Shown: positions 1 to 64,000 of the stretch, in pieces | How the letters are laid out: every line of letters starts with the position of its first letter | How positions within the stretch are numbered: the first letter of the stretch is position 1 | Origin: Crossiella cryophila | Lineage (GTDB): Bacteria > Actinomycetota > Actinomycetes > Mycobacteriales > Pseudonocardiaceae | Length of the DNA: 64,000 bases | Assembly: GCF_014204915.1 (NCBI RefSeq) | Contig: NZ_JACHMH010000001.1 | Span: 5,605,501-5,669,500 of the forward strand | Direction: 5' to 3' | Notes under the pieces: generated by a model | Seen by the model: the letters and a program-made list of their open reading frames with translations, nothing else | Told to the model about the DNA's origin: nothing | The model's database searches: none | Translations under genes and position numbers: made by a program

Positions 1-570
1 TCCGGTCGCGGACCAGGCCGCCTCGATCATCCGGAAGATCTCGTCCACCGCGGCGTCCGGCTCGGCCGCCTCGCGGGCCAGTGAGAACGCCTCGATCGCG
101 AACCGGGCCAGCGCACGGCAGGCGGTGGCGCTCCGGTGCAGGTCCGGGTCGGCGGTCAGGGCCGCGGCCAGCGAGTCCGCGTGGCGCAGGCGCATCGACT
201 CCTCGTACTGCCGCAGCGCGGGGGATTCCTCGATCAGGTGCCAGGTCGGCGCGGAACCCTCGGCCGAGCAGTGCCGCACCAGGGCACGGATCTCCTCGCG
301 CAGCAAGGGGATGAGCGGTTCGCCTGGCGCCCGGCCGGTGACCGCCTGGGTGAGGCGGTCCTGGAACTCCTGGTCCTGCTCGAACACCAGGGCCTCTTTC
401 GAGGCGAAGTGGGAGAACACCGTGGTGACCGCCACATCGGCCTCGGCGGCCACGTCCCGGATGCCCACCGCGTCGTACCCGCGCTCCAGGAACAGCCGCA
501 ACGCGGTGTCGGCGATCTTCTGCCGGGTCGCGGCCTTCTTGCGCTCCCGACGTCCGGGCGGTGCGGTCAT
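1..570 (-). CDS. TetR/AcrR family transcriptional regulator (3' end outside window)
   Basis: Partial gene: it starts at an ATG at 570 and runs off the left edge, so the C-terminus is missing. The N-terminus has the TetR helix-turn-helix pattern (RKKAATRQKIADTALRLFLE, then GYDAVGIRDVAAEADVAVTTVFSHFASKEAL). The visible 190 residues include most of the helical ligand-binding domain. The gene is divergent from the flavin monooxygenase/MDR oxidoreductase pair at 662 and 1794, with a short perfect inverted repeat between them. It is therefore probably the local repressor of that pair, with a small-molecule inducer that cannot be read from sequence. Assignment to TetR is firm; the target is inferred from position only. 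Confidence 0.9.
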   Translation of the reverse strand, partial: MTAPPGRRERKKAATRQKIADTALRLFLERGYDAVGIRDVAAEADVAVTTVFSHFASKEALVFEQDQEFQDRLTQAVTGRAPGEPLIPLLREEIRALVRHCSAEGSAPTWHLIEESPALRQYEESMRLRHADSLAAALTADPDLHRSATACRALARFAIEAFSLAREAAEPDAAVDEIFRMIEAAWSATG

Positions 571-613
571 GCGCTGATGCTATCAGGTGCAAAAGTGGAG
601 CTGTTGTTTAAAG

Positions 614-624
614 CTAACCGTTAG
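614..624. promoter_or_regulatory. Candidate TetR operator (CTAAC-C-GTTAG)
   Basis: A perfect 5-bp inverted repeat around one central base lies in the divergent promoter region between the TetR gene (start 570) and the monooxygenase (start 662). AT-rich sequence surrounds it in otherwise GC-rich DNA. It is short for a TetR site, so only its position supports the assignment. Confidence 0.4.
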
Positions 625-661
625 TGTTACGTTCGATGGCGAGACGAGAGGGGGACCAACG

Positions 662-1762
662 ATGCGCACGGTGATCGTGGGCGCGGGCCTGGTCGGCCTG
701 ACCACCGCGGCCTCGCTGCGGCTGATCGGGCACGAGGTCACCGTGCTGGAGCAGGCGCCGGAGGTGCGGGCGGCCGGGGCGGGCATCGGCCTGTGGGACA
801 ACGCGTTGCGGGAGTTCGACCTGCTCGGCATCGGCGAGCGGGTCCGGCGGCTGGGCGAGCCCGTGGACGCCTGGTTCTTCGACGCCGCGGGCCGCCCGGA
901 ACGCGCGGCGGGCTACGGCCCGGACGCCTACCGGTTCCTGATGGTGCCCCGGCCGGAGCTGACCACCCTGCTCGCCGACGCCGCCGGGCGGGACCGGATC
1001 CGCCTGGGCACGCACGTCACCGGCTTCACCGAGCAGGACACGCACGTGGTGGCGCACCTCGGCGACGGCACCCGGCTGGCGGCGGACCTGTTGATCGGCG
1101 CGGACGGGGTGTACTCCGAGGTGCGCGCCGCCATGCTGCCCGGCAGTGCGGCGGTCCCGCACGCCGGTCACCACGCCTGGCGGGCCGTGGTCCCCGCCGG
1201 TGCCGAGCGGCCGGAAGGCACGATGGTCACCATCGGCTCCGCGCGGACCAGGGGTGGCTACACCCGGGTCGCGGCGGATCGGACCATGTGGTGGGTTTCC
1301 CAGTTCGACGCCGGTGAACTCGTTGGCGGGAAACGGGATCGGGCGTTGCTACGGGCCCGCAACGTGGCCGGGTCCGGGTGGCACGAGGAGTTGCTGGCGA
1401 TGATCGCGGCGACCCCGGAGGAGTCCATCCTGGAGAACCGGATCATGCGCGTCCCCGAGCTGCCGCACTGGACCACCGGCCGGGTCATGCTGATCGGCGA
1501 TGCCGCACACGGCCTGTCCCCGCACATCGCGGCCGGCGGCACCCTGGGCATCGAGGACGCCGGGGTGCTACGCGCCGAACTGGCCCGCGGATCCGGCCTG
1601 GCCGAGCCGCTCGCCCGCTATGACAACGCCCGCAGAGCCCGCTTCGACCAGGTGCGCGCGCACGCCGACGCGGTCGAGCAGGCCGACGGGGCCGCCAAAT
1701 CCGCCGAGCGCTACGCCGCCTTCAGCCACTGGATGCTCGGCACCGCGCCTGCCACTGACTAA
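662..1762 (+). CDS. FAD-dependent monooxygenase (PHBH-like, group A)
   Basis: 366 residues. An N-terminal Rossmann dinucleotide motif (VIVGAGLVGLTTAASLR) binds FAD. The DG motif (LIGADGVYSEVR, about residue 150) and the GD motif (VMLIGDAAHGLSPHIAAGG, about 275-295) complete the signature of single-component NAD(P)H-dependent aromatic hydroxylases. The ATG at 662 is chosen because a purine-rich GAGAGGGGGA lies upstream and the FAD motif begins four residues in; an upstream in-frame start would add a non-conserved stretch. It is followed after 31 nt by an MDR oxidoreductase and is divergent from a TetR gene, a usual arrangement for an inducible detoxification operon. The substrate is unknown. 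Confidence 0.9.
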   Translation: MRTVIVGAGLVGLTTAASLRLIGHEVTVLEQAPEVRAAGAGIGLWDNALREFDLLGIGERVRRLGEPVDAWFFDAAGRPERAAGYGPDAYRFLMVPRPELTTLLADAAGRDRIRLGTHVTGFTEQDTHVVAHLGDGTRLAADLLIGADGVYSEVRAAMLPGSAAVPHAGHHAWRAVVPAGAERPEGTMVTIGSARTRGGYTRVAADRTMWWVSQFDAGELVGGKRDRALLRARNVAGSGWHEELLAMIAATPEESILENRIMRVPELPHWTTGRVMLIGDAAHGLSPHIAAGGTLGIEDAGVLRAELARGSGLAEPLARYDNARRARFDQVRAHADAVEQADGAAKSAERYAAFSHWMLGTAPATD

Positions 1763-1793
1763 GCACACCAACAACAACGTGAGGAACGAGAAC

Positions 1794-2687
1794 ATGCGGA
1801 AAGTGACCTTCGCCGAGTTCGGCGGCCCGGAAGTGCTGCGCCTGGACACCGCCGAGCAGCCGCACCCGGGCCCCGGCCAGGTGCGCATCGCCGTGCGGGC
1901 CGCGGGCGTGAACCCGTTCGACTGGCGGATCCGCACCGGAACGCTCCAGGACGCCCACCCGATCGAACTGCCTGCCGGGCTTGGGCTTGACGCCGCCGGG
2001 GTGGTGGACGAGCTGGGGGAGGGCGTCGAAGGCGTCGAGGTCGGCGAGCACGTGTTCGGCGTGGGTTCGAGCGCCTACGCCGAGTTCGCGGTGCTCTCGG
2101 CCTGGACCCGGATGCCGGCCGGACTGACGTTCGAGGAGGCGGCCGGATACCCCTCGGTGGTGGAGACCGCACTGCGCATCCTGCGCGAGGTCGGGGTGCG
2201 GCCGGGGCAGACGCTGCTGGTCAGCGGGGCTTCCGGCGGCGTCGGCTCGGCGGTGCTGCAGATCGCCCGCGACCGCGGCATCACCGTGATCGGCACGGCG
2301 GGCCCGGCCAACCAGGACTACCTGCGTGGCCTTGGCGCGCAGGCGGTGACCTACGGCGAAGGCTGGGTCGAGCGGGTGCGGCGGCTGGGCCGGGTCGACG
2401 CGGCGCTCGATGTGGCGGGCTCGGGTGTGCTCCGCGAGCTGATCGAACTGACCGGGGATCCGGACAAGGTGGTCTCCATCGCCGATTTCGGCGCGGCGGA
2501 GCACGGCGTCCGCTTCTCCGGCGAGGCGGGCAGCCTGCCGGACGCGCTCGCCCTGGCGGCCGACCTGATCACGCGGGGCAGGCTGCACATCCCGGTCGAG
2601 AAGTCCTACCCGCTCGCCGAAGCAGCGGCCGCACATCTCGACAGCCAGGCCGGTCACACCCGAGGCCGCCGGGTGCTGGTCCCCTGA
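1794..2687 (+). CDS. MDR-family NADP-dependent oxidoreductase (quinone oxidoreductase-like)
   Basis: 297 residues. It has a GroES-like N-terminal part (HPGPGQVRIAVRAAGVNPFDWRIRTG), then a Rossmann nucleotide-binding motif (LLVSGASGGVGSAVLQIARDRG, about residue 140-160). The catalytic-zinc cysteines of alcohol dehydrogenases are absent, which places it with zinc-free quinone/enoyl reductases of the medium-chain family. The start ATG follows GAGGAACGAG. It lies 31 nt downstream of the flavin monooxygenase and is probably co-transcribed. A role in reducing quinones or enones made or tolerated by the same operon is an inference. Confidence 0.88.
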   Translation: MRKVTFAEFGGPEVLRLDTAEQPHPGPGQVRIAVRAAGVNPFDWRIRTGTLQDAHPIELPAGLGLDAAGVVDELGEGVEGVEVGEHVFGVGSSAYAEFAVLSAWTRMPAGLTFEEAAGYPSVVETALRILREVGVRPGQTLLVSGASGGVGSAVLQIARDRGITVIGTAGPANQDYLRGLGAQAVTYGEGWVERVRRLGRVDAALDVAGSGVLRELIELTGDPDKVVSIADFGAAEHGVRFSGEAGSLPDALALAADLITRGRLHIPVEKSYPLAEAAAAHLDSQAGHTRGRRVLVP

Positions 2688-2692
2688 GCGGC

Positions 2693-2735
2693 CGCGGGGG
2701 CCGGGAAGCGATGAATCGCCTCCCCGGCCCCCGCG
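2693..2735. terminator. Bidirectional hairpin terminator between convergent genes
   Basis: Perfect 13-bp GC arms (2693-2705 and 2723-2735) enclose a smaller GCGA/TCGC stem. The structure sits between the stop of the oxidoreductase (2687) and the stop of the convergent subtilase (2745). There is no T-run, which is common for actinomycete terminators. Confidence 0.75.
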
Positions 2736-2744
2736 CCGGTCAGG

Positions 2745-5700
2745 TCACTTCTTCAGCTCGTACCCGCGCATGATGGTCTGCTCGAGCTTGTTGCCGTCGC
2801 TGTCGATCACCTTGGCGCGCAACGAGACGAAACCTCCCTCGGCCGGGTGGGTGAGCTTGGCCGCTCCCTTGTCGACCGGCGCCTGCTGCCAGGTCTTGCC
2901 GTCGTCGTAGGAGACCTCCACCGTCAGCTCGCGCACGATGGCCCCCGGCGAGCCGGGCTGGCGCTCGACGGTCACCGGAACGGTGAACGGCACCCCCGCC
3001 TGGGCCCGGTTGAACTCGTCGAGCTTCGGGGTGAACCGGACGGCCATCGCGGGCACCGCCGTCGTGCGGGTGGTGTTCCGGGACCGGAACGTCCACGACG
3101 CACTGACCTTTGTGGACAGTGTGGTGGCCGCCCTGCTCGCCTCGACCTCCACCCGGTACTCCGCCGCCTCCTTGGGCAGGGTGAAGTCGCCGAGTCCGGG
3201 CAGGTTGCCTTCCGCGATCTTCTTGCCGTTCTGGTACACCGTGGTGCGCCCGCTGTCCTGCCGGACGGGCAGGCCCCAGTGCCCGGCGCCGTCGCTGAAC
3301 AGCGGCAGCCGCACGGTCAGCGTGTCACCGGTCCTGGTGAGCCAGTGGTCCGGTGCGAACCGCTCCGGCATCGCGGGACCCACGACCCCGGTGTTCCAAC
3401 GCTCCACTGTGGACTGACCAGCCCGGTACCGCGTCAACATCGAGCGCAGCTCCGTCTCCGAGGCCCGGTCGGGACCGGTGCCGAACTGGGTGAGGACACC
3501 GCTCCACCGCACCCCCTCGGCCAGGACGTGCTCGGTGCGCCGGGACGGCAGCGGCAGGTCCAGCATGCGGGAGTACGCCACGGTGTCACCGCGCAACGGC
3601 TTGGGCAGCAGCGCCTTCCCGCCGGTGCGACTGCCCGCGACGCTCGCGTACTCCGCCTGCACCGTGGCCAGGTCGGCCTCGCGGACCCGGCGCTCGAAGC
3701 CCGTCGGCAGGCGGCCCTGCTCGAACCACGCCAGGTTATAGGTACGGGTGCTGTCCGCCCACTGCGTGTGCACCCTGGCGGTCAACTCGTCCCGGTTGAG
3801 GGACGGACCGATGTGCGCGGTGGAGATTCCGTTCAGGTCGCCGGCCAGGATGCCGCCGCCGACCCAGACGCCGTCCGGCAGGGTCCTGACAAAGCCGACA
3901 TCGGCGTTGAAGACCGTGGCGGTCGGGCTGGGCACGGTGACGGTGACCGGCCGCGCCACCCTGGCGTCCAGGGTGATCGCGAGGTTGCGGGTGACCTCGA
4001 GAACCGGGTGCAGCAGGAAGGTGGTCTCGCTCCCGGTGAAAATGCTGGAGTAGAGGGTGTAGCTGCCCTTCGGCAGGCGCAGGGTGGATTTTCCGTTGGC
4101 ACCGCTGGTTTGGTGGTCGGTGGTGGCACCCGCCGCGGTGCCGGCGAAGTCCGACGCGGGGCGGCCTGTCCGGTCGGTGACGTCGAGGGCGACGTCGTAG
4201 CTCTCGGCCTCCTTGTCCACGGCGAGCGGAGTGCCAACGGTGACCGTCGAGTCGGACGCGATCAGCCTGCCGGTGTAGAGCGCGTCCGCTCCCGGCGTGC
4301 GGGTGTCCGAGGTGACCTGGACCGTGGTCTCGCCGCCTGCGGGCACGGTCACCGTCGTGCGGTCCACGGTGAACATTCCCTGCGGCGCCTGGGTCTCGAC
4401 GCGCAGGGTGAGCGTGCGCGCGGTGGTCCCGGTGTTGCGGTAGGTGACCGGCTTGGTCACCGGCTTGTCGTCGTCGTGCGGCCACTGCTGGGTGCCGAAG
4501 CCGAGGCTGCCGGAGGTGCTGATCAGGGTCTGGTTCAGCGCCTTGCCGACGTCGACCCGGCCCGAGCCCTGCTCGAAGACGCCGAGCGTGGGGTTCGGGG
4601 TGGCGGAGGAGGTCAGCTGCGCCTTGAGATCGGCGGCCTTCCACCCCGGGTGACGCTGGGCCAGCAGCGCCGCGACCCCGGCGACGTGCGGGGTCGCCAT
4701 CGACGTGCCGGACATCGACACGTAGCCGTCCCCGGCGGGCGTGCCGATCCGGCCGTGCGTGGCCCTGCCCGCCACGATGCCGACGCCGGGAGCGGTGATG
4801 TCGGGCTTGATCGCGCCGTCGCCGACCCGCGGCCCACGGCTGGAGAACGGGGCCAGCTTGTCGTCCCGGTCGACCGCGCCCACGGTGAGCGCGGCGTCCG
4901 CGCTGCCGGGGGAACCGACGCTCTTGGCGTGCGGGCCGCTGTTCCCGGCCGCGATGACGAACAACGTGCCGTACTTGGCGGTCAGCGTGTTGACCGCCTC
5001 CTCCAGCGGATCGACCTCCGCGCCGTCACCGCCGCCGAGGCTGAGGTTGGCGATGGTGGCGCCCTGCTCGGCCGCCCACTGCATCCCGGCGAGGATCCAG
5101 GAGTCGTAGCCGGAGCCGTTGCTGTCGAGCACCTTGGCGTCGAGGATCTTCGCGCCGTAGGCGACGCCCTTGAACTTGCCGCCGGACTTCGCGCCAGTGC
5201 CCGCGATGGTGGAGGCGACGTGCGTGCCGTGCCCCTGCCGGTCCACCGCGTCGGCGTCGCCGGTGAAATTGTGCTCGGCCAGCTGCCGGTCGGCCAGGTC
5301 GGGGTGGGTCTCATCGACGCCGGTGTCCAGCACAGCCACCTTGATCCCGTTGCCGGTCAGGCCGCTCTGCCAGGCCGACGGCGCACCGATCTGCGCGGTG
5401 CTGCGGTCCAAAGTGGACTTGCGCTTGCCGTCCAGCCACACCCGTTCGACACCCGAGGTGGTGATCGTCTGCCAGAGCTGCGCGACCCGGCTCTTCGCCA
5501 CCGTCACCGCGGCCGCGCGCACGCTGGGCAGCTCGGCGGTGACCCGCACCCCGGCCGCCCGCACCTGCGGCGCACTCATGATCAACGGGAGGTCGGCGCG
5601 GGTGATGTCGTCGTAGCCGGACTCGATCAGCGCGGTCACGTCGAACAGCCGCCGGTCCAGCACACCCTTGCGCAGCAACGGTTCCGCGTCCTCGGGGACC

Positions 5701-5933
5701 ACGTGCAAGCGACCGCCGACCTGCCGGGTGGTGAAGCGTTTCCGCTCCCGGCCCTCGCCCGGCCGGACCACGGCCGAGCTGAGCTTGCCGGGCGTCACGC
5801 CGACCCGATCGCCGGTCACCAGGGTCACCCACCGCAGTGACCCTGGATCCGGTGTTCTCTCCTGGGCCGTCGCCATGCCCGGCACCAAGGTGGTACCGAG
5901 CACGAGCACCGCGCCCAACACGCTGAGTCGCAC
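2745..5933 (-). CDS. Secreted S8 family serine peptidase (subtilase)
   Basis: 1062 residues. It has a signal peptide (about 1-24, cleavage near ATA-QE), then a propeptide region to about residue 190. The subtilase catalytic triad is visible: Asp203 in VAVLDTGVDETHPDL, His235 in GHGTHVASTIAG, and Ser411 in SGTSMATPHVAG. The oxyanion Asn331 lies in IAAGNSGPHA. About 600 residues follow the catalytic domain and appear to be beta-rich domains (an NTG/DUF11-type segment near 490-570, a carboxypeptidase-regulatory-like segment near 590-680). It is probably an extracellular protease for growth on protein. It is divergent from the two-component system at 6065. No sorting or membrane anchor is seen at the C-terminus (ends GYELKK). 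Confidence 0.95.
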   Translation of the reverse strand: MRLSVLGAVLVLGTTLVPGMATAQERTPDPGSLRWVTLVTGDRVGVTPGKLSSAVVRPGEGRERKRFTTRQVGGRLHVVPEDAEPLLRKGVLDRRLFDVTALIESGYDDITRADLPLIMSAPQVRAAGVRVTAELPSVRAAAVTVAKSRVAQLWQTITTSGVERVWLDGKRKSTLDRSTAQIGAPSAWQSGLTGNGIKVAVLDTGVDETHPDLADRQLAEHNFTGDADAVDRQGHGTHVASTIAGTGAKSGGKFKGVAYGAKILDAKVLDSNGSGYDSWILAGMQWAAEQGATIANLSLGGGDGAEVDPLEEAVNTLTAKYGTLFVIAAGNSGPHAKSVGSPGSADAALTVGAVDRDDKLAPFSSRGPRVGDGAIKPDITAPGVGIVAGRATHGRIGTPAGDGYVSMSGTSMATPHVAGVAALLAQRHPGWKAADLKAQLTSSATPNPTLGVFEQGSGRVDVGKALNQTLISTSGSLGFGTQQWPHDDDKPVTKPVTYRNTGTTARTLTLRVETQAPQGMFTVDRTTVTVPAGGETTVQVTSDTRTPGADALYTGRLIASDSTVTVGTPLAVDKEAESYDVALDVTDRTGRPASDFAGTAAGATTDHQTSGANGKSTLRLPKGSYTLYSSIFTGSETTFLLHPVLEVTRNLAITLDARVARPVTVTVPSPTATVFNADVGFVRTLPDGVWVGGGILAGDLNGISTAHIGPSLNRDELTARVHTQWADSTRTYNLAWFEQGRLPTGFERRVREADLATVQAEYASVAGSRTGGKALLPKPLRGDTVAYSRMLDLPLPSRRTEHVLAEGVRWSGVLTQFGTGPDRASETELRSMLTRYRAGQSTVERWNTGVVGPAMPERFAPDHWLTRTGDTLTVRLPLFSDGAGHWGLPVRQDSGRTTVYQNGKKIAEGNLPGLGDFTLPKEAAEYRVEVEASRAATTLSTKVSASWTFRSRNTTRTTAVPAMAVRFTPKLDEFNRAQAGVPFTVPVTVERQPGSPGAIVRELTVEVSYDDGKTWQQAPVDKGAAKLTHPAEGGFVSLRAKVIDSDGNKLEQTIMRGYELKK

Positions 5934-6064
5934 GAATGCCTCCAGCTCTCCGGGAAGGGGATGATGGGCACATCAAGCACCACGGCCGATAAATCCGCGA
6001 TAACCACCGCTCTCGGTTTCGCCCGGCCGCGCCTATGCTCAGCTCGAACGGGACGGGAGGCCGC

Positions 6065-6721
6065 ATGCGGGTGTTGCTCGTCGAGGACGAACGGGTACTG
6101 GCCGAGGCCATCGCGGAAGGGCTGCGCGAGGAAGCGCTGGCCGTGGACGTGGCCTACGACGGCGGTGCTGCACTGGAGCGGATCGGGGTGCACGCCTACG
6201 ACGTCGTGGTGCTCGACCGGGACCTGCCGGTGGTGCACGGGGACGAGGTGTGCCGCGCGGTCGTCGAATCCGGTGCGGCGACAAGGGTTCTGATGCTCAC
6301 CGCCGCCGGATCGGTGCTTGACCGGATCGCCGGACTCGGCCTCGGCGCCGATGACTACCTGCCCAAGCCGTTCGTCTTCGGCGAACTGGTGGCCAGGGTG
6401 CGCGCGCTCGGCCGCCGGACCCGGCCAGCCGCGCCGCCGGTACTGAGCCGGGCCGGCATCCGAGTTGACCCCGGACGCCTGGAAACCCATCGGGACGGTG
6501 CGCTGATCCCGTTGTCCCGCAAGGAGTTCGGTGTGCTGGAAGAGCTGTTGCGGGCCGAGGGCAGGCCGGTCTCCGCCGAGGAACTCCTCGAACGGGTCTG
6601 GGACGAGCACATCGACCCGTTCACCAACGTGGTGCCGATGACGGTGATGAAGCTGCGGCGCAAACTGGGGGAGCCGCCGGTGATCGGCACCGTGCCCGGC
6701 GCGGGATACCGGATCCCATGA
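6065..6721 (+). CDS. Response regulator, OmpR/PhoB family
   Basis: 218 residues. The receiver domain shows the acidic pocket (E7, D8), the phosphoacceptor Asp51 in VVVLDRDLPVVHGDE, Thr79 in MLTAAG and Lys101 in YLPKPF. A C-terminal winged helix (RKEFGVLEELLRAEGRPVS through VIGTVPGAGYRIP) binds DNA. The ATG at 6065 is chosen because GGGAGG precedes it and MRVLLVEDE is the canonical N-terminus. Its stop overlaps the start of the histidine kinase by 4 nt, so the two are translationally coupled. The adjacent divergent subtilase gene is a possible target; this is not shown by the sequence. Confidence 0.95.
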   Translation: MRVLLVEDERVLAEAIAEGLREEALAVDVAYDGGAALERIGVHAYDVVVLDRDLPVVHGDEVCRAVVESGAATRVLMLTAAGSVLDRIAGLGLGADDYLPKPFVFGELVARVRALGRRTRPAAPPVLSRAGIRVDPGRLETHRDGALIPLSRKEFGVLEELLRAEGRPVSAEELLERVWDEHIDPFTNVVPMTVMKLRRKLGEPPVIGTVPGAGYRIP

Positions 6722-7890
6722 CCTTCCGCACCCGGCTGACCGTGCTGTGTGGACTGTTCGTCCTTGGCGCGAGCGCGGCACTGCTCGGCCTCACCTATCT
6801 TTTGGTCGCGCGCAGCCTCGACCGCGTGCTGGGCTCGACCGCGCGGCTGGTGCTGACCCAGGCCGGTCAGGAGCCGACCTTCGGGCTCGCCGTCCCCACG
6901 CTGCCGGACAGCTCGCCGGACCAGCTCGGCGTGCTGGAGGAGCAGTTCCGGTCGGCGATCCTGGACTCGCTGTTGTTCCAGGGGGTGATCGCCTTCGCCG
7001 TGGTCGGCACGGTCACCATGCTGCTGGTGTGGCTGCTCGGTGCGCGGGCGCTGCGGCCACTGCGCCGGATCACCGACACCGCGCGCCGGGTGGCCGACCG
7101 CAGCCTGCACGAGCGCATCGCGCTGGACGGCCCGCGCGATGAGATCAAGGAACTGGCCGACACCTTCGACACCATGCTCGACCGGCTGGACCGCTCCTTC
7201 GACGGTCAGCGCCGGTTCGTGGCCAACGCCTCGCACGAACTGCGCACCCCGCTGACCATGCAGCGCACCCTGGTCGAGGTGGCCATGCGCCGCAAGGACG
7301 CCCCACCCGAGCTGCGCAAGCTCGGCGGCTCGCTGCTGGAGATCAACGACCGGCACGAACGCCTCATCGAGGGCCTGCTCACCCTGGCCCACAGCGAGAA
7401 CGAACAACTCACGGTGCAGCCGCTCGACCTCGCCGACCTCGCCGCCCGGGTCATCGAGGCGGCGGGCACCGAGGCCGCGGCGGCCGGGGTCACGATCACC
7501 GCCGACCTGACGGCGGCACCGGTGCACGGCGACCCGGCGCTGCTGGAACGGGCCGTGCAGAACCTGGTCGAGAACGGCATCCGGCACAACCTCGCCGAGG
7601 GCGGCTGGGTACACGTGCACAGCGGCCCACCCGGGACGATCTCGGTCACCAACTCCGGCGTCGTGATCACCGCCGAGGACCTGCCCCGGCTGTTCGAGCC
7701 CTTCCGCAGGCTCGGCGACGACCGGATCGGCTCCCGGCGCGGCAGTGGACTCGGCCTGTCGATCGTCCGCTCGGTGGCCAACGCCCACGGCGGCCAGGTC
7801 ACCGCCGAACCGCGGCCCGATGGCGGGCTGACCGTATCGCTGACACTGCCCGCCCGGATTCCCCAGCCGGAGACCGGCGCCTTCTCCTAA
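6718..7890 (+). CDS. Sensor histidine kinase
   Basis: 390 residues. Two transmembrane segments (about 8-30 and 86-107) flank a short extracytoplasmic loop of about 55 residues. A HAMP linker follows (about 108-160). The dimerisation/phosphoacceptor helix has ANASHELRTPLTMQ with His173. The HATPase domain has an N-box (NLVENGIRHN) and a G-rich box (GSRRGSGLGLSIVRSVANAHGG). It pairs with the response regulator that overlaps it by 4 nt. The small sensor loop suggests an envelope or membrane-proximal signal. Confidence 0.94.
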   Translation: MTFRTRLTVLCGLFVLGASAALLGLTYLLVARSLDRVLGSTARLVLTQAGQEPTFGLAVPTLPDSSPDQLGVLEEQFRSAILDSLLFQGVIAFAVVGTVTMLLVWLLGARALRPLRRITDTARRVADRSLHERIALDGPRDEIKELADTFDTMLDRLDRSFDGQRRFVANASHELRTPLTMQRTLVEVAMRRKDAPPELRKLGGSLLEINDRHERLIEGLLTLAHSENEQLTVQPLDLADLAARVIEAAGTEAAAAGVTITADLTAAPVHGDPALLERAVQNLVENGIRHNLAEGGWVHVHSGPPGTISVTNSGVVITAEDLPRLFEPFRRLGDDRIGSRRGSGLGLSIVRSVANAHGGQVTAEPRPDGGLTVSLTLPARIPQPETGAFS

Positions 7891-8029
7891 TCGAAATGGC
7901 TATCGCGGCCATTTCACCGGAATGGTGGATCAAGGTCAATCGGCCATTCGGTGACCCCGGTTCCGGTCGGCGCGCGGCGGATAATCGTGCCGGACAATCA
8001 AGGGCCTCGGCACGAAATGTCCGCTTTTG

Positions 8030-8043
8030 AACCCGATCGGGTT
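8030..8043. promoter_or_regulatory. 14-bp perfect palindrome upstream of encapsulin operon
   Basis: AACCCGATCGGGTT reads identically on both strands. It lies about 105 bp upstream of the encapsulin start in a 257-bp intergenic stretch that otherwise holds nothing recognisable. It could be an operator or a transcript-end structure of the upstream kinase gene. Confidence 0.4.
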
Positions 8044-8147
8044 AAACCGTCCAGGCTGGCTTGTCCTCGTGGATCAGCTCCACATAGCGTCGCTTCCGCT
8101 TTGGAACCGATTGCTCAACAATCCCCATTTCGATTGGTGGTCGTGCT

Positions 8148-9578
8148 GTGCGCGAAATGACTGACGAACGCTCTCCGCAGCGCAACGGAAACGGCGGCGG
8201 GCAGCTCAGCCTCAGCACGGAAGCCGCGCGCAAACTGTCCTCGACCAGCAAGTCCGTGCCGCAGATGCAGGGCATCACGCCGCGGTGGCTGCTCAACCTG
8301 CTGCCCTGGGTGGAGGCGCGCGGTGGCGCCTACCGGGTCAACCGGCGGCTGAACTACACCCTGGGGGACGGGCGGCTGGCCTTCCAGACCACCGGCAGCC
8401 AGGTGCAGGTCATCCCAGCCGAGCTGACCGAACTGCCGTTATTGCACGACTGCGCCGACATCGACGCGCTCGGCCTGATGGCAGGCCGGTTCACCCAGCG
8501 CGAGTACGAGGCAGGCCAGGTGCTGGTGAGCGCGGACAGCCCGGCCGATGAGCTGGTGCTGCTGGTGCACGGGCGGCTGACCAAACTCCGGGACGGCGAG
8601 TACGGCCAGGAGTCGACCCTGACCATCATGGCCGACGGCGACCATTTCGGGGACGAGTTCCTGCTCGATGCCGACAGCCGGTGGGACTACTCGGTCAAGG
8701 CGGCCACCGCCTGCACGGTGATGTCGCTGAGCAGGGCCGACTTCCACGAACTGCTGGAACAGTCCGCCTCCCTGCGCGCGCATATCGAGCGGCAGCGGGC
8801 GCAGGCGGACAAGGCGCAGAACCCCTATGGCGAGGCCGAGGTGGACATCCGGTCCGGCCACCGAGGGGAACAGCTGCTCAGCGGCACCTTCGTCGACTAC
8901 GAGATGAAGCCCCGCGAGTACGAGCTGAGCATCGCCCAGACCGTGCTGCGCGTGCACACCCGGGTGCAGGACCTCTACAACGAGCCCATCGACCAGCTCG
9001 AACAGCAGCTGCGGCTGACCATCGAGGCGGTGCGGGAGCGCCAGGAACACGAGCTGATCAACAACCGGGACTTCGGCCTGCTTCACAACGCCGACTTCGG
9101 CCAGCGCATCTACACCCGCTCCGGCCCGCCCACCCCGCACGACATGGACCGGCTGCTGAACACGGTGTGGAAGAACCCAGGGTTCATCCTGGCCCACCCC
9201 GAGGCCATCGCGGCCTTCCGGGACGAGTGCACCCGGCAGGGCATCTCGCCGGAGACCGTGCACGTGCCCGGCGGCCGGGTCTCGGCCTGGCGCGGGGTGC
9301 CGATCTACCCGTGCTGGAAGATCCCGATCACCGAGAAGCGCACCACCTCGATCATGGTGATGCGCACCGGCGAGGAGGACCAGGGCGTCATCGGCCTGCG
9401 CAAGACCGGGCTGATCGACGAGTACGAGCCGGGCCTGAGCGTGCGGTTCATGAGCATCGACGAGAAGGCGATCGTCAACTACCTCATCACCTGCTACTAC
9501 TCGCTGGCCGTGCTGGTGCCGGACGCACTCGGCGTGCTGGAGCACGTGCAGCTCGGGAGTGTTGATGGCCGCGGCTGA
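8148..9578 (+). CDS. Family 2B encapsulin shell protein with cyclic-nucleotide-binding domain (EshA-like)
   Basis: 476 residues from the GTG start. An N-terminal segment typical of SrpI/EshA-type shells ([20 protein letters not shown], then [25 protein letters not shown]) is interrupted by a cNMP-binding domain (about 108-208, with [10 protein letters not shown] as phosphate-cassette-like motif). The HK97-type shell fold then resumes ([52 protein letters not shown]). Family knowledge: family 2 encapsulins self-assemble into icosahedral protein compartments, and 2B shells carry this insert and are commonly next to terpenoid enzymes. GTG 8148 has GGTGG seven bases upstream; ATG 8157 is the alternative start. 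Its 3' end overlaps the prenyl/terpene synthase fusion gene, the probable cargo. Confidence 0.93.
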
Positions 9579-11721
9579 TGCCGATCCCTTCGTCCGGGCC
9601 AGGGAACTGGTCACACCGGGGCTGAAGGCGGCGGCGGACCGGATGAACTCCGGCACCCGCCAGGTCATCGGCTACCACTTCGGCTGGTGCGACGAGCAGG
9701 GCCGCCCGGTGGCAGCCAACAACGGCAAGATGGTGCGGCCTGCCCTGGCGATGCTGGCGGCCGAGGCCGTCGGCGGCGCGCCTGGGCGGGCCGCCGGGGC
9801 AGGGGCCGCGGTCGAGCTGGCGCACAACTACTCGCTGCTGCACGACGACGTGATGGATGAGGACCCGACCCGGCGGCACCGGCCGACCGCGTGGACGGTC
9901 TACGGGGTGCCCGCCGCGATCCTGGCCGGGGACGCGCTGATCACCCTGGCCGGTGAGGCACTCGTCGGCGACGGCGCGCCGCTGGCCGCCGAGGGGGTGC
10001 CGCGGCTGGACGCGGCGCTGCTGCGGCTGATCGACGGCCAGGCGGCGGACATGGCCTTCGAGGGCCGGACCGAGGTGGGCCTTGACGAGTGCCTGACCAT
10101 GGTCGGGGACAAGACCAGCGCGTTGTTCGCACTGGCCTGCGAGCTGGGTGCGCTGTCGGCCGGGGCGGCGCCGCACCAGGTCTGGCAGCTGCGCCAGTTC
10201 GGCGAGCACCTCGGACTGGCCTTCCAGCTCAACGACGACCTGCTGGGCATCTGGGGTGATCCGGAGATCACCGGCAAGCCGGTGCTGGCCGACCTGCGCG
10301 CCCGCAAGAAGTCACTGCCGGTGGTGGCCGCCCTCAACGCGGGCAACGCGGCCGCGGCCCGGCTGGCCGAGCTGTACCACCGGGACGAGCCACTGGCGGA
10401 CGCCGAACTGCGCACCTGCGCCGAGCTGATCGAGGAGGCCGGGGCCCGCACCTGGGCGCACCAGGAGACCCAGCGCCAGCTCGACGCGGCGCTGGGCTGC
10501 CTCCAGGCCGCGAACCCCCGCCCGGGGGCCGCCGCGGACCTCACCGCGCTCGCCCACCTGCTGACCACCCCACCCGCCACGACCGCCACACCCGTTCCGG
10601 CCGAGAAGTCCGCTGCCCCCAGCACATCCCGGTCCTTCCAGCTGCCCGAGTTCCGGCTCAGCCGCGCGGCCCGGCTCAATCCCCAGCTGGAAACCGCCCG
10701 CGCGCACACCGACGCCTGGGCCATCCGGCTGGGCCTGGTCGATGAGGATCCGGCCGTCATGCCGTGGAGCCGGGCCCAGCTCGCCGCGAACGACCTCGGC
10801 CTGCTGTGCGCGCACAAATTCCCTGACACGCCAACGGAAGCGCTCACCACCGTCAGCGACTGGTACACCTGGCTGTTCCACCTGGACGACTACCTGGTGG
10901 AGAAGTTCGGCCGCACCGGCGACCTGGCCGGCGCGAAGGCATACCTGGCCAGGCTGCCCGAGTTCCTGCCAACCGACCCCGGCCGGCCGGCACCGGAGCC
11001 GGCCAACCCGACCGAGCGCGCACTGGCCGACCTGTGGTCCCGCACCGCCCCGGCGATGTCGCCCGCGTGGCGGGCCCGCATCCACGGCGCGCTGGCGGAA
11101 CTGCTGACCGGACACCTCCAGGAACTACGCCAGACCGCGGCCACGCACACCGCCAACCCGCTGGAGTACCTGGCGGCCAAGCGAATGACCAACGGCGGCC
11201 GGGTGGCCGACCACCTGACCGAGTTCGCCAAGGCGGCCGAACTGCCTGCCGCGGTCGCCGACGGCCCGACCCTGCGGTCCCTGCTCGACGCGGTCACCGA
11301 CGGCGCCCTGCTGCTCAACGACATCTACTCCTACGACCGCGAGGCTGGCGACCCTGGCGAGACCGGCAACATGGTGCTGCTGCTGGAAAAACTCCTCGGC
11401 TGCGGCCCGCAGCAGGCGGCGGAGGCATGCAACGACATGATCACCGCCAGGGTCCGGCAGTTCGAGCACATCGCGGAGGTGGAGATTCCCGAGATGTGCC
11501 AGGCACATCAGCTCTCCGCCGCGCAGCGCGCCACCGTGCTGGAACACGTGGACAGCCTGCGGGACTGGCTGCCCGGCTGGCAGGCCTGGCACCAGCGCGC
11601 CGCCCGCTACCAGCCCGCGGACCCGGTCGCGGCCGGGCAGCCGATCACCCGCAGACTGGCCGGACCCACCGGCCTCGGCACGGCGACGGCCCGGCGGCTG
11701 GTGGCCCGGGTCAGCGGCTGA
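9565..11721 (+). CDS. Polyprenyl synthase - terpene synthase fusion (probable encapsulin cargo)
   Basis: 718 residues in one uninterrupted frame. Residues 1-330 are an isoprenyl diphosphate synthase: first Asp-rich motif DDVMDED (94-100), second [11 protein letters not shown] (222-231), and [18 protein letters not shown] Pro/Ala/Thr linker (about 334-360) follows. Residues about 365-718 are a class I terpene synthase: [16 protein letters not shown], the Asp-rich motif DDYLVE (441-446), and the NSE-type metal motif NDIYSYDRE (585-593). The protein could therefore make a polyprenyl diphosphate and cyclise it itself. ATG 9565 has GGGAG six bases upstream and overlaps the shell gene by 14 nt, which supports co-translation and encapsulation. 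The linker could act as a cargo-loading element (inference). Chain length and product cannot be read from the sequence. Confidence 0.9.
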
Positions 11722-12634
11722 GTCCACCGGCCTCACGGGTCAGCTGCCGCTCCACCCCGTCCAGCACCAGCCGGAGGCCGTACTCGAACATGACGTCCAG
11801 ATCCTGCTCGAACTCCTGGTCCGCCAGGTGTTCCAGGGTCGGATATCGGCCCTGGGCGACGATCTCCGCGAAGTTCGCCGCCTGGGTGCTGATCCACTCC
11901 TCGCTGGTCAGGCCGGTGTCCTGGCGTTCCCGGGTCTCCGCCTGGAGGGACAGCGCCAGGCCGCGGATGTGGCTGACCAGGTTGAGGTGGATGTACCACA
12001 TGTCCTCGACACCAAGACCGAGTCCGCGCAACGCGGTCAGCACCCATTCGGTGTAGGACATCAGGTTCGGGGTGGCCCGTGGCCGGGTCATCGACAGCAC
12101 CTCGGCCACCCAGGGCCGCCGCCGGCAGACCGTCCACAGTAGACGGCTGGATAACTCCAGGCAGTCCCGCCAGTGCGCGGGGGGCCGCGCTGGCAAGGTT
12201 TCCTCGGCGATCACCCGGTCCGCCATGTGCAGCAGCAGATCCTCCTTGCCGGAGACGTGCCGGTACAGCGACATGGTCGCGGTGCCGAGGTCGGTGGCCA
12301 CCCGGCGCATCGACACCGCGGCCATCCCGTCGGCGTCGGCGATCGCGATCGCCGCGCGCAGGATCCGGTCCCGCCCCAACTCCTGCTCGCGCGGGAGTGT
12401 CCGGGTCGGCGGGCGATCCGCCGACCGCACCACGGTTCCCGCGCCGGGTTTGGTGTCCACCAGACCCTCCTCGCGCAGGGTGGCGATCACCTTGGTGGCG
12501 GTGGCCATCGCGACTCCCCACTCCCGGGTGATCTGCCGGGTGGACGGGATCCGGTCGCCGGGCCGCAGCCGACCGCGCGCGATCCGGTCCCTGATCTCCG
12601 CCACGATCCGCTGATACGGCGCCCCGCTGTCCAC
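11711..12634 (-). CDS. GntR-TetR chimeric transcriptional regulator
   Basis: 307 residues. An N-terminal GntR winged helix (YQRIVAEIRDRIARGRLRPGDRIPS, TRQITREWGVAMATATKVIATLREEGLVDTKPGAGTVV) is followed by a complete TetR helix-turn-helix (ILRAAIAIADADGMAAVSMRRVATDLGTATMSLYRHVSGKEDLL) and a TetR C-terminal ligand domain. It therefore carries two DNA-binding modules. GTG 12634 is chosen because GGAGG lies four bases upstream and the GntR fold begins at once; a TTG upstream would extend it by 21 residues. It is divergent from the TetX-like monooxygenase at 12750, with a strong inverted repeat between them that is its likely operator. The 3' end overlaps the terpene synthase gene tail-to-tail by 11 bp. 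Confidence 0.92.
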   Translation of the reverse strand: MDSGAPYQRIVAEIRDRIARGRLRPGDRIPSTRQITREWGVAMATATKVIATLREEGLVDTKPGAGTVVRSADRPPTRTLPREQELGRDRILRAAIAIADADGMAAVSMRRVATDLGTATMSLYRHVSGKEDLLLHMADRVIAEETLPARPPAHWRDCLELSSRLLWTVCRRRPWVAEVLSMTRPRATPNLMSYTEWVLTALRGLGLGVEDMWYIHLNLVSHIRGLALSLQAETRERQDTGLTSEEWISTQAANFAEIVAQGRYPTLEHLADQEFEQDLDVMFEYGLRLVLDGVERQLTREAGGLSR

Positions 12635-12646
12635 CAAGCCTCCAAG

Positions 12647-12658
12647 CGCACTAGTGCG
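12647..12658. promoter_or_regulatory. 12-bp palindrome (CGCACTAGTGCG) at regulator 5' end
   Basis: A perfect palindrome immediately upstream of the GntR-TetR gene's ribosome-binding site. A related half-site (GTGCACTAGGGC) lies at about 12699-12710. It is a candidate autoregulatory operator; the function is inferred from location. Confidence 0.45.
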
Positions 12659-12708
12659 TTCACTCCCGGGCGAACCCGTGATCTGCCCTGGAAACAAAGT
12701 GCACTAGG

Positions 12709-12753
12709 GCATGTGTACACCGTACCGGCGGTGTTCGTACGGTGTACACATGC
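12709..12753. promoter_or_regulatory. Large inverted repeat (17-bp perfect arms) over the monooxygenase start
   Basis: The left arm 12709-12725 and right arm 12737-12753 are exact reverse complements, separated by 11 bp. Each arm contains the smaller palindrome GTGTACAC, so the element looks like two dyad operators facing each other. The ATG of the monooxygenase (12750-12752) is inside the right arm and there is no Shine-Dalgarno sequence. This fits a leaderless transcript whose start site is occluded by the divergent GntR-TetR regulator. Confidence 0.75.
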
Positions 12754-13997
12754 GTTCTGTTCTGATCTCCGGCGCGAGCGTCGCCGGACTCTCCCTGGCC
12801 TACTGGCTGCGCCACCACGGCTTCCAGCCCACCCTGGTCGAACGCGCGCCCGCGCCGCGCTCGGGCGGCCAGGCGATCGACATCCGCGGCACCGCCCGCG
12901 AGGTGGTGACCCGGATGGGCATCATGGACACCATCCGGGCCCACCACACCGGCACGCACGGCGTCGCCTGGCTCAACGAGCACGGCAGGCGGGTCGCGGC
13001 CATGGGCGGCGAGACGTTCGGCGACTCCGGCGGCATCGTGGCCGAGATCGAGATCCTGCGCGGCGACCTGGTGCGGATCCTGCACGAGGCCGCCGGCACG
13101 GACCTGGACATCTTGTACGACAACATGATCACCGAGATCGCCGAGGACGGTGACGGTGTCGCGGTCACCTTCGACAAGGGACCCGCGCGGTCCTTCGACC
13201 TCGTGGTCGGCGCGGACGGGCTGCGCTCCGGCGTACGCGCGCTGATGTTCGGTCAGGACAAGGAGTTCGTCCACGATCTCGGCTACTACACGTCCTATTT
13301 CCCGGCCCGCACCAAGCTCGACCTGGACGGCTGGGAGGTGATGTACAACCTGCCCGCCGGCAACGGTGTCGGTGGCCGGGTGGCGCTGCTGTACCCGTTG
13401 GGCGACACCGGCGAGGTCCGCGTGCTGCTCGGGTTCGTCTCGCCGGAACTGGCCTACGACCGGCGGGATGTGCAGGCGCAGAAGAAGCTGCTGGCCGAGG
13501 TGTTCGCCGGGGCTGGCTGGGAGATCCCGGCCCTGCTCGACCAGCTGGGGCGGACCGACGACCTGTACCTCGCGCGGGTCGGCGAGGTGCGCGTCGACCG
13601 CTGGCACCGCGGCCGCACCGTCCTGCTCGGCGACTCGGCCTTCGGCGGCTCCCTCGGAATGGGCACCAGCCTGGCACTGGTCGGCGCCTACGTCCTGGCT
13701 GGCGAACTCGCCGCGGCCAACGGCGACCACCGCGTCGCGTTCGCCCAGTACGACAAGGAAATGCGGGACTACGTGACGCTGAACCTGAAGCGCCCGCCCG
13801 GCGGCTCCAGCGGGTTCGCCCCGCGCACCCGCCGCGGGATCTGGGCGCGCAACCAGTTCATGCGGATGCTGCCGCATCTGCCCGGCGGCGGCGCGATGAT
13901 GGGCGGGATGCAGAAGGCGGCGAACTCGATCACCCTGAAGCCGTACGCGGGGACCGCTCAGACCGCCGATGGCGCCCGGTGGACCGAGACGGCGTAG
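12750..13997 (+). CDS. FAD-dependent monooxygenase (TetX/rifampicin-monooxygenase-like)
   Basis: 415 residues. The N-terminal FAD motif (VLISGASVAGLSLAYWLRHHG) carries GxSxxG in place of GxGxxG, common in this subgroup. The conserved RSGGQAIDIRGTA follows, then the DG motif (LVVGADGLRSGVR, about residue 155) and the GD motif (TVLLGDSAFGGSLGMGTSLAL, about 290-310). Its relatives inactivate tetracyclines or modify polyketides. The start is set by the canonical N-terminus, although no ribosome-binding site precedes it and the codon lies inside an inverted repeat. Its last 40 nt overlap the convergent methyltransferase gene. The substrate is unknown. Confidence 0.92.
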   Translation: MRSVLISGASVAGLSLAYWLRHHGFQPTLVERAPAPRSGGQAIDIRGTAREVVTRMGIMDTIRAHHTGTHGVAWLNEHGRRVAAMGGETFGDSGGIVAEIEILRGDLVRILHEAAGTDLDILYDNMITEIAEDGDGVAVTFDKGPARSFDLVVGADGLRSGVRALMFGQDKEFVHDLGYYTSYFPARTKLDLDGWEVMYNLPAGNGVGGRVALLYPLGDTGEVRVLLGFVSPELAYDRRDVQAQKKLLAEVFAGAGWEIPALLDQLGRTDDLYLARVGEVRVDRWHRGRTVLLGDSAFGGSLGMGTSLALVGAYVLAGELAAANGDHRVAFAQYDKEMRDYVTLNLKRPPGGSSGFAPRTRRGIWARNQFMRMLPHLPGGGAMMGGMQKAANSITLKPYAGTAQTADGARWTETA

Positions 13998-14521
13998 TCG
14001 CCGCCGGTGAACGGCTTGCGGTCCCAGGTGGCGTAACGGTCGAGCAGGGTGAGTCCCGCGGCCGCGCAGTGCGCGTCGTAGTCCTCGGCGGTGTACCCGC
14101 GGTCGAGGGAGAAGCCCGCGATGAGCACGCCCGCGGGCGCGACGTGGCCGGCCACCCCGGAGACCAGGGCCTGCTGGGTGCCCTCCGGGGTGAACAGCGG
14201 GACATTGCCGGCCATGATGACCAGGTCGAAGCGGCGGCCAAGGGCCAGCGTGGTGAGATCGCGGCGGTGCCAGGTGATGTGCGGCGCGCGTTTCCTGGCC
14301 ACCTCGAGCATGGAGGTGTCCACATCGACCCCGACGACCTCGATGTCGTGCCGGGCCAGTTCGATGGCGACCCGGCCGGTGCCGCAACCGGCGTCGAGGA
14401 CGGAGCCAGGCCGGTAGGCGCGCACGAAGTCGGCCTCGCCGTGCAGGTCGGCGCCGCTGTCGGCCAGGCGGTCGAAGCGGCGCTGGTAGTCCTCGCCATC
14501 CCAGGTCATGGTGTCCACCAT
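13958..14521 (-). CDS. Class I SAM-dependent methyltransferase
   Basis: 187 residues. SAM-binding motif I is SVLDAGCGTGRVAIELA (about 42-58) and motif II VVGVDVDTSMLEVA. A post-I segment (RRFDLVIMAGNVPLF) and PAGVLIAGFSL complete a small Rossmann methyltransferase. The start could be the ATG at 14521 or 14509; the latter has GGTGG five bases upstream. It overlaps the convergent monooxygenase by 40 bp and lies 20 bp downstream of the hemerythrin gene on the same strand. The acceptor cannot be predicted. Confidence 0.85.
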   Translation of the reverse strand: MVDTMTWDGEDYQRRFDRLADSGADLHGEADFVRAYRPGSVLDAGCGTGRVAIELARHDIEVVGVDVDTSMLEVARKRAPHITWHRRDLTTLALGRRFDLVIMAGNVPLFTPEGTQQALVSGVAGHVAPAGVLIAGFSLDRGYTAEDYDAHCAAAGLTLLDRYATWDRKPFTGGDYAVSVHRAPSAV

Positions 14522-14541
14522 GGCACAGGACCCGGGCGGCG

Positions 14542-15195
14542 CTAGACCGGGTACAGCAGCGCCCGGGACCGCCGGTACTCCTCCTGACCCATTGCAGCCC
14601 AGCCCGCCCGGAAGTCGGCTGGCACCGAGGCCAGGAACTCCTCCTGCTCGGTGGGGGTCGCGTCGCAGAGGTACATGCCGAGGATGACGAACGCGTGCGG
14701 GTGGGCGCGCAGGTACGCCTTCGCGTTGTCCAGTACGGCCTGCCACTCGCCGCGGGTCAGGTGGGTGTGGATCAGCGGGAAGATGTCGGTCTCCTCCTCG
14801 TAGAGGTGTTCGTCGACGGTGGCGGACACCCGCAGCGACTCGCCGAGCAGCCGGTGGCCGGTGCCCGGATCCGGGGTGTCCAGCCAGGAGATGAGCAGGG
14901 AGGTCAGCCGGCTCAGCGAGTGGGCGAGCCGGGTGTTCCGCGCGGTCATCCGCACCAGCACGTCGGTGTCCGCGCCCAGCCGGTGCCGCAGCAGGGGCCA
15001 GAGGAACTCGTCCTGGCCGTCGCGGTGCCTGCGGAGCACCTGGACCAGCAGGTCGATGTGGGCGGCGACGACCGTGCCGCGCCGGAGGTCCCCGGTGGGG
15101 ATGGTGTGCACGAGCAGCGGGAGCGCGCGGAACTCACGCTTCAGCATCCGGTGGATCAGGCCCAGTTCCCACGGGACGGCCCGCTGTTCGGTCAC
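14542..15195 (-). CDS. Hemerythrin domain-containing protein
   Basis: 217 residues, mostly helical. It shows hemerythrin-like iron-ligand spacing: H-x3-D-E (HRRDGQDEFLWPLLRHR, about residue 60), then H-LYEEE (DEHLYEEETDIFPLIHTHL, about 130-148). It probably binds a di-iron or related metal centre and may sense or buffer oxygen, NO or peroxide. GTG 15195 is chosen because GGAGG lies four bases upstream; an ATG at 15210 is the alternative without a ribosome-binding site. It precedes the methyltransferase on the same strand. Confidence 0.82.
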   Translation of the reverse strand: MTEQRAVPWELGLIHRMLKREFRALPLLVHTIPTGDLRRGTVVAAHIDLLVQVLRRHRDGQDEFLWPLLRHRLGADTDVLVRMTARNTRLAHSLSRLTSLLISWLDTPDPGTGHRLLGESLRVSATVDEHLYEEETDIFPLIHTHLTRGEWQAVLDNAKAYLRAHPHAFVILGMYLCDATPTEQEEFLASVPADFRAGWAAMGQEEYRRSRALLYPV

Positions 15196-15283
15196 GTCGC
15201 CTCCAGCCATCGTTGTGGTGACGGCATGATGCGGGGCGGCCCTTGCAAGCGGCCTACACCGCGACGCCACCGCCGGAACCGGG

Positions 15284-15934
15284 TCAGGCGCGGACGATGC
15301 CGAGGGCGTAGTCCGCGTAGGTCTCGGCGATCCGCGCGGCGGTGTACCCGGGCGTCCACTCGTGCACCTCAAGGGGATACGCCTCGAAGCTCGGGTCGGC
15401 CTGGTACCCGGGCGGCCGGAACCAGGAGGCCACCCGGATGCCCATGCCCGCGATCGCGGCCACCGCCAGCCACGGATCGGCGCAGGCGAAGGCGCCGGAC
15501 TCGTTGCCACGCTTGATGATCGCCAGCAGCAGATCGATGGCCGCCCGGCGCAGCACCATCACCCGGTCCATGCCCTTGCCGAGCACGTGCGGGTCGTGGT
15601 GGCCGACCGCGGCCAGCAGCGGGTACTCGCCGTGGAAGGTGACGTAACAGCGGACGTGGGCGCGCAGCTGCCGCACCGGGTCCGGGCCGGATTCCAGCAG
15701 GACCGACCGCAGCCGTTCGTGGATCTCCTCGTTGGCCAGGAAAACCAGGTGCGCGAACAGGTCCTCCTTCGACGGGAAGTGCGCGTAGAGCGAGCTGGGT
15801 TTGACTCCCATCGCGGCGGTGAGGTCGCGGACGGAGACGCCGTGGTAGCCGCGGGCGGCGAACAGTTCCACGGCCGTGTTCAGCAGCCTGCCCAGCGAGC
15901 CGGTGGCGGCGAAGCGTGGTGGGAGGTGGTTCAT
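15284..15934 (-). CDS. TetR/AcrR family transcriptional regulator
   Basis: 216 residues. It has a helix-turn-helix near the N-terminus (LLNTAVELFAARGYHGVSVRDLTAAMGV, KPSSLYAHFPSKEDLF) and a helical C-terminal domain. Its start overlaps the stop of the SARP gene by 4 nt, so the two regulators are one transcriptional unit and translationally coupled. Targets are unknown; candidates are its own operon and the secreted-protein operon at 18885. Confidence 0.9.
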   Translation of the reverse strand: MNHLPPRFAATGSLGRLLNTAVELFAARGYHGVSVRDLTAAMGVKPSSLYAHFPSKEDLFAHLVFLANEEIHERLRSVLLESGPDPVRQLRAHVRCYVTFHGEYPLLAAVGHHDPHVLGKGMDRVMVLRRAAIDLLLAIIKRGNESGAFACADPWLAVAAIAGMGIRVASWFRPPGYQADPSFEAYPLEVHEWTPGYTAARIAETYADYALGIVRA

Positions 15935-18705
15935 CCGGTGGGTGTCCAGGTGCGGGCGAGGGTGAGCGTGTCCGCCCAGTCCAGTGCGGAGGTCGGGGCA
16001 TACGGCGGGACGTCGCCGATCAGGCTGGTCGCCGCCTGCAGGATCATGCCGGGCTGGATGCCGTGCCGCCTGCGCTTGCGGTCCACGGTGGCGACCAGTA
16101 CACCGGCTGTCGCGGGGTCGCCGAGCTGCCGGATGGCGGCGGCCATGGTGAGCAGCACGATGAGGGTGAAGGTGATGTCCTCGGTCCGCAGGTAGCGGTC
16201 CAGGGCGGTGCGCAGGGATGCCAACGCCGGTACGCCCTCGCCGCGGCTCAGCTGGGACTGGCCGAGGTGGTGGTGGGCCCACGCCTCCAGCCAGGTCAGT
16301 CCGTGTTCCTGGGCCATCGCGACGGCCTCGCGCAGCCCGGCCTCGCCGCCGAGGTGATCGCCCCGCAGCACGAGCGCGGCGCCGTGGACCATCAGCGCGC
16401 CGTTGGTCAGCCACGGCAGATCGAGGTTCGCACTGGCCGCCAGGGCGTGTCCGGCGTACTCGGTGGCCCGGCGGACATCCCGCAGCGCGATACCGCCGAA
16501 GGCGCTCTGGTACCTGGCCAGCCCACGCAACGCGCGATGCTCCGCGCTGTCCCCGGTCTCGGTGAGCGCGACCGCCGCCAGGTAGTGCGGTTCCGCGCTG
16601 AGCAGCCCGGCCCCGCCGAAGCTGAGCAGGTCACCGCGGACCATCAGCGCCCGCGCCCGGTCCAGCGGGTCCGCGTCGGGCGCGGCCGCGAACGCCGCGT
16701 CGAGCAGCCGCTCGGCCTCCCCGAAGTGTCCACCGCGGATCCAGAACCAGCTGAGCAAGCCGATCGTGCGCAGCGCCAGTTCGGGTGCGTGCCCGATGTC
16801 GTGGCGGATGCCCGCGCGCAGGTTCGGCAGTTCGGCGGTCAGCAGCCGGATCGTGGCCCCGCCCCTGGCCAGCAGCAGTTCCTGGCTGTGCGCGTCGACG
16901 AGATCGCGGACCCACGCGGCGTGCCGCCCGGCGCCCTCCGGCGAGGTGTCGTGCTCCCGGCAGTAGGCGCGGACGGACTCCAGCAGGCGGTAGCGGGTCG
17001 GGTTGGCCGTGGTGTCCGCCTCCACCACCGATTTGGCCACCAGCGAGGACAACGACTCGAACGAGGAGGCCGCCGGCTCCTGGACGGCCGCGGCGGCCTC
17101 GAAGGTGAAGCCGCCGTCGAAGGGCCACAGCCGGTACAGGAAGTCCCGGTCGGTCGCGGACAGCAGGTGCACGCTCCACTCGATGGCGGCCCGCAGGCTG
17201 CTGTGCGCGGCGACCGAGCCACGCGGCACCCGCCCGAAGACCGCGAACCGGTCGTCCAGCCGTTCGACGATCTCGGCCAGGCCCAGCACCCTGGTGCGCG
17301 CCGCGGCCAGTTCCAGCGCCAGCGGCAGCCCGTCCAGGGCCGTGCACAGCTGCTCGACCTGGCGCAGGTCCTCGGCCGCGGGTGTCCACCCCGGCCGGAC
17401 CGCGCGGATCCGGTTGGTCAGCAACTCGATGGCCGGGCCAGGGCCGCCGTCGGGCGCGGTCACCGCGAGCGGCGCCACGGGCAGCACCTGTTCGCCGTCC
17501 AGCGCGAGGTGTTCGCGGCTGGTGACCAGGACCCGCAGGCTCGGGCAGACGGTGAGCAGGTGCAGCACGAACCCGGCAACGGCCTCGGTGAGGTGCTCGC
17601 AGTTGTCCAGCACCAGGGTGCCGGCGCAGGTGGCGAGCACGGCCTCGACCGCACCACCGGCCACGCCCATGGTGGTGGCCACGGTCTGCGCCAGCAGGGT
17701 GCCGTCGTGCACGTCGGCGAGCCGGACCAGCCAGGGCCCGTCCGGCTCGGCCAGGCCGTTGACGTACTCCAGCGCCAGCCTGGTCTTGCCCACCCCCGCC
17801 GAGCCGACCAGCGTGACCAGGCGATGCGTGCGCGCGGCCGAGGCGAGCGCGGCCAGTTCCCGCTCGCGTCCGGTGAAGGAGGTCAACGGCATCGCCAGCC
17901 TGCGCGGCGGTGGCAGGGCCGCCCGAGGGGGCGCCGGCAGCAGCAGGTGCGGGTCCTGCGCGAGCACCCGCCGCTCCAGGTCCCGCAGCTCCTGGCCGGG
18001 GTCGATGCCCAGATCCCCGGCCAGCACGGTCCGCGCTCTGCGCAACGCCGAGAGCGCGTCCGCCTGCCGTCCGCTGCGGTAGAGGGCCAGCACGAGCAGT
18101 GCCCAGCGGGTTTCCCGGTACGGCGCCTCGGTGGTCAGCGCGTCCAGTTCGGGCACCGTGCTGGCCGCGTCCCCGCAGGCCAGCCGCGCGGCGGCCCGGG
18201 TCTCCACGGCGACCTCGTGCAGTTCGAGCAGCCTGGTCGTCTCCGCCTCGGCCAGTTCGTGGCCCCGCAGATCGCGGTATGGCCTGCCCCGCCACAGTTT
18301 CAGGGCCTGCCCGGCACCGCGCAGGGCGGCGACCGGGTCACCGTTGTCCAGCAGTTGCCGGGCGCGGGCGATGCCCGCTCCGAACCGCTCGACGTCGGTG
18401 CCCTGGGGCGGGAGCACGAGCTGGTAGCCGGTGCTGTCCCTGGCCAGCCGTTCCCGGTCCGCGCCGAGCAGGCCACGCAGCCGGGAGACGTAGACCTGGA
18501 GGGTGGCCCTGGCGTGGGCCGGGTTCCGCTCGCCCCACACCACCTCGGCCAGCCGGGTGTAGCTGAGCGCCCGGCCACCGGCCGCGACCAGCGCGGTGAC
18601 GATCCGGCGCGGGATCGGTCCGCCCAGCTCGACGGCCACGCCGTCCACCACGATCTCGGTGGGGCCGAGGACATTGCAGGTCAGTGGCCTGGTCTGCTGG
18701 TGCAT
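15931..18705 (-). CDS. SARP/AfsR-type regulator (BTAD + NB-ARC ATPase + TPR-like)
   Basis: 924 residues. It has an N-terminal OmpR-like winged helix (IPRRIVTALVAAGGRALSYTRLAEVVWG through VYVSRLRGLLG, about 28-85), a bacterial transcriptional activator domain (about 95-245), and an NTPase with Walker A LVGSAGVGKTRLALEYV and Walker B-like TLVLDNCEHL. A long helical repeat region follows. This is the AfsR architecture. Family knowledge: SARPs activate secondary-metabolite or developmental genes by binding heptamer direct repeats. It is divergent from the large secreted-protein operon (18885), with inverted repeats in between, and is coupled to a TetR gene downstream. Confidence 0.92.
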   Translation of the reverse strand: MHQQTRPLTCNVLGPTEIVVDGVAVELGGPIPRRIVTALVAAGGRALSYTRLAEVVWGERNPAHARATLQVYVSRLRGLLGADRERLARDSTGYQLVLPPQGTDVERFGAGIARARQLLDNGDPVAALRGAGQALKLWRGRPYRDLRGHELAEAETTRLLELHEVAVETRAAARLACGDAASTVPELDALTTEAPYRETRWALLVLALYRSGRQADALSALRRARTVLAGDLGIDPGQELRDLERRVLAQDPHLLLPAPPRAALPPPRRLAMPLTSFTGRERELAALASAARTHRLVTLVGSAGVGKTRLALEYVNGLAEPDGPWLVRLADVHDGTLLAQTVATTMGVAGGAVEAVLATCAGTLVLDNCEHLTEAVAGFVLHLLTVCPSLRVLVTSREHLALDGEQVLPVAPLAVTAPDGGPGPAIELLTNRIRAVRPGWTPAAEDLRQVEQLCTALDGLPLALELAAARTRVLGLAEIVERLDDRFAVFGRVPRGSVAAHSSLRAAIEWSVHLLSATDRDFLYRLWPFDGGFTFEAAAAVQEPAASSFESLSSLVAKSVVEADTTANPTRYRLLESVRAYCREHDTSPEGAGRHAAWVRDLVDAHSQELLLARGGATIRLLTAELPNLRAGIRHDIGHAPELALRTIGLLSWFWIRGGHFGEAERLLDAAFAAAPDADPLDRARALMVRGDLLSFGGAGLLSAEPHYLAAVALTETGDSAEHRALRGLARYQSAFGGIALRDVRRATEYAGHALAASANLDLPWLTNGALMVHGAALVLRGDHLGGEAGLREAVAMAQEHGLTWLEAWAHHHLGQSQLSRGEGVPALASLRTALDRYLRTEDITFTLIVLLTMAAAIRQLGDPATAGVLVATVDRKRRRHGIQPGMILQAATSLIGDVPPYAPTSALDWADTLTLARTWTPTG

Positions 18706-18719
18706 GTCCGCTCCGATGG

Positions 18720-18798
18720 GTAACGACCGTTACATGATGATCAGAACGATCCTGGCACGTCAACCTCGGTGACTGTATCGGTCGTTACACCGACGACC
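18720..18798. promoter_or_regulatory. Paired inverted repeats in SARP/secreted-protein divergent promoter
   Basis: GTAAC-N4-GTTAC (18720-18733) and GGTCGT-N7-ACGACC (18780-18798) lie in the 179-bp gap between the divergent SARP gene and the LamG protein gene. Both contain CGTTACA, repeated in direct orientation about 55 bp apart. They are candidate binding sites for the SARP or its partner TetR. Confidence 0.45.
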
Positions 18799-18884
18799 AG
18801 GCCTGAAGGCAGTTGTAGGCGTTTTGCAGGCCCCGGATGTGAAGGTCGGCCGTCGCACCATCGGCCAGCCACAGGGGGCAGCAC

Positions 18885-21800
18885 ATGCGCAGGACCAAAG
18901 CCGGGACGCTCGTCGCGGGGGCGCTGTCGCAGGTCGTACTTCTCACCGCCGCCTCGATGGCCTTCGCCGTCCCGTCCGCGGCCGCCGCCGGGGACCTCGG
19001 CACCGTCGACATGGGCGGCAACACCCAGCTCTCCGCGGCGGTCTACGACTCCCGCGGCCAGCTCGTCCGGCACCTGGAGGAACTCGCCCCGCGCACCGGC
19101 AAGGTGACACTGCGCTGGGACGGCAAGGACGACAGCGGCCAGGACCTGCCCAAGGGCACCTACACCTGGCGTGCCGCGACCAGTGCCACCGTGGGCAAGG
19201 ACGACGGCGGCGTCGGCGACAGCGGCCAGCCCCAGCCGGGCTACGCCTACGAGGCATCCGACGCCCCGGGCAAACCCGCCGCCGTGGCCTACGGACCCGA
19301 CGGCGACCTGTACGTGCAGTCCGCCTACGAGGAGATGCACGGCAACATCCGCCGCTACCGCCAGGGGGACATCGCCACCGGCAAGCGCGTGTGGGCCTCC
19401 AGGGACGGGTTCGCCAACCAGGGCGTGGCCGTGGCCGCCGACGACCGGTACGTCTACGCCGCCATCCACGCCGACTACGACCAGGGTTACCAGAGCTACC
19501 GGATCGTCCGGCTCGACGGCGCCACCGGGAAGCCGGCGAACTGGTACAACGGCGGCGGCATCACGGTCGGGAAGTGGCAGCAGGGGACGATGCCGGTCAC
19601 CGGGATCGCCACCGACGAGAACTACCTGTGGGTGGTCGACGCCGGCAACAACGAGCTGCGCACGTTCTTCAAGGGGGAGGGCGGACCGGCTCCGGTGCTG
19701 GAAGGTCGTTCCTTCCTGCCGCTGGACAATCCGCGCGGGATCGTGGCCGCCGGGCCGAACCGGTTCTGGATCGTCACCGGTGATCACGTCAGCCGCTACC
19801 GCCACGACGTCGGCACCCAGCGGCTGATCGAGGAAACCCGCACGCCCGCGCTGAACCAGCCCTACGGCGTGGCGTTGCACGGCTCGACGCTGTTCGTCTC
19901 CGAGGTGGGCACCGGGCAGGTCCGGCGTTACGACGTGGCCGGCGCCAAGCCCGTGCAGACCGCCGCCTGGTTCGGCACGATGACCCCCGGAACGGTGTCG
20001 GACACCGAGTTCGGCTGGAAGTACGACGGCGTGCTGACCGACGTGCCCACCGGCAACGCCGCCATCGCGGTGTCCCCGGACGGGAAAACCCTCGCGGTGG
20101 TGGACGTGTGGAACGGCCGGACCATGTTCTACGACGCCGGGACCGGCACCCCGAAACCCGAACGCCTGCAGGGACTGCCCGATCCCACACCGGACATCCA
20201 GCAGACCCCGGACGGTCCCAGGCTGGTGAGCCAGGCCCGTGAGTACGACGTGGACTACCAGCGCGCGGGTCATCCGTGGCGGCTGGCCAGCAACTGGGTG
20301 CCGACCGACCTGCCCGAGTACTCCCGGTGGGTGTCGCTGCGCTGGGTGGGTGGCCGCCAGTACGCCTACGTGTTCACCGGCCGCAGCACCGGAATGCCGC
20401 TCGGCGGCGTGCTGATCTACCGGTTGCACACCGAGCGCCCCGGCCACGGGATGCGGCAGGTCGGGCGGATCAAGGTCGCCAACACCCCGCCCAGGAACGA
20501 GTACGACACCCCGAACCCCGCGCTGGAGATCAGCACCGATGCCAACGGCGACGGGAAGTACGACCCGGCCGAGACCGAGGTGACCAACCACGCCGGGTAC
20601 ACGCCGGGCGCGCCGTCGGTGTCGGTGGACGCGGAGGGCACGCTCTGGTTCGCCAGTGCCGGGGTCATCGCGAAACAACCACGCAGCTACGGCCGGAGCG
20701 GGGTGGCCAAGCTCCCGCTGCGCGCGGTGGACAACGGCAACCCGGTGTACAAGGTGGACGATTTCGCCCTGGTCGCCGAGTACCGCGGCGATCCATCCGG
20801 CGCGCACGAGGCCACCGGTGCGGAGGTGCGTTACGACAGCACCAACAAGCGGGTGTTCGCCGCGGTGCGGACCGGTGAGTTCGACGCGATGGCCAACCAC
20901 GGCGGGAACGCCGTGCTCATGCTGGATCTGCGGACCGGCCAACGATCCCTGGTCAGCGGCAGGCACCTGGCCCTCGGCCCGCCCAACCGCGCGCGGGACT
21001 CGGTGGACGCGCTGGCCGTGGACAGCACCGACGGCTACTACTACGTCGGCAACGCCACCGGCGGCAGTGCCCAGGGCGTCACCCGGTACACCTGGGACGG
21101 CCTGGCCACCGCACACGCCAGGTCCGACACCACGGTCTACTCCTCGGGCCTGTTCGACCAGGGCATGTCCCTTGCCGCGTTCACCCACACCAACGGCACC
21201 CGCTACGTCTACGCCCAGGACGACGGCTACGGCCGCAACTCGTTGTACGCCTTCACCGGCGCCGGGTCCGAGCGGCGGTCCGAGGGGAGCACGGAGTGGC
21301 CGGGCTCACCCGTGTCCAACGGGCTGCTCGCCTGGCTGAAACTGGACAGCGGCCTGCTCGGCGCGACGAATCCTGGCGGGTTCGCCGAGGACAGTTCGGG
21401 CAAGGACAACTGGGGTGTGTTCCTGGGCAACGGAAAGCCGATGTCCCGCCTGCCGTGGGAACGGGACGGCGGCGTGCACCGGGGTGCGCTCACCTTCGAC
21501 GGCGACGAGGTCAGGGGAGTCCACTTCGGCAAGAACTCCTGGAGCGGCGCCCCCGACCGCCTGATCGACAGCCGCAGCGCGCTGACCGTCGCCACCTGGG
21601 TGCGCACCACTGACTCCGGGCCGATCCTCAGCTACCAGAACACGGCCTTCACCAACAACGACACCACCCCGGCCCGGTCGGCGACCGTCCTTGCCGTCGG
21701 CGCCGACGGCTACCTCCAGGGCGGAATTGGTTGCGCGCAAGCCAAATCGGCGCAGAAGGTCAACGACGGTCAGTGGCACCACGTCGCGCTGTCGGTCGGC

Positions 21801-22568
21801 CCCACCGTGCAGACCCTCTATGTCGACGGGGCGGCAGTCCCTATCCAGTGCCAGCTTCCCGTGCGGGACCAGGGTTTCACCGCGCTGGGCGTGGCCTACA
21901 CGCCCGGCACGGGGTACACCCGGTTCAAGGGCTCGCTGGACGATGTCCGCGTCTACGACCGCACGTTGCCCGCGGCGGAGATCACCCAGGTCGGGAAGAA
22001 GGAGGACCGCGGGCCGTTCGCGAGCTGGCCGCTGATGTCCTTTGACGGCAAGGCAACCCGGGTCACCCTGCCCAACGAGATCGCCGAGAACGCCCCGCTG
22101 ACGTTCACGCTCCGGATGAAACCCGCCCCCGGCGGCGGGGTGATCCTCGGTGACCAGCGCACCCCGTATCCCGTGGAACTGCCAAAGGAGTACGAGGTCA
22201 CCGACGACAAATCGTTGCTGTCCAAGAAGTTGCTGAGCCTCGACCCGGACGGCACGATCCGCGGCAACCTGTTCGACAACGCCATGAAGAGCGAGCCGCA
22301 GGATATCTACAAAGGACAGTGGCACCGACTGACGGTGACGGTCACCCCCGAACCGAACGACAGGTTCCGCACCGTGCTGTACCTCGGCGAGAAGAAGCTG
22401 GCCGAAGCCAGTTCGCTGTCCGCGCACTGGGGTTTCCTGCGCTCGGCAACGCAACTGGGCGTCGGACAGGACGGCTCGGGAGTCTGGCAGTTCTACCAGG
22501 GCCAGCTCGACGACGTCCGCTGCTACGACCGGGTGCTCAGCCTGGAAGAGATCCGCGAGCTGCCCTGA
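18885..22568 (+). CDS. Large secreted propeller/LamG-domain protein
   Basis: 1227 residues with a cleavable signal peptide (about 1-35, ending AVPSAAAAG). A FlgD-type Ig-like segment follows (RGQLVRHLEELAPRTGKVTLRW, DLPKGTYTWRA; about 55-105). A long region with NHL/beta-propeller-like repeats comes next (about 120-790; examples PAAVAYGPDGDLYV, GIATDENYLWVVDAGNNELR). The C-terminus has two concanavalin-like LamG domains (about 870-1030, SLDDVRVYDRTLPAAEI; and about 1045-1227, QLDDVRCYDRVLSLEEI). It probably binds or processes an extracellular polymer; no catalytic motif was recognised. The ATG at 18885 has AGGGGG upstream. It is the first gene of an operon with the protein at 22622 (53-nt gap). 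Confidence 0.85.
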   Translation: MRRTKAGTLVAGALSQVVLLTAASMAFAVPSAAAAGDLGTVDMGGNTQLSAAVYDSRGQLVRHLEELAPRTGKVTLRWDGKDDSGQDLPKGTYTWRAATSATVGKDDGGVGDSGQPQPGYAYEASDAPGKPAAVAYGPDGDLYVQSAYEEMHGNIRRYRQGDIATGKRVWASRDGFANQGVAVAADDRYVYAAIHADYDQGYQSYRIVRLDGATGKPANWYNGGGITVGKWQQGTMPVTGIATDENYLWVVDAGNNELRTFFKGEGGPAPVLEGRSFLPLDNPRGIVAAGPNRFWIVTGDHVSRYRHDVGTQRLIEETRTPALNQPYGVALHGSTLFVSEVGTGQVRRYDVAGAKPVQTAAWFGTMTPGTVSDTEFGWKYDGVLTDVPTGNAAIAVSPDGKTLAVVDVWNGRTMFYDAGTGTPKPERLQGLPDPTPDIQQTPDGPRLVSQAREYDVDYQRAGHPWRLASNWVPTDLPEYSRWVSLRWVGGRQYAYVFTGRSTGMPLGGVLIYRLHTERPGHGMRQVGRIKVANTPPRNEYDTPNPALEISTDANGDGKYDPAETEVTNHAGYTPGAPSVSVDAEGTLWFASAGVIAKQPRSYGRSGVAKLPLRAVDNGNPVYKVDDFALVAEYRGDPSGAHEATGAEVRYDSTNKRVFAAVRTGEFDAMANHGGNAVLMLDLRTGQRSLVSGRHLALGPPNRARDSVDALAVDSTDGYYYVGNATGGSAQGVTRYTWDGLATAHARSDTTVYSSGLFDQGMSLAAFTHTNGTRYVYAQDDGYGRNSLYAFTGAGSERRSEGSTEWPGSPVSNGLLAWLKLDSGLLGATNPGGFAEDSSGKDNWGVFLGNGKPMSRLPWERDGGVHRGALTFDGDEVRGVHFGKNSWSGAPDRLIDSRSALTVATWVRTTDSGPILSYQNTAFTNNDTTPARSATVLAVGADGYLQGGIGCAQAKSAQKVNDGQWHHVALSVGPTVQTLYVDGAAVPIQCQLPVRDQGFTALGVAYTPGTGYTRFKGSLDDVRVYDRTLPAAEITQVGKKEDRGPFASWPLMSFDGKATRVTLPNEIAENAPLTFTLRMKPAPGGGVILGDQRTPYPVELPKEYEVTDDKSLLSKKLLSLDPDGTIRGNLFDNAMKSEPQDIYKGQWHRLTVTVTPEPNDRFRTVLYLGEKKLAEASSLSAHWGFLRSATQLGVGQDGSGVWQFYQGQLDDVRCYDRVLSLEEIRELP

Positions 22569-22621
22569 CCACGGCGAGATCGCCACAGCACGCCCCAAAT
22601 ACCCGAACAAGGAGTTCCGGC

Positions 22622-25600
22622 ATGCGAAAAACCTGGCCGAGACGGCTCTGCTCGGTCCTGGTGACCGCCGCCCTCATCGCGGGCACCACCGCGGCGGCGG
22701 CCACCGCCGCCGAGCCGCCACCCACGGTCCCGCCGCCATCCCCGCCGCCGGCGCCGAAGCAGCTGGAGGACGTGCTGCTGGCGAGCTACCTGCGCACGGT
22801 CGACCGGGACCCGCGATTCATCCGCCACCTGGTGGCCAGCGCCGAACTGCTCGACTGGCAGGCGGCGGCGAACCCCAAACCCGACCAGGCGGCCCTGACC
22901 GCGCACCTCCAGGGCGTGGACCGGGCGCTGGCGAGTATCGAGCCCCAGCCGGGGCAGCAGCGGCCGGACCTGCTCGCCGCGAACCTGGCCGTGGTCTACA
23001 CGGTGCCGTCGGCCACCTACACCGGAGCCCGGATCGGTGACCTGACGGCCGCGCTGGTGGGCCGGGACGCCAACACCATGGTGTCCAGGCCGACCGCCGC
23101 CAACAACGTCGTCGACCGGGTGGTGGGCGCGCTCAAACAGCTGGCCTTCCCGGTCGGTTTCGAGGCCGCCCAACTCGGCGTGTGGGCCTCGGTGGCGGGA
23201 CAGGCCCGGTCCGACGCGGCCTTCGCGGGCGCGTGGAACGCGGTCATCGGCACGCCGCTGGGGGTGAACGCCGCCGACAACGCCGCCCGCCTCGCCGCCG
23301 AGCTGAAAAGGCGGAACCAGGCGGACCTCCCCGCGCTGATGGCGATGCCCATGGACACCGCCGAACAGAAGCAGAAGGTCAGGACCGCCGCCCTCGCCGA
23401 GGCCGACAAGATCACCAAACGCATGGGCAAACAGCGGGTGGAGATGTTCGGCCTGCTCAAGACCGAGGCGGACGCGCATCCACCGGGCAAGGGCATGGTG
23501 GTCAGCTCGGCGCAGAAGGCGCTGGCGAACAAGGAAGCGGACACCCGCCAGCAGGGCATCGACGCCGACAAGAGCGCGGGCCAGTCCGTGGCGGGCTTCC
23601 TGGACAAGTGGATCGGCGACAAACCGGCCGGACACGCGCTGGCGCAGTTCGTCGGCCAGGTCGCGGACATCGGCACCGCCGTCAGCACGGCCATCAAGGC
23701 GTTCAAGGCCATCGAGACCGTGGTCTCGCTGGCCACCGCCGCCTTCACCGGGAACCTGCTCAGTGCGGTCGGCGGGCTGTTGGGCCTGTTCGGCGGGCCG
23801 ACCGTGGAACAGCAGATCCTGGCGGAGATCCAGCAGCTGCGCATCGACATCGCCAACCTCGGCAAGCAGATGCAGCAGAACTTCGACCGGATCGACCACA
23901 AGCTGAACAAGTTCTACAACGACATCACCGAACAGCTGACCACGATCGCGAACAACATCCACGACATGAGCGGCCACATCAACTCGGTGGCAGGCAAGGT
24001 CACCGAGTTGGCCAGCCAGTTGCAGTCGATGACCTCGACCCTGCTCAAGGCCATCGGTGACCTGGCGCAGAAGGACGTGTGGGACGCCGCGAACTCCGCG
24101 ATCGACTACACCGCGAACCGAACCGACGGCGCACGCCTTTCCGACGCCGCCTTCGACCTCGCCGAGAACAAGTTCCAGCGGTCCGGAACCCTTGACCTGA
24201 TGGACGGTTCGTTCGTGGTGAAACCGGGCAACCAGGGCAACTTCCCGACCGACGACGCATCCGTACTGGCGAACCTGGAGTCCTTCGGCTCCGAGGGCGC
24301 GATCCGGTACCTGGCGCACTACGCGCAGCAGGCGGACTACGTGCCAGGGCGCAAGCTCGACCCCGGCATGCCCGTCCCGGCCAAGGCGGGCAACCCGACG
24401 ATCTGGGGAGCGGCGGCCAACGCCTACACCCTGCTCGCGAACCAGAACCCGGACCAGGCCAAGAAGCACGCGGCGAACCGGCCGGGCGCGCTGCTCGGCT
24501 TCGGGTACGAGATGCGGGAGGCGGCACTGCGGTTCAGCAAGCCCGGCCCGAACGGGACGGTCAACCAGCTGTTCTCGTCCCTGCTGGACAACTACAGCAC
24601 CCGGCTCAACTCGATGTTCAGCAATGTGGCCAACTACGAGGAGAACCGGCTGACCACCGGCCGGTACCGGCTCTTCGGCGACGACCGCCAGCCGGTCCCG
24701 CCACACCCGGGCACCGAGGGACCGGAGACGATGCCGCCGTGCAACGGCAGGGGCGACCCCATCAGCCGACCGAACAACGTGCTCGGCACCCAGCTGGACC
24801 CGCAGATCATGTTCTCCCTGGGCGTGCTGCCCCAGGACCAGCGGCCCACCTACCGGGCCTGCTGGGAGGCGTTGTTCCAGAACGACCGGGCGACGGTCCA
24901 GACCAAGAAATGTCCGACTGTCTATGGCGGAGTAACAACCCCCTGTCTCTGGGACCACCACGCCGACCTCGTCCTGGTGGCCCGCCAGTACGTGCGATAC
25001 CCCGGAAGTCAGGAGGTGCATGCCCGGATGGTCCAGGGCACCCTGAAGAAGTCGGTCTACGTCACAACGTGCACCAACAGCAACCCTGACAGCAACTACG
25101 GGGAGTTCTGCCGCAACCAGCCGACCGACCCGGTCGCCCTGGTGAACAAGGACTGGCCGTCCTACATCCGGGACTACGAACGCGGCGCCAGTAGCAGCAC
25201 CCAGAACCCCCCGGCCACGGCAGGGCAGCGGAACTCCGCCTTCCTGCGTGAGCAGCAGAAGCAGTACTACCGCAACGCGCGGGCGGACATCGAGACCGGG
25301 CACCAGGACCAGGGCAGGCCGTTGGGTGGCGCGCCGGTCAACACGGCGGTGCAGCTGCTGCGGTCCTACACCGAGCTGGGCTTCCCGCGTGCGCTGGCCA
25401 CGGATCAGGATCTCCGCGCCCTGCTCTACGGGCAGTACGGCATCCTGTCGAACCTGCCCGCGACCTTCCCGGGAGGCACCGGCGGGGACGGCAAGCCGAG
25501 AGTGCCCGCCCCACTCCTGCAGAACATCTTCGGTCAGGCCGCCATCAACATGGACAACAACCGGTACAAGCTGGACACCGACCAGTTCGATGGCCAGTGC

Positions 25601-26728
25601 CCCCGCCCGCCGGGTCTGGATCCGCGGATCCAGGACGATCTGATCATCTGCATGGCGGCCGACGCGCAGGCCAGGGTGGAGCGGTTGCGCACCCGGTTCG
25701 CCGAGCAGTTCACCAACCGGTGGCTGGGCTCGGACGAGACGCTGCCCAGCCTGCAGCAGCAGTTGCGGAACCTGTGGCTGGTCACCAAGGCCGTGCACCC
25801 GGGGTCGGACCTCGGGCAGCCGCCGGGTCCGCCCGCGCCGGAGGCGCCGGCCGAGGTGCGCTGGCGGGAGCCGGAGCTGGTGATGACGGAGAAGGCGGGC
25901 TGGGGCGCCCCGGCGGTGACCGCCTTCGCCGGCGGCCAGATCGCGGTGTGGCGGGACTACGGCGAGTACAAGCTGGCCGTCTCGATCAGCCGCGACGGCG
26001 GCGCGACCTGGTCGAACCCGGCGAAACTCGACTTCGGCGACGTCCGGCTGAGCAATCCGTCCATTGTGGACAACAACGGCAGGCTGATCATCGCGGCCAC
26101 GGCCTTCACCGGCTCGACGACCAAGGCGGTCTTCGCCACCAGTGCCGACGGCGTCACCTGGACCCACCGCGACGGTCCGGTCGACAACGTCTACAGCCAC
26201 GTCGCCCCCGGCCTGGCGGTGCGCGACGGTCGCGTGCACGTCGCGCTGGCCCGCACCGACGACGGCATCACGGTGTTCAACGGCCCGAACGGCCTCGACT
26301 GGAGCCCGCCGGCCAAGGAGTTGTCCGGCCACCGGATCGGCAGCGCGGTCGCCCTCGCCAACTACCACGGCAGGCTGATCGCGGGCTGGAAGAACCGGGA
26401 CGACTTCGGCATGTCCCGTTCCTTCTACGACGGCAACTGGTCCGCCCCGGAGAAACTCCTCGGCGACCAGGGCGCCACCGCCGCAGGCGTGGGCTTCACC
26501 ATCGCCAAGGGACGGCTGTTCGCGGTCTGGCGTGGCTGGAAGGTCGACCAGCGGTTGTTCATCTCCGCCAGCGACGACGGGATGAACTGGACGCCGCAGC
26601 ACCAGATCGTGCGGGACGGGCTCAGCCCGGACACCCCCGCGGCGTTCCAGTCGGGCGACCGGCTGCGGACACTGTGGACAGACGAGGACGGTTACGTCAG
26701 AACGGCCGTGAGCGCGAACCTGCCTTGA
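22622..26728 (+). CDS. Very large secreted protein: helical/coiled-coil region plus BNR-type propeller
   Basis: 1368 residues; AAGGAG precedes the ATG. After a signal peptide (about 1-30) comes a Pro-rich stretch, then a helical region. A strongly hydrophobic segment (about 342-395, including LLSAVGGLLGLFGG) leads into a long coiled coil (about 396-485, QQILAEIQQLRIDIANLGKQ). A cysteine-containing middle region of unknown fold follows (about 490-1060). After a PGPPAPEAP linker, a beta-propeller with BNR/Asp-box motifs (SRDGGATW, SADGVTW, SDDGMNW) occupies about 1080-1368. The hydrophobic-helix plus coiled-coil layout resembles helical pore-forming proteins, but this is inference. It is the second gene of the operon with the LamG protein and is followed by a strong terminator. 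Confidence 0.8.
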   Translation: MRKTWPRRLCSVLVTAALIAGTTAAAATAAEPPPTVPPPSPPPAPKQLEDVLLASYLRTVDRDPRFIRHLVASAELLDWQAAANPKPDQAALTAHLQGVDRALASIEPQPGQQRPDLLAANLAVVYTVPSATYTGARIGDLTAALVGRDANTMVSRPTAANNVVDRVVGALKQLAFPVGFEAAQLGVWASVAGQARSDAAFAGAWNAVIGTPLGVNAADNAARLAAELKRRNQADLPALMAMPMDTAEQKQKVRTAALAEADKITKRMGKQRVEMFGLLKTEADAHPPGKGMVVSSAQKALANKEADTRQQGIDADKSAGQSVAGFLDKWIGDKPAGHALAQFVGQVADIGTAVSTAIKAFKAIETVVSLATAAFTGNLLSAVGGLLGLFGGPTVEQQILAEIQQLRIDIANLGKQMQQNFDRIDHKLNKFYNDITEQLTTIANNIHDMSGHINSVAGKVTELASQLQSMTSTLLKAIGDLAQKDVWDAANSAIDYTANRTDGARLSDAAFDLAENKFQRSGTLDLMDGSFVVKPGNQGNFPTDDASVLANLESFGSEGAIRYLAHYAQQADYVPGRKLDPGMPVPAKAGNPTIWGAAANAYTLLANQNPDQAKKHAANRPGALLGFGYEMREAALRFSKPGPNGTVNQLFSSLLDNYSTRLNSMFSNVANYEENRLTTGRYRLFGDDRQPVPPHPGTEGPETMPPCNGRGDPISRPNNVLGTQLDPQIMFSLGVLPQDQRPTYRACWEALFQNDRATVQTKKCPTVYGGVTTPCLWDHHADLVLVARQYVRYPGSQEVHARMVQGTLKKSVYVTTCTNSNPDSNYGEFCRNQPTDPVALVNKDWPSYIRDYERGASSSTQNPPATAGQRNSAFLREQQKQYYRNARADIETGHQDQGRPLGGAPVNTAVQLLRSYTELGFPRALATDQDLRALLYGQYGILSNLPATFPGGTGGDGKPRVPAPLLQNIFGQAAINMDNNRYKLDTDQFDGQCPRPPGLDPRIQDDLIICMAADAQARVERLRTRFAEQFTNRWLGSDETLPSLQQQLRNLWLVTKAVHPGSDLGQPPGPPAPEAPAEVRWREPELVMTEKAGWGAPAVTAFAGGQIAVWRDYGEYKLAVSISRDGGATWSNPAKLDFGDVRLSNPSIVDNNGRLIIAATAFTGSTTKAVFATSADGVTWTHRDGPVDNVYSHVAPGLAVRDGRVHVALARTDDGITVFNGPNGLDWSPPAKELSGHRIGSAVALANYHGRLIAGWKNRDDFGMSRSFYDGNWSAPEKLLGDQGATAAGVGFTIAKGRLFAVWRGWKVDQRLFISASDDGMNWTPQHQIVRDGLSPDTPAAFQSGDRLRTLWTDEDGYVRTAVSANLP

Positions 26729-26739
26729 TGAGAAAGGAA

Positions 26740-26773
26740 GCGGGTGTCCCTGACCGGGGGCACCCGCTTTTTT
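26740..26773 (+). terminator. Rho-independent terminator
   Basis: An 11-bp GC-rich stem with one G-T pair (26740-26750 with 26757-26767) is followed directly by six T. It ends the secreted-protein operon and, on the other strand, sits next to the stop of the convergent TetR gene. Confidence 0.92.
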
Positions 26774-26775
26774 CT

Positions 26776-27411
26776 CTAGCCCTCGGCGGTGTTGGTGAAC
26801 TCCGGCGAGTCCAGCAGCGCGGTGATCGTGCGCAGGGCCAGGGCATCGGCGGCCTCCTTCAGGCCGAGGGCGCGGAACTTGCGGCCGATCTGCAGGGTCG
26901 CGATCCCGTGCAGCACCGACCAGATCGGACCGGCGACCGCACGCGGGTCCTGCGCCCTGATCACTCCGGCCGCCTGGCCGACCTCGATGGCCTCGTGCAG
27001 CTTCATGAACATGTTCCGCCCGGCGGGCCGGACGTCCTCGAATTCCTCAACCCCATAGGCATCGCCGAACATCACGCGGTAGTGGTCCGGATTGGCCACC
27101 GCCCAGCGGACATAGGCCCGCGACATCCGCAACAGCACCTCGCGGGAGTCCTTGCTGCCGCGGGCGGCGGAGCGGTCGAGCGCCTGCCCCATGACGACGA
27201 AACCCTGCTCGGCGACCTCGGCCAGCAGCGCGTCCTTGTCGGCGAAGTGCCGGTACGGCGCCGCCACGCTCACCCCGGCCCGCTTGGCCGCCTCGGTCAT
27301 GGTGAAACCCTGCGGCCCCTTCTCCGCGACCAGTTCCAGCGCGGCGTCCACCAGTGCCCGCTTGAGATCACCGTGGTGGTAGGTGCCGGAGCCGGTGCCG
27401 CGAGGTGCCAT
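26776..27411 (-). CDS. TetR/AcrR family transcriptional regulator
   Basis: 211 residues starting MAPRGTGSGTYHHGDLKRALV, a hallmark N-terminus of one TetR subgroup (TYHHGDLRxAL). The helix-turn-helix is GFTMTEAAKRAGVSVAAPYRHFADKDAL, followed by a WHG-type C-terminal domain (GPIWSVLHGIATLQIG). Its start codon lies inside the first of three matching 19-bp dyads spread over the divergent region to the gene at 27564. This strongly suggests autorepression and control of that gene. Confidence 0.93.
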   Translation of the reverse strand: MAPRGTGSGTYHHGDLKRALVDAALELVAEKGPQGFTMTEAAKRAGVSVAAPYRHFADKDALLAEVAEQGFVVMGQALDRSAARGSKDSREVLLRMSRAYVRWAVANPDHYRVMFGDAYGVEEFEDVRPAGRNMFMKLHEAIEVGQAAGVIRAQDPRAVAGPIWSVLHGIATLQIGRKFRALGLKEAADALALRTITALLDSPEFTNTAEG

Positions 27412-27541
27412 GTTGCGGATATTAACATCGCCCACCTCTCCCACTCGGCCACTGCCGCACCGCGATGTTAATGCACCTCACATTCCGCGCCGAAGGTCTT
27501 GCGTCGCCGGGATCGTCCTCCTATGTTAGGCGCATTAACAT
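27410..27541. promoter_or_regulatory. Three TetR operators, ATGTTR-N7-TMACAT
   Basis: Three 19-bp dyads share one design: 27410-27428, 27465-27483 and 27523-27541. The arms are ATGTTG/TAACAT, ATGTTA/TCACAT and ATGTTA/TAACAT, all with a 7-bp spacer. The first covers the TetR start codon and the third ends 22 bp before the divergent gene's start codon. Centres are 55 and 58 bp apart. Confidence 0.8.
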
Positions 27542-27563
27542 CGTCGGCGAGAAGGACACAGCC

Positions 27564-28070
27564 ATGATCAAGCACGAAGCCACCGCCACCCTCCCGATCC
27601 CGGCCGCCGAGGTCGACCTGGCGGAGTGGCTGGCCACCCTCACCGATGAGGACTACCAGGCCAGCGCCAAGGGCCACCGCGCCGCCGGCGTGCACTGGCA
27701 CGGCGACCAGCTGGGCATGGTCAACGTCGAGTCCGTCGGCGGCACCCTGCTCGTCCAGCACTACCACGCGGTCGAGGCCGGGCCCTCCCGCGTCGAGATG
27801 CTCTCGCCTGCCAGCACGGGATACCTGATGAATCTCGTGCCGGTCGGCGTGCACGTGCGCTGGGTACTGGCACTGACCCCGGCCACGGCCACGAGCTGCA
27901 CGCTGAGCTGCCGGGTGGAGGTCGGCCTGCCGAGCCCGGTCCGCCACCTGACCGGGCTGCTGGGCACGGCTCGGGCCATCCGCAGGCACACCGAGGAGGA
28001 GACCGTCGGTTTCGCCGCCGACATCCTGGCCAAGGCCGGGGCCAGGGCCGTCGCGCGGGCAGCTCGCTGA
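27564..28070 (+). CDS. Small conserved protein, polyketide-cyclase/SRPBCC-like (tentative)
   Basis: 168 residues with no signal peptide. Size, the alternating strand pattern (TLLVQHYHAVEAGPSRVEMLSP, HVRWVLALTPATATSCTLSCRVEVGLP) and a long C-terminal helix (EEETVGFAADILAKAGARAVARAAR) resemble the helix-grip SRPBCC fold. No catalytic residue can be assigned. The ATG at 27564 follows GAGAAGGA. It is divergent from a TetR gene and preceded by three copies of that regulator's probable operator, so it is the main predicted target. The ligand is unknown. Confidence 0.65.
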   Translation: MIKHEATATLPIPAAEVDLAEWLATLTDEDYQASAKGHRAAGVHWHGDQLGMVNVESVGGTLLVQHYHAVEAGPSRVEMLSPASTGYLMNLVPVGVHVRWVLALTPATATSCTLSCRVEVGLPSPVRHLTGLLGTARAIRRHTEEETVGFAADILAKAGARAVARAAR

Positions 28071-28155
28071 AGGTCGCCATGATCGGGTGCCGCGCACTGT
28101 CCGAAATGGAACGGCCGCCGCCCCGGGCCGAGGGCCGTTTCACTATGGTGGGCCG

Positions 28156-30828
28156 GTGGAACCGTTCGTCGGCAGGCAGGCCGAGCTGGATCTCCTGGCC
28201 GGGGTGGTGGCCGTGGCCGAGGCCGGGATCACCGTGGTGGAGGTCGTCGGCGAGCCCGGTATCGGCAAGTCGCGGCTGCTGCACGAGGCGGGCCCGCGCG
28301 CGGCAGCCCACGGTTTCACCGTCCTGACCGGCCGGGCGGGGGAGTTCGAGCAGGAGCTGCCGTTCGGGGTGTTCCAGGACGCCCTGGCCGAGGGCTTCCC
28401 CGGGTCCGCCGACGATTCGCCCGGCGGGTGGCGGGCGCTGCACCGGGCGGTCTCCGCCGTGCTGACCCCGCGCACCGTGCTGGTACTGGACGACCTGCAC
28501 TGGGCGGATGAGGCATCGGTGCAGCTGCTCGCGCACCTGATCCGCCGCCCACCCGCCGGACCGCTGGTGCTGTGGCTGGCCCACCGGCCCCGGCAGCTGC
28601 CGGACAAGCTGGCCGCGGTGCTGCACGAACCGTGGACCGCCCCGGTGCACCGGGTGGAGCTGACCGCCCTGGACTACGCCGCCGCCGAGCAGCTGCTCGC
28701 CGGCCTGCCCCTGCCGCAGCGCCGGGCCCGCTACACCGCGGCCGAGGGAAACCCGCTGTACCTGGGCATCCTGGCCCGCACCGCAGGGCCGCACACCGGC
28801 GCCGGGGCGCTGCTGGCCGAGTTCGGTCAGCTCTCCGACCGCGCGCGGCTGGTCGCCCAGGCCGCGGCGGTGCTCGGCGACCAGGTCGAGCCGGAGCTGG
28901 TCGCGGTCGCCGCCGACCTGACCCCGGCCCAGACCGAGGCCGCCGCGGCCGAGCTGTTCACCGCGGACCTGCTGCGCGCCACCGGCGCCGGGGCCCGGGT
29001 CGCCTTCCGGCATCCCTTGCTGCGCAACGCGGTCTACCACTCGGCCAGTCCGCTGTGGCGGGCCGCCACGCACGGCAGGGTGGCCGGGGAACTGGCCAGG
29101 CGGGGCGCGGCGGTCGGGGTGCGCGCACCGCACATCGCCCGCTCGGCCGCGGTCGGGGACACCCAGGCGCGGGAGGAGCTGCGCGCGGCGGCCAGGGAGG
29201 CCCTGCCGGTGGCCCCGGCGACCGCGGTGAGCTGGGCCCAGGCCGCGCTGGACCTGCACCCGGAACCGGCGGACGAGCTGGGCGGGGAGCTGCGCCTGGA
29301 ACTGGCCCAGGCGCTGGCGCTGGCCGGTCGCAGCGCCCAGGCCTGGGAACTGGCCAGGGCGCTGATGGCCGAACCCGCGCTGCGACTGCGGGCGACCGCG
29401 CTGTACGCGGGCACCAGCCTGTCCTTCGCCTGGGCGGAGGAGACCACCGAGACGCTCTACGCCGAGCTGCGCCGGGAGCCGGACCAGGACGACCTGCTCA
29501 CCGCCATGATCGCCATGCACCTGGCCGTGCTGGAGCTGTCCCAGTTCAAGTTCGCCGAGGCCGCCGAGGTGGCGGCGCTGGCCCTGCGCCGCCGTCCGGC
29601 CGGGGCCGACTGCCCGGTGCGCTGCGCGGCACTGGCCATGCTGGCCATGACCTACCCGCAGCTGGGGCGGGTGCGCGAGGCGGTGGAGCTGCTGGCCGAG
29701 TCCACCGAGATGTTCGACCGGATCAGCGAGGCCGACCACCGGGCGTTCTTCTGGATCGGCCACGCCGCGCCGATCGCCGAGATCTACGGGCATCTCCGGC
29801 TGGACAGCGGGTTGCGCCGGTTGCGGCAGGAGCTGGTGGTGATGGAGCGAACCGGCAACATCACCGGCAGCGCGGGCATCCACGGCTACTGCTCGGTCGG
29901 CCAGGCCGCGGCCGGACAACTGGCCCAGGCCACCGCCTCGGCCGCGGAGACGCTGGAACTGGCCAGGCTGGACGGGGCGACCCCGCTGCTGGAGGCGGCG
30001 TTGTTCTTCCAGGGCATGGTCGCGCTGGACTGCCTGGACCTGGACACGCTGACCCATGCCTACCAACAGATGTGCGCACTCCCCGAGCAGGGCCCCGAGG
30101 TCCGGCGGCTGCCCCTGGCCCTGGGCATCGAGCTGCTGCGCCGGGCCACCGACCGCCGGGGCGACGGACTGGCGCGGGTGATCGAGCGCATGGGCGGCCC
30201 GGCGCTGCCCCAGCTGCTCTACCGGATGCGCCTGCGCAGCTACGCCGAGCTGGCCGAGGTCGGCGAGCCGGGGGACTGGGCGGACCGCGCGGAGGAACTG
30301 GCCGAGGAGGTGCTGCCGTGGAGCCTGGGGTTCGCCGCACTGGCGCGGGCGCACACCCTGTACCGGGCAGGGGAGCTGGCGGCGGCCCTGGCCAGGGCCG
30401 AGGCGGCGGCGGAGGTCTTCGTGGCCACCGGGCTGCGGCTGCAGGCGGGCCGGGCTCGGATGCTGGCCGGACTGATCCACGGCGCCAACGGAAACCGGCC
30501 GCTGGCACTGTCCGAATTGGACAGTGCGGCGGCGATCCTGGCCCGGTGCGGGGCAGACCGGTACGTGGAGCTGGCCACCCGGCACCAGCGCAGGCTCGGC
30601 CGCCGCGTCCCCACGCCGACCCCGCACACCGCACGGCATTCCCCACTCGGCCTGACCAGCCGGGAGACCCAGATCGCCCAGCTCGTGGCCAGGGGCGAGA
30701 GCAACCGGGCCATCGCCGAACGGCTGGTGCTCAGCGAACGCACCGTGGAGACCCACCTGGGGCGGATCTACCGCAAGCTCGGCGTGTCCTCGCGCACCGC
30801 CCTCGCCGCCCGGCTCCCACGCCAGTGA
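28156..30828 (+). CDS. LuxR-family regulator with AAA ATPase domain (LAL type)
   Basis: About 890 residues. An N-terminal ATPase has Walker A VVEVVGEPGIGKSRLL (about 26-41) and Walker B-like TVLVLDDLHWADEAS. A long TPR-like helical region (about 350-820) follows. The C-terminal LuxR/GerE helix-turn-helix is LTSRETQIAQLVARGESNRA, then VLSERTVETHLGRIYRKLGVSSRTAL. Family knowledge: LAL regulators such as MalT integrate a ligand and ATP to activate transcription, often of secondary metabolism. The GTG at 28156 (VEPFVGRQAEL) is chosen because the family begins at the FVGR motif; an upstream in-frame start is possible. The gene ends 161 bp before the small repeat-protein genes, possible targets. 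Confidence 0.9.
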   Translation: MEPFVGRQAELDLLAGVVAVAEAGITVVEVVGEPGIGKSRLLHEAGPRAAAHGFTVLTGRAGEFEQELPFGVFQDALAEGFPGSADDSPGGWRALHRAVSAVLTPRTVLVLDDLHWADEASVQLLAHLIRRPPAGPLVLWLAHRPRQLPDKLAAVLHEPWTAPVHRVELTALDYAAAEQLLAGLPLPQRRARYTAAEGNPLYLGILARTAGPHTGAGALLAEFGQLSDRARLVAQAAAVLGDQVEPELVAVAADLTPAQTEAAAAELFTADLLRATGAGARVAFRHPLLRNAVYHSASPLWRAATHGRVAGELARRGAAVGVRAPHIARSAAVGDTQAREELRAAAREALPVAPATAVSWAQAALDLHPEPADELGGELRLELAQALALAGRSAQAWELARALMAEPALRLRATALYAGTSLSFAWAEETTETLYAELRREPDQDDLLTAMIAMHLAVLELSQFKFAEAAEVAALALRRRPAGADCPVRCAALAMLAMTYPQLGRVREAVELLAESTEMFDRISEADHRAFFWIGHAAPIAEIYGHLRLDSGLRRLRQELVVMERTGNITGSAGIHGYCSVGQAAAGQLAQATASAAETLELARLDGATPLLEAALFFQGMVALDCLDLDTLTHAYQQMCALPEQGPEVRRLPLALGIELLRRATDRRGDGLARVIERMGGPALPQLLYRMRLRSYAELAEVGEPGDWADRAEELAEEVLPWSLGFAALARAHTLYRAGELAAALARAEAAAEVFVATGLRLQAGRARMLAGLIHGANGNRPLALSELDSAAAILARCGADRYVELATRHQRRLGRRVPTPTPHTARHSPLGLTSRETQIAQLVARGESNRAIAERLVLSERTVETHLGRIYRKLGVSSRTALAARLPRQ

Positions 30829-30845
30829 TCGCCGGCCCCAGGGAC

Positions 30846-30868
30846 TTTCGCTACGTCGTGTAGCGAAA
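30846..30868. promoter_or_regulatory. Inverted repeat TTTCGCTAC-N5-GTAGCGAAA
   Basis: Perfect 9-bp arms (30846-30854 and 30860-30868) lie just after the LAL regulator stop and about 120 bp before the repeat-protein gene at 30990. Without a T-run it may be a terminator of the regulator gene or an operator for the downstream pair. The sequence does not decide. Confidence 0.5.
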
Positions 30869-30989
30869 TTACGCTGTTTGGCGTATTCCCCGGCCTCCGT
30901 CGGCTCGGATACCGTTTCCTTCCGGAGGGGGGAGTTCGAGGCTGTTGCGGGTTTATTTGCGGCACCTGAAAAACAAAGGGGATAGTTCC

Positions 30990-31337
30990 ATGAACGGCAC
31001 TTCACGCTGGTCGAAAATGCTCGGAAAGCTCGCCGCGTTCGCCGGCCTGACCATGATCGGCGGCCTCATCGCCGCCGCCCCGGCCACCGCCGCCCCGGCC
31101 GCCGCGGCGGCACCGCAGTTCTCGGGCTGGATCTGCGCTGGCACACCCGTTCCTCCTGGTCACGTGATCACCTCGATCCGGCAGGACTCGGGCTGCGGCG
31201 GCCGCAGCTGGTTCGTCCGGGTCCCGCAGAACGGCCTGTGGGTCTGTGAAAACTCGCCGATCCCGCCGGGGTACGTGGTCGCCGCCATCCGGCAGGACTC
31301 GGGCTGTCTCGGCAACAGCTGGTTCATCCGATTCTGA
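30990..31337 (+). CDS. Small secreted W-x-C repeat protein (two repeats)
   Basis: 115 residues. A signal peptide (about 1-34, ending APATAAPA) is followed by two copies of an about 37-residue unit. Each unit has W-[IV]-C, a P-P-G-[HY]-V motif, the block IRQDSGC, then SWF-[VI]-R. Each has two cysteines, suggesting one disulfide per unit. The signal peptide is nearly identical in DNA and protein to that of the next gene, so the two arose by recent duplication. The function is not recognised. The ATG at 30990 follows AAAGGGGA. Confidence 0.82.
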   Translation: MNGTSRWSKMLGKLAAFAGLTMIGGLIAAAPATAAPAAAAAPQFSGWICAGTPVPPGHVITSIRQDSGCGGRSWFVRVPQNGLWVCENSPIPPGYVVAAIRQDSGCLGNSWFIRF

Positions 31338-31375
31338 TGACCAGCTCGGGGGGAAACAACAGGGGGGACAGCTCC

Positions 31376-31999
31376 ATGAATGGCACTTCACGCTGGTCGA
31401 AAATGCTCGGAAAGCTCGCCGTATTCGCCGGTATGGCCGTGATCGGCAGCCTGATCGCCGCCGCCCCGGTCAGCGCCGCACCCGCCGCTCCGGCGCCGGT
31501 CGCCGCTGTGGCGGAGGCGGCACCGGCCGCCGAAGCGGGACCGCAGGGCTGGGGCTGGATCTGTGCAGGCACGCCCGTTCCCGGTGGCCACGTGATCACC
31601 TCGATCCGCCAGGACTCGGGCTGCGGCGGCTACAGCTGGTTCTACCAGGTCCCGACGAACGGTATGTGGATCTGCCCGGTCCAGTCGGTGCCGATGCCGC
31701 CGGGCTACGTGGTCACCGCGATCAAGCATGACTCGGGCTGCGCCGGCCAGAGCTGGTTCATCCGGCTCCCGGAGAACGGCCTGTGGATCTGTCAGACCCA
31801 GAACCCCCTCCTGCCGGGGTATGTGGTCACCTCGATCCGGCAGGACTCGGGCTGCGCGGGCTACAGCTGGTTCACCCGATACCCGGAGAACGGCCTGTGG
31901 GTCTGCCAGACCCAGTGGCCGCTGCCGCCGGGGTACGTGGTCACCGCGATCAAGCAGGACTCCAGCTGCAACGGCACCAGCTTGTTCATCCGACTGTGA
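31376..31999 (+). CDS. Small secreted W-x-C repeat protein (four repeats)
   Basis: 207 residues. The signal peptide is followed by an Ala/Pro spacer (about 35-58), then four copies of the same unit found in the preceding protein (consensus W-[IV]-C-x4-P-x-P-P-G-Y-V-V-T-x-I-[RK]-Q-D-S-G-C, then S-W-F-I-R). The last copy has SSC in place of SGC and SLF in place of SWF. The ATG follows AGGGGGGA. It lies 38 nt after its two-repeat paralogue. An extracellular or cell-wall-associated role, such as carbohydrate binding or a surface coat, is an inference from secretion and repeat architecture. Confidence 0.82.
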   Translation: MNGTSRWSKMLGKLAVFAGMAVIGSLIAAAPVSAAPAAPAPVAAVAEAAPAAEAGPQGWGWICAGTPVPGGHVITSIRQDSGCGGYSWFYQVPTNGMWICPVQSVPMPPGYVVTAIKHDSGCAGQSWFIRLPENGLWICQTQNPLLPGYVVTSIRQDSGCAGYSWFTRYPENGLWVCQTQWPLPPGYVVTAIKQDSSCNGTSLFIRL

Positions 32000-32006
32000 C
32001 CGATCA

Positions 32007-32029
32007 GGGCGGAGCCCCCAGCTCCGCCC
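32007..32029 (+). terminator. GC hairpin after repeat-protein genes
   Basis: A perfect 9-bp stem (GGGCGGAGC with GCTCCGCCC) and a 5-nt loop start 7 nt after the stop codon at 31999. It has no T-run. It probably terminates the repeat-protein transcript. Confidence 0.65.
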
Positions 32030-32193
32030 GGTGGCTGCCGAGCCGTTGCCGCCCGGAACGGTGACCCCCGGCAGCACACCCAGTTCGGTCCTGATGCGCG
32101 CCTGGCCGGTGCGGGACACCGGATCCGGCCGGGCGCCCATCCCCGCGGTGCCGGGACGGGCAATTCCGAGACCGATGTGACTAGAATCCCGTC

Positions 32194-32580
32194 ATGACGA
32201 GTTTCCGCGCGGCGGTCGAGGCCCGTGACCCGGAGGCCCTCGCGGCCACCCTGGCCGACAACGTGGTGTTCACCAGCCCGGTGGCCTTCCGTCCCTATGA
32301 GGGCAAGCCGATCACGGCGGCGATCCTGCGCGGTGTGCTGCGGACGTTCGAGGACTTCCGCTACGTCCGCGAGATCGGCGGCGACCGCGACCACGCCCTG
32401 GTCTTCCAGGCCCGCATCGGCGAGACCCAGGTCGAGGGCTGCGACTTCCTGCACCTGGACGAGAACGGCCTGATCGACCGGCTGACCGTGATGGTGCGGC
32501 CGCTCTCCGCCGCCCAGGCACTGTCGGCGGCCATGGGCGCGCAGTTCGACCGCATCAAGCAGGAGGCCCTGAGCGGCTGA
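32194..32580 (+). CDS. NTF2-like (SnoaL-fold) protein
   Basis: 128 residues. The compact alpha-plus-beta pattern (FRAAVEARDPEALAATLADNVVFTSPVAF, then CDFLHLDENGLIDRLTVMVRPL) matches the NTF2-like/SnoaL superfamily, which includes small isomerases, cyclases and ligand-binding proteins. No catalytic pair can be assigned. It stands alone between the repeat-protein genes and a convergent MFS exporter. Confidence 0.75.
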   Translation: MTSFRAAVEARDPEALAATLADNVVFTSPVAFRPYEGKPITAAILRGVLRTFEDFRYVREIGGDRDHALVFQARIGETQVEGCDFLHLDENGLIDRLTVMVRPLSAAQALSAAMGAQFDRIKQEALSG

Positions 32581-32619
32581 GCCGCCGCAGGCCACCGGAT
32601 GGGCGCCCGGTCCGGCGGG

Positions 32620-34107
32620 TCATCGTCTGCCCAGCACCAGTAGGACGGTGCCGGCGAGCAGCACCGTCAGTCCGGCCGAGACCAGGGCGCTGACCTCGAA
32701 TCCGGCGGTGAACGCGGCGCGGGCCGTGCTGAGCAGGGCGGCGCTCTCGGCTGCCGGCAGGGTGCCCGCGGTGGCGACGGCGCCGGTGAGGGTGTCGCCC
32801 GCCGGTCCGGCGATGCCGCCCATGCCCGCGCGGTAGGCGGAGGTGATGACGCTGCCGAGGATCGCGATGCCCAGCCCGCCGCCCAGCTGGGGTGCGGCGG
32901 AGGCGATGGCCGATGCGGCGCCTGCCCGCTCGGCCGGGGCGCTGCCCACCACGATGTCGGTGGCCAGCGCCATCATCGGTCCGAGCCCGGCCGAGACGAT
33001 GATCGTCCCGGTCACGAGCACGCTCAGTGGGGTGGCCGGGCCGATGGTGGCGAGCACCCCGAACCCCGTGGCCGACAGCAGCAGCCCACCGCCGATGATC
33101 CACACAGGTGGCAGCCGTCGCGCGAGCCGGGTCGCGCCGAGTGAGCCGACGATGACCCCGATCGCGGACGGTGCGGTCCACAGCCCGGCGGTCAGCGGCG
33201 TCAGCCCGGCCACCAGCTGGAGGTACTGCGCCACCGCGTAGTTCGTGCCCCACAGCACGAAGATCCCGAGCACCAGGGTGAGCGTGGCCGTGGTGAACGC
33301 CCGGGAGGCGAACAGGCGCAGGTCGATCATCGGGTCGGCCAGCCCGCGCTGGCGGCGGACGAACACCAGGGCGCAGGCCAGTCCGAGGGCGATGGTGGCG
33401 AACGCCAGCGGGTCCGGTCCGGCCGCGGCGACCTGTTTGAGCCCGTAGACGATCGGGAGCACGGTGGCGATGGAGAGCACGGCGCTGGGCAGGTCCAGCC
33501 TGCGCCCGCCGGGGGAGCGGCCCTCGGGCAGCGTCGCCGGCCCGACGAGGAGCAACACGAGCATCAGCGGGATCGGCAGCAGGAACGCCGCGCCCCACCA
33601 GAAGTGCTCGAGCAGCCAGCCGCCGACGAGCGGTCCGATCGCGGTACCGGCCGAGACGGTGGCGATGACGATGCCGACGGCCTGCGCGCGCTGGCGTGGT
33701 TCGGTGAACAGTGCCACGGCGAGCGCGAGCACCGAGGGCATGAGCGTCGCGCCCGCCACGCCGAGCAGGGCGCGCACCGCGATGAGCACCTCCGGGTTCG
33801 GGGCGTACGCGGCGACCACGGACAGGGCGCTGAACGCGGTAGCGCCACCGAGCAGCAGTCTGCGCCGCCCGATCCGGTCGCCCAGCGTGCCCATCATGAC
33901 CAGCGTGCCTGCCAGCAGGAACGCGTAACCGTCGACGATCCACAGCAACTGGGTGCTGGACGCGCCCAGGTCGCGGCCGATCGCGGGCAGCGCGAGGTGG
34001 GTGATGGTCAGCTCCAGCGAGGCCAGCAGCGCGGGTAGCAGGAGAACCGCCAGGCCGAGCCATTCCCGCCGGCCGGCGAGCGGGGGACCGGTGATGTCAC
34101 GAGTCAT
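32620..34107 (-). CDS. MFS drug exporter, DHA2 (14-TM) family
   Basis: 495 residues, almost entirely hydrophobic helices compatible with 14 transmembrane segments. Motif A (GDRIGRRRLLLGG) follows TM2, and the motif-C-like GVAGATLMPSVLALAV is present. DHA2 proteins expel dyes, antibiotics and redox-active compounds by proton antiport. It is divergent from a SoxR-type regulator with a near-perfect SoxR box in between. It is therefore predicted to be induced by redox-cycling molecules. Confidence 0.92.
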   Translation of the reverse strand: MTRDITGPPLAGRREWLGLAVLLLPALLASLELTITHLALPAIGRDLGASSTQLLWIVDGYAFLLAGTLVMMGTLGDRIGRRRLLLGGATAFSALSVVAAYAPNPEVLIAVRALLGVAGATLMPSVLALAVALFTEPRQRAQAVGIVIATVSAGTAIGPLVGGWLLEHFWWGAAFLLPIPLMLVLLLVGPATLPEGRSPGGRRLDLPSAVLSIATVLPIVYGLKQVAAAGPDPLAFATIALGLACALVFVRRQRGLADPMIDLRLFASRAFTTATLTLVLGIFVLWGTNYAVAQYLQLVAGLTPLTAGLWTAPSAIGVIVGSLGATRLARRLPPVWIIGGGLLLSATGFGVLATIGPATPLSVLVTGTIIVSAGLGPMMALATDIVVGSAPAERAGAASAIASAAPQLGGGLGIAILGSVITSAYRAGMGGIAGPAGDTLTGAVATAGTLPAAESAALLSTARAAFTAGFEVSALVSAGLTVLLAGTVLLVLGRR

Positions 34108-34123
34108 GTGGAACAGCTTCGAA

Positions 34124-34141
34124 CCTCGGGTTTACCTGAGG
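34124..34141. promoter_or_regulatory. SoxR box between exporter and soxR
   Basis: CCTCGGGTTTACCTGAGG closely follows the known enterobacterial SoxR operator design (CCTC...GAGG dyad, 18 bp, central TTTA in place of TTAA). It lies between the exporter (start 34107) and soxR (start 34163). Confidence 0.85.
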
Positions 34142-34162
34142 TCAAGAGGTAGAGTTCCGCAG

Positions 34163-34624
34163 GTGGTGGACCCGCAAGCCGAACTGACCATTGGCCAACT
34201 CGCCCGGCGAGCCGGCGTGACCGTCACCGCGCTGCACTTCTATGAGGAGCAGGGCCTGTTGACCAGCAGGCGCACGGCGGGCAATCAGCGGCGGTTCCCT
34301 CGGCACGCGCTGCGCCGGGTCGCGCTGATCAGGGTCGCCCAGCGGGTCGGCATCCCGCTGCGCGAGATCGGCGAGGCGCTGTCCGAACTGCCGGCGGACC
34401 ACGCGCCGACGCAGGAGGACTGGGAGCAGCTCGCGGCGCGCTGGCACGCGGATCTGGACCTGCGGATCAGCCAGCTCCTCCGGTTGCGCGACAAGCTCAC
34501 CGACTGCATCGGCTGCGGCTGCCTCTCGCTGCAGAACTGCCTGCTGCGCAACCGGGACGACCGGCTGGGCGCGGGCGGCGCCGGACCGCGGCGGCTCTGG
34601 CTGACCCGGGACGATCGCCGCTGA
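34163..34624 (+). CDS. soxR: Redox-sensitive MerR-family activator SoxR
   Basis: 153 residues from the GTG start. A MerR winged helix (LTIGQLARRAGVTVTALHFYEEQGLL) is followed by a dimerisation helix and the [2Fe-2S] cluster motif C-IGCGC-LSLQNC, with the four cysteines spaced C-x2-C-x-C-x5-C as in SoxR. Family knowledge: SoxR in actinomycetes is oxidised by redox-active secondary metabolites and switches on exporters and oxidoreductases directly, without SoxS. The SoxR box immediately upstream and the divergent MFS exporter fit that circuit. GTG 34166 is an alternative start. Confidence 0.94.
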   Translation: MVDPQAELTIGQLARRAGVTVTALHFYEEQGLLTSRRTAGNQRRFPRHALRRVALIRVAQRVGIPLREIGEALSELPADHAPTQEDWEQLAARWHADLDLRISQLLRLRDKLTDCIGCGCLSLQNCLLRNRDDRLGAGGAGPRRLWLTRDDRR

Positions 34625-34795
34625 GGCGAGGCCGCGCCTGGGGCGCCGCGGGTGTGGCCGGTACCGGTCACCGCCGACGGCGCCTTTCCGCTCCGGTTCA
34701 GCGGGTATGCGCGATCGGGCGGGTCGTCTCTCCAGTTCGCTGAGCACTCAGTCGTTGTGGTTCACCTGCGTGCACTTTAGTGTTCGTCGCACGTA

Positions 34796-36160
34796 ATGGA
34801 TCCGGGGGTTCAGGTGAGCGTGGTCGTGGTGGATCAACCGTCGATGTCGCCGCGGCGGACCCGGTTCGTTCGCAACTGGGCGGGCAGGCTGGTCGCGTTC
34901 GGTGAGTTCATCGACGGCTACGACCTGCTGGTCATCGGTGCCGCGATGCTGTTCCTCCGGCCGTACTTCGGCCTCACCGCGTTCCAGGTGGGGGTGGTGA
35001 CCGCGGCGGCGTTCGCGGGTACCGCGGTCGGCCTGCTGGTCTTCGGCGACCTGTCCGACCGGTTCGGCCGGCGGGTGATCTTCATGATCAATCTGGTGTT
35101 CTTCGTGGTGGCCTCCATCGCCGCCGCGTTCGTGCAGGACGTGTGGCAACTGGTCGCGGCGAGATTCGTGCTCGGTGTCGCGGTGGGCATGGACATTCCG
35201 ACCTCGCACGCGTTCCTCGCCGAGATCGCGCCCAAGTCCCGCCGGGGCCGCATCGCGGGCAGCCTGCCCAACCTGATGTGGCTCGGCGGCGCCATCGCCT
35301 CGGTGCTGCTCGCGCTCGCGCTCCAGCCGGTGTTCGGCGAGGAGACCTGGCGGTGGTTGTTCGGCCTGGCCGCGCTGCCCGCCGCCGCGGTACTGCTGGC
35401 CCGGCAGTTCCTGCCCGAGTCGCCGCGCTGGCTGCTCGCACAGGGCCGGGTGGCGGAGGCGCGGCGGGTCTACGACACGCTCGGGCTGGAGCCGCCCAAG
35501 CACGAGACCGTCGCGCGGCGGGACTACCGGGCGCTGTGGTCCGGTGGGGCGTTGCGGCGGCTGGTGACGGTGACGGCGTTCTTCGCCATCCAGGCCTTCG
35601 GCGGCGCGGTGTCCACGGTCGCGGGTCCACTGATCATCAGCAGCCTCGGCATCGGCGTGTCGAACACCCTGTACTTCTCCCTGCTCGGCTACGTGATGGG
35701 GATCATCGCGGTGGCGGCGGGCGCCTTGCTGATCGATCGGGTCAACCGCCGTTGGCTGGGCGTGTGGACCTGCCTCGGTGTTTTCGGCGCCGGGCTGGGC
35801 ATCGCGTTCACCGGTGGGGATTCCGGCGCCGGTCTGGTGATCTTCTGGGCGGTGTACGCCACGCTGACCTGGCTCGGCCCTGGCGTGCTGTGCTGGGTGT
35901 GGAGCGCGGAGGCGTTCCCGACCGCGCTGCGTGGCCTCGGCTCCGGTATCGCCCAGGCCGCGACCCGGCTGGCGATCGCGCTCAACGTGTTCCTGGTGCC
36001 CACACTGGTGCAGGAGCACGGCATCCAGGTCGTCGCCTGGTACGCCTTCGCTTTCGTGGTGTGCGCGGTCCTGGTGGCGGCCTCACCGTGGCTGGCCACC
36101 ACCGGGGTGGAACTCGAGGAAGTCAACGAGGTCGAGTCCGGCTCGGCGGTGAAGGCATGA
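34796..36160 (+). CDS. MFS transporter, sugar/metabolite:H+ symporter type
   Basis: 454 residues, 12 predicted transmembrane helices. It has sugar-porter-like signatures: GDLSDRFGRRVIF after TM2, PTSHAFLAEIAPKSRRGRIAG, a central cytoplasmic PESPRWLLAQGRVAEARR, and WSAEAFPTALRGLGSG near the C-terminal half. It heads a three-gene operon (ATGA overlap with the ROK gene, 4-nt overlap with the SDR gene), so it probably imports a sugar or polyol that the SDR enzyme oxidises. The start ATG is the first in the frame. The 171-bp gap upstream holds no other gene. Confidence 0.88.
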   Translation: MDPGVQVSVVVVDQPSMSPRRTRFVRNWAGRLVAFGEFIDGYDLLVIGAAMLFLRPYFGLTAFQVGVVTAAAFAGTAVGLLVFGDLSDRFGRRVIFMINLVFFVVASIAAAFVQDVWQLVAARFVLGVAVGMDIPTSHAFLAEIAPKSRRGRIAGSLPNLMWLGGAIASVLLALALQPVFGEETWRWLFGLAALPAAAVLLARQFLPESPRWLLAQGRVAEARRVYDTLGLEPPKHETVARRDYRALWSGGALRRLVTVTAFFAIQAFGGAVSTVAGPLIISSLGIGVSNTLYFSLLGYVMGIIAVAAGALLIDRVNRRWLGVWTCLGVFGAGLGIAFTGGDSGAGLVIFWAVYATLTWLGPGVLCWVWSAEAFPTALRGLGSGIAQAATRLAIALNVFLVPTLVQEHGIQVVAWYAFAFVVCAVLVAASPWLATTGVELEEVNEVESGSAVKA

Positions 36161-37314
36161 GCGAGGCCGATCGTGCCCAGCTCAGCGGAACCCAGCCGCG
36201 CCACGCCCGGCAGGCCAACACCGCCGCCATGTTGCAGCTGCTCGCCCAGCGTGGCCCGGTGGCACGCAGCGAGATCGCCAAGGAACTGTCGCTCAACCAC
36301 GCCAGCATCGGCCGGATCATCGAACCGCTGCTGGCCGCGGGCATCCTCCGCGAACTCGCCGAGCAGCCCGGCCGGATCGGCAGGCCACGGGTGCCGGTGG
36401 AGCTGAACCCGGCGAGCCGGTACGCGGTCGGGGTGCACCTCGGCCTCGAACGGACCACGGTCGGACTGACCGACCTGGCCGGGCACTGCGTCCTGGCACA
36501 CACCGAGGACCGCGATCCGGCCGACCACCTCGGCACGGTGGCGCGAGCCGCCGAACTGGCCGCCGAGATGGCAGGCTCCGCCGCAGGCCCGGTGCTGGGC
36601 ATCGGGGTGGCCGTCGGCGGCGAGGTGGACCGGGCGGCAGGCCGGGTCGTGCGCAACGACGTGCTGGGGTGGGCCGATGTCCAGGTCGCCGACCGGTTGC
36701 GGGCGCGGACCGGGCTCGACGTCGTGGTGGACGGCAACGCGTGCGCCCTGCTCGGCGCCGAACTCACCTTCGGCGCGGGGCCGGGCCTGCACAGCGTGCT
36801 GTACCTGTTCGTCGGCAACGTCGCGGAGCTGGGGTTCCTCGGCCGACCGGTGGCCACGGGTCCGGACGGCATCATTCAAGGCAGCTTCGGCCGGATCCTC
36901 GTGCCCGACCTCACCGGCGGCGGCTACGCGCGTTTCGGCGAGTGCGGGACGGATGTGGCGCTACTCGCCGCGGCCCGATCCGCCGGACTCGCGGTGACCA
37001 CACTGACGGACCTGGTTCGCCTGGCCGAGACGGATCCGGTCGCGATCGGGCTGCTCGAGGCGCGCGGTGCCCAGGTCGCCGTGGTGGCCGACACGGTGTT
37101 CGAGCTGATGCGGCCGCGCACGATCATCCTCGGTGGCAGCGGCGCGGTGTCGGACCGATGGCTCCAGGTGGTGCGCGACCGGGTCGAGGCGACGCCACCG
37201 GCGGCGCTGGTCCGGCCGCGCTCCAGGGACAACCCGCTGGTCACCGCGGCGGCGGGACTCGTCGTGCGCGCCTTCTTCGCCGCCGGAACCGTCTGGGCAG
37301 GGGTGGGGTCATGA
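36157..37314 (+). CDS. ROK-family transcriptional regulator
   Basis: 385 residues. An N-terminal winged helix (AAMLQLLAQRGPVARSEIAKE, SLNHASIGRIIEPLLAAGIL) is joined to a ROK sugar-kinase-like domain (YAVGVHLGLERTTVGLTDLAG, VVVDGNACALLGAEL). The usual ROK zinc cluster (CxCGxxxC) is absent, so it is more probably a sugar-responsive repressor than a kinase. It overlaps the transporter upstream by 4 nt and the SDR gene downstream by 4 nt. It is the likely regulator of this operon. Confidence 0.88.
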   Translation: MSEADRAQLSGTQPRHARQANTAAMLQLLAQRGPVARSEIAKELSLNHASIGRIIEPLLAAGILRELAEQPGRIGRPRVPVELNPASRYAVGVHLGLERTTVGLTDLAGHCVLAHTEDRDPADHLGTVARAAELAAEMAGSAAGPVLGIGVAVGGEVDRAAGRVVRNDVLGWADVQVADRLRARTGLDVVVDGNACALLGAELTFGAGPGLHSVLYLFVGNVAELGFLGRPVATGPDGIIQGSFGRILVPDLTGGGYARFGECGTDVALLAAARSAGLAVTTLTDLVRLAETDPVAIGLLEARGAQVAVVADTVFELMRPRTIILGGSGAVSDRWLQVVRDRVEATPPAALVRPRSRDNPLVTAAAGLVVRAFFAAGTVWAGVGS

Positions 37315-38024
37315 GCGGTGTGGTGGTGCTCGGCGGTGCCGGTGGGATCGGCTCGGCCATCGTGCGCGCGCTGCTGGCCGCGGGACGACCGGTCGCCGTG
37401 GTGGATATCGCGCCACCGCCGCCGGAGCTGGCCGGCGTGCCGTGGATCCTGGGCGACGCGACGGATTCAGCCGTGATCGGCGCCGCGTTCGACGCGCTCG
37501 GCAGCGTGACCGGGCTGGTGCACTGCCTACTGGCCGAGCATCGCGCCGCACTGGCCGAGCAGACTTCGGACGCGGTACTCAGCGTGCTGGACATCGGGGC
37601 GGTGTCGGCGCTGGAGCCGTTGCAGCAACTGCTCGCCAGGGCAGGCGGCAGGCCATGCGCCGCGGTGCTGGTCAGTTCGATTCACGCGGAATTGGCGTGG
37701 GGTGGGCAGGCGCCGTACGCGATGGCCAAAGCCGCGCTGGAGGCACTCGGTCGCGCGGCCGCGGTGGAGTTCGGTCCGCGCGGGCTTCGGTGCAATGTCG
37801 TCCGGCCGGGGTTTGTCATGGTGCCCCGCAACGCGCATCGCTGGCAGGATGGGGATACCCGGGACGCGTTGACCAGGGTGCAGCCACTGGGCGAATTGGC
37901 ACAGCCGGACGATATCGCTCGCGTGGTGGATTTTTTGCTCAGTGATGAGGCCAGGGTCGTTTCCGGCGCGACCGTCACCGTGGACGGCGCGATGACGGCC
38001 GCATTGCCCGAACCGGCTACCTAG
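37311..38024 (+). CDS. Short-chain dehydrogenase/reductase (SDR)
   Basis: 237 residues. The coenzyme motif is VVLGGAGGIGSAIVRAL (an N-terminal GxxGxG variant), an acidic residue follows strand 2 (VAVVDIA, favouring NAD), and the catalytic Ser-Tyr-Lys is SSIHAEL...YAMAKAA. RPGFVMVPRN and the C-terminal VSGATVTVDGAM are typical of classical SDRs. The NNAG motif is replaced by a less usual sequence (LDIGAVSAL). It is the last gene of the MFS-ROK-SDR operon and probably oxidises the imported sugar or polyol. Confidence 0.9.
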   Translation: MSGVVVLGGAGGIGSAIVRALLAAGRPVAVVDIAPPPPELAGVPWILGDATDSAVIGAAFDALGSVTGLVHCLLAEHRAALAEQTSDAVLSVLDIGAVSALEPLQQLLARAGGRPCAAVLVSSIHAELAWGGQAPYAMAKAALEALGRAAAVEFGPRGLRCNVVRPGFVMVPRNAHRWQDGDTRDALTRVQPLGELAQPDDIARVVDFLLSDEARVVSGATVTVDGAMTAALPEPAT

Positions 38025-38079
38025 AATGGCGCCACCGCCACGCCGATGCGCGATTCCGATCGCGGCGAAATGGACGTTT

Positions 38080-38880
38080 TCAGCTGAAATCGGACCCGCC
38101 GCCGCGCCGGGCGCGTTCGGCCAATAACCGGAAGGCGAGCAGGGCGGCGGCGAACCAGCAGCAGCCCACCGCCACACCCAGTGCCGCGCGCGGCAGCACC
38201 GCCTCGGCGCCCGCGCCCTCGGCCACCCGGCGGACCGCGGCGAGCACGTGGGTCAGCGGCAGGGCGGTCGCCAGGTCCTGGACCCACCCCGGCCAGAACG
38301 TCACCGGGATCTGGACGCCGCAGATCGCCATCATCACCAGGTAGCTGGCGTTGGAGACGATGTTGCGCAGCCCCGCGGCGTTGAGCACCAAGGCGGCCAG
38401 GAACAGGCCGAAGCAGTAGGCGCTCAACGCGGCCAGCGGGACCAGCACCAGCAGCAACAGGACCTGCCCAGCCGTCCAGCTGACCCCGAACAGCGGTGCC
38501 AGCGCGAACAGCGACACCAGCGAGGTCGCCGAGCCGCTCACCGGCCACTGCAGGCTGCGCCCGAAGAAGACCCAGCCCAGCTGCGTTGGCGCGGCCAGCA
38601 GCAGCGGCAGGGTGCCTGCCCGGCGCTCCCAGGTGCTGGAGGCGACCACCATCATCGCCTCGATCACGCAGGTCATCACCGAGTTGCCGATCACCAGGAA
38701 GCGGGTGTGCTCCGGCGAGCCGAGCAGCAGGCCGACGGAGGCGAAGAAGGTGACCTGCGCGAGCATCCGGCCGAGCCAGCCGACCGTCCAGCTGGTCCAG
38801 GTGTAGGTGGCGCGCAGGTCGGCCACGGCGTTCGCCGCGCTGTGCCGCACGACGCGCAGCGGCGCGACCACAGACCTCAT
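38080..38880 (-). CDS. ABC-2 type transporter permease
   Basis: 266 residues with about six transmembrane segments and no ATPase motif. The segment SSTWERRAGTLPLLLAAPTQL is the conserved cytoplasmic motif of ABC-2 permeases (E-x2-x-GT-L-x3-x3-P). It lies 46 nt downstream of a second permease and shares one operon with the ATPase at 39694. It probably forms the heterodimeric membrane part of the exporter for the product of this cluster. Confidence 0.88.
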   Translation of the reverse strand: MRSVVAPLRVVRHSAANAVADLRATYTWTSWTVGWLGRMLAQVTFFASVGLLLGSPEHTRFLVIGNSVMTCVIEAMMVVASSTWERRAGTLPLLLAAPTQLGWVFFGRSLQWPVSGSATSLVSLFALAPLFGVSWTAGQVLLLLVLVPLAALSAYCFGLFLAALVLNAAGLRNIVSNASYLVMMAICGVQIPVTFWPGWVQDLATALPLTHVLAAVRRVAEGAGAEAVLPRAALGVAVGCCWFAAALLAFRLLAERARRGGGSDFS

Positions 38881-38926
38881 GGGAGTCCTCCGGGCTGGGG
38901 CGATCTGGTCATCGGCACGGACCCGG

Positions 38927-39694
38927 TCAGACCTGCGAGAGGGTGCCCTGCTCGCGCACCCGGCGCAGGAACCGGCGCATCAGCAGCGCTCCCGCGGCGT
39001 GACCGGCCAGGCCCAGCAGGCAGATCACGGCCAGCCGGGCGGCGGGTGCGGCGACCGGGGCGGGGGAGAGGGTGTCGCGCAGCAGGTCCGAACTCCAGGA
39101 CAGGAAGATCACCTTCGACAGCGGCTGCACCCACTCCGGCAGCAGGTGCACGGGCACCAGGACACCGGCGAGCAGGTAGAACGGATAGCTGAGGGTGTTC
39201 TGCACGATCCGGGCCGACGGGGCGACCACGAACACCGCGGCCAGCGTGCTCGCGGTGCCCGCCATCGCCAGTGCGGAGGCCAGCAGGCAGGTCAGGAACA
39301 GCACGGGGTGCTCGATCGGCAGCACGATGCCGAACCCCGCCGCGGCGACCAGCCAGGCCTCGCCGAAGCTCAGCGAGCCGAACAGGGTGACCGCGGTGAT
39401 CCGCGCGGTGACCAGGGTGGAGAACCGGGCCGGGGTGGCCACCAGCGCCTCCAGGGTGCCCCAGTGCCGTTCCTGGGTGATCACCTCGCCCGCGATGAAC
39501 AGGGCGATGGCCCACAGCGACATCAGGCAGGGCGCCAGCACCGCGTAGGCGGCCAGGTCGCGCCGGCCCGCGTGCTCGCTGATGGCCAGGAACACCACGG
39601 TGAACAGCGGGGCGGTCACCAGCACGTGCAGCAGGTCCGGCGTCCGGCGGGCCAGCGCGAGCTGGAACCGGAACGCGCTGAAGGCCAGCCGCAT
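38927..39694 (-). CDS. ABC-2 type transporter permease
   Basis: 255 residues, about six transmembrane helices. The ABC-2 motif is VITQERHWGTLEALVATPAR. Its ATG overlaps the stop codon of the ATPase gene by one base (TGATG), so translation is coupled. Together with the permease at 38080 it would make the membrane channel of a two-permease exporter. Confidence 0.9.
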   Translation of the reverse strand: MRLAFSAFRFQLALARRTPDLLHVLVTAPLFTVVFLAISEHAGRRDLAAYAVLAPCLMSLWAIALFIAGEVITQERHWGTLEALVATPARFSTLVTARITAVTLFGSLSFGEAWLVAAAGFGIVLPIEHPVLFLTCLLASALAMAGTASTLAAVFVVAPSARIVQNTLSYPFYLLAGVLVPVHLLPEWVQPLSKVIFLSWSSDLLRDTLSPAPVAAPAARLAVICLLGLAGHAAGALLMRRFLRRVREQGTLSQV

Positions 39695-40647
39695 CACCGC
39701 ACCGCCATGCCACGTTCGCCGATCAGGCGCAGGTAGACCTCTTCCAGGCTCGGTCTGCTGGTCGCGATGGTGGTGACCCCCTCGGCCACCAGGCGTTGCA
39801 GCACCTGGCGGGTCGCCGCGGTGCCCTCGGTCTCGATCCTGGCGTGCCCCCGTTCGTCCCGGTGCACGGCCGCCACCCCGGGCAGCCCGCCGAGTTCGGC
39901 CAGCAGCGCCTCGGGCGCGCCCTCGACGTCGACCCGCTCGAACCGGGAGATCAGCGCGCCGAGCGTGGCAGGCCGCTCGGAGGCCAGCACCGCGCCGCCG
40001 TCGATCAGGGTGACCTGGTCGCACACCGCCTCGGCCTCGCGCATGTCGTGCGTGGTGAGCAGGATGGTGCGCCCGTCCTGCCGGAGTTCGCCGAGCACAT
40101 CCCGGAACTCGTGCGCCGCGACGGGATCCATGCCCGCGGTCGGCTCGTCGAGGATGAGCACCCGAGGGTCGGCGACCAGGCCCCTGGCCAGGTGCAGCCG
40201 CTGCTTCATGCCCCGGGAGAAGGTGTTCACCTGGCTGGCGGCCCGCTCGGCCAGGCCCATCCGGTCAAGTAGGTGTTCCACCCGTTGTCGCAGGTCCCGG
40301 CCGTGCAGGCCGTACAGCGAGGCCCAGAAGCGCAGGTTCTGGCGGGCACTGAGCTTGCCGTAGAGCCCGCGGTCGCCACCGAAGACGACGCCGACCGTGC
40401 GCTTGACCGCCGCGGTGCCGGTGACCACGTCGTGGCCCAGCACGGTGGCCGTGCCCGAGGTGGGCAGCAGCACCGTGGACAGGATCTTGCACAGGGTCGT
40501 CTTGCCCGCGCCGTTGGGGCCGAGCAGGCCCCTGACCTCGCCCGGCTCGATGCTCAGGTCCACCCCGCGCAGGGCGGGCACCGGCTCGCCCTTGCCCCGC
40601 TGGGCGCGGAAAGTCCTGGTCAGCGCCTGGGTGCGGATGGCGGTCAC
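39694..40647 (-). CDS. ABC transporter ATP-binding protein (ABC-2 exporter)
   Basis: 317 residues. It has Walker A LLGPNGAGKTTLCKIL (about 46-61), the signature FSRGMKQRLHLARGL (a variant of LSGGQ), Walker B ADPRVLILDEPTAGMDP and switch His in LLTTHDMREAEAV. A C-terminal extension (about 240-317) is typical of DrrA/NodI-type ATPases. GTG 40647 follows GGGGGA and overlaps the upstream gene by 4 nt. It energises the two permeases downstream. Confidence 0.95.
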   Translation of the reverse strand: MTAIRTQALTRTFRAQRGKGEPVPALRGVDLSIEPGEVRGLLGPNGAGKTTLCKILSTVLLPTSGTATVLGHDVVTGTAAVKRTVGVVFGGDRGLYGKLSARQNLRFWASLYGLHGRDLRQRVEHLLDRMGLAERAASQVNTFSRGMKQRLHLARGLVADPRVLILDEPTAGMDPVAAHEFRDVLGELRQDGRTILLTTHDMREAEAVCDQVTLIDGGAVLASERPATLGALISRFERVDVEGAPEALLAELGGLPGVAAVHRDERGHARIETEGTAATRQVLQRLVAEGVTTIATSRPSLEEVYLRLIGERGMAVR

Positions 40648-41711
40648 GTCGATTCCCCCAGTGCGCGCAGGACCGAGGTGAACTGCTCGGGGTCGACCAG
40701 TTCGCCGGTGACCAGCAGCAGGTCGGCCACCGGGGTGGCCAGCACCGTGGACCCGGCCACCTCGCGCAGCTCGGCCACCGGCCAGTCCTCCCGGCCGGAG
40801 ACCTGCCGCAGCGGCATCCCGTACACCGGCCTGCCGGTGGCGAGCCGGTCGGCCACCGAGTCCGCCGCGCCCGCCTCCGCCGGGTGCCACCGGGCTCGCC
40901 GCGCCAGCTCCGCAGCCGCAGGCGCGCGCAGCCGCTCCAGTGTCGGAGCCAACGGTCCCAGGCTGGCGAACCCGGCGGCGTAGTCGAGCAGTTCGGCCAG
41001 CTCAGGCGCCAGGTACAGGCCTGCCGCCGCGGCGGCCACGGTCTCGCCTGGCGGGGCGTCCCCGGCCAGCACCAGCACGTCCAGCACGTCCTTGGCGTGG
41101 AAGTCCCGCTGGTGCCGTTCCTCGGCCAGGGCCAGCAGGTCGGCCAGCCAGGGATCGGCTGGCAGGGCCGCCCTGATGGGCACCGCTCCGCCGTCGCCGG
41201 GAAAGGCCATCGTGGAGATCTCGATCTTGTACCCGCGGTCCAGCAGGGGATCCTCGGACGGCCAGGCCAGCGCGATCACCACATCGCGGTGCCCGGAGTG
41301 CTGGAAGACCGTCAGGTCGATGTCCTCGACCTGCCGCACCGCCAGCACCGCGCGTGCGGCCAGCCACAGCCGCGCCTCGTCCGCGGCCACCAGGTCCAGA
41401 TCACCTGCCGGGCGCAGCAGGTCCGCCGGGTACCGCTGGGCCAGCTGGGGCCCCTTCATCACCCGCACCCCGGCCTCGGCCTGGACCAGGCCGAGGAACC
41501 GGCGGTAGGTCTCGGCTCGCACCCGGGCCCGCCGCAGTTCGTCGGTCGAGCCGGTGCCCAGCGGCAGCCCGTCCCGCTCGGCCAGCGAGAGCACCAGGTG
41601 CGGCAGCGTGCGCGCGGCCGCGCGGGCGGCGCGCAACAGGGCCCTCGGCGTCTCCCGTTCCGGCAGGCCGAGCAGGCGGTGGAGCAGGGGCAGGTCGATG
41701 TGCGGGGTCAC
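40644..41711 (-). CDS. Nucleotidyltransferase-fold protein (NTP_transf_5-like)
   Basis: 355 residues. The core VRVMKGPQLAQRYP...RPAGDLDLVAADEARL matches the uncharacterised nucleotidyltransferase family also seen in lasso-peptide clusters (K-G, Y-P, R, then D-x-D for metal). A paralogue lies in the opposite operon at 46770. The GTG start at 41711 overlaps the GNAT gene by 4 nt, and its own stop overlaps the ABC ATPase start. Family knowledge is limited: some members act with HPr-kinase-like proteins on peptides. Transfer of a nucleotidyl or phosphate group to the cluster's product is an inference. Confidence 0.75.
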   Translation of the reverse strand: MTPHIDLPLLHRLLGLPERETPRALLRAARAAARTLPHLVLSLAERDGLPLGTGSTDELRRARVRAETYRRFLGLVQAEAGVRVMKGPQLAQRYPADLLRPAGDLDLVAADEARLWLAARAVLAVRQVEDIDLTVFQHSGHRDVVIALAWPSEDPLLDRGYKIEISTMAFPGDGGAVPIRAALPADPWLADLLALAEERHQRDFHAKDVLDVLVLAGDAPPGETVAAAAAGLYLAPELAELLDYAAGFASLGPLAPTLERLRAPAAAELARRARWHPAEAGAADSVADRLATGRPVYGMPLRQVSGREDWPVAELREVAGSTVLATPVADLLLVTGELVDPEQFTSVLRALGEST

Positions 41712-42502
41712 GCGCCCTCCAGCGGCGGAGCCGAGTAGTACCGGTGGTCGAGCACCCAGCCCCGGCGCAGCAGCGAGGCCAGCACCGCCTCCGCCCGGGA
41801 GGCGGCCGCGCCGACCGGGTGCACGACGTGCCCGATCAGGGGCAGGCCCTCGGCCTCGGCGTGCGCCGCCGCGGCCGCGACCAGGTCCGCGGTCAGCCCG
41901 GAGACGTCCTGGTCCGGTTCCACCAGGGAATCGAGCAGTTCCACGAAGTCGCGGCCGGTCACCTCGTCCTGGGCCGCGCACAGCAGCGTGACGTGGCCGA
42001 CGGCGATCCCCCCTGCGGTGGCGACGTAGGAGCGCCGGTCCGGCGCGGCGAGCAGCTGGGTGGCCAGCTCCGCGGACCGCGCCCCGGCGTCGTGCCCCTG
42101 CTCGCGACCGGCCAGGTCGAACGCGGCGGCCAGCCAGCCCACCAGGGCGGGCTCGTGCCGGGTCTCGGCGGGCAGCACGTGTGGTGGGACGGGGCCTGCC
42201 TTGCCGGTGAAGCGGATGTAGGTCAGGTGCGGGGTCCAGGGCGGTCCGGGGCTCAGGTCCGGTGGGACCCGCAGCACCGTGCGCTCGGCGGCGGGTGCGG
42301 TGGTGGCCAGTGCCTGGCGCAGTCGCCGCAGGGCCGAGGGGTCGGCCAGCAGCCCGGGATCGACGTACTCGGCCAGGCACTGCCGCTGCCCGGTGACGGC
42401 GTCGAGGTGCTCGCCCACCACGTACGGCAGGCCGTCGAGGGTGGCCAGCAAGCCACTGGCTTCGGCCGACCGCAGGTAGTCGGGGCTGACCTGCTCGATC
42501 AT
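41708..42502 (-). CDS. GNAT-family N-acyltransferase (probable)
   Basis: 264 residues. The C-terminal half resembles a GNAT core: SYVATAGGIAVGHVTLLCA (strand 4), the region around LTADLVAAAAAHAEAEGLPLIGHVV (the CoA-binding helix would be here, though the R/QxxGxG/A motif is weak), and a final RRGWVLDHRYYSAPP. The N-terminal half is less conserved. ATG 42502 overlaps the M16 peptidase stop by 4 nt. It could acylate an amine in the product or the peptide; it is less certain than its neighbours because the pyrophosphate loop is not canonical. Confidence 0.65.
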   Translation of the reverse strand: MIEQVSPDYLRSAEASGLLATLDGLPYVVGEHLDAVTGQRQCLAEYVDPGLLADPSALRRLRQALATTAPAAERTVLRVPPDLSPGPPWTPHLTYIRFTGKAGPVPPHVLPAETRHEPALVGWLAAAFDLAGREQGHDAGARSAELATQLLAAPDRRSYVATAGGIAVGHVTLLCAAQDEVTGRDFVELLDSLVEPDQDVSGLTADLVAAAAAHAEAEGLPLIGHVVHPVGAAASRAEAVLASLLRRGWVLDHRYYSAPPLEGA

Positions 42503-43686
42503 CGGGCCTCCGGGCGCACCACGGTGATCAGCTCGCAGGCCAGCCGCTCGGCCGCCTGGCGGACCTGCTCGGCGGTGACCCGCGCCAGCGCGGCGAGTTC
42601 CTCCTCCAGGGACCACTCCGGCCCCCAGACCAGGACTCGCCTGGCGGTGAGGGTGGCGCGTTCCAGGGGGTTCTCCGCGTTGAGCACCAGGCTCATCCGC
42701 GCCTGGTTGCGGGCCGAGGCCAGGTCCGCTGGCAGCGGCCCCTGCTCGGCCACCCGCGCCAGGACCTCCCGCACCACGGCCAGGAATTTGTCCCCGTTGC
42801 CGCTCTCCACCCCCGCCAGCAGCCGCCAGGCCCCGGCCTCGGTGTACCCGCGCGACCAGGCCTGGAAGGCGTAGGCCAGGCCGTGCTCGCCGCGTACGGC
42901 CCGGTAGAGCAGCGAGGTCGGGCTGGCGCCGAGCAGTTTGGCCAGCACCGCGTAGGGATGCCGCTCGGGTGAGTTCGCCGCGGGGGAGCGGCCGCCGAGG
43001 CACACCCAGGAGAACTCGGTGGACCAGCGGAGGGGCTCCGGCGGATCCAGCGGGGGCAACGGGAGGTGCTCCCCGGCCCGTGGCCACGCCGGGGCCGCGT
43101 CGTGGTGCTGGAGCGAGGCCGGGATCTCCGGCCCGACCACCACCAGCGCCCTTGGGCTGGCCAGGAATCCGTTCCGGTGGCCTTCGAGCACATCGGCCAG
43201 GGTGAGCCCGGCGACCTCGGCGGGGGTGCCGCCGACCGGGCGGCCGAGGGGGTGGCCGGCGAAGGCGGTGGCCAGGAACGCGTCCTGCACGGTGTCGGCC
43301 GGGTCCGCCTCGGCGGCGGCCAGTTCCTGCAGCACGACCTCGCGTTCGCTGCTCAGCAACGTCTCGGTGAGCTGCGGCGCCAGCACCGCCCGGCACAGCT
43401 CACCGGCCACGGCCTCGGCGTCGGCGGCGCCCACCTGGGCGTAGTAGAGCATGGACTCCGGGCCGGTCTCGGCGTTGGCGTGCCCGCCGAGGCTCTCCAC
43501 CTGCTCGCTGACCGAGATCCCGCCCTCCCGAGGGGCCGACATCAGCGCGTGTTCCAGCATGTGCGCCAGGCCGCCCTTGCCCTCGGGATCGTGGCGCGAG
43601 CCGTAGCCCACCGCCAGGCACACACTGGTGGTCTTGAGCCGCTCGTCCACGATGGGGACGAGCGGGATCGGTGCTGTGCTGGCCAT
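42499..43686 (-). CDS. M16 family zinc metallopeptidase
   Basis: 395 residues, about the size of single-subunit M16B/PqqF-half peptidases. The inverted zinc motif HxxEH is intact (GLAHMLEHALMSAP, His42, Glu45, His46), and the third ligand lies in SEREVVLQELAAAE (Glu121). A C-terminal M16 domain follows (SLLYRAVRGEHGLAYAFQAWSRGY). ATG 43686 is preceded by AAGGA. It is the first full-length gene after the 21-codon peptide gene, with a hairpin between. The natural assignment is maturation or proteolysis of that peptide (inference), as M16 enzymes do in PQQ and subtilosin pathways. Confidence 0.9.
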   Translation of the reverse strand: MASTAPIPLVPIVDERLKTTSVCLAVGYGSRHDPEGKGGLAHMLEHALMSAPREGGISVSEQVESLGGHANAETGPESMLYYAQVGAADAEAVAGELCRAVLAPQLTETLLSSEREVVLQELAAAEADPADTVQDAFLATAFAGHPLGRPVGGTPAEVAGLTLADVLEGHRNGFLASPRALVVVGPEIPASLQHHDAAPAWPRAGEHLPLPPLDPPEPLRWSTEFSWVCLGGRSPAANSPERHPYAVLAKLLGASPTSLLYRAVRGEHGLAYAFQAWSRGYTEAGAWRLLAGVESGNGDKFLAVVREVLARVAEQGPLPADLASARNQARMSLVLNAENPLERATLTARRVLVWGPEWSLEEELAALARVTAEQVRQAAERLACELITVVRPEAR

Positions 43687-43724
43687 CTGCGACTGTCCTT
43701 CGGCAACGGGCGGAATTCGCTGGC

Positions 43725-43754
43725 GGGTGCTGCCGCGATTTCGCGGCAGCACCC
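43725..43754 (-). promoter_or_regulatory. Perfect 13-bp hairpin between peptide gene and peptidase gene
   Basis: Arms 43725-43737 and 43742-43754 pair perfectly around a 4-nt loop. There is no T-run. The position, 12 nt after the peptide stop codon and 38 nt before the next start, is where RiPP operons often carry a partial terminator or RNA-stabilising hairpin. Such a hairpin makes precursor mRNA more abundant than enzyme mRNA. Confidence 0.85.
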
Positions 43755-43766
43755 TTCAGCCGGTCA

Positions 43767-43832
43767 TCAGCGGTTCGGCTTGACCTTCACCTTGTCCAGC
43801 CGGGGCCGGAGCAGGCTTGCGTGCTTGCGCAT
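43767..43832 (-). CDS. 21-residue peptide, candidate RiPP precursor
   Basis: Twenty-one codons, beginning MRKHASLLRP and ending RLDKVKVKPNR. It is very basic (four Lys, four Arg, one His) with a Pro-Asn-Arg end and no Cys, Ser-rich or Thr-rich core. AAGGCGAGGTG lies about eight bases before the ATG, a good ribosome-binding site, and a perfect hairpin follows the stop. It heads the leftward operon with M16 peptidase, GNAT, nucleotidyltransferase and exporter. Length, a basic start and an -NR end recall PqqA, which is also processed beside an M16 peptidase, but the Glu/Tyr pair of PqqA is absent. It could alternatively be a translated leader that regulates the operon. No homologue is recognised. 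Confidence 0.7.
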   Translation of the reverse strand: MRKHASLLRPRLDKVKVKPNR

Positions 43833-43879
43833 ATTCGATTCACCTCGCCTTCTGATAGGACAGCGAGCGCGCGAAAGTA

Positions 43880-43898
43880 TCCGGAAGAAACTTCCGGA
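43880..43898. promoter_or_regulatory. Inverted repeat TCCGGAAG-AAA-CTTCCGGA
   Basis: Perfect 8-bp arms with a 3-bp spacer lie 48 bp upstream of the peptide start in the 332-bp divergent region. It is a candidate operator or 5'-UTR hairpin for the peptide operon. Confidence 0.55.
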
Positions 43899-44095
43899 AT
43901 CGGGCGCTCAGCTGATGGGGCGAATGGCCCTTTTTGGAACGTAGCATAGGGCTCGGACGGCTACAAGAATCCGATCCCGGGCCTACTTGGCGCGCATCCG
44001 GCTTGCAGAACTGTGGCCGCGATCGGCCAAAACCAATCCCATTCGGCTTCGATCCTGTAATGCTGGAGACCATGCACTGCAATGACCCCTGGTGA

Positions 44096-44111
44096 GGCAC
44101 GTCCACGTGCC
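44096..44111. promoter_or_regulatory. Palindrome GGCACGT-CC-ACGTGCC in divergent cluster promoter
   Basis: Perfect 7-bp arms with a 2-bp spacer lie about 54 bp before the HPr-kinase-like gene. Together with the sites at 43880 and 44128 they are the only structured elements in the divergent gap. Confidence 0.5.
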
Positions 44112-44127
44112 CATACGGTCGAGTTCA

Positions 44128-44147
44128 TTAGTAAAACGTTAGTAAAA
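44128..44147 (+). promoter_or_regulatory. Direct repeats TTAGTAAAA with 11-bp period
   Basis: TTAGTAAAA occurs at 44128-44136 and 44139-44147, one helical turn apart and 18-37 bp before the HPr-kinase-like start. AT-rich heptamer repeats at 11-bp period are the known binding pattern of SARP regulators. A SARP gene is present at 15931, but the link is inference. Confidence 0.45.
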
Positions 44148-44164
44148 GCAGCGAGAGGTCCTTT

Positions 44165-45433
44165 ATGCGCGGATCACCGCAGGTGAACCAGGACGGCCTG
44201 CAACCAGAGCTGGATCGGCTGTTCACCGCCGCGGCCGCGGGCCCGCCGGAGACCCACCGGGTCTTCCGGATCGGCGGATTCCGCTGCTGGGTGCACAGCA
44301 CGCTGGCCGGTCAGCACCGGGCCCTGCGCCTGTTCGTGCCGTGGGACACCGACGCCCGAGCGCACGCCCCGCGCGGGCCCGAGGACTGGTCGGTGGACAC
44401 GGTGATCGCGCCGGAACTGCTGGCGCGGCTGCGGGAACTGGGCGAGGGCAGCCGGGGTGAATCCCTGGAGATCTTCGCCGGGGAGACCGTGGTCGACCAC
44501 CACCGCCTGGCCGGACCGACCGAGCTGTTCGTGCCACAGGACAGCCTGCGGCACGTCGTGCTGCAGCGCGGCCGTGACGTGCGGATCGTGCTGGCCGACG
44601 GCGACCGGTCGCTGGCCACCTACGCGGTGCGCGCTTTCCGGGAGGCATTCCACCGGACCCAGGAGGAGGCAGGCGGCCTGATGATGCACGCCGCCGCCTG
44701 CGCGGGGCCGGACGGCGCCGCGCTCATCGTGGGGGAGAAGGGCGCGGGCAAGACCACCTTGCTGCTCTCGGCCGGGAGCCTGGCCGGCGCGAGCTACCTG
44801 GCCAACGACCGGACCGTGCTGCGGCCCGGCCCGGAGGGCCACACGCTGCTGGCCTACCCGATGGTCTGCCGGGTCCACCCCGGCACCGCGGGGGTCTTCC
44901 CCGAACTCGCCGCGCTGGCCACCCGGCCCGGCAGGCTGGCCCGGCCCCAGCACCCCCTGTTCAGCACCCCGCACGCGGACTTCGCCGAGGTACTGGCCGC
45001 GGCCGGGCCCGGCACCAAGCTGGAGTTCGCGCCGGCCGAACTCACCGAACTGCTCGGCATTCCCCTTGTCGACCAGGCCCCGCTGCGCTGCCTGATCTTC
45101 GCCGCGATCGACCGCGACCGCCGGGAGGTCGCCGCCGAGCCGGTCGGGCCGGCGGAGGCGGTGGCCGAGCTTCTCGCGCAGTGCTTCACCCCCGACGAGG
45201 AGAAGTGGATCACCCCGTGGCTGCTGCCGCGCAGCAGGGACGCCGACCGGATGCGCCGGGACGCGGCGGCTGCGCTGCGCCGGGTCGCCTCCGACCTGCC
45301 CTGCTACCGGCTCCGGTACGGCCACGGCGCCGAGGCGGCCGCCCGCGCGGGCGAACTGGTGATGTCGATGATCTCGCGCTCGCCCGCCCTGGTCGGCGGC
45401 GGTGCGCCCGGAGTGGCCGGAGGCTCCCGATGA
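44165..45433 (+). CDS. HPr-kinase-like P-loop ATPase
   Basis: 422 residues. Walker A LIVGEKGAGKTTLLLSAG (about 188-204) and the preceding MMHAAACAGPDGAAL are typical of HPr Ser kinase-like proteins found in lasso and other peptide clusters. There, known members phosphorylate a peptide or carrier. It overlaps the aminotransferase by 4 nt and starts the rightward operon. An ACP- or HPr-type partner is not seen here, so the 21-residue peptide or a small molecule is the candidate substrate. The start ATG follows GAGAGG. Confidence 0.78.
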   Translation: MRGSPQVNQDGLQPELDRLFTAAAAGPPETHRVFRIGGFRCWVHSTLAGQHRALRLFVPWDTDARAHAPRGPEDWSVDTVIAPELLARLRELGEGSRGESLEIFAGETVVDHHRLAGPTELFVPQDSLRHVVLQRGRDVRIVLADGDRSLATYAVRAFREAFHRTQEEAGGLMMHAAACAGPDGAALIVGEKGAGKTTLLLSAGSLAGASYLANDRTVLRPGPEGHTLLAYPMVCRVHPGTAGVFPELAALATRPGRLARPQHPLFSTPHADFAEVLAAAGPGTKLEFAPAELTELLGIPLVDQAPLRCLIFAAIDRDRREVAAEPVGPAEAVAELLAQCFTPDEEKWITPWLLPRSRDADRMRRDAAAALRRVASDLPCYRLRYGHGAEAAARAGELVMSMISRSPALVGGGAPGVAGGSR

Positions 45434-46773
45434 TCGAGGGCACGCAGCAGACACCGGTCCCGGACCGGCCGCTGACCGAGGGCCTGGCCTGGTTCGAGCG
45501 GTCTTCGCGGACCGTGGTCGGCGGCGTCAAGCGGATGAACCTGCTCGACGATCCGGCCGAGTTCCCCTGTTTCTTCACGCACAGCGCGGGCGGACGCACC
45601 TGGGACGCGGACTCCCACGAGTACATCGACCTCATCGCGGGCAAGGGCAGTGTGCTCATCGGGCACACCGAGCCTGCCGTGGACGAGGCCGTGATCGCCG
45701 CCATCCGCGGCGGCAGCATGCCCCCGCTGACCCCGACCGACTACCCGGTGGCCGCCGAGCGGCTGTGCGCGGTGACCGGGATGGGCAACCGGGCCAAGTT
45801 CTTCCGCACCGGCTCCTGCGCGGTGACCGCCGCGGTCCGCATCGCCCGTGCCGCCACCGGCAGGCAGACCGTGCTCACCTGCGGGTACCACGGCTGGCAC
45901 GACTGGTTCGCCGAGCGGGACAAGAACCCACGCGCGGAGGCCCCCGGCCCGGTGGTGGAGTTCGGTTACGACGTGCAGACCCTGCGCGAGTTGCTCGCCG
46001 CCACCAGCCCGGCCGCGGTGGTGGTCACCCCCGAGCCCGCGCTGTTCGACCTGGACTTCCTGCGCCAGTGCGCGGAACTGGCGCGGGCGGCAGGCGCCCT
46101 GCTCATCGTGGACGAGGTCAAGACCGGGTTCCGGGCCGGTCCGCTCGGCTACGCCGCCCTGGCCGGCGTCCGGCCGGATCTCACCGTGCTGGCCAAGGCC
46201 CTCGGCAACGGGTACCCGGTCTCGGCCGTGCTCGGCGACGTCGCGGTGATGGCGGCCGAGACGGAGATCCACGTCTCCGGGACCTATGAGACCGAACGCC
46301 TCGGCCTGGCCGCGGCCACCGCCTGCCTGGACCTCTACGCCGCGCGGACCGAGGCCGAACACACGGCCTACCAGGCGGCCTGCCAACAGCTGGCCGACGG
46401 CCTCAACCGGATCTTCGCCACTCACGGGACGGGCGCGCACGCCTGCCTCGGACCGGGCAACACCCAGATCATCTTCGCCGACCAGGAGTGGGCCACGGCC
46501 TTCTACCGCGCCTGCGCGCGCCGCGGCCTGCTGCTCTACTGCTTCGACGACGTGAACCTGATGTTCGCCCAGACCGGCATGGTCGAGGCGATCCTGGACA
46601 TCGCCGCGGCGGCGGTCGCGGCGGTGACCACTCAGCTCGGCGGCTGCCCGCCGCTGACCGTCGACCACCTCGCGGCCTACCTGAACCGGCACCGCGTGCT
46701 GGGCAAGGACCAGCAGCAGGCAGGCAGGGTCCTCGAGCGGGTGCGCGCGCGGCTGGGCTGGGCTCGCCCGTGA
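45430..46773 (+). CDS. Class III PLP-dependent aminotransferase (glutamate-1-semialdehyde aminomutase-like)
   Basis: 447 residues. It has the fold-type I pattern: FFRTGSCAVTAAVRIARAATGR, CGYHGWHDW, the PLP-ring Asp in LLIVDEVKTGFR (Asp228) and the Schiff-base Lys256 in TVLAKALGNGYPVSAVLGD. It resembles GSA aminomutase but lies inside a biosynthetic operon with an alcohol dehydrogenase and has no hem genes around it. It is therefore more probably a transaminase of a sugar, aldehyde or modified peptide end. It overlaps genes on both sides by 4 nt. Confidence 0.9.
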   Translation: MIEGTQQTPVPDRPLTEGLAWFERSSRTVVGGVKRMNLLDDPAEFPCFFTHSAGGRTWDADSHEYIDLIAGKGSVLIGHTEPAVDEAVIAAIRGGSMPPLTPTDYPVAAERLCAVTGMGNRAKFFRTGSCAVTAAVRIARAATGRQTVLTCGYHGWHDWFAERDKNPRAEAPGPVVEFGYDVQTLRELLAATSPAAVVVTPEPALFDLDFLRQCAELARAAGALLIVDEVKTGFRAGPLGYAALAGVRPDLTVLAKALGNGYPVSAVLGDVAVMAAETEIHVSGTYETERLGLAAATACLDLYAARTEAEHTAYQAACQQLADGLNRIFATHGTGAHACLGPGNTQIIFADQEWATAFYRACARRGLLLYCFDDVNLMFAQTGMVEAILDIAAAAVAAVTTQLGGCPPLTVDHLAAYLNRHRVLGKDQQQAGRVLERVRARLGWARP

Positions 46774-47732
46774 CCACCCTGCACAAGAGCCGGGTGCGCA
46801 GCCGCCTGCAGACCCCGCCGCTGACCGCGGCCGACATCGCCCGGCTCACCGAACTCGCCCGCTTCCCGGCCGAGGGCCGCCCGCTGCGGCACCCGGTCCC
46901 GCACCGGGGGGACCCGCTCGCCGGACTCCTCGACCGGCACCGCCTGGACGGCATCGCCGCGGCCGCGGGCCAGGCCCCGGCGAGCCCGGCCCCCGGCCCG
47001 GCGCTGGCCGAGGCGGACACCGTGCTCGCCACCCTGGCCGCCGCGCGGGTGCGGGCGTTGCGGCTGAAGGGATCCTGGATCGCCGGCGAGCTGTACCCCC
47101 GGCCGGCCATGCGCCCGATGTCCGATGTGGACCTGCTGGTGTCCGAGCAGGACAACGGCCGCGCCGTGGTGGCACTGCGGCAGGCCGGCTACCGGGTGGT
47201 GCCAGGGCAGGAGTTCAACGGCACCTCCAAGCGCCTGCACGGAGCCCAGCTGCACCACCCGGACCGCGGCGTGCCGGTCGAACTGCACCACCGCATCGCC
47301 CGGCAGCTGCCGCTGTCCCGGCTGGCGCGGCTGCTCGGCCTCAGCCCCTCGGCCTGCGCCCTCCCGCCGGTGGCACACCTGTTGCACCGCCTGCTCGACA
47401 TCGCCAAGGACGGCTGGGCCCGCACCGGACTGCTGCCTTACACCGATGTGCTGCTGTTGCTGCGCCAGGCCCAGGTCCGGGTGCCCGAACTGCTCGACCT
47501 CGCGGTGGCCGCGCGGGTGCCCGGCGCGAGCGCCTCGGCCCTGCTCGCCTTCGACGCGCTGCTGGGCCCCGAACTCACCGCGGCCGAACTGGCCAGGTGC
47601 CGGCGGCTGGAACCGGCCGCGGTGCGCCTGGCCCGGCTGGCCGCCCTGCGCCAGGACGGCGGGTGGCGGGTGCGGTACACGCCCCGTTGGCAGCGCCGGA
47701 TCATCCGGCTGGCACTGGGAAGGACCTACTGA
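46770..47732 (+). CDS. Nucleotidyltransferase-fold protein (NTP_transf_5-like), second copy
   Basis: 320 residues from the GTG. The signature VRALRLKGSWIAGELYP...RPMSDVDLLVSEQDNG carries the same K-G, Y-P, R and D-x-D landmarks as the paralogue at 40644. A helical C-terminal region holds H-L-L-H-R-L-L-D. It follows the aminotransferase with a 4-nt overlap. Two copies, one per operon, suggest two successive transfer steps or a heteromer. The biochemical role is not established by the sequence. Confidence 0.75.
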   Translation: MTTLHKSRVRSRLQTPPLTAADIARLTELARFPAEGRPLRHPVPHRGDPLAGLLDRHRLDGIAAAAGQAPASPAPGPALAEADTVLATLAAARVRALRLKGSWIAGELYPRPAMRPMSDVDLLVSEQDNGRAVVALRQAGYRVVPGQEFNGTSKRLHGAQLHHPDRGVPVELHHRIARQLPLSRLARLLGLSPSACALPPVAHLLHRLLDIAKDGWARTGLLPYTDVLLLLRQAQVRVPELLDLAVAARVPGASASALLAFDALLGPELTAAELARCRRLEPAAVRLARLAALRQDGGWRVRYTPRWQRRIIRLALGRTY

Positions 47733-47735
47733 CCG

Positions 47736-48371
47736 ATGTTCGACGTCGTGCTGTTCGAAGGCATCACCGGCACCGGCAAGAGCACCCTGTTCCGGCACCT
47801 GGCGGCCGATTCCACCGCGGCGGGCTACGAATCCCACCTCACCCTGGCCCAGGCGTACACCCTGCGGATGGCCAGGCCCGAGGGGATCGTGGAGCACCTG
47901 CGGGACCTCACCGAGGGCATCCGCTCGCTGCACGCGCTCTACACCGGCAGCGAGTTCGCCGCCCGCACCGACGAACGCGGCAGCATGCTCGTGCTCGCCG
48001 AGGGCTTCCACCTCTACGGCCTGCTGGAGCACCAGCCAGCCGAGCAGCGGGCCGAAGGGCAACGCAAGATCGAGTCGGTGCTGCGCGAGGTCCGGCCGCT
48101 GGTGGTCTCCCTCGAACTCCAGGAGTCCGCGGTAAGGGAGCGGTGTGTGGAGTCCACGCTGCGCACCCGCGGCCCGGGGTGGCGGGAATTCCTGCGCCGC
48201 TACGGGCAGACCCACGAGGAGATCGCCGGGTACTTCACCCGCCGCCAGCGCGCCCACCGCGAGCTGGTCGAGGCCTCCGCCCTGGAGGTGCTGCGGATCG
48301 ACACCTCGGCCGGCGACTGGGCGGGGTACCTGGCGCGCGTGGTGGACCGGCTGACCGGGCCGCGCCCGTGA
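47736..48371 (+). CDS. P-loop kinase-like protein (thymidylate-kinase-like), first of a pair
   Basis: 211 residues. Walker A LFEGITGTGKSTLFRHL (about 6-22) and the motif RTRGPGWREFLRRYG (about 144-158), followed by the helical FTRRQRAHRELV, place it in a small P-loop kinase group. It lies 3 nt after the nucleotidyltransferase gene and overlaps its own paralogue by 4 nt. The dTMP-kinase DR(Y/H) motif is not obvious, so the phosphoryl acceptor is open. Confidence 0.75.
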   Translation: MFDVVLFEGITGTGKSTLFRHLAADSTAAGYESHLTLAQAYTLRMARPEGIVEHLRDLTEGIRSLHALYTGSEFAARTDERGSMLVLAEGFHLYGLLEHQPAEQRAEGQRKIESVLREVRPLVVSLELQESAVRERCVESTLRTRGPGWREFLRRYGQTHEEIAGYFTRRQRAHRELVEASALEVLRIDTSAGDWAGYLARVVDRLTGPRP

Positions 48372-48988
48372 CGGCCCCCCGCGGTCTGGCCTTCTGCGGC
48401 GTCACCGGCGCGGGCAAGTCCACCCTGACCACGGCGGTGGTGCGGCGGCTGGCCGCCGGTGGGCATTCGGCGGTGCTGCTGCAGAACAAACTCCTGCAGT
48501 CGCCGGGGGCCGAGGTCTTCGCCACCGACGGCGCCGAGGGCCTGCGCGGGTTCCTGGCCGCCCAGGCCCGCCGCTGCGCCGCCGCCCTCGAACTGCTCGG
48601 CCCGGCAGGCTACCTGGTGTGCGAGAGCCTCGGGGTGAACCTGCTGGTCGAATGCGGACTGGAGGACTCCGCGCTGCTGTCCGAAGTGGACAGTGCGCGG
48701 GCCGAACTGGGCATCGTGCTGGTGCGCCTGCACTTCGGCGCCGAGCAGGTGCTGGAACGCAGCGTGCTCTCCACCGTCCGGCACCGCGGCCCAGGCTGGC
48801 AGCGCTATCTGCGGCGATTCGGGCCCGATCCGCTCAGCCAGGCGGCGGAGTTCCGGCGCCGCAGGGAGCAGGTCGACCGGCACTTCCAGCACAGCGCGGA
48901 ACCCAAGATGTCCATCTCCACCGAGTCGATGGCCTGGGATGCCATCGCCGACCAGCTGCGCACCGCGCTCACCGGAGGCACCAAGTGA
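48368..48988 (+). CDS. P-loop kinase-like protein, second of a pair
   Basis: 206 residues. Walker A FCGVTGAGKSTLTTAVV (about 9-25). It shares RHRGPGWQRYLRRFG (about 138-152) and a following R-rich helix with the preceding gene product, so the two are diverged paralogues kept side by side. GTG 48368 and the following GTG 48985 both overlap neighbouring stops, showing tight coupling. Joint action on one intermediate or heterodimer formation is inferred. Confidence 0.72.
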   Translation: MTAPRGLAFCGVTGAGKSTLTTAVVRRLAAGGHSAVLLQNKLLQSPGAEVFATDGAEGLRGFLAAQARRCAAALELLGPAGYLVCESLGVNLLVECGLEDSALLSEVDSARAELGIVLVRLHFGAEQVLERSVLSTVRHRGPGWQRYLRRFGPDPLSQAAEFRRRREQVDRHFQHSAEPKMSISTESMAWDAIADQLRTALTGGTK

Positions 48989-50157
48989 CTGACGGCCTGC
49001 GGATCGTGGACCTGATCGCCGGTTTCGGCGACACGTTCCGGTTCAACTGCCCCACCGAGATCCTCTTCGGCGCCGGCCGCGCCGCCGAGCTGCCCGCGCG
49101 GGTGCGCGCCCAGGCCCGGCGGGTGCTGGTGGCCGTGGACGCCGCCGCCGCGACCGGCCCGGCGGGCGAGCTGCTCGCCGCCCTGCGCGCCGAGCAGGCG
49201 ATCGAGCTGGCCGAGTGGAACCCGCCGGCCGGAGAACCCACCCTCGCCGGGCTGGCCGGTGGCGCAGACCTGGCCCAGGCGCACCGGCCCGAGCTGGTCC
49301 TGGCCATCGGCGGCGGGGCGACCATGGACAGCGCCAAGGTGCTGGCCGTGCTCGGCGCGGCCCCGGCCGGGGTCACCGCGGCCGACGTGATCGCCCCCGG
49401 CACGTACCGCCCTGCCGACGTGGTTCCACTGTGGACGGTGCCAACCCTGTCCGGCTCCGGCGCCGAGGTGACCAGGGGCACCGTGATCGCCGACGGCCAT
49501 GGCGTCAAGAACGGCTTCGCCAACCCCGCGCGCCATCCCGCCCTCGCCGTGCTCGACCCCACCCTCGCCGTCGGCGCGCCCGCCGCCGTGCTCGGCCCGC
49601 CCACCGTGGACGTGTTCTGCCACGCCACCGAGTCCCTGCTGGCCGGGCGCGGCTTCCCGATCAGCGACCTGCTCGCCGCCACCGCGGCGACCCTGGTCGT
49701 GCGCAGCCTGGCCGAGCCGCTCGGCGAGCGCTCGGTGACCGGCGCCGGTCAGCTGATGACCGCCGCGGTGTTCGGCGCGATGGCCTTCTCCAGCGGATCG
49801 GGCCTGACCACCGCGCACGAGTACTCCGACATCGCCGGCCTGCGCCTTGGCCTGCCGCACGGCTACGCGGCGAGCCTGCTGCTGCCCGCCGTGCTGGCCC
49901 GCCAGGCCGAACTCGGCCATCCCTCGGTCGCGCGGCTGGGCAGGCTCTTCGCCGACGCCGGCCTCTCCGGTGATCCCGGCCGGGACCTCGCCCACGTGCT
50001 GGGTGAGCTGGGTGCGCCCAGACTGCCGGAAGTGTGCTCGCCGGAGCAGGCGCTGGAGCTGGTGGAACTGCTCTACGCGGTCGGCGATGACCGGCACTGG
50101 ATCTCCCGCCAGGACGCGATCACCCTGGTGGGCAAGGGATTCGAACTCGATGCCTGA
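48985..50157 (+). CDS. Iron-containing alcohol dehydrogenase family protein
   Basis: 390 residues. The NAD-binding GGGATMDSAK (about 104-113) and the metal-ligand pattern (Asp in ALAVLDPTLA, His in DVFCHATESL, His in GLPHGYAASL) match group III/iron-dependent alcohol dehydrogenases. The GTG start has GGAGG six bases upstream. Oxidation of an alcohol followed by transamination by the enzyme at 45430 would turn a hydroxyl into an amine. Daptide pathways pair these two families, although other daptide hallmarks are missing here. Confidence 0.88.
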   Translation: MTDGLRIVDLIAGFGDTFRFNCPTEILFGAGRAAELPARVRAQARRVLVAVDAAAATGPAGELLAALRAEQAIELAEWNPPAGEPTLAGLAGGADLAQAHRPELVLAIGGGATMDSAKVLAVLGAAPAGVTAADVIAPGTYRPADVVPLWTVPTLSGSGAEVTRGTVIADGHGVKNGFANPARHPALAVLDPTLAVGAPAAVLGPPTVDVFCHATESLLAGRGFPISDLLAATAATLVVRSLAEPLGERSVTGAGQLMTAAVFGAMAFSSGSGLTTAHEYSDIAGLRLGLPHGYAASLLLPAVLARQAELGHPSVARLGRLFADAGLSGDPGRDLAHVLGELGAPRLPEVCSPEQALELVELLYAVGDDRHWISRQDAITLVGKGFELDA

Positions 50158-51472
50158 CCCGGTGACGGTGGCCACGGCCGTGGTGGCCTGCTGGCTGGCC
50201 CTGCGCTACACGCTGATCTGGGCCCGGCTGTGGGCGGCACCCCAGCGGCTGGCCGCCGATCGCGAACGCGACCTGGCCGCCAGCGAGCGGTTCGCCGGTG
50301 ACAATCCGCCGGAACTGGTCTTCATCGTGCCCGCCTACGCCGAGGCGGACACCCTGCCGGACTCGGTGCCCGCGCTGTGCCGGTCCATCGAGGCCGGCCA
50401 GTACCCGGCGAGGATCATCGTGGTCACCTCGCTGGCCGAGCGGGCCGCCCCCGAACAGGTGCCGGTGGGCGCGGGCGGCCACGGGCACGGGCCCACCGCG
50501 CGGGTGGCCCGGCGGCTGGCCGCCGAGTACCCGCAGGTGACCCACCTCGAACACGACGGGCCGCGGCCGAACATGGCCGCCCAGTTCAACGCGGGCGTGG
50601 CCGCGGTGCGGGCACAGGCTGGCGAGCGCGCCGGGCGCACCTACCTCGTCTGCTACAACGCCGACACCACCGCGGCGGCCGACACCGTGCAGGCACTGGG
50701 CGACACCCTGACGGCCACCGGCCTGCCGCCGGTCGCCCAGCTGATGTGCGTCTCGCTGCGCAACCTGGACCGGCTGCGCGGCCGATGGGCCTGGTACCTG
50801 GCAGGCGCGGCCTACTACCAGACCCGCTGGGCGCTGGGCTTCGAGTTCGACATGTACCGGCGCAACAGCCGCCGGGGCGGCGCCTACTACCTGCGTGGCC
50901 ACGGGCTGACCGTGCGGCTGGACCTGCTCAGCAGGCTCGACGGGCTGAGCAGCCGCACCGCGCTGGAGGACCTGCTGCTGGGCTTCCGCCTGTCGCTGCG
51001 CGCCATCCCGGTCCAGGTGGTCCCGGTGGTGGAGAACACCGACACCCCCACCACCGTCCGGGAGTTGCTGGCGCAGAAGAGCAACTGGTTCTCCGGCATG
51101 TGGGACGTGCTGCGCTACCGCCGGTTGCTGGGGGCCGAGGCCGCCGAGTTCGGCGCCCGCTTCCACCTGCTGCGGCTCGTCTCGCTCTACCGCGACGTGG
51201 CCTCCTGGCTGCTCGGCCCGCTGGCCGGGCTGTGGCTGCTGGTCTGCGGGTTCTTCGGCGGATGGCCCTGGCTGGCCGCGCTGCCGGTGGCCAACGCGGT
51301 GCTGTCGGTCCTGCTGGTGCGCCGGGCGGCCCGCGCGGCCGGACTGGACGCCGCGGTGCCGGGCGTGGGCTCCCTGGCCCTGTCGGCAGGCACGCTCGCG
51401 TACTCGCTCAGCCGGAACCTGGGGCCGCTGCAGCACCTGACCCGTCAACTGAGGAAGTGGTTCACCGCATGA
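50150..51472 (+). CDS. Membrane glycosyltransferase, GT2 family (processive type)
   Basis: 440 residues. There is one N-terminal transmembrane segment (about 5-27). The GT-A domain carries VFIVPAYAEADTLPDSVPAL, the metal-binding NADTT (D-x-D variant), TALEDLLLGFRL (ED catalytic base) and QKSNWFSGMW in the place of the QxxRW motif. Two or three transmembrane segments follow (about 345-425). This layout is that of chitin/hyaluronan/NodC-type synthases, with Asn for Arg in the last motif. It overlaps the dehydrogenase gene by 8 nt and the deacetylase by 4 nt. Confidence 0.85.
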   Translation: MPDPVTVATAVVACWLALRYTLIWARLWAAPQRLAADRERDLAASERFAGDNPPELVFIVPAYAEADTLPDSVPALCRSIEAGQYPARIIVVTSLAERAAPEQVPVGAGGHGHGPTARVARRLAAEYPQVTHLEHDGPRPNMAAQFNAGVAAVRAQAGERAGRTYLVCYNADTTAAADTVQALGDTLTATGLPPVAQLMCVSLRNLDRLRGRWAWYLAGAAYYQTRWALGFEFDMYRRNSRRGGAYYLRGHGLTVRLDLLSRLDGLSSRTALEDLLLGFRLSLRAIPVQVVPVVENTDTPTTVRELLAQKSNWFSGMWDVLRYRRLLGAEAAEFGARFHLLRLVSLYRDVASWLLGPLAGLWLLVCGFFGGWPWLAALPVANAVLSVLLVRRAARAAGLDAAVPGVGSLALSAGTLAYSLSRNLGPLQHLTRQLRKWFTA

Positions 51473-52344
51473 CCGTCGTCGCACTGCTCTACCACTGCGT
51501 CCGCCCGTCCGAACAGGCCTGGCCCGGTGACGACCTGCTCCGGCTGTCCGTGGGCGATCATCGGTTCCGCGAGCAGCTCAAGACCCTGGCCGCCAACGCG
51601 GAGGTGCTCGAACTGTCCGTGGCGCTGCGGCACGGTCCCAGCCTGGAGCGCTCCCGGAACCTGTACGTGACCATCACCTTCGATGACGCCTACGCGCGGA
51701 CCCTGGAGCTGGCCCAGGCCGCGATCCGGGACACCGTCGGGGTGCCCGCCACCGTGTTCGTGCCAGCGGCGCACTGCGCGCGCGAGCAGCCCTACTGGTG
51801 GGACGTCTTCGGCCGGGCGCACGGCGTGCGTGGCTGGCGCGACGCGGCGCCCGCCGACCCCGCGGCCACCCTGCGGGAGCTGCGCGGACTGCGCTACGCC
51901 GAGGCGGAGGCGCGGGTGCTCGACCTCGTGCGCCCCGAGGTGGTGGCGCAGTGCCCGGACCGCGCGGCGACCTGGGCCGAACTCGCCGCACTCGACCACG
52001 AACACCTGCGCTTCGGCAGCCACGGCTGGTGGCACGAGAACCTCAGCCTGCTCTCCCTGCGCGAGCTGGACCACGCGCTGCGCGAGGCCCACGCGGCCAT
52101 CACCGGCGCCGGCCTGCCCACCGTGTCCGCGCTGGCCTACCCCTTCGGCCGGGAAAGCGACATCACCTGGGAGCAGATCCGGGAGGTCGTCGGGCTGCGG
52201 CACGCCTACGGCCTGCTCTCCGAAGCCGGTCGCTTGATGGGCGCTCCGGCGACCAACCCGCTGGCGCTGCGGCGGGTCTTCGCCGACGACATCCCGCCGG
52301 AGGACCTGCTGCGGCGGATCCGCACCGTCGCAGGCCAGGACTGA
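51469..52344 (+). CDS. Polysaccharide deacetylase family protein (CE4-like)
   Basis: 291 residues. It has the NodB-homology motifs TFDDAY (catalytic/metal Asp pair) and SHGWWHENLSLLS (S-H-x3-H metal ligands), with a later AYPFGR motif (typical YPFG). The family removes N-acetyl groups from GlcNAc-containing sugars. Placed directly after a membrane GT2, it probably frees an amine on the sugar that the GT2 adds. No signal peptide, so it is cytoplasmic. Confidence 0.88.
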   Translation: MTVVALLYHCVRPSEQAWPGDDLLRLSVGDHRFREQLKTLAANAEVLELSVALRHGPSLERSRNLYVTITFDDAYARTLELAQAAIRDTVGVPATVFVPAAHCAREQPYWWDVFGRAHGVRGWRDAAPADPAATLRELRGLRYAEAEARVLDLVRPEVVAQCPDRAATWAELAALDHEHLRFGSHGWWHENLSLLSLRELDHALREAHAAITGAGLPTVSALAYPFGRESDITWEQIREVVGLRHAYGLLSEAGRLMGAPATNPLALRRVFADDIPPEDLLRRIRTVAGQD

Positions 52345-52384
52345 GCGCACCCCGCCCCCACTCATCGAAGAAGGAGACCTCGCC

Positions 52385-54142
52385 ATGCGGTACTACCTCG
52401 GGCTCGGCGGATCGAAGCACGATTTCGCCACCTGCCTGGTAGGCGGCGGGAAGGTGCTCGCCGCCATCGAGGAAGAACGGATCACCCGCAAGAAGCGCAG
52501 CTACGGGGTGCCCGAGGACGGCCCGCTGGCCGGTGTGCGCTACTGCCTCGACCTCGCCGGGATCACCATGGCCGACGTGGACGCGGTCTTCGTCAACGAC
52601 CTGCTCGAACCGTGGAGCTACGAGACGCTGGGCAAGGACACGCACGTGGTGGGCCATCACCTCGCGCACGCCGCCAGCGCCTACTACGTCTCCGGCTTCG
52701 ACTCGGCGGCCGTGCTCGTGGCCGACCACAGCGGCGGGCGCTGGCGGACCAAGGACGGCACCCTGACCGCCGAGGTCGTCTCCTACTACCGGGGCGAGGG
52801 CAGCGAGCTGACCCTGGTCGACCGGCAGTCCTCCGCGGACTCGGTGACCGTGGAGAGCAGGCCGTTCGCCACCGACCTGCGCGGCTCGCGGGGCATCGAC
52901 CTGCTCAAGCGGCCGGGCCACTCACTGGGCCGGTTCTACGCGCAGCTGGCCAAGCTCGCGCAGTGCAACTCGGTGCTGGGCGACGGCAAGCGGCACACCG
53001 AGAGCGGCAAGCTCATGGGCCTGTCCGCGCACGGCACACCGGTGCTGCTGGACCGGATGCGGGCCTGCTTCGACCTCGGCACCGCCGGACGCGTGCACTT
53101 CCAGGCCAACGAGCAGGGCGAGTCCTTCGAGGACATCGCCCGCCACCACCTGGAACCGAGGGGCACGCCGGAGCAGTGGTTCGCCCGGCGCGCCGATGTC
53201 GCCTATGCCGCGCAGCACTGCCTGGAGGAGATGGTGCTGCACCTGGCCCGGCACGCCGCCGAACTCACCGGCGAACGAGCCCTCGGGCTGGCCGGTGGCA
53301 CCTTCCTCAACGGACTGGCCAACGAGGCCGTGCTGAGCGCGGGCGTGGCGGACCGGCTGTTCGTGCAGCCCGCCGCGCACGACTCCGGCACCGCACTCGG
53401 CGCGGCCCTGCTCGGCGCGGCCAGGGACGGCAACTGGCCGTGTCCCGACCCGCGCCCGTTCTCCCCGTTGCTGGGCAAGGAGTACTCCCCGGCGGAGATC
53501 GAGTCGACCCTGGCGGGCCAGGGCGTGCCGCACCGCAGGGTCGCCGACCCGGAACTGGTCGCGGCGCGGGCCATCGCGCACGGCCGGGTGGTCGGCAGGT
53601 TCACCGGCCGCAGCGAGTACGGGCCGCGGGCCCTGGGCAACCGGTCGGTGCTGGCCGATCCCCGCGACCCCGGGGTGCGGCGGACCCTCGACGAGCGGAT
53701 CAAGTACCGCGAGCCCTACCGCCCCTACGCGCCCGCCGTGCGGGAGGCGGACACCGCGCGCTACTTCGCCCTCTCCGGCCGCTCGCCGCACATGCTGCTG
53801 ATCGGCCGGGCCACCCCGGAGGCCGAGGAAACCGTGCCGGCCGTGGTCCACCTCGACGGCACGGTACGGGTCCAGGAAGTCACCGAGCAGCAGTACCCGA
53901 GCCTGCACCGCCTGCTCGGGTACCTCGAGGACCTGACCGGGGTGGGCGTGGTGCTCAACACCTCGATGAACGTCCAGGGTGAGCCGATCGTGGAGACCCC
54001 GGCCGACGCGGTGGCCTTCCTGTTCGGCTGCCTGGTGGACGTCCTTATCATCGGGGATTTCGTGTGCTGCCGTTCCGAGCACGAACTCGGCCGGTTCATC
54101 GAGCGCCACGGGAAAGACGGGGATCCGCACAGTGACCGATGA
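52385..54142 (+). CDS. Carbamoyltransferase, NodU/TobZ/CmcH family
   Basis: 585 residues, the full family length. The N-terminal Kae1/Hsp70-like domain carries the metal site VGHHLAHAASAYY and ESGKLMGLSAHG. The C-terminal YrdC-like part contains GRSEYGPRALGNRSVLADPRD. The family makes carbamoyl-adenylate from carbamoyl phosphate and ATP and transfers it to a hydroxyl, as in tobramycin, cephamycin and Nod factors. AAGGAGA precedes the ATG. It is separated by 40 nt from the deacetylase and overlaps the kinase downstream. Confidence 0.94.
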   Translation: MRYYLGLGGSKHDFATCLVGGGKVLAAIEEERITRKKRSYGVPEDGPLAGVRYCLDLAGITMADVDAVFVNDLLEPWSYETLGKDTHVVGHHLAHAASAYYVSGFDSAAVLVADHSGGRWRTKDGTLTAEVVSYYRGEGSELTLVDRQSSADSVTVESRPFATDLRGSRGIDLLKRPGHSLGRFYAQLAKLAQCNSVLGDGKRHTESGKLMGLSAHGTPVLLDRMRACFDLGTAGRVHFQANEQGESFEDIARHHLEPRGTPEQWFARRADVAYAAQHCLEEMVLHLARHAAELTGERALGLAGGTFLNGLANEAVLSAGVADRLFVQPAAHDSGTALGAALLGAARDGNWPCPDPRPFSPLLGKEYSPAEIESTLAGQGVPHRRVADPELVAARAIAHGRVVGRFTGRSEYGPRALGNRSVLADPRDPGVRRTLDERIKYREPYRPYAPAVREADTARYFALSGRSPHMLLIGRATPEAEETVPAVVHLDGTVRVQEVTEQQYPSLHRLLGYLEDLTGVGVVLNTSMNVQGEPIVETPADAVAFLFGCLVDVLIIGDFVCCRSEHELGRFIERHGKDGDPHSDR

Positions 54143-54998
54143 CCACCAGACCGACTGGTTCGGCCTGCCGCCCGAGGCCGTCGCCCACTGCCAACGGGTA
54201 CTGGGCCCCTGCCACCCGGTCGCCGACCTGTCCTGGCCGCACGGCGGGGCCCGCACCGTGGAGGTGCACGCCGCCGACGGCCAGAGCTGGATCGCCAAGT
54301 CCGTGGCCAAACCCTCGGCCTACGAACGCGAACGCGACGCCTACCGCGACTGGGTCCCCGCACTGGCGGACAACGCACCCCACCTGCTCGACGCCGCCGA
54401 CAACCTGCGACTCCTGCTGATCAGCAAACTGCCAGGCACCCTGGCCGAAAGCACCCCGGCCGCGACCTCCCCCCAAGCGCACCACCGTGCGGGCGAACTG
54501 ACCCGGCGCTTCCACCAGTCCACCGCCCCCATAACCGATCCCGGCTTCGCCCCCCGCCTGCTCGCCAAGTTCGACAGCTGGGCCACCCGAGCCGAGACCC
54601 TGCTCTCGCAATCCCAGCTGGCCGCCGCCCGCACCGAACTGTCCGGCCTGGCAACCCTGCCAGCCCCCACCCTGGTGCCCTGCCACCTGGACAACCACCC
54701 CCGCAACTGGCTGGTCGACGACACCGGCAGGCTCCGCCTGATCGACTTCGGCCACGCCCGCAAAGACGTGTGGATCCAGGACCTCAGCCGCCTGCACTTC
54801 GGCGTCTGGCACAACCGCCCAGACCTGCGCGAGGCATTCCTGTCCGGCTACGGCCGAACCCCGACCGAACTCGACCTGGCCGTACTGCGCTGCTACGCGG
54901 CCTACACCGGGGTGAGCACGGTCGTGTGGGCACATGAACACGCCGACCCGGAGTTCGAGGCACACGGCAGGGAGATCCTGGCCCGCAGCGGCAGCTGA
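54132..54998 (+). CDS. Aminoglycoside phosphotransferase (APH)-family kinase
   Basis: 288 residues from a GTG inside the end of the carbamoyltransferase gene (11-nt overlap). Kinase motifs of the APH/choline-kinase fold are complete: Lys in SWIAKSV (ATP-binding), catalytic HLDNHPRNWL (H-x-D-x4-N) and the metal-binding IDFGHA. It could phosphorylate the sugar product for self-protection or activate a sugar precursor. It is the last gene of the rightward operon. Confidence 0.88.
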   Translation: MTDDHQTDWFGLPPEAVAHCQRVLGPCHPVADLSWPHGGARTVEVHAADGQSWIAKSVAKPSAYERERDAYRDWVPALADNAPHLLDAADNLRLLLISKLPGTLAESTPAATSPQAHHRAGELTRRFHQSTAPITDPGFAPRLLAKFDSWATRAETLLSQSQLAAARTELSGLATLPAPTLVPCHLDNHPRNWLVDDTGRLRLIDFGHARKDVWIQDLSRLHFGVWHNRPDLREAFLSGYGRTPTELDLAVLRCYAAYTGVSTVVWAHEHADPEFEAHGREILARSGS

Positions 54999-55066
54999 CA
55001 CCGGGGCCGAGTGCACCTTCCCGAACACGGAACGTTCATGTATGGTGACTGTACGTATGGGGATGC

Positions 55067-55352
55067 GTGCGAGGTGATGGGTCGTGCACGGGGGGAACGG
55101 GACCGGGGGCACCAGCCTGCCTCCGACGGTCGGACGCAGCGGCGCGCGCCGCTGGTGCCGACCTGCGGCAGCTCACCCAGGAGCTGGTGAACCTCAGCGA
55201 ATCCGTGGATCAGGTCCGTGCGTCCGCGCACGCCCGCACGGGGATCGTGGCGACGGGCCAGTTCAGCGTGGCCACGATCGGCGCGGACGGCCTCCGCCGG
55301 TCCTGGCCACTGGTTCTGGGCCGCTCAGCGGGATCCACGGGAAGGAGACCGC
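55067..55352 (+). other. Coding-like segment without a clear gene (possible frameshifted ORF)
   Basis: In one frame the segment LRQLTQELVNLSESVDQVRASAHARTGIVATGQFSVATIG (in two parts, 55160-55280) looks like real helical protein with GC-rich third positions. The frame has no stop until 56515 and runs through the membrane-protein gene below, so it is not a normal gene. An upstream G-run (about 55089-55116) could hide a frameshift. The remaining 354-bp gap after 54998 shows nothing else but a candidate promoter near 55030-55060. Confidence 0.35.
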
Positions 55353-55787
55353 GTGCCGGACGCCGAGCGCAGAGCCCGCGCCGAACATCGGGACGCGCTG
55401 ATCGTCGTGGTGATCGCCGAGATCAGCTTCGCGGCCGCGCCGCTTGTCTGGTCCACCAGTCCGATCGCGGCCAGTACGGCGCCGTTCGGCCCGACTGGTT
55501 CCAGAGTGATCATCGTGGCGGTGATGGTGGCGCTGGCGATCGGGGCGGTGCTCACCGGGCTGTGGGCCAGGACATCCGGACAGGTGCGGCTCGCCACCGT
55601 CGTGTTGTTGTGGCTGACGATCATCACCGCGGCCGTGATCGCGATCGCCACTCTGCTCACCGGCTCGGCGCTGTCCTGGCTCCTGCTCGGTGGTGCGTTC
55701 GCCAGCCTGCCCCTGCTACGCGCGGCCCACCGCGTAGTCGGTGCACCGCCCGCCACGGACAGGACCACCGGAGGGAGAAGTCCATGA
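55353..55787 (+). CDS. Small membrane protein
   Basis: 144 residues with three or four transmembrane helices (VVVIAEISFAAAPLVW, IIVAVMVALAIGAVLTGLW, LATVVLLWLTIITAAVIAIATLL, SWLLLGGAFASLPLL). The GTG start has AAGGAG six bases upstream. Its stop overlaps the YbaB-like gene start by 4 nt, so it belongs to the secretion-linked operon. No family is recognised. Confidence 0.75.
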   Translation: MPDAERRARAEHRDALIVVVIAEISFAAAPLVWSTSPIAASTAPFGPTGSRVIIVAVMVALAIGAVLTGLWARTSGQVRLATVVLLWLTIITAAVIAIATLLTGSALSWLLLGGAFASLPLLRAAHRVVGAPPATDRTTGGRSP

Positions 55788-56515
55788 GCGACGAGCTGCT
55801 GGTGAGACTGGCCCAGCTGCGACAACAGACCGCGGCCATGCAGACGCTGTTGCGTGCGGCCGAAGCGGCCATGCCCCGGCAGGCGGCGGGCTCCGATGCC
55901 AGCGGCACGGTCCAGGTCACCTCGGGGCCGGACGGCCTGCCTGTCTCGTTCCGGGTCGGCAACGACTGGCAGCGCAGGCTCCAGCCGGAAGCGTTGGGGG
56001 CGGCGGTGCTGGCGGCGTTCCAGGCGTCGGTGGGGCAGCGGATGGTGGCCTGGTCGGACAAGTTGGCCACGGACGGGTGGCAGAACCAGCTCGATCAGTT
56101 GAAGGCAGCGTCGAGCACGACCGGACCGGCGCCGACTCCCGGCAACCGGCTGCCCGACATCGGGACCCCGCGGCCGCTGGACGTGGTCGCGGAGGACGCG
56201 CTCAAGGCGTTCGACCGGCTCGAATCCTTCGATCCGGGAACCGGTGGCGCCACTGTCACCGGCACCGACCGGTCCGGCAGGCTCACGCTCACCTTGTCCC
56301 CAGCCGGGCTGGTCTCCTGCACGGCGGACGCGCGCTGGACGGCCGACCAGACCGCCACCCGACTCATGAACGCGCTCGGCGAGGCCCTCCAGACAGCCAG
56401 GGCGGCGCTGGAGGAGCAGCAGCGCACGCCGCGGGCGGATCCGCTGGCCGGCGTGGACAGCGTGCTGGCCGAAACCCTGGCCCTGCTGAACAACCCAGAC
56501 CGCCTCCTCGACTGA
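55784..56515 (+). CDS. YbaB/EbfC-like DNA-binding family protein
   Basis: 243 residues, longer than the usual 100-residue YbaB. It has the family pattern twice: ASGTVQVTSGPDGLPVSFRV and ATVTGTDRSGRLTLTLSPAGL (short strands followed by a helix), with helices in between. Such two-domain YbaB proteins are frequent beside WXG-type genes in actinomycetes. GAGGGAGAAG precedes the ATG. It is followed 13 nt later by a small ESX-like helical protein. Confidence 0.8.
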   Translation: MSDELLVRLAQLRQQTAAMQTLLRAAEAAMPRQAAGSDASGTVQVTSGPDGLPVSFRVGNDWQRRLQPEALGAAVLAAFQASVGQRMVAWSDKLATDGWQNQLDQLKAASSTTGPAPTPGNRLPDIGTPRPLDVVAEDALKAFDRLESFDPGTGGATVTGTDRSGRLTLTLSPAGLVSCTADARWTADQTATRLMNALGEALQTARAALEEQQRTPRADPLAGVDSVLAETLALLNNPDRLLD

Positions 56516-56528
56516 AGGGCGACTCGAC

Positions 56529-56843
56529 ATGGCACCGCCAACCGCGGACCAGGTCCGCGCCGCGACCGCGGCACTGCGCGACGAAGCCGATGTGTGGGAC
56601 AGGCAGGCCGGGGAGATGGGCGAGGTCGTCACCCTGGCGGAGGCGATGCGGCTCAACCGGGTGCAGGCCGGGCTGTTCCAGCTCGTCTTCGACACCTACA
56701 CCGAGGTGGTGAACCAGGTGGTCGACAGGTCGGGCGAGGGCGTCAGGCGGATGGGGGAGGTCGCGAACACGCTGCGCCAGGTGGCCGACACCTATGAGCG
56801 GGAAGAGGCCGCCAACCTGCACAGGATCAAGGGACTTTACTGA
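56529..56843 (+). CDS. Small helical ESX/WXG-like protein
   Basis: 104 residues, all helix with a central turn (QAGLFQLVFDTYTEVVNQVVDRSGEGVRRMGEVANTLRQVADTYEREE; in parts, about 40-90). Size and coiled pattern match proteins secreted through type VII systems, and the C-terminal DTYEREE resembles the Y-x3-D/E export signal. The WXG turn itself is not exact. Co-operonic with the YbaB-like and 262-residue WXG proteins. Confidence 0.75.
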   Translation: MAPPTADQVRAATAALRDEADVWDRQAGEMGEVVTLAEAMRLNRVQAGLFQLVFDTYTEVVNQVVDRSGEGVRRMGEVANTLRQVADTYEREEAANLHRIKGLY

Positions 56844-56858
56844 AGGGGGAGCGTTGGG

Positions 56859-57647
56859 ATGGCTTTCAGCCCCGCGCAGTTCAATGCCGTGAAGACGAAG
56901 GTGGACAAGGGGATCGACGACCTGGAGGCTCAACTGGCCGCGCTGCGCACGGCCATTCGCCTGCAACCCCAGGTGGCGATGATGCCGGAGTTCCTCAGGG
57001 ACGCCATCGAATGGTGCGCCGAACAGATCTACCGCACGGGACACCACATCTGCGTGACCGTCAAGGACATCGCGGTCGGCATCGCCGCCCCGCTGTACTT
57101 CTTCGCCTATTCCCTGGAATGGCTGGACGTTCGCGGCCAGGCCACCAACGTCGTCGGCCAGTTGAAGCCCGAGGCGATGCCCGCGGTCAACTCCTGGGCA
57201 GGCTCAGCGGCGGTGTCCTACAAGTCCCACATCAAGCCGCAGGGCGACGCCGCGAACAAGATCGCCACCATCGCGGAGAAGACCTCCGCCGCCCTGGCCA
57301 TCAGCGCCGCGGCCGGCCTGGCCTTCTACGCGGCCATCGCCCTGCTGCTGGCAAAGGTCATCGCCGCCGTCACGACCGCCGTGGTGCTGCTGGGCAGCGC
57401 CGTGCTCTCGCTGGCGGGCCTGGTGGTTTTCGTTGGCGAGCTTGGCCTGACCACCGGCATGATCTCAGGACTGGTCACCGCACTGGTCGCCTTCCTGGGC
57501 AGTCAGGCGCAGAACCTGGTCAGCCTCAAAGGCGAGGCCATCGACAACAGCTTCTTCCCCGGCGGCAGGTGGCCGGACCCGTTCACGGGCTCCTACCACG
57601 ACGGCAGCGTCAGCGACGGCGACGCCGACTGGTCCCTCAACCGGTAG
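56859..57647 (+). CDS. WXG100-like protein with C-terminal membrane region
   Basis: 262 residues. Two helical parts flank the turn NSWAGSAAVSYKSH, which carries the WxG motif (about residue 112). After it come hydrophobic helices (about 140-220, including FYAAIALLLAKVIAAVTTAVVLLGSAVLSLA). It starts 15 nt after the 104-residue protein. Together with it, it may form the usual WXG pair, here with a membrane tail. The C-terminus (PFTGSYHDGSVSDGD) is polar. Confidence 0.8.
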   Translation: MAFSPAQFNAVKTKVDKGIDDLEAQLAALRTAIRLQPQVAMMPEFLRDAIEWCAEQIYRTGHHICVTVKDIAVGIAAPLYFFAYSLEWLDVRGQATNVVGQLKPEAMPAVNSWAGSAAVSYKSHIKPQGDAANKIATIAEKTSAALAISAAAGLAFYAAIALLLAKVIAAVTTAVVLLGSAVLSLAGLVVFVGELGLTTGMISGLVTALVAFLGSQAQNLVSLKGEAIDNSFFPGGRWPDPFTGSYHDGSVSDGDADWSLNR

Positions 57648-57660
57648 CGAGGTGATCAGG

Positions 57661-58383
57661 TCACTTCCAGGCCTGGATGAGCATGCGGTTCTGGATGGTC
57701 TTGATTCCCCGGTGGGTGGTCCATTCCTGGCAGATCCGGTCCAGCACCGCCTTGTCCGCGACCGGGTCGAAGCCGCGGATGGCGGAGGTCTGTTCCAACA
57801 GCAGCTCCAGGCCGGTGCGGGAGTAGTAGGTCGCCCAGAACCCTTCTCGGACCTCGACCCGGTCGAAGAGGCCGGCGAACTCGTCTTCGTATTCACGGGC
57901 GCGTTGACCCTGGTCCAGGTCGGCGAACTGGCCACGCGGGCCGTGGTCGTCGGCACCGAACTCGGTCTTGAAGTTCCACTTGTCGCGGTCGCCGATCTTC
58001 TCCAGGACCGCCCGGCCGCCAGGCCGCAGGACGCGGCTGATCTCGCTGGTGTCGTGCGGCGCCAGCATCACCGTGACCAGGTCGAAGGAGGAGTCCGGGA
58101 ACGGCAGTTGCTCGGCGCGCCCGGCGACGACGACCGCGTTGCCCACGGCACTGGCCGTGATGTTGGTGTGCGCCTGGGCCAGCATGCGTGGGTTGGGTTC
58201 GACGCCGACGACCTGCCGGACCAGCGGGGCGAGGGCGAGGGTCTTGAACATCGTGCCGCACCCGATGTCCAGCAGCCGGTCGGTGCCGAGGGCCAGCGCG
58301 GTGATCTCCGCGCGCAGTCGCCATGGCAGGGGATCCTGGTCACCGCGGATCAGGTCGGACTCGTACGCTTCGGTGTAGCCCAC
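57661..58383 (-). CDS. Class I SAM-dependent methyltransferase
   Basis: 240 residues from a GTG. Motif I is LLDIGCGTMFKTLALAP, motif II VVGVEPNPRMLAQAH, and a post-II segment FDLVTVMLAPHDTSEISRVLRPGGRAVLEKIGD follows. It is convergent with the WXG-type gene and lies within the toxin locus on the opposite strand, so it may be an insertion or an independent gene. The acceptor is unknown. Confidence 0.88.
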   Translation of the reverse strand: MGYTEAYESDLIRGDQDPLPWRLRAEITALALGTDRLLDIGCGTMFKTLALAPLVRQVVGVEPNPRMLAQAHTNITASAVGNAVVVAGRAEQLPFPDSSFDLVTVMLAPHDTSEISRVLRPGGRAVLEKIGDRDKWNFKTEFGADDHGPRGQFADLDQGQRAREYEDEFAGLFDRVEVREGFWATYYSRTGLELLLEQTSAIRGFDPVADKAVLDRICQEWTTHRGIKTIQNRMLIQAWK

Positions 58384-58547
58384 CCCGGCATCATCCCAGC
58401 CTGTGCCCGAACCGTTGGCCGCGATGGAATCGCGGCCAAGGCGGCGTACTAGGCGATCCGGGTGATGTTGGCCGAAGTCAACCGAGCCGCCTGCGGTCGC
58501 GCGCTATAGATCGCGACATCAGCGCGACCATTCCGAACGGGGGACCG

Positions 58548-59282
58548 ATGCACCAGCCACCGCCGGCCGGTGAACCACCACAGCCGGACACGAGTGGGTT
58601 GCACACTGCCCAGCCTCGGCCACGCAGGCGCCTCTGGTGGATCCTCGGCGCCACCACGGCCATCCTGGCGGTAGGAGCCGGGATCACCTGGTGGCTATGG
58701 CCCTCGGGGATGGGCGCGGTGCCCGGCACGGTGCAGGCCAGTGTGCTGCCTGCCGAGGAGGTCAGCAAGGCGCTCGGCCAGACCCTGCGGTCCCAGCACG
58801 GCACCAGCGAACCGCCACCGGCGCTGTCCGCCGACCCGCTGGAGTGCGCGGTGGCGGTCGGCCCGGCCACGCAGGCCGTCTACGCCAACGGCTGGACGAG
58901 TTTCGGGTCGGTGACCTACCAGGACTCCGACACCCAGGCCGACCACACCGTCACCCAGGTGATCGGCCTGTACCCCACCAGCGACGACGCCAGCCAGGTC
59001 TTCGCCACCGTGTCCAACGGCATCGCCAACTGCCCCACCGCGGTGCGGGCAGGCGGCGCGGCAGGCCACCGTGCCTCCCAGTGGAACTACGAACTCCACA
59101 CCGCCACCGCGGAGGCGGTGAGCTGGGTCGCGACCCAGGACGCCGGCGACGGCTGGGCCTGCCACCGGCAGGCACGGCTGAAAGGACGCGCGGTGCTCCA
59201 GGTCGCGGTCTGCCAGGCCGGTGACAGCCGTCAGGTCGCCGGCACGATCGCCGACCAGCTCGCCGCCAGGGTGAGTGGGTGA
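58548..59282 (+). CDS. Membrane-anchored PknH-like sensor-domain protein
   Basis: 244 residues. A Pro-rich cytoplasmic N-terminus (1-30) precedes one transmembrane helix (LWWILGATTAILAVGAGITWWLW). The extracellular domain contains four Cys (DPLECAVAV, NGIANCPTAV, DGWACHRQA, VAVCQAG) in the pattern of the mycobacterial PknH extracellular sensor fold, which has two disulfides. No kinase domain is attached. The ATG at 58548 has GGGGGA upstream. It overlaps the nuclease-toxin gene by 4 nt, so the two are made together. Confidence 0.82.
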   Translation: MHQPPPAGEPPQPDTSGLHTAQPRPRRRLWWILGATTAILAVGAGITWWLWPSGMGAVPGTVQASVLPAEEVSKALGQTLRSQHGTSEPPPALSADPLECAVAVGPATQAVYANGWTSFGSVTYQDSDTQADHTVTQVIGLYPTSDDASQVFATVSNGIANCPTAVRAGGAAGHRASQWNYELHTATAEAVSWVATQDAGDGWACHRQARLKGRAVLQVAVCQAGDSRQVAGTIADQLAARVSG

Positions 59283-61021
59283 CGATGACACGCCACCGCC
59301 CCCACCCCTCGCCGTTCCTGCGACGCGCCCTGGCCGTCATCTCCGTCGCCCTGCTGGCTTTCCTGCCCAGCGTGGGGGTGGCGGCCGCCGACACCGCGGT
59401 GCTGGCGCCACCACGCCCCGGCGGGCTGGACCTCGGCGGCCAGCTCGACCCCAAGTTCCTCGCCGAGCTGAAGGCGATCGAGACGCGGGTGCTCCAGGAG
59501 CAGGAGCAAAGTCGGCAGCTGAACCAGCAGAAGCAGGCCGAAGAAGCCAAGATCCAGGCGCACAACCAGAAATCCGGTGCGGTCCGGCAGAAGGCGGCGG
59601 GCTGGAACGGCAAGGCCGCCGCGCTGAACCAGGAGACCGCGGCGTTGCAGGTGCGGATCAACGCGCACAACGCCAGGCCGAACACCTTCCGGTTGCCCCA
59701 GCAGCAAGCGGCGTACATGGCCTACAACGCCGAAGCCGCCCAGCTCCGGTCCGAGCAGAGCCAGATCCAGGCCAAGCAGAACGCACTCAACGCCGAGAAG
59801 GCAGCGACCACCGCCGAACAGAACCAGATCACCACCGAAGGTCAGCAGCTGGATCGGGAGAAACAGCAACTCAACCAGCGGATCACGGCCCACAACAACG
59901 GGATCACCACCCTGCAATCCCAGCTGCGGACCATGCTGGAGCAGACTGCCGCCGCACTCCAGGAAGCCGCGACAGCACCCCAGAACAACGGAGCCGCAGC
60001 CGGTCTGACGGCCGGCGGCGACCAGGGACGCCCGGCGAGGGTGTCCGCCGACCTCGGGCGGGCAGGCAACGACGGCGGTGACCCCAGCTCCCCGAAAGCC
60101 ATCCGCGACGCCCTGACCAAGTACGGCGAAGCCAATGGCGTCACCGTCCACCCGCAACCGGTCCGGGTCCTGCTCACCCCCGGCACGGTGCAGCGGCTCA
60201 CGCCGGGCAAGGCGGCGGGCCTGTCCCCCTACCGTTCCTACGACGGCCTCATCCTGAACCCGGACAACCGCACGTTCACCGCACTGGAGGTCGTGGCTCC
60301 CGGAGCCGCACCGGATCCCGTCTCCCAGGCGATCAACGACGGTGGGCAGGCCACCGCCCTCGTGGACGGCAGGATGCTCAACCTCATCCGGGTCCAGAGC
60401 GTGCCCGGTGGCCGTCCCACCGGGCGACGGCCCGAGAAACCGGTCGATTGCGGCCCGCAAGGCTGGGACAAGATCCAGGACACCGACCCCGCCAACGGAC
60501 ATCGTGCCCAGGGGATCACCGCATGCCTGAACCGCGGCTACCTCGCCAGCCACACCGGCACCGCGGTTGGCGCGCAGCCGCCCGGTTACCTGTGGGCGCA
60601 GGGTTTCGCCACCACCAAGGGCCTGTCCCCGACCCGCGACATCAATGCCTGTCATCTGCTCGCCAAACAGCTCGGCGGGTCCGGCAGCGACCTGCGCAAC
60701 CTCTCGCCCTGCGCACGCGGCGCCAACGCCAGTCAGCGAAGTTCGCAGCAGTACAGGTTCAACCACATGGCCATGTGGGAGCAACAGGTAAGAACGGTGA
60801 TCGACGCCGGCGATGCCCAGGTGATGTACCGCGTGACTCCCCGGTACTCGGGCAACAGGACGGTCCCAACGGGCTACCACGTGTCGATCCAGGGCACCTA
60901 TCCGGACGGGACCCCGGCGATCGGCCTCAACGCCGTCGTGCCGAACATCCTCTCCAACGGATACAACCTGGGCACGCAGACCGACGCGGGCGCACCGGTT
61001 CCCACCGGCGGCACAGCGTGA
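59279..61021 (+). CDS. Secreted polymorphic toxin with C-terminal DNA/RNA non-specific endonuclease domain
   Basis: 580 residues. A signal peptide (about 1-36, ending VGVAAADT) is followed by a Gln-rich coiled coil (about 60-235). A middle domain (about 275-390, LTPGTVQRLTPGKAAGLSPYR, YDGLILNPDNRTFTALEVVAP) follows. The C-terminal nuclease (about 395-560) carries CHLLAKQLGGSGSDLRNLSPC, in which His is the probable catalytic base of the NucA-like fold (RGHLIA-LGG pattern), then N and E in FNHMAMWEQQVR and VMYRVTPRYSG. GTG 59279 (overlapping the upstream stop) and ATG 59285 are both possible starts. A SUKH immunity gene follows after 19 nt. Confidence 0.85.
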   Translation: MTMTRHRPHPSPFLRRALAVISVALLAFLPSVGVAAADTAVLAPPRPGGLDLGGQLDPKFLAELKAIETRVLQEQEQSRQLNQQKQAEEAKIQAHNQKSGAVRQKAAGWNGKAAALNQETAALQVRINAHNARPNTFRLPQQQAAYMAYNAEAAQLRSEQSQIQAKQNALNAEKAATTAEQNQITTEGQQLDREKQQLNQRITAHNNGITTLQSQLRTMLEQTAAALQEAATAPQNNGAAAGLTAGGDQGRPARVSADLGRAGNDGGDPSSPKAIRDALTKYGEANGVTVHPQPVRVLLTPGTVQRLTPGKAAGLSPYRSYDGLILNPDNRTFTALEVVAPGAAPDPVSQAINDGGQATALVDGRMLNLIRVQSVPGGRPTGRRPEKPVDCGPQGWDKIQDTDPANGHRAQGITACLNRGYLASHTGTAVGAQPPGYLWAQGFATTKGLSPTRDINACHLLAKQLGGSGSDLRNLSPCARGANASQRSSQQYRFNHMAMWEQQVRTVIDAGDAQVMYRVTPRYSGNRTVPTGYHVSIQGTYPDGTPAIGLNAVVPNILSNGYNLGTQTDAGAPVPTGGTA

Positions 61022-61040
61022 CCAGGGCGAAGGAGCACCG

Positions 61041-61583
61041 ATGAGTTCGGCAGCCGATGTGGACATCCTGATGACGTTGATGCCGCCACCACCCACCGGC
61101 GGGCCCCACCTCGACTGGGCGGAGATCGCCCGGTCATGGCAACGCCCGTTCCCACCCGACTACCAGCGATTCATCCAGGTAAACGGCGCCGGGACGATCC
61201 AGGACTTCCTGGAGGTCATCCCCCCACAGGCGAAGGCACCCCTGCACGAGGCAGGCTGGAACGGCATGGTCCACGAGACGGGCAACGCGGAGGAAACCTG
61301 GAACATGGCGTCCAAGTCCCCCGAGCTGGCAGGGACATCCCCCGCACTGATCACCTGGGCGGCCTCCAGCGGTGCGGACATGTTCTGCTGGGACGCCACC
61401 GCGACCGACCCGGCGGAGTGGCCGGTGCTGGTGTTCGACCGCGGCGAGGTCCGGTTCACCCGTTACGACTGCGGCATGGCCGAATTCCTCACCCGCACCC
61501 TGCGCGGCGATTTCCCCACCAGTCCCCTGGACGGGGACATCGTCCTGTGGGGCAGGGGAGAGGCGACCTGGAAGAAGCTGTGA
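61041..61583 (+). CDS. SMI1/KNR4 (SUKH) family immunity protein
   Basis: 180 residues. The SUKH pattern is clear: LDWAEIARSWQRPFPPDYQRFIQVNGAGTI (W, FP-x-DY-x3-I, G-G-I; in parts), then LITWAASSGADMFCWDA and VLVFDRGEVRFTRYDCGMAEFL. Family knowledge: SUKH proteins neutralise diverse nuclease toxins of polymorphic systems. It lies 19 nt after the nuclease toxin gene, so it is the cognate immunity protein. Confidence 0.9.
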   Translation: MSSAADVDILMTLMPPPPTGGPHLDWAEIARSWQRPFPPDYQRFIQVNGAGTIQDFLEVIPPQAKAPLHEAGWNGMVHETGNAEETWNMASKSPELAGTSPALITWAASSGADMFCWDATATDPAEWPVLVFDRGEVRFTRYDCGMAEFLTRTLRGDFPTSPLDGDIVLWGRGEATWKKL

Positions 61584-61740
61584 CCGGGTCGTAGTACGGG
61601 TACCGCCGGTCCAGTGCCGCGTCGTCCTGCAGCTCGATCCCGGTCCGGTAGTTCTTTGTCCAGTAGGAGATCCTGCGCTCCCGGTCGTACTCCGAGGTCT
61701 GGCGCACCCACCGCTTCCCGACATACGGCACGTCGCACAT
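61580..61740 (-). pseudogene. Truncated gene remnant on the opposite strand
   Basis: From an ATG at 61740, about 53 residues read like real protein (MCDVPYVGKRWVRQTSEYDR, ISYWTKNYRTGIELQDDAAL, YPYYDPVT). The frame then runs into the antisense of the SUKH gene and stops at 61489 with shadow-like composition. It looks like a gene whose 3' part was replaced when the toxin-immunity cassette arrived. A genuine 83-residue protein is possible but less likely. Confidence 0.5.
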
Positions 61741-61862
61741 GATCAGTGAAGTAGAGCTGGAAGGGTGCTGAACTTGTGTTTTGGACCTGTTAGGTGATCA
61801 TGGGGTCGTCTGTGGGCCGTCACAGAGTTGGGCGTGTCAACCCGGACACGTTGACGTTCGAC

Positions 61863-62013
61863 GGGCCAGCCCCTGCAAACATGAGGACGACCAGCAGGCG
61901 CGCCCTCTCCGGGCCGTCGGCGTGGGACCACCCTCGCACACGTGGGGACAACGGGAGCAGGGGCCGCATCCAGTCCGCGGGCAGGGGACCACCCCCGCAC
62001 ACGCGGGGACGAC
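61863..62013 (-). CRISPR. Degenerate type I-E CRISPR mini-array (three repeats, two spacers)
   Basis: Repeats at 61863-61891, 61924-61952 and 61985-62013 are each 29 nt, with starts exactly 61 nt apart, leaving two 32-nt spacers. Read on the minus strand the rightmost repeat begins GTCGTCCCCGCGTGTGCGGG and ends GTGGTCCC, a typical actinomycete I-E repeat with a hairpin core. The middle copy differs at 4 positions and the leftmost at about 8, as expected for a leader-distal decaying end, so the leader would lie to the right. No cas gene is present in the window. Confidence 0.82.
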
Positions 62014-62039
62014 GGACAGGCTGGTCGGCATCCTCGCGT

Positions 62040-62258
62040 TGCCGGCAACACACCGACGTGCTCGGGCGGCTGGAGTCCGGCTGGTGGGTGGTGGAACTCG
62101 GCGAGCCGCACTTCCGCAGCGCACGCCACGTCGCCGCGTTCATGGGGAGATCGCACGCCTTCCTCGGGAACACCGTGCTCCCGATCTCCGAGGAGGAGTT
62201 CCAGCGGCTGGCAGCACCGCGCCCAGACGAGCCGAGGGCCGGCAACCTCACACGCTGA
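62040..62258 (+). pseudogene. C-terminal remnant of an unidentified protein
   Basis: The last about 70 codons before the stop at 62258 read like real protein (TDVLGRLESGWWVVELGEPH, SARHVAAFMGRSHAFLGNTV, ISEEEFQRLAAP). Upstream the frame passes through the CRISPR array and has no start that gives a sensible N-terminus. It is probably the 3' end of a gene truncated at the array. A cas-gene origin is possible but I cannot recognise it. Nothing is seen between 62259 and 62361. Confidence 0.5.
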
Positions 62259-62361
62259 GGCAGCCGTGGCTACGAGCACCGGCTCCGCCGAACGCGCCAC
62301 ACCCTTGCTGCTCGGCGATTCCCGGTGCGGCGGCGACCGCTCATGCGCTCGATCCAGCCGT

Positions 62362-63201
62362 TCACTGGCCGGCCTGCGCGCTGCGGGCCTCCAGCAGGAA
62401 CTCGGTCAGCGACGTGGCCTCGGTCGAGCCCGGGTCTGCCGTGAACACCACCGCCCTCAGGTCGCCGTCGGGAATGTGGACGGTGTCGCAGTCCAGTGCG
62501 ATCCGCCCCAGATCCTCGTGCCGCAGCAGCATCCGGCTGTCGTGCTGCCCGGCGGTGGGCGTGCTCGCCCAGAGCTGGGCGAACACGGCGCTGGCGCGCT
62601 GGAGGTCGGCGGTCAGAGACGCCAGGTCTTCGTCCGCGGGGTAGCGGGTCGAGGCCGCATGCAGTTCGGCCACCAGCAGGCGCCGGAAGCGCGCGTCGTC
62701 ACCCGGCGACCGCAGCACCTGGCCGCCCTGACCGACGAACACCCGCCAGGGGATGTTGCCCTCGCGCGGGTGGAGCGAGGGCACCCCGCAGGCCAGCGCT
62801 TCCCAAGCCCGGTTCCAGCCGACGACCGTCCAGGTGGCGTCGAGTACGCACACCGGCGTGCTCGCCAGCCGGTCCACGAGCCGGCGCGCGCCATCACTGA
62901 GCTGCCGTGGCACCAGCCCTTCCACCGGCGCGTAACCGGCCAGCGCGCACAGGTGCTCGTACTCCGCTCTGCTCACCCGGAGTGCTCGGGCCAGGGCGTT
63001 CAACACACCGGGCGAGGGATGCCGACGACCCTGCTCCATGCGTTTCAGGTGATCCGTCGACACGCCGGCCAATTCGGCGAGCTCTTCCCGGCGCAGGCCG
63101 CCCGTGCGCCTGCGGCCGTGACCGACGACACCCACCTGTTCGGGTCGGGTGCGTTCACGTCGCTCCCGCAACACCGTTCCCAAAGTGCTCGCGTCCGGCA
63201 T
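62362..63201 (-). CDS. XRE-family regulator with MmyB-like ligand-binding domain
   Basis: 279 residues. An N-terminal XRE helix-turn-helix (LRERRERTRPEQVG, GGLRREELAELAGVSTDHLKRMEQGR) is followed by an MmyB/PAS-like domain (VCVLDATWTVVGWNRAWEAL, LRHEDLGRIALDCDTVHIPDGDLRAVVFTADPGS; in parts). This family regulates antibiotic or oxidoreductase genes in actinomycetes. It is divergent from the NTF2-like pair at 63376, its probable target. Confidence 0.92.
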   Translation of the reverse strand: MPDASTLGTVLRERRERTRPEQVGVVGHGRRRTGGLRREELAELAGVSTDHLKRMEQGRRHPSPGVLNALARALRVSRAEYEHLCALAGYAPVEGLVPRQLSDGARRLVDRLASTPVCVLDATWTVVGWNRAWEALACGVPSLHPREGNIPWRVFVGQGGQVLRSPGDDARFRRLLVAELHAASTRYPADEDLASLTADLQRASAVFAQLWASTPTAGQHDSRMLLRHEDLGRIALDCDTVHIPDGDLRAVVFTADPGSTEATSLTEFLLEARSAQAGQ

Positions 63202-63375
63202 GGCCGAAGAATATCAGCGGCATCCGACTAGGGGGGACATCCTGGCCCCTGCTACGGCGGCCGAAACCCGGAAGAATGGGTACCGGGAAGGCGGAGACAG
63301 CGCACGTGAATCTGTGTAGACACGCGCTCCGCACTCGACTTTTTTTCCGATCGTGTTCTCGATAAAGGAATTTTC

Positions 63376-63858
63376 ATGACTGATGTCAACCACCTCGCCG
63401 ACCGGGTCGCTGTCGCCGAGACCGTGGCCCGTTTCGCTTGGTCACAGGATCTGAAGGACTGGGACGATCTGCGTGCGATCCTCGCCGATACCGTCACGAT
63501 GGACGTCTCCGAGCACTTGGGCGCGCCGCCACAAGAATTGAGTGCCGATGATTTCGTGGCCGCCTGCCGGACGGCGCTGGAAGGGTTTCAGAGCACTCAC
63601 CACTCGACCTCCAACGTCATCGTCGAGCTTGCGGGCGACCACGCTACCTGCCGGAGTTTCATGGTGGCCTACCACCACGTTCCCACCGACGAGGTGGACT
63701 GGCTCGTCGTGCGTGCTTTCTGGCACGTCGACCTGCGGCGGGTCGACAATGAATGGCGACTGAGGCGCATCCGCGTCGTGCGAAAAGCCCCTTTCGAGGG
63801 CAACCCCGAGCTTTACGCGATCGCCAAGGGGTCTGCGTACAAGGAGGGCGAGAAGTGA
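63376..63858 (+). CDS. NTF2-like (SnoaL-fold) protein
   Basis: 160 residues. The pattern ADRVAVAETVARFAWSQDLKDWDDLRAILADTVTMDVS (in two parts, about 8-45), then THHSTSNVIVEL and AFWHVDLRRVDNEWRLRRIRV, matches SnoaL_4/NTF2-like enzymes (scytalone dehydratase-like). The ATG follows AAAGGA. The GTG start of a second such gene overlaps its stop by 4 nt. Confidence 0.85.
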   Translation: MTDVNHLADRVAVAETVARFAWSQDLKDWDDLRAILADTVTMDVSEHLGAPPQELSADDFVAACRTALEGFQSTHHSTSNVIVELAGDHATCRSFMVAYHHVPTDEVDWLVVRAFWHVDLRRVDNEWRLRRIRVVRKAPFEGNPELYAIAKGSAYKEGEK

Positions 63859-64000
63859 GTGCGTCTACCGAGGAAGTGCGCGCCGTTCCGTTTCGAATGG
63901 CCGCGGCGATGTCCGAACGTGACGTCGAAAAGCTGGTGGTCAACTACACCGACGACTTCGACTGCGTGATGCCGGTGCACCCTGCTCGCTCCTTCCGCGG
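63855..64000 (+). CDS. NTF2-like protein, N-terminal part (cut by window end)
   Basis: Starts at GTG 63855 (VSASTEEVRAVPFRMAAAMS) and runs past the right edge, 48 codons visible. The segment RDVEKLVVNYTDDFDCVMPV resembles the first helix and strand of SnoaL-like proteins. It is the translationally coupled partner of the gene at 63376. Confidence 0.65.
   Translation, partial: MSASTEEVRAVPFRMAAAMSERDVEKLVVNYTDDFDCVMPVHPARSFR

Follow-up and report, generated by a model that had tools for sequence, protein, structure and literature searches.

The window, i.e. the whole stretch of 64,000 nucleotides of Crossiella cryophila DNA analysed here, contains a 21-codon peptide gene that lies between two divergent arms of closely packed genes. 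The preliminary description placed the cluster at positions 43767 to 54998, which takes in the peptide gene and the right arm but omits the conserved half, the left arm at 38080-43686. The features of the whole cluster are as follows.

38080..38880, minus strand: ABC-2 permease 2
38927..39694, minus strand: ABC-2 permease 1 (searched as 38927-39691)
39694..40647, minus strand: ABC exporter ATPase, DrrA-like
40644..41711, minus strand: nucleotidyltransferase NT_A, core gene; conserved KG...DxD, MenT/JHP933-like predicted fold
41708..42502, minus strand: double-GNAT transferase, core gene; Pfam match below cut-off, predicted fold in agreement
42499..43686, minus strand: M16 peptidase, MPP-beta-like; HxxEH and distal E conserved
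43725..43754, minus strand: perfect hairpin, 13-bp stem and 4-nt loop, 12 nt past the peptide stop
43767..43832, minus strand: putative precursor peptide gene, 21 codons and stop; homologous peptides in 34/36 clusters
44165..45433, plus strand: P-loop protein, distantly like HprK-related kinases, variable module
45430..46773, plus strand: class III aminotransferase; closest solved relatives are named C-6' aminotransferases
46770..47732, plus strand: nucleotidyltransferase NT_B (PF14907)
47736..48371, plus strand: small P-loop kinase-like protein 1 (kin1)
48368..48988, plus strand: small P-loop kinase-like protein 2 (kin2), kin1 paralogue
48985..50157, plus strand: iron-type alcohol dehydrogenase
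50150..51472, plus strand: glycosyltransferase family 2 (GT2)
51469..52344, plus strand: polysaccharide-deacetylase-family protein
52385..54142, plus strand: O-carbamoyltransferase; solved relatives TobZ and novobiocin carbamoyltransferase
54132..54998, plus strand: APH-family kinase; 42% identity over 252 residues to that of locus L116

Consecutive genes are spaced by +46, -1, -4, -4 and -4 nt in the left arm and by -4, -4, +3, -4, -4, -8, -4, +40 and -11 nt in the right arm. As the spacings are mostly negative, the earlier claim that nearly all genes overlap their neighbours is true of most junctions, the exceptions being those at +3, +40 and +46. The right-arm module is divergent from the left arm and not co-transcribed with it. 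All the neighbours named in the preliminary description are present, but three of their labels are weak: the HPr-kinase-like protein scores 32.6 bits with TIGR04355, whose cut-off is 200, and thus falls short of the HprK-related kinases, the double-GNAT protein 15.3 against a Pfam cut-off of 20.7, and NT_A 19.8 against 31.2. The predicted folds of the latter two agree with their labels, in comparisons that re-aligned Foldseek's top chains only and, for NT_A, with a model whose C-terminus is poor. The NT_A profile found no match among PDB sequences, nor did GT2, and a viral fold library returned nothing useful for the GNAT protein. The M16 peptidase has the HxxEH motif and distal Glu, and H42, E45, H46 and E121 are invariant in 11 of 11 aligned sequences. 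The two small kinases are paralogues as described (26% identity, E 7e-9), and a Pfam search of the 16 cluster proteins at E up to 0.05 found, in agreement with the description, no LanB/M, YcaO, radical SAM or asparagine-synthetase domain.

The 21-codon open reading frame at 43770-43832 (minus strand; stop codon 43767-43769) is preceded by GAGG, in line with the ribosome-binding site reported earlier, and translates to MRKHASLLRPRLDKVKVKPNR. Its relatives were collected by means of the window M16 peptidase, which was chosen as the anchor because homologues of the HprK-like protein in the window's family are only remote (27 of 297 genomes at E <= 1e-10, the window's own included; best other 1.4e-33); the latter protein also had no match in the Plasmids collection or among PDB sequences. 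The survey yielded 36 distinct clusters from two actinobacterial families and, being anchored on M16, is blind to peptides without this enzyme. Loci are given below by our L numbers and genomes by our G numbers. L042 and L087, whose M16 genes lie 20 kb from each other on the same contig, enter the count as a single cluster, and so do L135 and L136; repeats of named loci (L088, L093, L094, L112, L114, L115) were dropped before counting, and the 36 include close relatives (L040/L043, L110/L111, L118/L119, L086/L089, L137/L138, L139/L140). Genes in the relatives were called with a custom script rather than a standard gene finder.

A basic peptide of 14-23 residues with the core [LMV][RS]P[RK][LIV] is found in 34 of the 36 clusters, which bears out the expectation that the small frame would be kept in homologous clusters. 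The two without it, the near-identical L118 and L119, have no recognisable peptide in the 1.2-1.4 kb upstream of M16, where their short contigs end, and GNAT, NT_A and the permeases are likewise not seen there. The 34 loci encode 33 distinct peptides with a net charge of +3 to +7, and the codons at R, P, R and L vary synonymously (25 loci tabulated). The window peptide scores 50.6 bits against a profile built from the other loci and the runner-up among 907 short window frames scores -1.2, a match that by this measure lies far beyond chance; in such leave-one-out scores only identical peptides were left out and near relatives were kept in. To judge from these comparisons, the 21-codon frame is a real gene. 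Conservation centres on the RPRL region in the middle of the peptide, beyond which no residue is universal (D/K is missing in L139-L142); a basic tail is kept after the motif, but the C-termini vary and the suggested invariant -NR end is not supported. The M16 gene starts at most 600 nt downstream on the same strand in 32 of the 34 loci. L097 has a peptide and a short M16 with no other core gene within 20 kb, and genome G060 carries three such clusters, each with a different peptide. The window peptide has no match in Pfam or NCBIfam, where the family is without a name. The strings LRPRLDK, RPRLDKV and RPRLDKI were absent from the literature searched, which excludes most subscription journals, and a search of titles and abstract openings gave no description of the peptide-cassette system among the matches listed.

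The peptide travels, as proposed earlier, with a recurring cassette of the M16 peptidase, the double-GNAT protein, a MenT-like nucleotidyltransferase and an ABC exporter with two permeases. Besides the peptide (34), the ABC ATPase was found in 35 of the 36 M16-anchored clusters, two of these matches being fragments of only 50 residues where a contig begins; GNAT and both permeases occur in 33 each and NT_A in 31. The queries for these counts included proteins of the loci themselves; the window proteins alone recovered the ABC ATPase in 33, GNAT in 31, the permeases in 33 and 33, and NT_A in 31. NT_A was not found in L034 and L038, its match in L138 spans only 44% of the query, and in L095 it is fused with GNAT into a single protein. 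Two M16 genes occur in L042+L087 and in L139-L141. Orthologues of this M16 subfamily were present in 11 of 199 Streptomyces genomes, 13 of 200 from Streptomycetaceae and 8 of 297 from the window's family, in samples that overlap. In a census of 28 loci, made before later loci joined the survey, GNAT and nucleotidyltransferase enzymes were the only ones besides M16 and the ABC ATPase to recur in most loci. The original view of the whole 17-gene set as one class is not supported: by these comparisons recurrence is limited to the left arm and the peptide, and the right arm is variable. Matches to the HprK-like protein are weak or missing in the relatives compared, and a search of 296 other genomes of the window's family returned nothing for NT_B at E <= 1e-20.

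The perfect hairpin is likewise as first described, and the best stem in 40 shuffles of its sequence was 9 bp, compared with 13 bp. Stems of at least 12 bp were found within 100 nt of the peptide stop in 29 of 34 loci (27 of 34 when 60 nt were searched); their sequences differ, and each of the 29 exceeds the best of 40 shuffles of its own sequence. No stem beyond the shuffles was found within 100 nt in L035, L040, L043, L113 and L135.

What adjoins the cassette changes from one locus to another. L110 encodes a NikO-like enolpyruvyl transferase (237 bits to NikO, 131 to the next solved relative) together with radical SAM and TruD-like genes, both families being common to L111. AdoHcyase, Cupin_5 and guanylate-kinase-like genes occur together in L034, L090 and L134, across two families, and in L090 this module forms a single gene run with the cassette. 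DHQ-synthase-like genes occur in L041 and L118. P450 and dCTP-deaminase-like genes lie inside the core operon of L086 and L089, and in L117 the stretch from GNAT to NT_A is occupied by two thymidylate-kinase-like genes and by NUDIX, phosphatase and GT genes. When an operon is taken strictly, as genes on one strand that are no more than 60 nt apart, non-core genes join core operons in only 16 of 37 loci, a few of them borderline. YcaO/TfuA genes near L040/L043 and radical SAM genes near L042, L110 and L035 do not recur, and some neighbouring genes may be unrelated to the cassette. Self-resistance through a second prolyl-tRNA synthetase near L040/L043 was considered and rejected for G915, the genome of L043, because the synthetase beside L043 is the only full-length one found there; it may still apply in G918, the genome of L040, which has a second place where an open frame of 603 gives a 76% match to residues 1-204.

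In the window, the earlier suggestion of an aminosugar product is moderately supported by the likeness of the right-arm genes to amino-sugar genes. Among solved structures the aminotransferase is most similar to C-6' aminotransferases (167 bits). However, the NCBIfam models that it matches best describe glutamate-1-semialdehyde aminomutases, with scores that fall far short of the cut-offs (150.8 against 486), so that an amino-sugar role is no more than a lead. The carbamoyltransferase is closest to TobZ (234 bits), but the novobiocin enzyme is nearly tied (229 bits).

We propose, at slightly less than an even chance of being right, that these clusters encode a peptide-small-molecule conjugate system, in which a constant ribosomal peptide is combined with interchangeable small-molecule modules. 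The proposal builds on what is observed, namely a conserved peptide with a conserved cassette, the hairpin, and modules that differ between loci. The left operon would be the constant cassette and the divergent right operon the interchangeable module. The tiny basic peptide would be made in excess over the enzymes, because the hairpin is expected to limit read-through into them, and the MPP-like M16 peptidase would trim it close to its RPRL motif, to go by the behaviour of MPP perhaps at Leu|Asp just after this motif. NT_A, which is MenT-like, and the double-GNAT protein, a putative acetyltransferase or aminoacyl-tRNA-dependent ligase, might then activate or cap the peptide and join the small molecule to it; we know of no case in which such a pair forms bonds of this kind, and the double-GNAT protein could simply acetylate, which counts against a role in conjugation. 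In the window, the right operon would supply an aminoglycoside-like amino sugar through amination, O-carbamoylation, sugar transfer with deacetylation, and phosphorylation. The DrrA-type exporter would secrete the finished product, in which the peptide may be retained and may act in carriage or uptake. Several observations count against the proposal: the window module is divergent from the cassette, non-core genes join core operons in fewer than half of the loci, L118 and L119 have M16 but no recognisable peptide, L097 lacks the other core genes, and NT_A was not found in L034 and L038. More guardedly still, the cassette could be an actinobacterial platform, plugged near-unchanged into amino-sugar, nucleoside or cyclitol pathways to yield peptide-conjugated antibiotics through joining by GNAT and NT_A.

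The peptide could also be a chemical precursor or temporary scaffold, as in PQQ or PEARL biosynthesis, with enzymes acting at the RPRL region and M16 freeing a small product while most of the peptide is discarded. The precursor is tiny and its conserved residues lie mid-peptide, and in PqqA-type peptides the conserved residues are also central; M16 is present in all 36 clusters (by construction) and follows the peptide directly in 32 of 34 loci, and the paired M16 genes recall two-subunit M16 peptidases. We nevertheless regard this as fairly unlikely, as Pfam found no oxidase, radical SAM or PEARL in the window cluster, none of these recurs in most of the 28 loci, and several modules contain genes that are characteristic of nucleoside or amino-sugar pathways, for which we know of no need of a scaffold. 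An exported, processed and modified pheromone that times the production of the adjoining antibiotic would explain why a constant peptide adjoins unrelated pathways and has a dedicated exporter, and the AfsR/SARP-like regulators near 14 of 28 loci, with HTH-TPR proteins near 3, also fit a signalling peptide. Such a role is unlikely, given that no gene of receptor type is shared by more than half of the 28 loci, that a nucleotidyltransferase and a GNAT are unusual for a pheromone, and that sugar or nucleotide genes lie inside the core operon in L086, L089 and L116 and between GNAT and NT_A in L117.

If the cassette were an ordinary self-resistance and export device, with the peptide serving unmodified as an antimicrobial or for immunity and having no relation to the adjoining small-molecule genes, the same set of genes would hardly be expected beside chemically different modules; the return of the AdoHcyase/cupin module with the cassette across two families argues for a functional link, and we consider this explanation quite unlikely. 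We disfavour, as very improbable, a cis-acting leader in which the frame senses an antibiotic and the hairpin is the attenuator of an acetyltransferase, nucleotidyltransferase and exporter resistance operon. The strong hairpin after a short frame (29 of 34), the frame's place directly upstream of M16 (32 of 34), the +X+ motif of ribosome stalling, which R-P-R would fit, and downstream genes that could confer resistance would all suit it. However, in L090 the peptide lies 6.4 kb from M16 on the opposite strand and retains its hairpin, the L087 M16 operon has no peptide, and the basic tail is kept after the motif. The hairpin also lies outside the frame, and when duplex energies were compared with those of shuffled sequences its arms had no extra complementarity to the frame in 27 loci (z -0.39 +/- 1.64 and 0.17 +/- 1.02).

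If the conjugate proposal is right, a fixed ribosomal 'handle' with swappable small-molecule warheads would be a new biosynthetic logic, the short motif and the M16 subfamily would allow mining for further clusters, cryptic amino-sugar and nucleoside clusters would be marked by easily overlooked genes of 14-23 codons, and a natural delivery peptide would be available for testing. Under the other explanations too, a family of conserved tiny peptides that has a peptidase, a GNAT and a nucleotidyltransferase of its own is a new object that calls for an explanation.

A putative precursor peptide conserved beside processing enzymes, the general mark of a RiPP, is thus found in 34 of 36 clusters. 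Membership of the PQQ, lasso and microcin C classes was rejected, as Pfam did not find the defining PqqE radical SAM, C protein and ThiF-like MccB in the window cluster; so was that of the daptides (NF041822 dehydrogenase, 42.5 bits against a cut-off of 300) and of PEARL scaffolds (no LanB-type domain in the window cluster by Pfam). The PQQ layout, with PqqA and the M16 enzymes PqqF/G, shares the very small precursor, the central conserved residues and the M16 peptidase, with a weak TIGR02110 (PqqF) match in the window cluster (34.7 against 320), but Pfam finds no radical SAM domain in the cluster and the peptide lacks E-x3-Y, the PqqA motif. The module resembles aminoglycoside tailoring in that NeoN/C-6' aminotransferases and TobZ are the closest solved relatives of two of its enzymes, a likeness limited by the near-equal novobiocin match; unlike aminoglycoside clusters, the window cluster has no DHQ-synthase-family cyclase detectable by Pfam. 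L110 resembles nikkomycin clusters in its NikO-like, radical SAM and aminotransferase genes and in its proteins of a family (f7) whose member in L042 is called a 2OG oxygenase by Pfam, but in L110 the NikO-like gene is joined to a tiny-peptide cassette, which we do not know from nikkomycin clusters. Pseudomycoidin-type lasso clusters and Bacillota lpp RiPPs, as described in PMC9266682 and PMC13381572, also place an HprK-like kinase and an NTP-transferase-type protein (PsmK/PsmN, LppK/LppN) beside the precursor. Here, by contrast, Pfam finds no asparagine-synthetase-like (C protein) domain, the window peptide has no apparent leader-core layout and the HprK-like protein lies outside the recurring cassette. 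Microcin C (mccABCDE), according to PMC9239234, likewise starts from a tiny ribosomal precursor, which in Nocardia vaccinii has 21 residues, and its genes include a nucleotidyltransferase, an exporter and an immunity GNAT, all of which have counterparts here. In the window cluster, no ThiF domain (MccB) is found by Pfam, and the C-terminal Asn of the microcin C precursor is not conserved, one of 33 distinct peptides (L137) ending in N. Microcin C combines a variable peptide with few nucleotide forms, whereas here a near-constant peptide and its cassette stand beside genes of sugar or nucleoside type that change from cluster to cluster, suggesting a hitherto undescribed route to peptide-linked antibiotics.

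The 21-codon open reading frame that the preliminary description had placed at the head of a divergent gene cluster is indeed present in the window (43770-43832, minus strand), where it encodes MRKHASLLRPRLDKVKVKPNR and is preceded by GAGG. The left arm of the cluster, which falls outside the interval of that description and runs on the minus strand from the M16 peptidase gene to the permease genes, proves to be its important half.

Layout of the cluster in the window
43725-43754: perfect 13-bp hairpin, 3' of the peptide ORF
42499-43686, minus strand: M16 peptidase
41708-42502, minus strand: GNAT-like protein
40644-41711, minus strand: NT_A, nucleotidyltransferase-like
39694-40647, minus strand: ABC ATPase
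38927-39694, minus strand: first ABC-2 permease
38080-38880, minus strand: second ABC-2 permease
44165-54998, plus strand: ten right-arm genes, HprK-like protein through APH kinase

Immediately left of the cluster lie a ROK-family regulator and a short-chain dehydrogenase (36157-38024, plus strand), possibly a sugar-related cluster edge or an unrelated pair. Elsewhere in the window, 8210-8698 (minus strand) matches the Rfam family Sernc350, a Saccharopolyspora antisense RNA, at 76 bits (gathering threshold 50), and a weak WXG100-like protein followed by a 580-residue protein with a C-terminal DNA/RNA non-specific endonuclease domain (56859-61021, plus strand) looks like a secreted nuclease locus.

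A scan for the M16 peptidase over one-genome-per-species contigs identified ten loci, from Streptomyces, Kitasatospora and Streptacidiphilus, whose M16 proteins share 48-54% identity with the query, and all ten have a tiny RPRLDK-containing ORF just upstream of the M16 gene. Orthologues of the peptidase occur in 11 of 199 Streptomyces genomes and 13 of 200 Streptomycetaceae genomes (two of the 13 being repeats). In the family to which the window belongs, 8 of 297 genomes have one, the source genome counted; a class-wide sample of 394 genomes held three, at 517-612 bits and including that of the window, the rest scoring 244 bits or less. Of 27 loci taken from the lower-scoring M16 group (L047-L073, with short flanks), none contained an RPRLD peptide. 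Once six repeated regions had been dropped and two split clusters merged, 36 clusters stood, and the peptide is present in 34; in 32 of these, M16 lies downstream of it in the same orientation and starts within 600 nt. Two near-identical clusters, L118 and L119, whose contigs reach only 1.2-1.4 kb beyond the start of M16, show no recognisable peptide directly before that gene, and count against the association unless their peptide sits elsewhere, as in L090. The 33 distinct peptides have 14-23 residues, a net charge of +3 to +7 and a conserved core, [LMV][RS]P[RK][LIV] (mostly LRPRL), followed by D/E/Q/N and then K, the D/K being missing in four loci (L139-L142); the R, P, R and L codons show synonymous changes (25 loci). 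With a profile built without it, the window peptide scores 50.6 bits; of the window's 907 short ORFs, the runner-up reaches -1.2. In the other loci 8,042 short ORFs were counted, and the top-scoring non-member among them reaches 7.4 under the full profile; L142, which scores lowest of the true members, reaches 15.7 when left out. Judged by these scores, chance is excluded for the peptide family as a whole, and L142 is its weakest member.

Several loci vary the arrangement. In L139 (9426-12667, minus strand), L140 and L141, a GNAT-like gene sits between two M16 genes behind the divergent peptides LRPKLVIKGKGK and LRPKLVVKGKGK, and the two M16 proteins may form a two-subunit peptidase; L095 (7423-9363, minus strand) encodes a GNAT-NT_A fusion as a single 646-residue protein; and one genome (G060) carries three separate cassettes (L133, L134, L135) with three different peptides and differing neighbour genes.

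The genes adjoining the cassette differ between loci. In the window, the class III aminotransferase has C-6' aminotransferases as its best solved relatives (167 bits) and the O-carbamoyltransferase is almost as close to the novobiocin enzyme (229 bits) as to TobZ (234 bits); the module also holds GT2, deacetylase, Fe-ADH, APH, two P-loop kinase-like, HprK-like and NT_B genes, the last, a second nucleotidyltransferase, giving no match at E <= 1e-20 among the 296 other genomes searched of the family. L116 has sugar-type genes, including an APH 42% identical to that of the window. L110 combines a NikO-like enolpyruvyl transferase with radical SAM, aminotransferase and TruD-like genes, the last three families being shared with L111; with a NikO-like gene (L110) and radical SAM genes (both loci) nearby, the TruD-like gene (L110:6061-7176, plus strand) suggests a C-nucleoside pathway. 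An AdoHcyase, Cupin_5 and guanylate-kinase-like module recurs across two families (L034, L090, L134), with an aminotransferase added in L034 and L090. A P450 and two dCTP-deaminase-family genes share the cassette operon in L086/L089; two thymidylate-kinase-like genes, a NUDIX gene, a phosphatase and two glycosyltransferases lie between GNAT and NT_A in L117; and DHQ-synthase-like genes occur in L041 and L118. When operons are defined strictly, non-core genes join core operons in only 16 of 37 loci, a few of them borderline; these genes number 35 and fall into 24 families, 18 of which are restricted to one locus. The link between cassette and module is thus in part a matter of position, and some of the neighbouring genes surely have no connection with the cassette. 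Beside the cassette in L040 (3413-9363) and likewise L043 are a YcaO gene, a TfuA gene and a protein of 577 residues that neither Pfam nor NCBIfam matches, together with a 47-codon ORF that is conserved and ends ...VITPW (L040:9497-9640, plus strand); this may be a separate RiPP of the thioamide type. The prolyl-tRNA synthetase next to L043 was rejected as a resistance copy, since its genome (G915) has no other of full length. In G918, the genome of L040, there is a second ProRS-like site.

We tentatively favour, at somewhat less than an even chance, a hybrid product in which the peptide is the constant half and a small molecule the variable half. M16 would trim the peptide; its capping or activation, and its linkage to the small molecule, would fall to GNAT and NT_A; the ABC exporter would secrete the product, and the hairpin may permit an excess of peptide over enzymes. 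Use of the peptide in the manner of PQQ or PEARL is unlikely, yet deserves consideration. A signalling peptide, with which the presence of AfsR/SARP-like proteins close to 14 of 28 loci would agree, is less probable still, and we doubt more strongly that the genes are a plain resistance/export cassette. Least probable is a cis-acting leader: the L090 peptide and hairpin lie 6.4 kb from M16 on the opposite strand, L087 has an M16 operon without a peptide, and in 27 loci the ORF shows no pairing with the hairpin arms.

Neither NCBIfam nor Pfam has a family that matches the window peptide, and neither the system nor its motif was found described in the largely open-access literature searched. We call the arrangement categorically new; each of its enzyme families is known, and the system is known from genes alone. 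HprK-like kinases occur with NTP transferases in lasso and lpp clusters of Bacillota (PMC9266682, PMC13381572) and M16 peptidases in class III lanthipeptides (PMC10885120); none of these precedents defines the present system. Microcin C (PMC9239234) pairs a tiny peptide with a nucleotidyltransferase, an exporter and a GNAT, and the cassette, having all four, appears analogous to that extent. In contrast to microcin C, no ThiF domain was found in the window cluster and the peptides share no conserved terminal Asn, and here it is the peptide that stays nearly constant while the chemistry changes.
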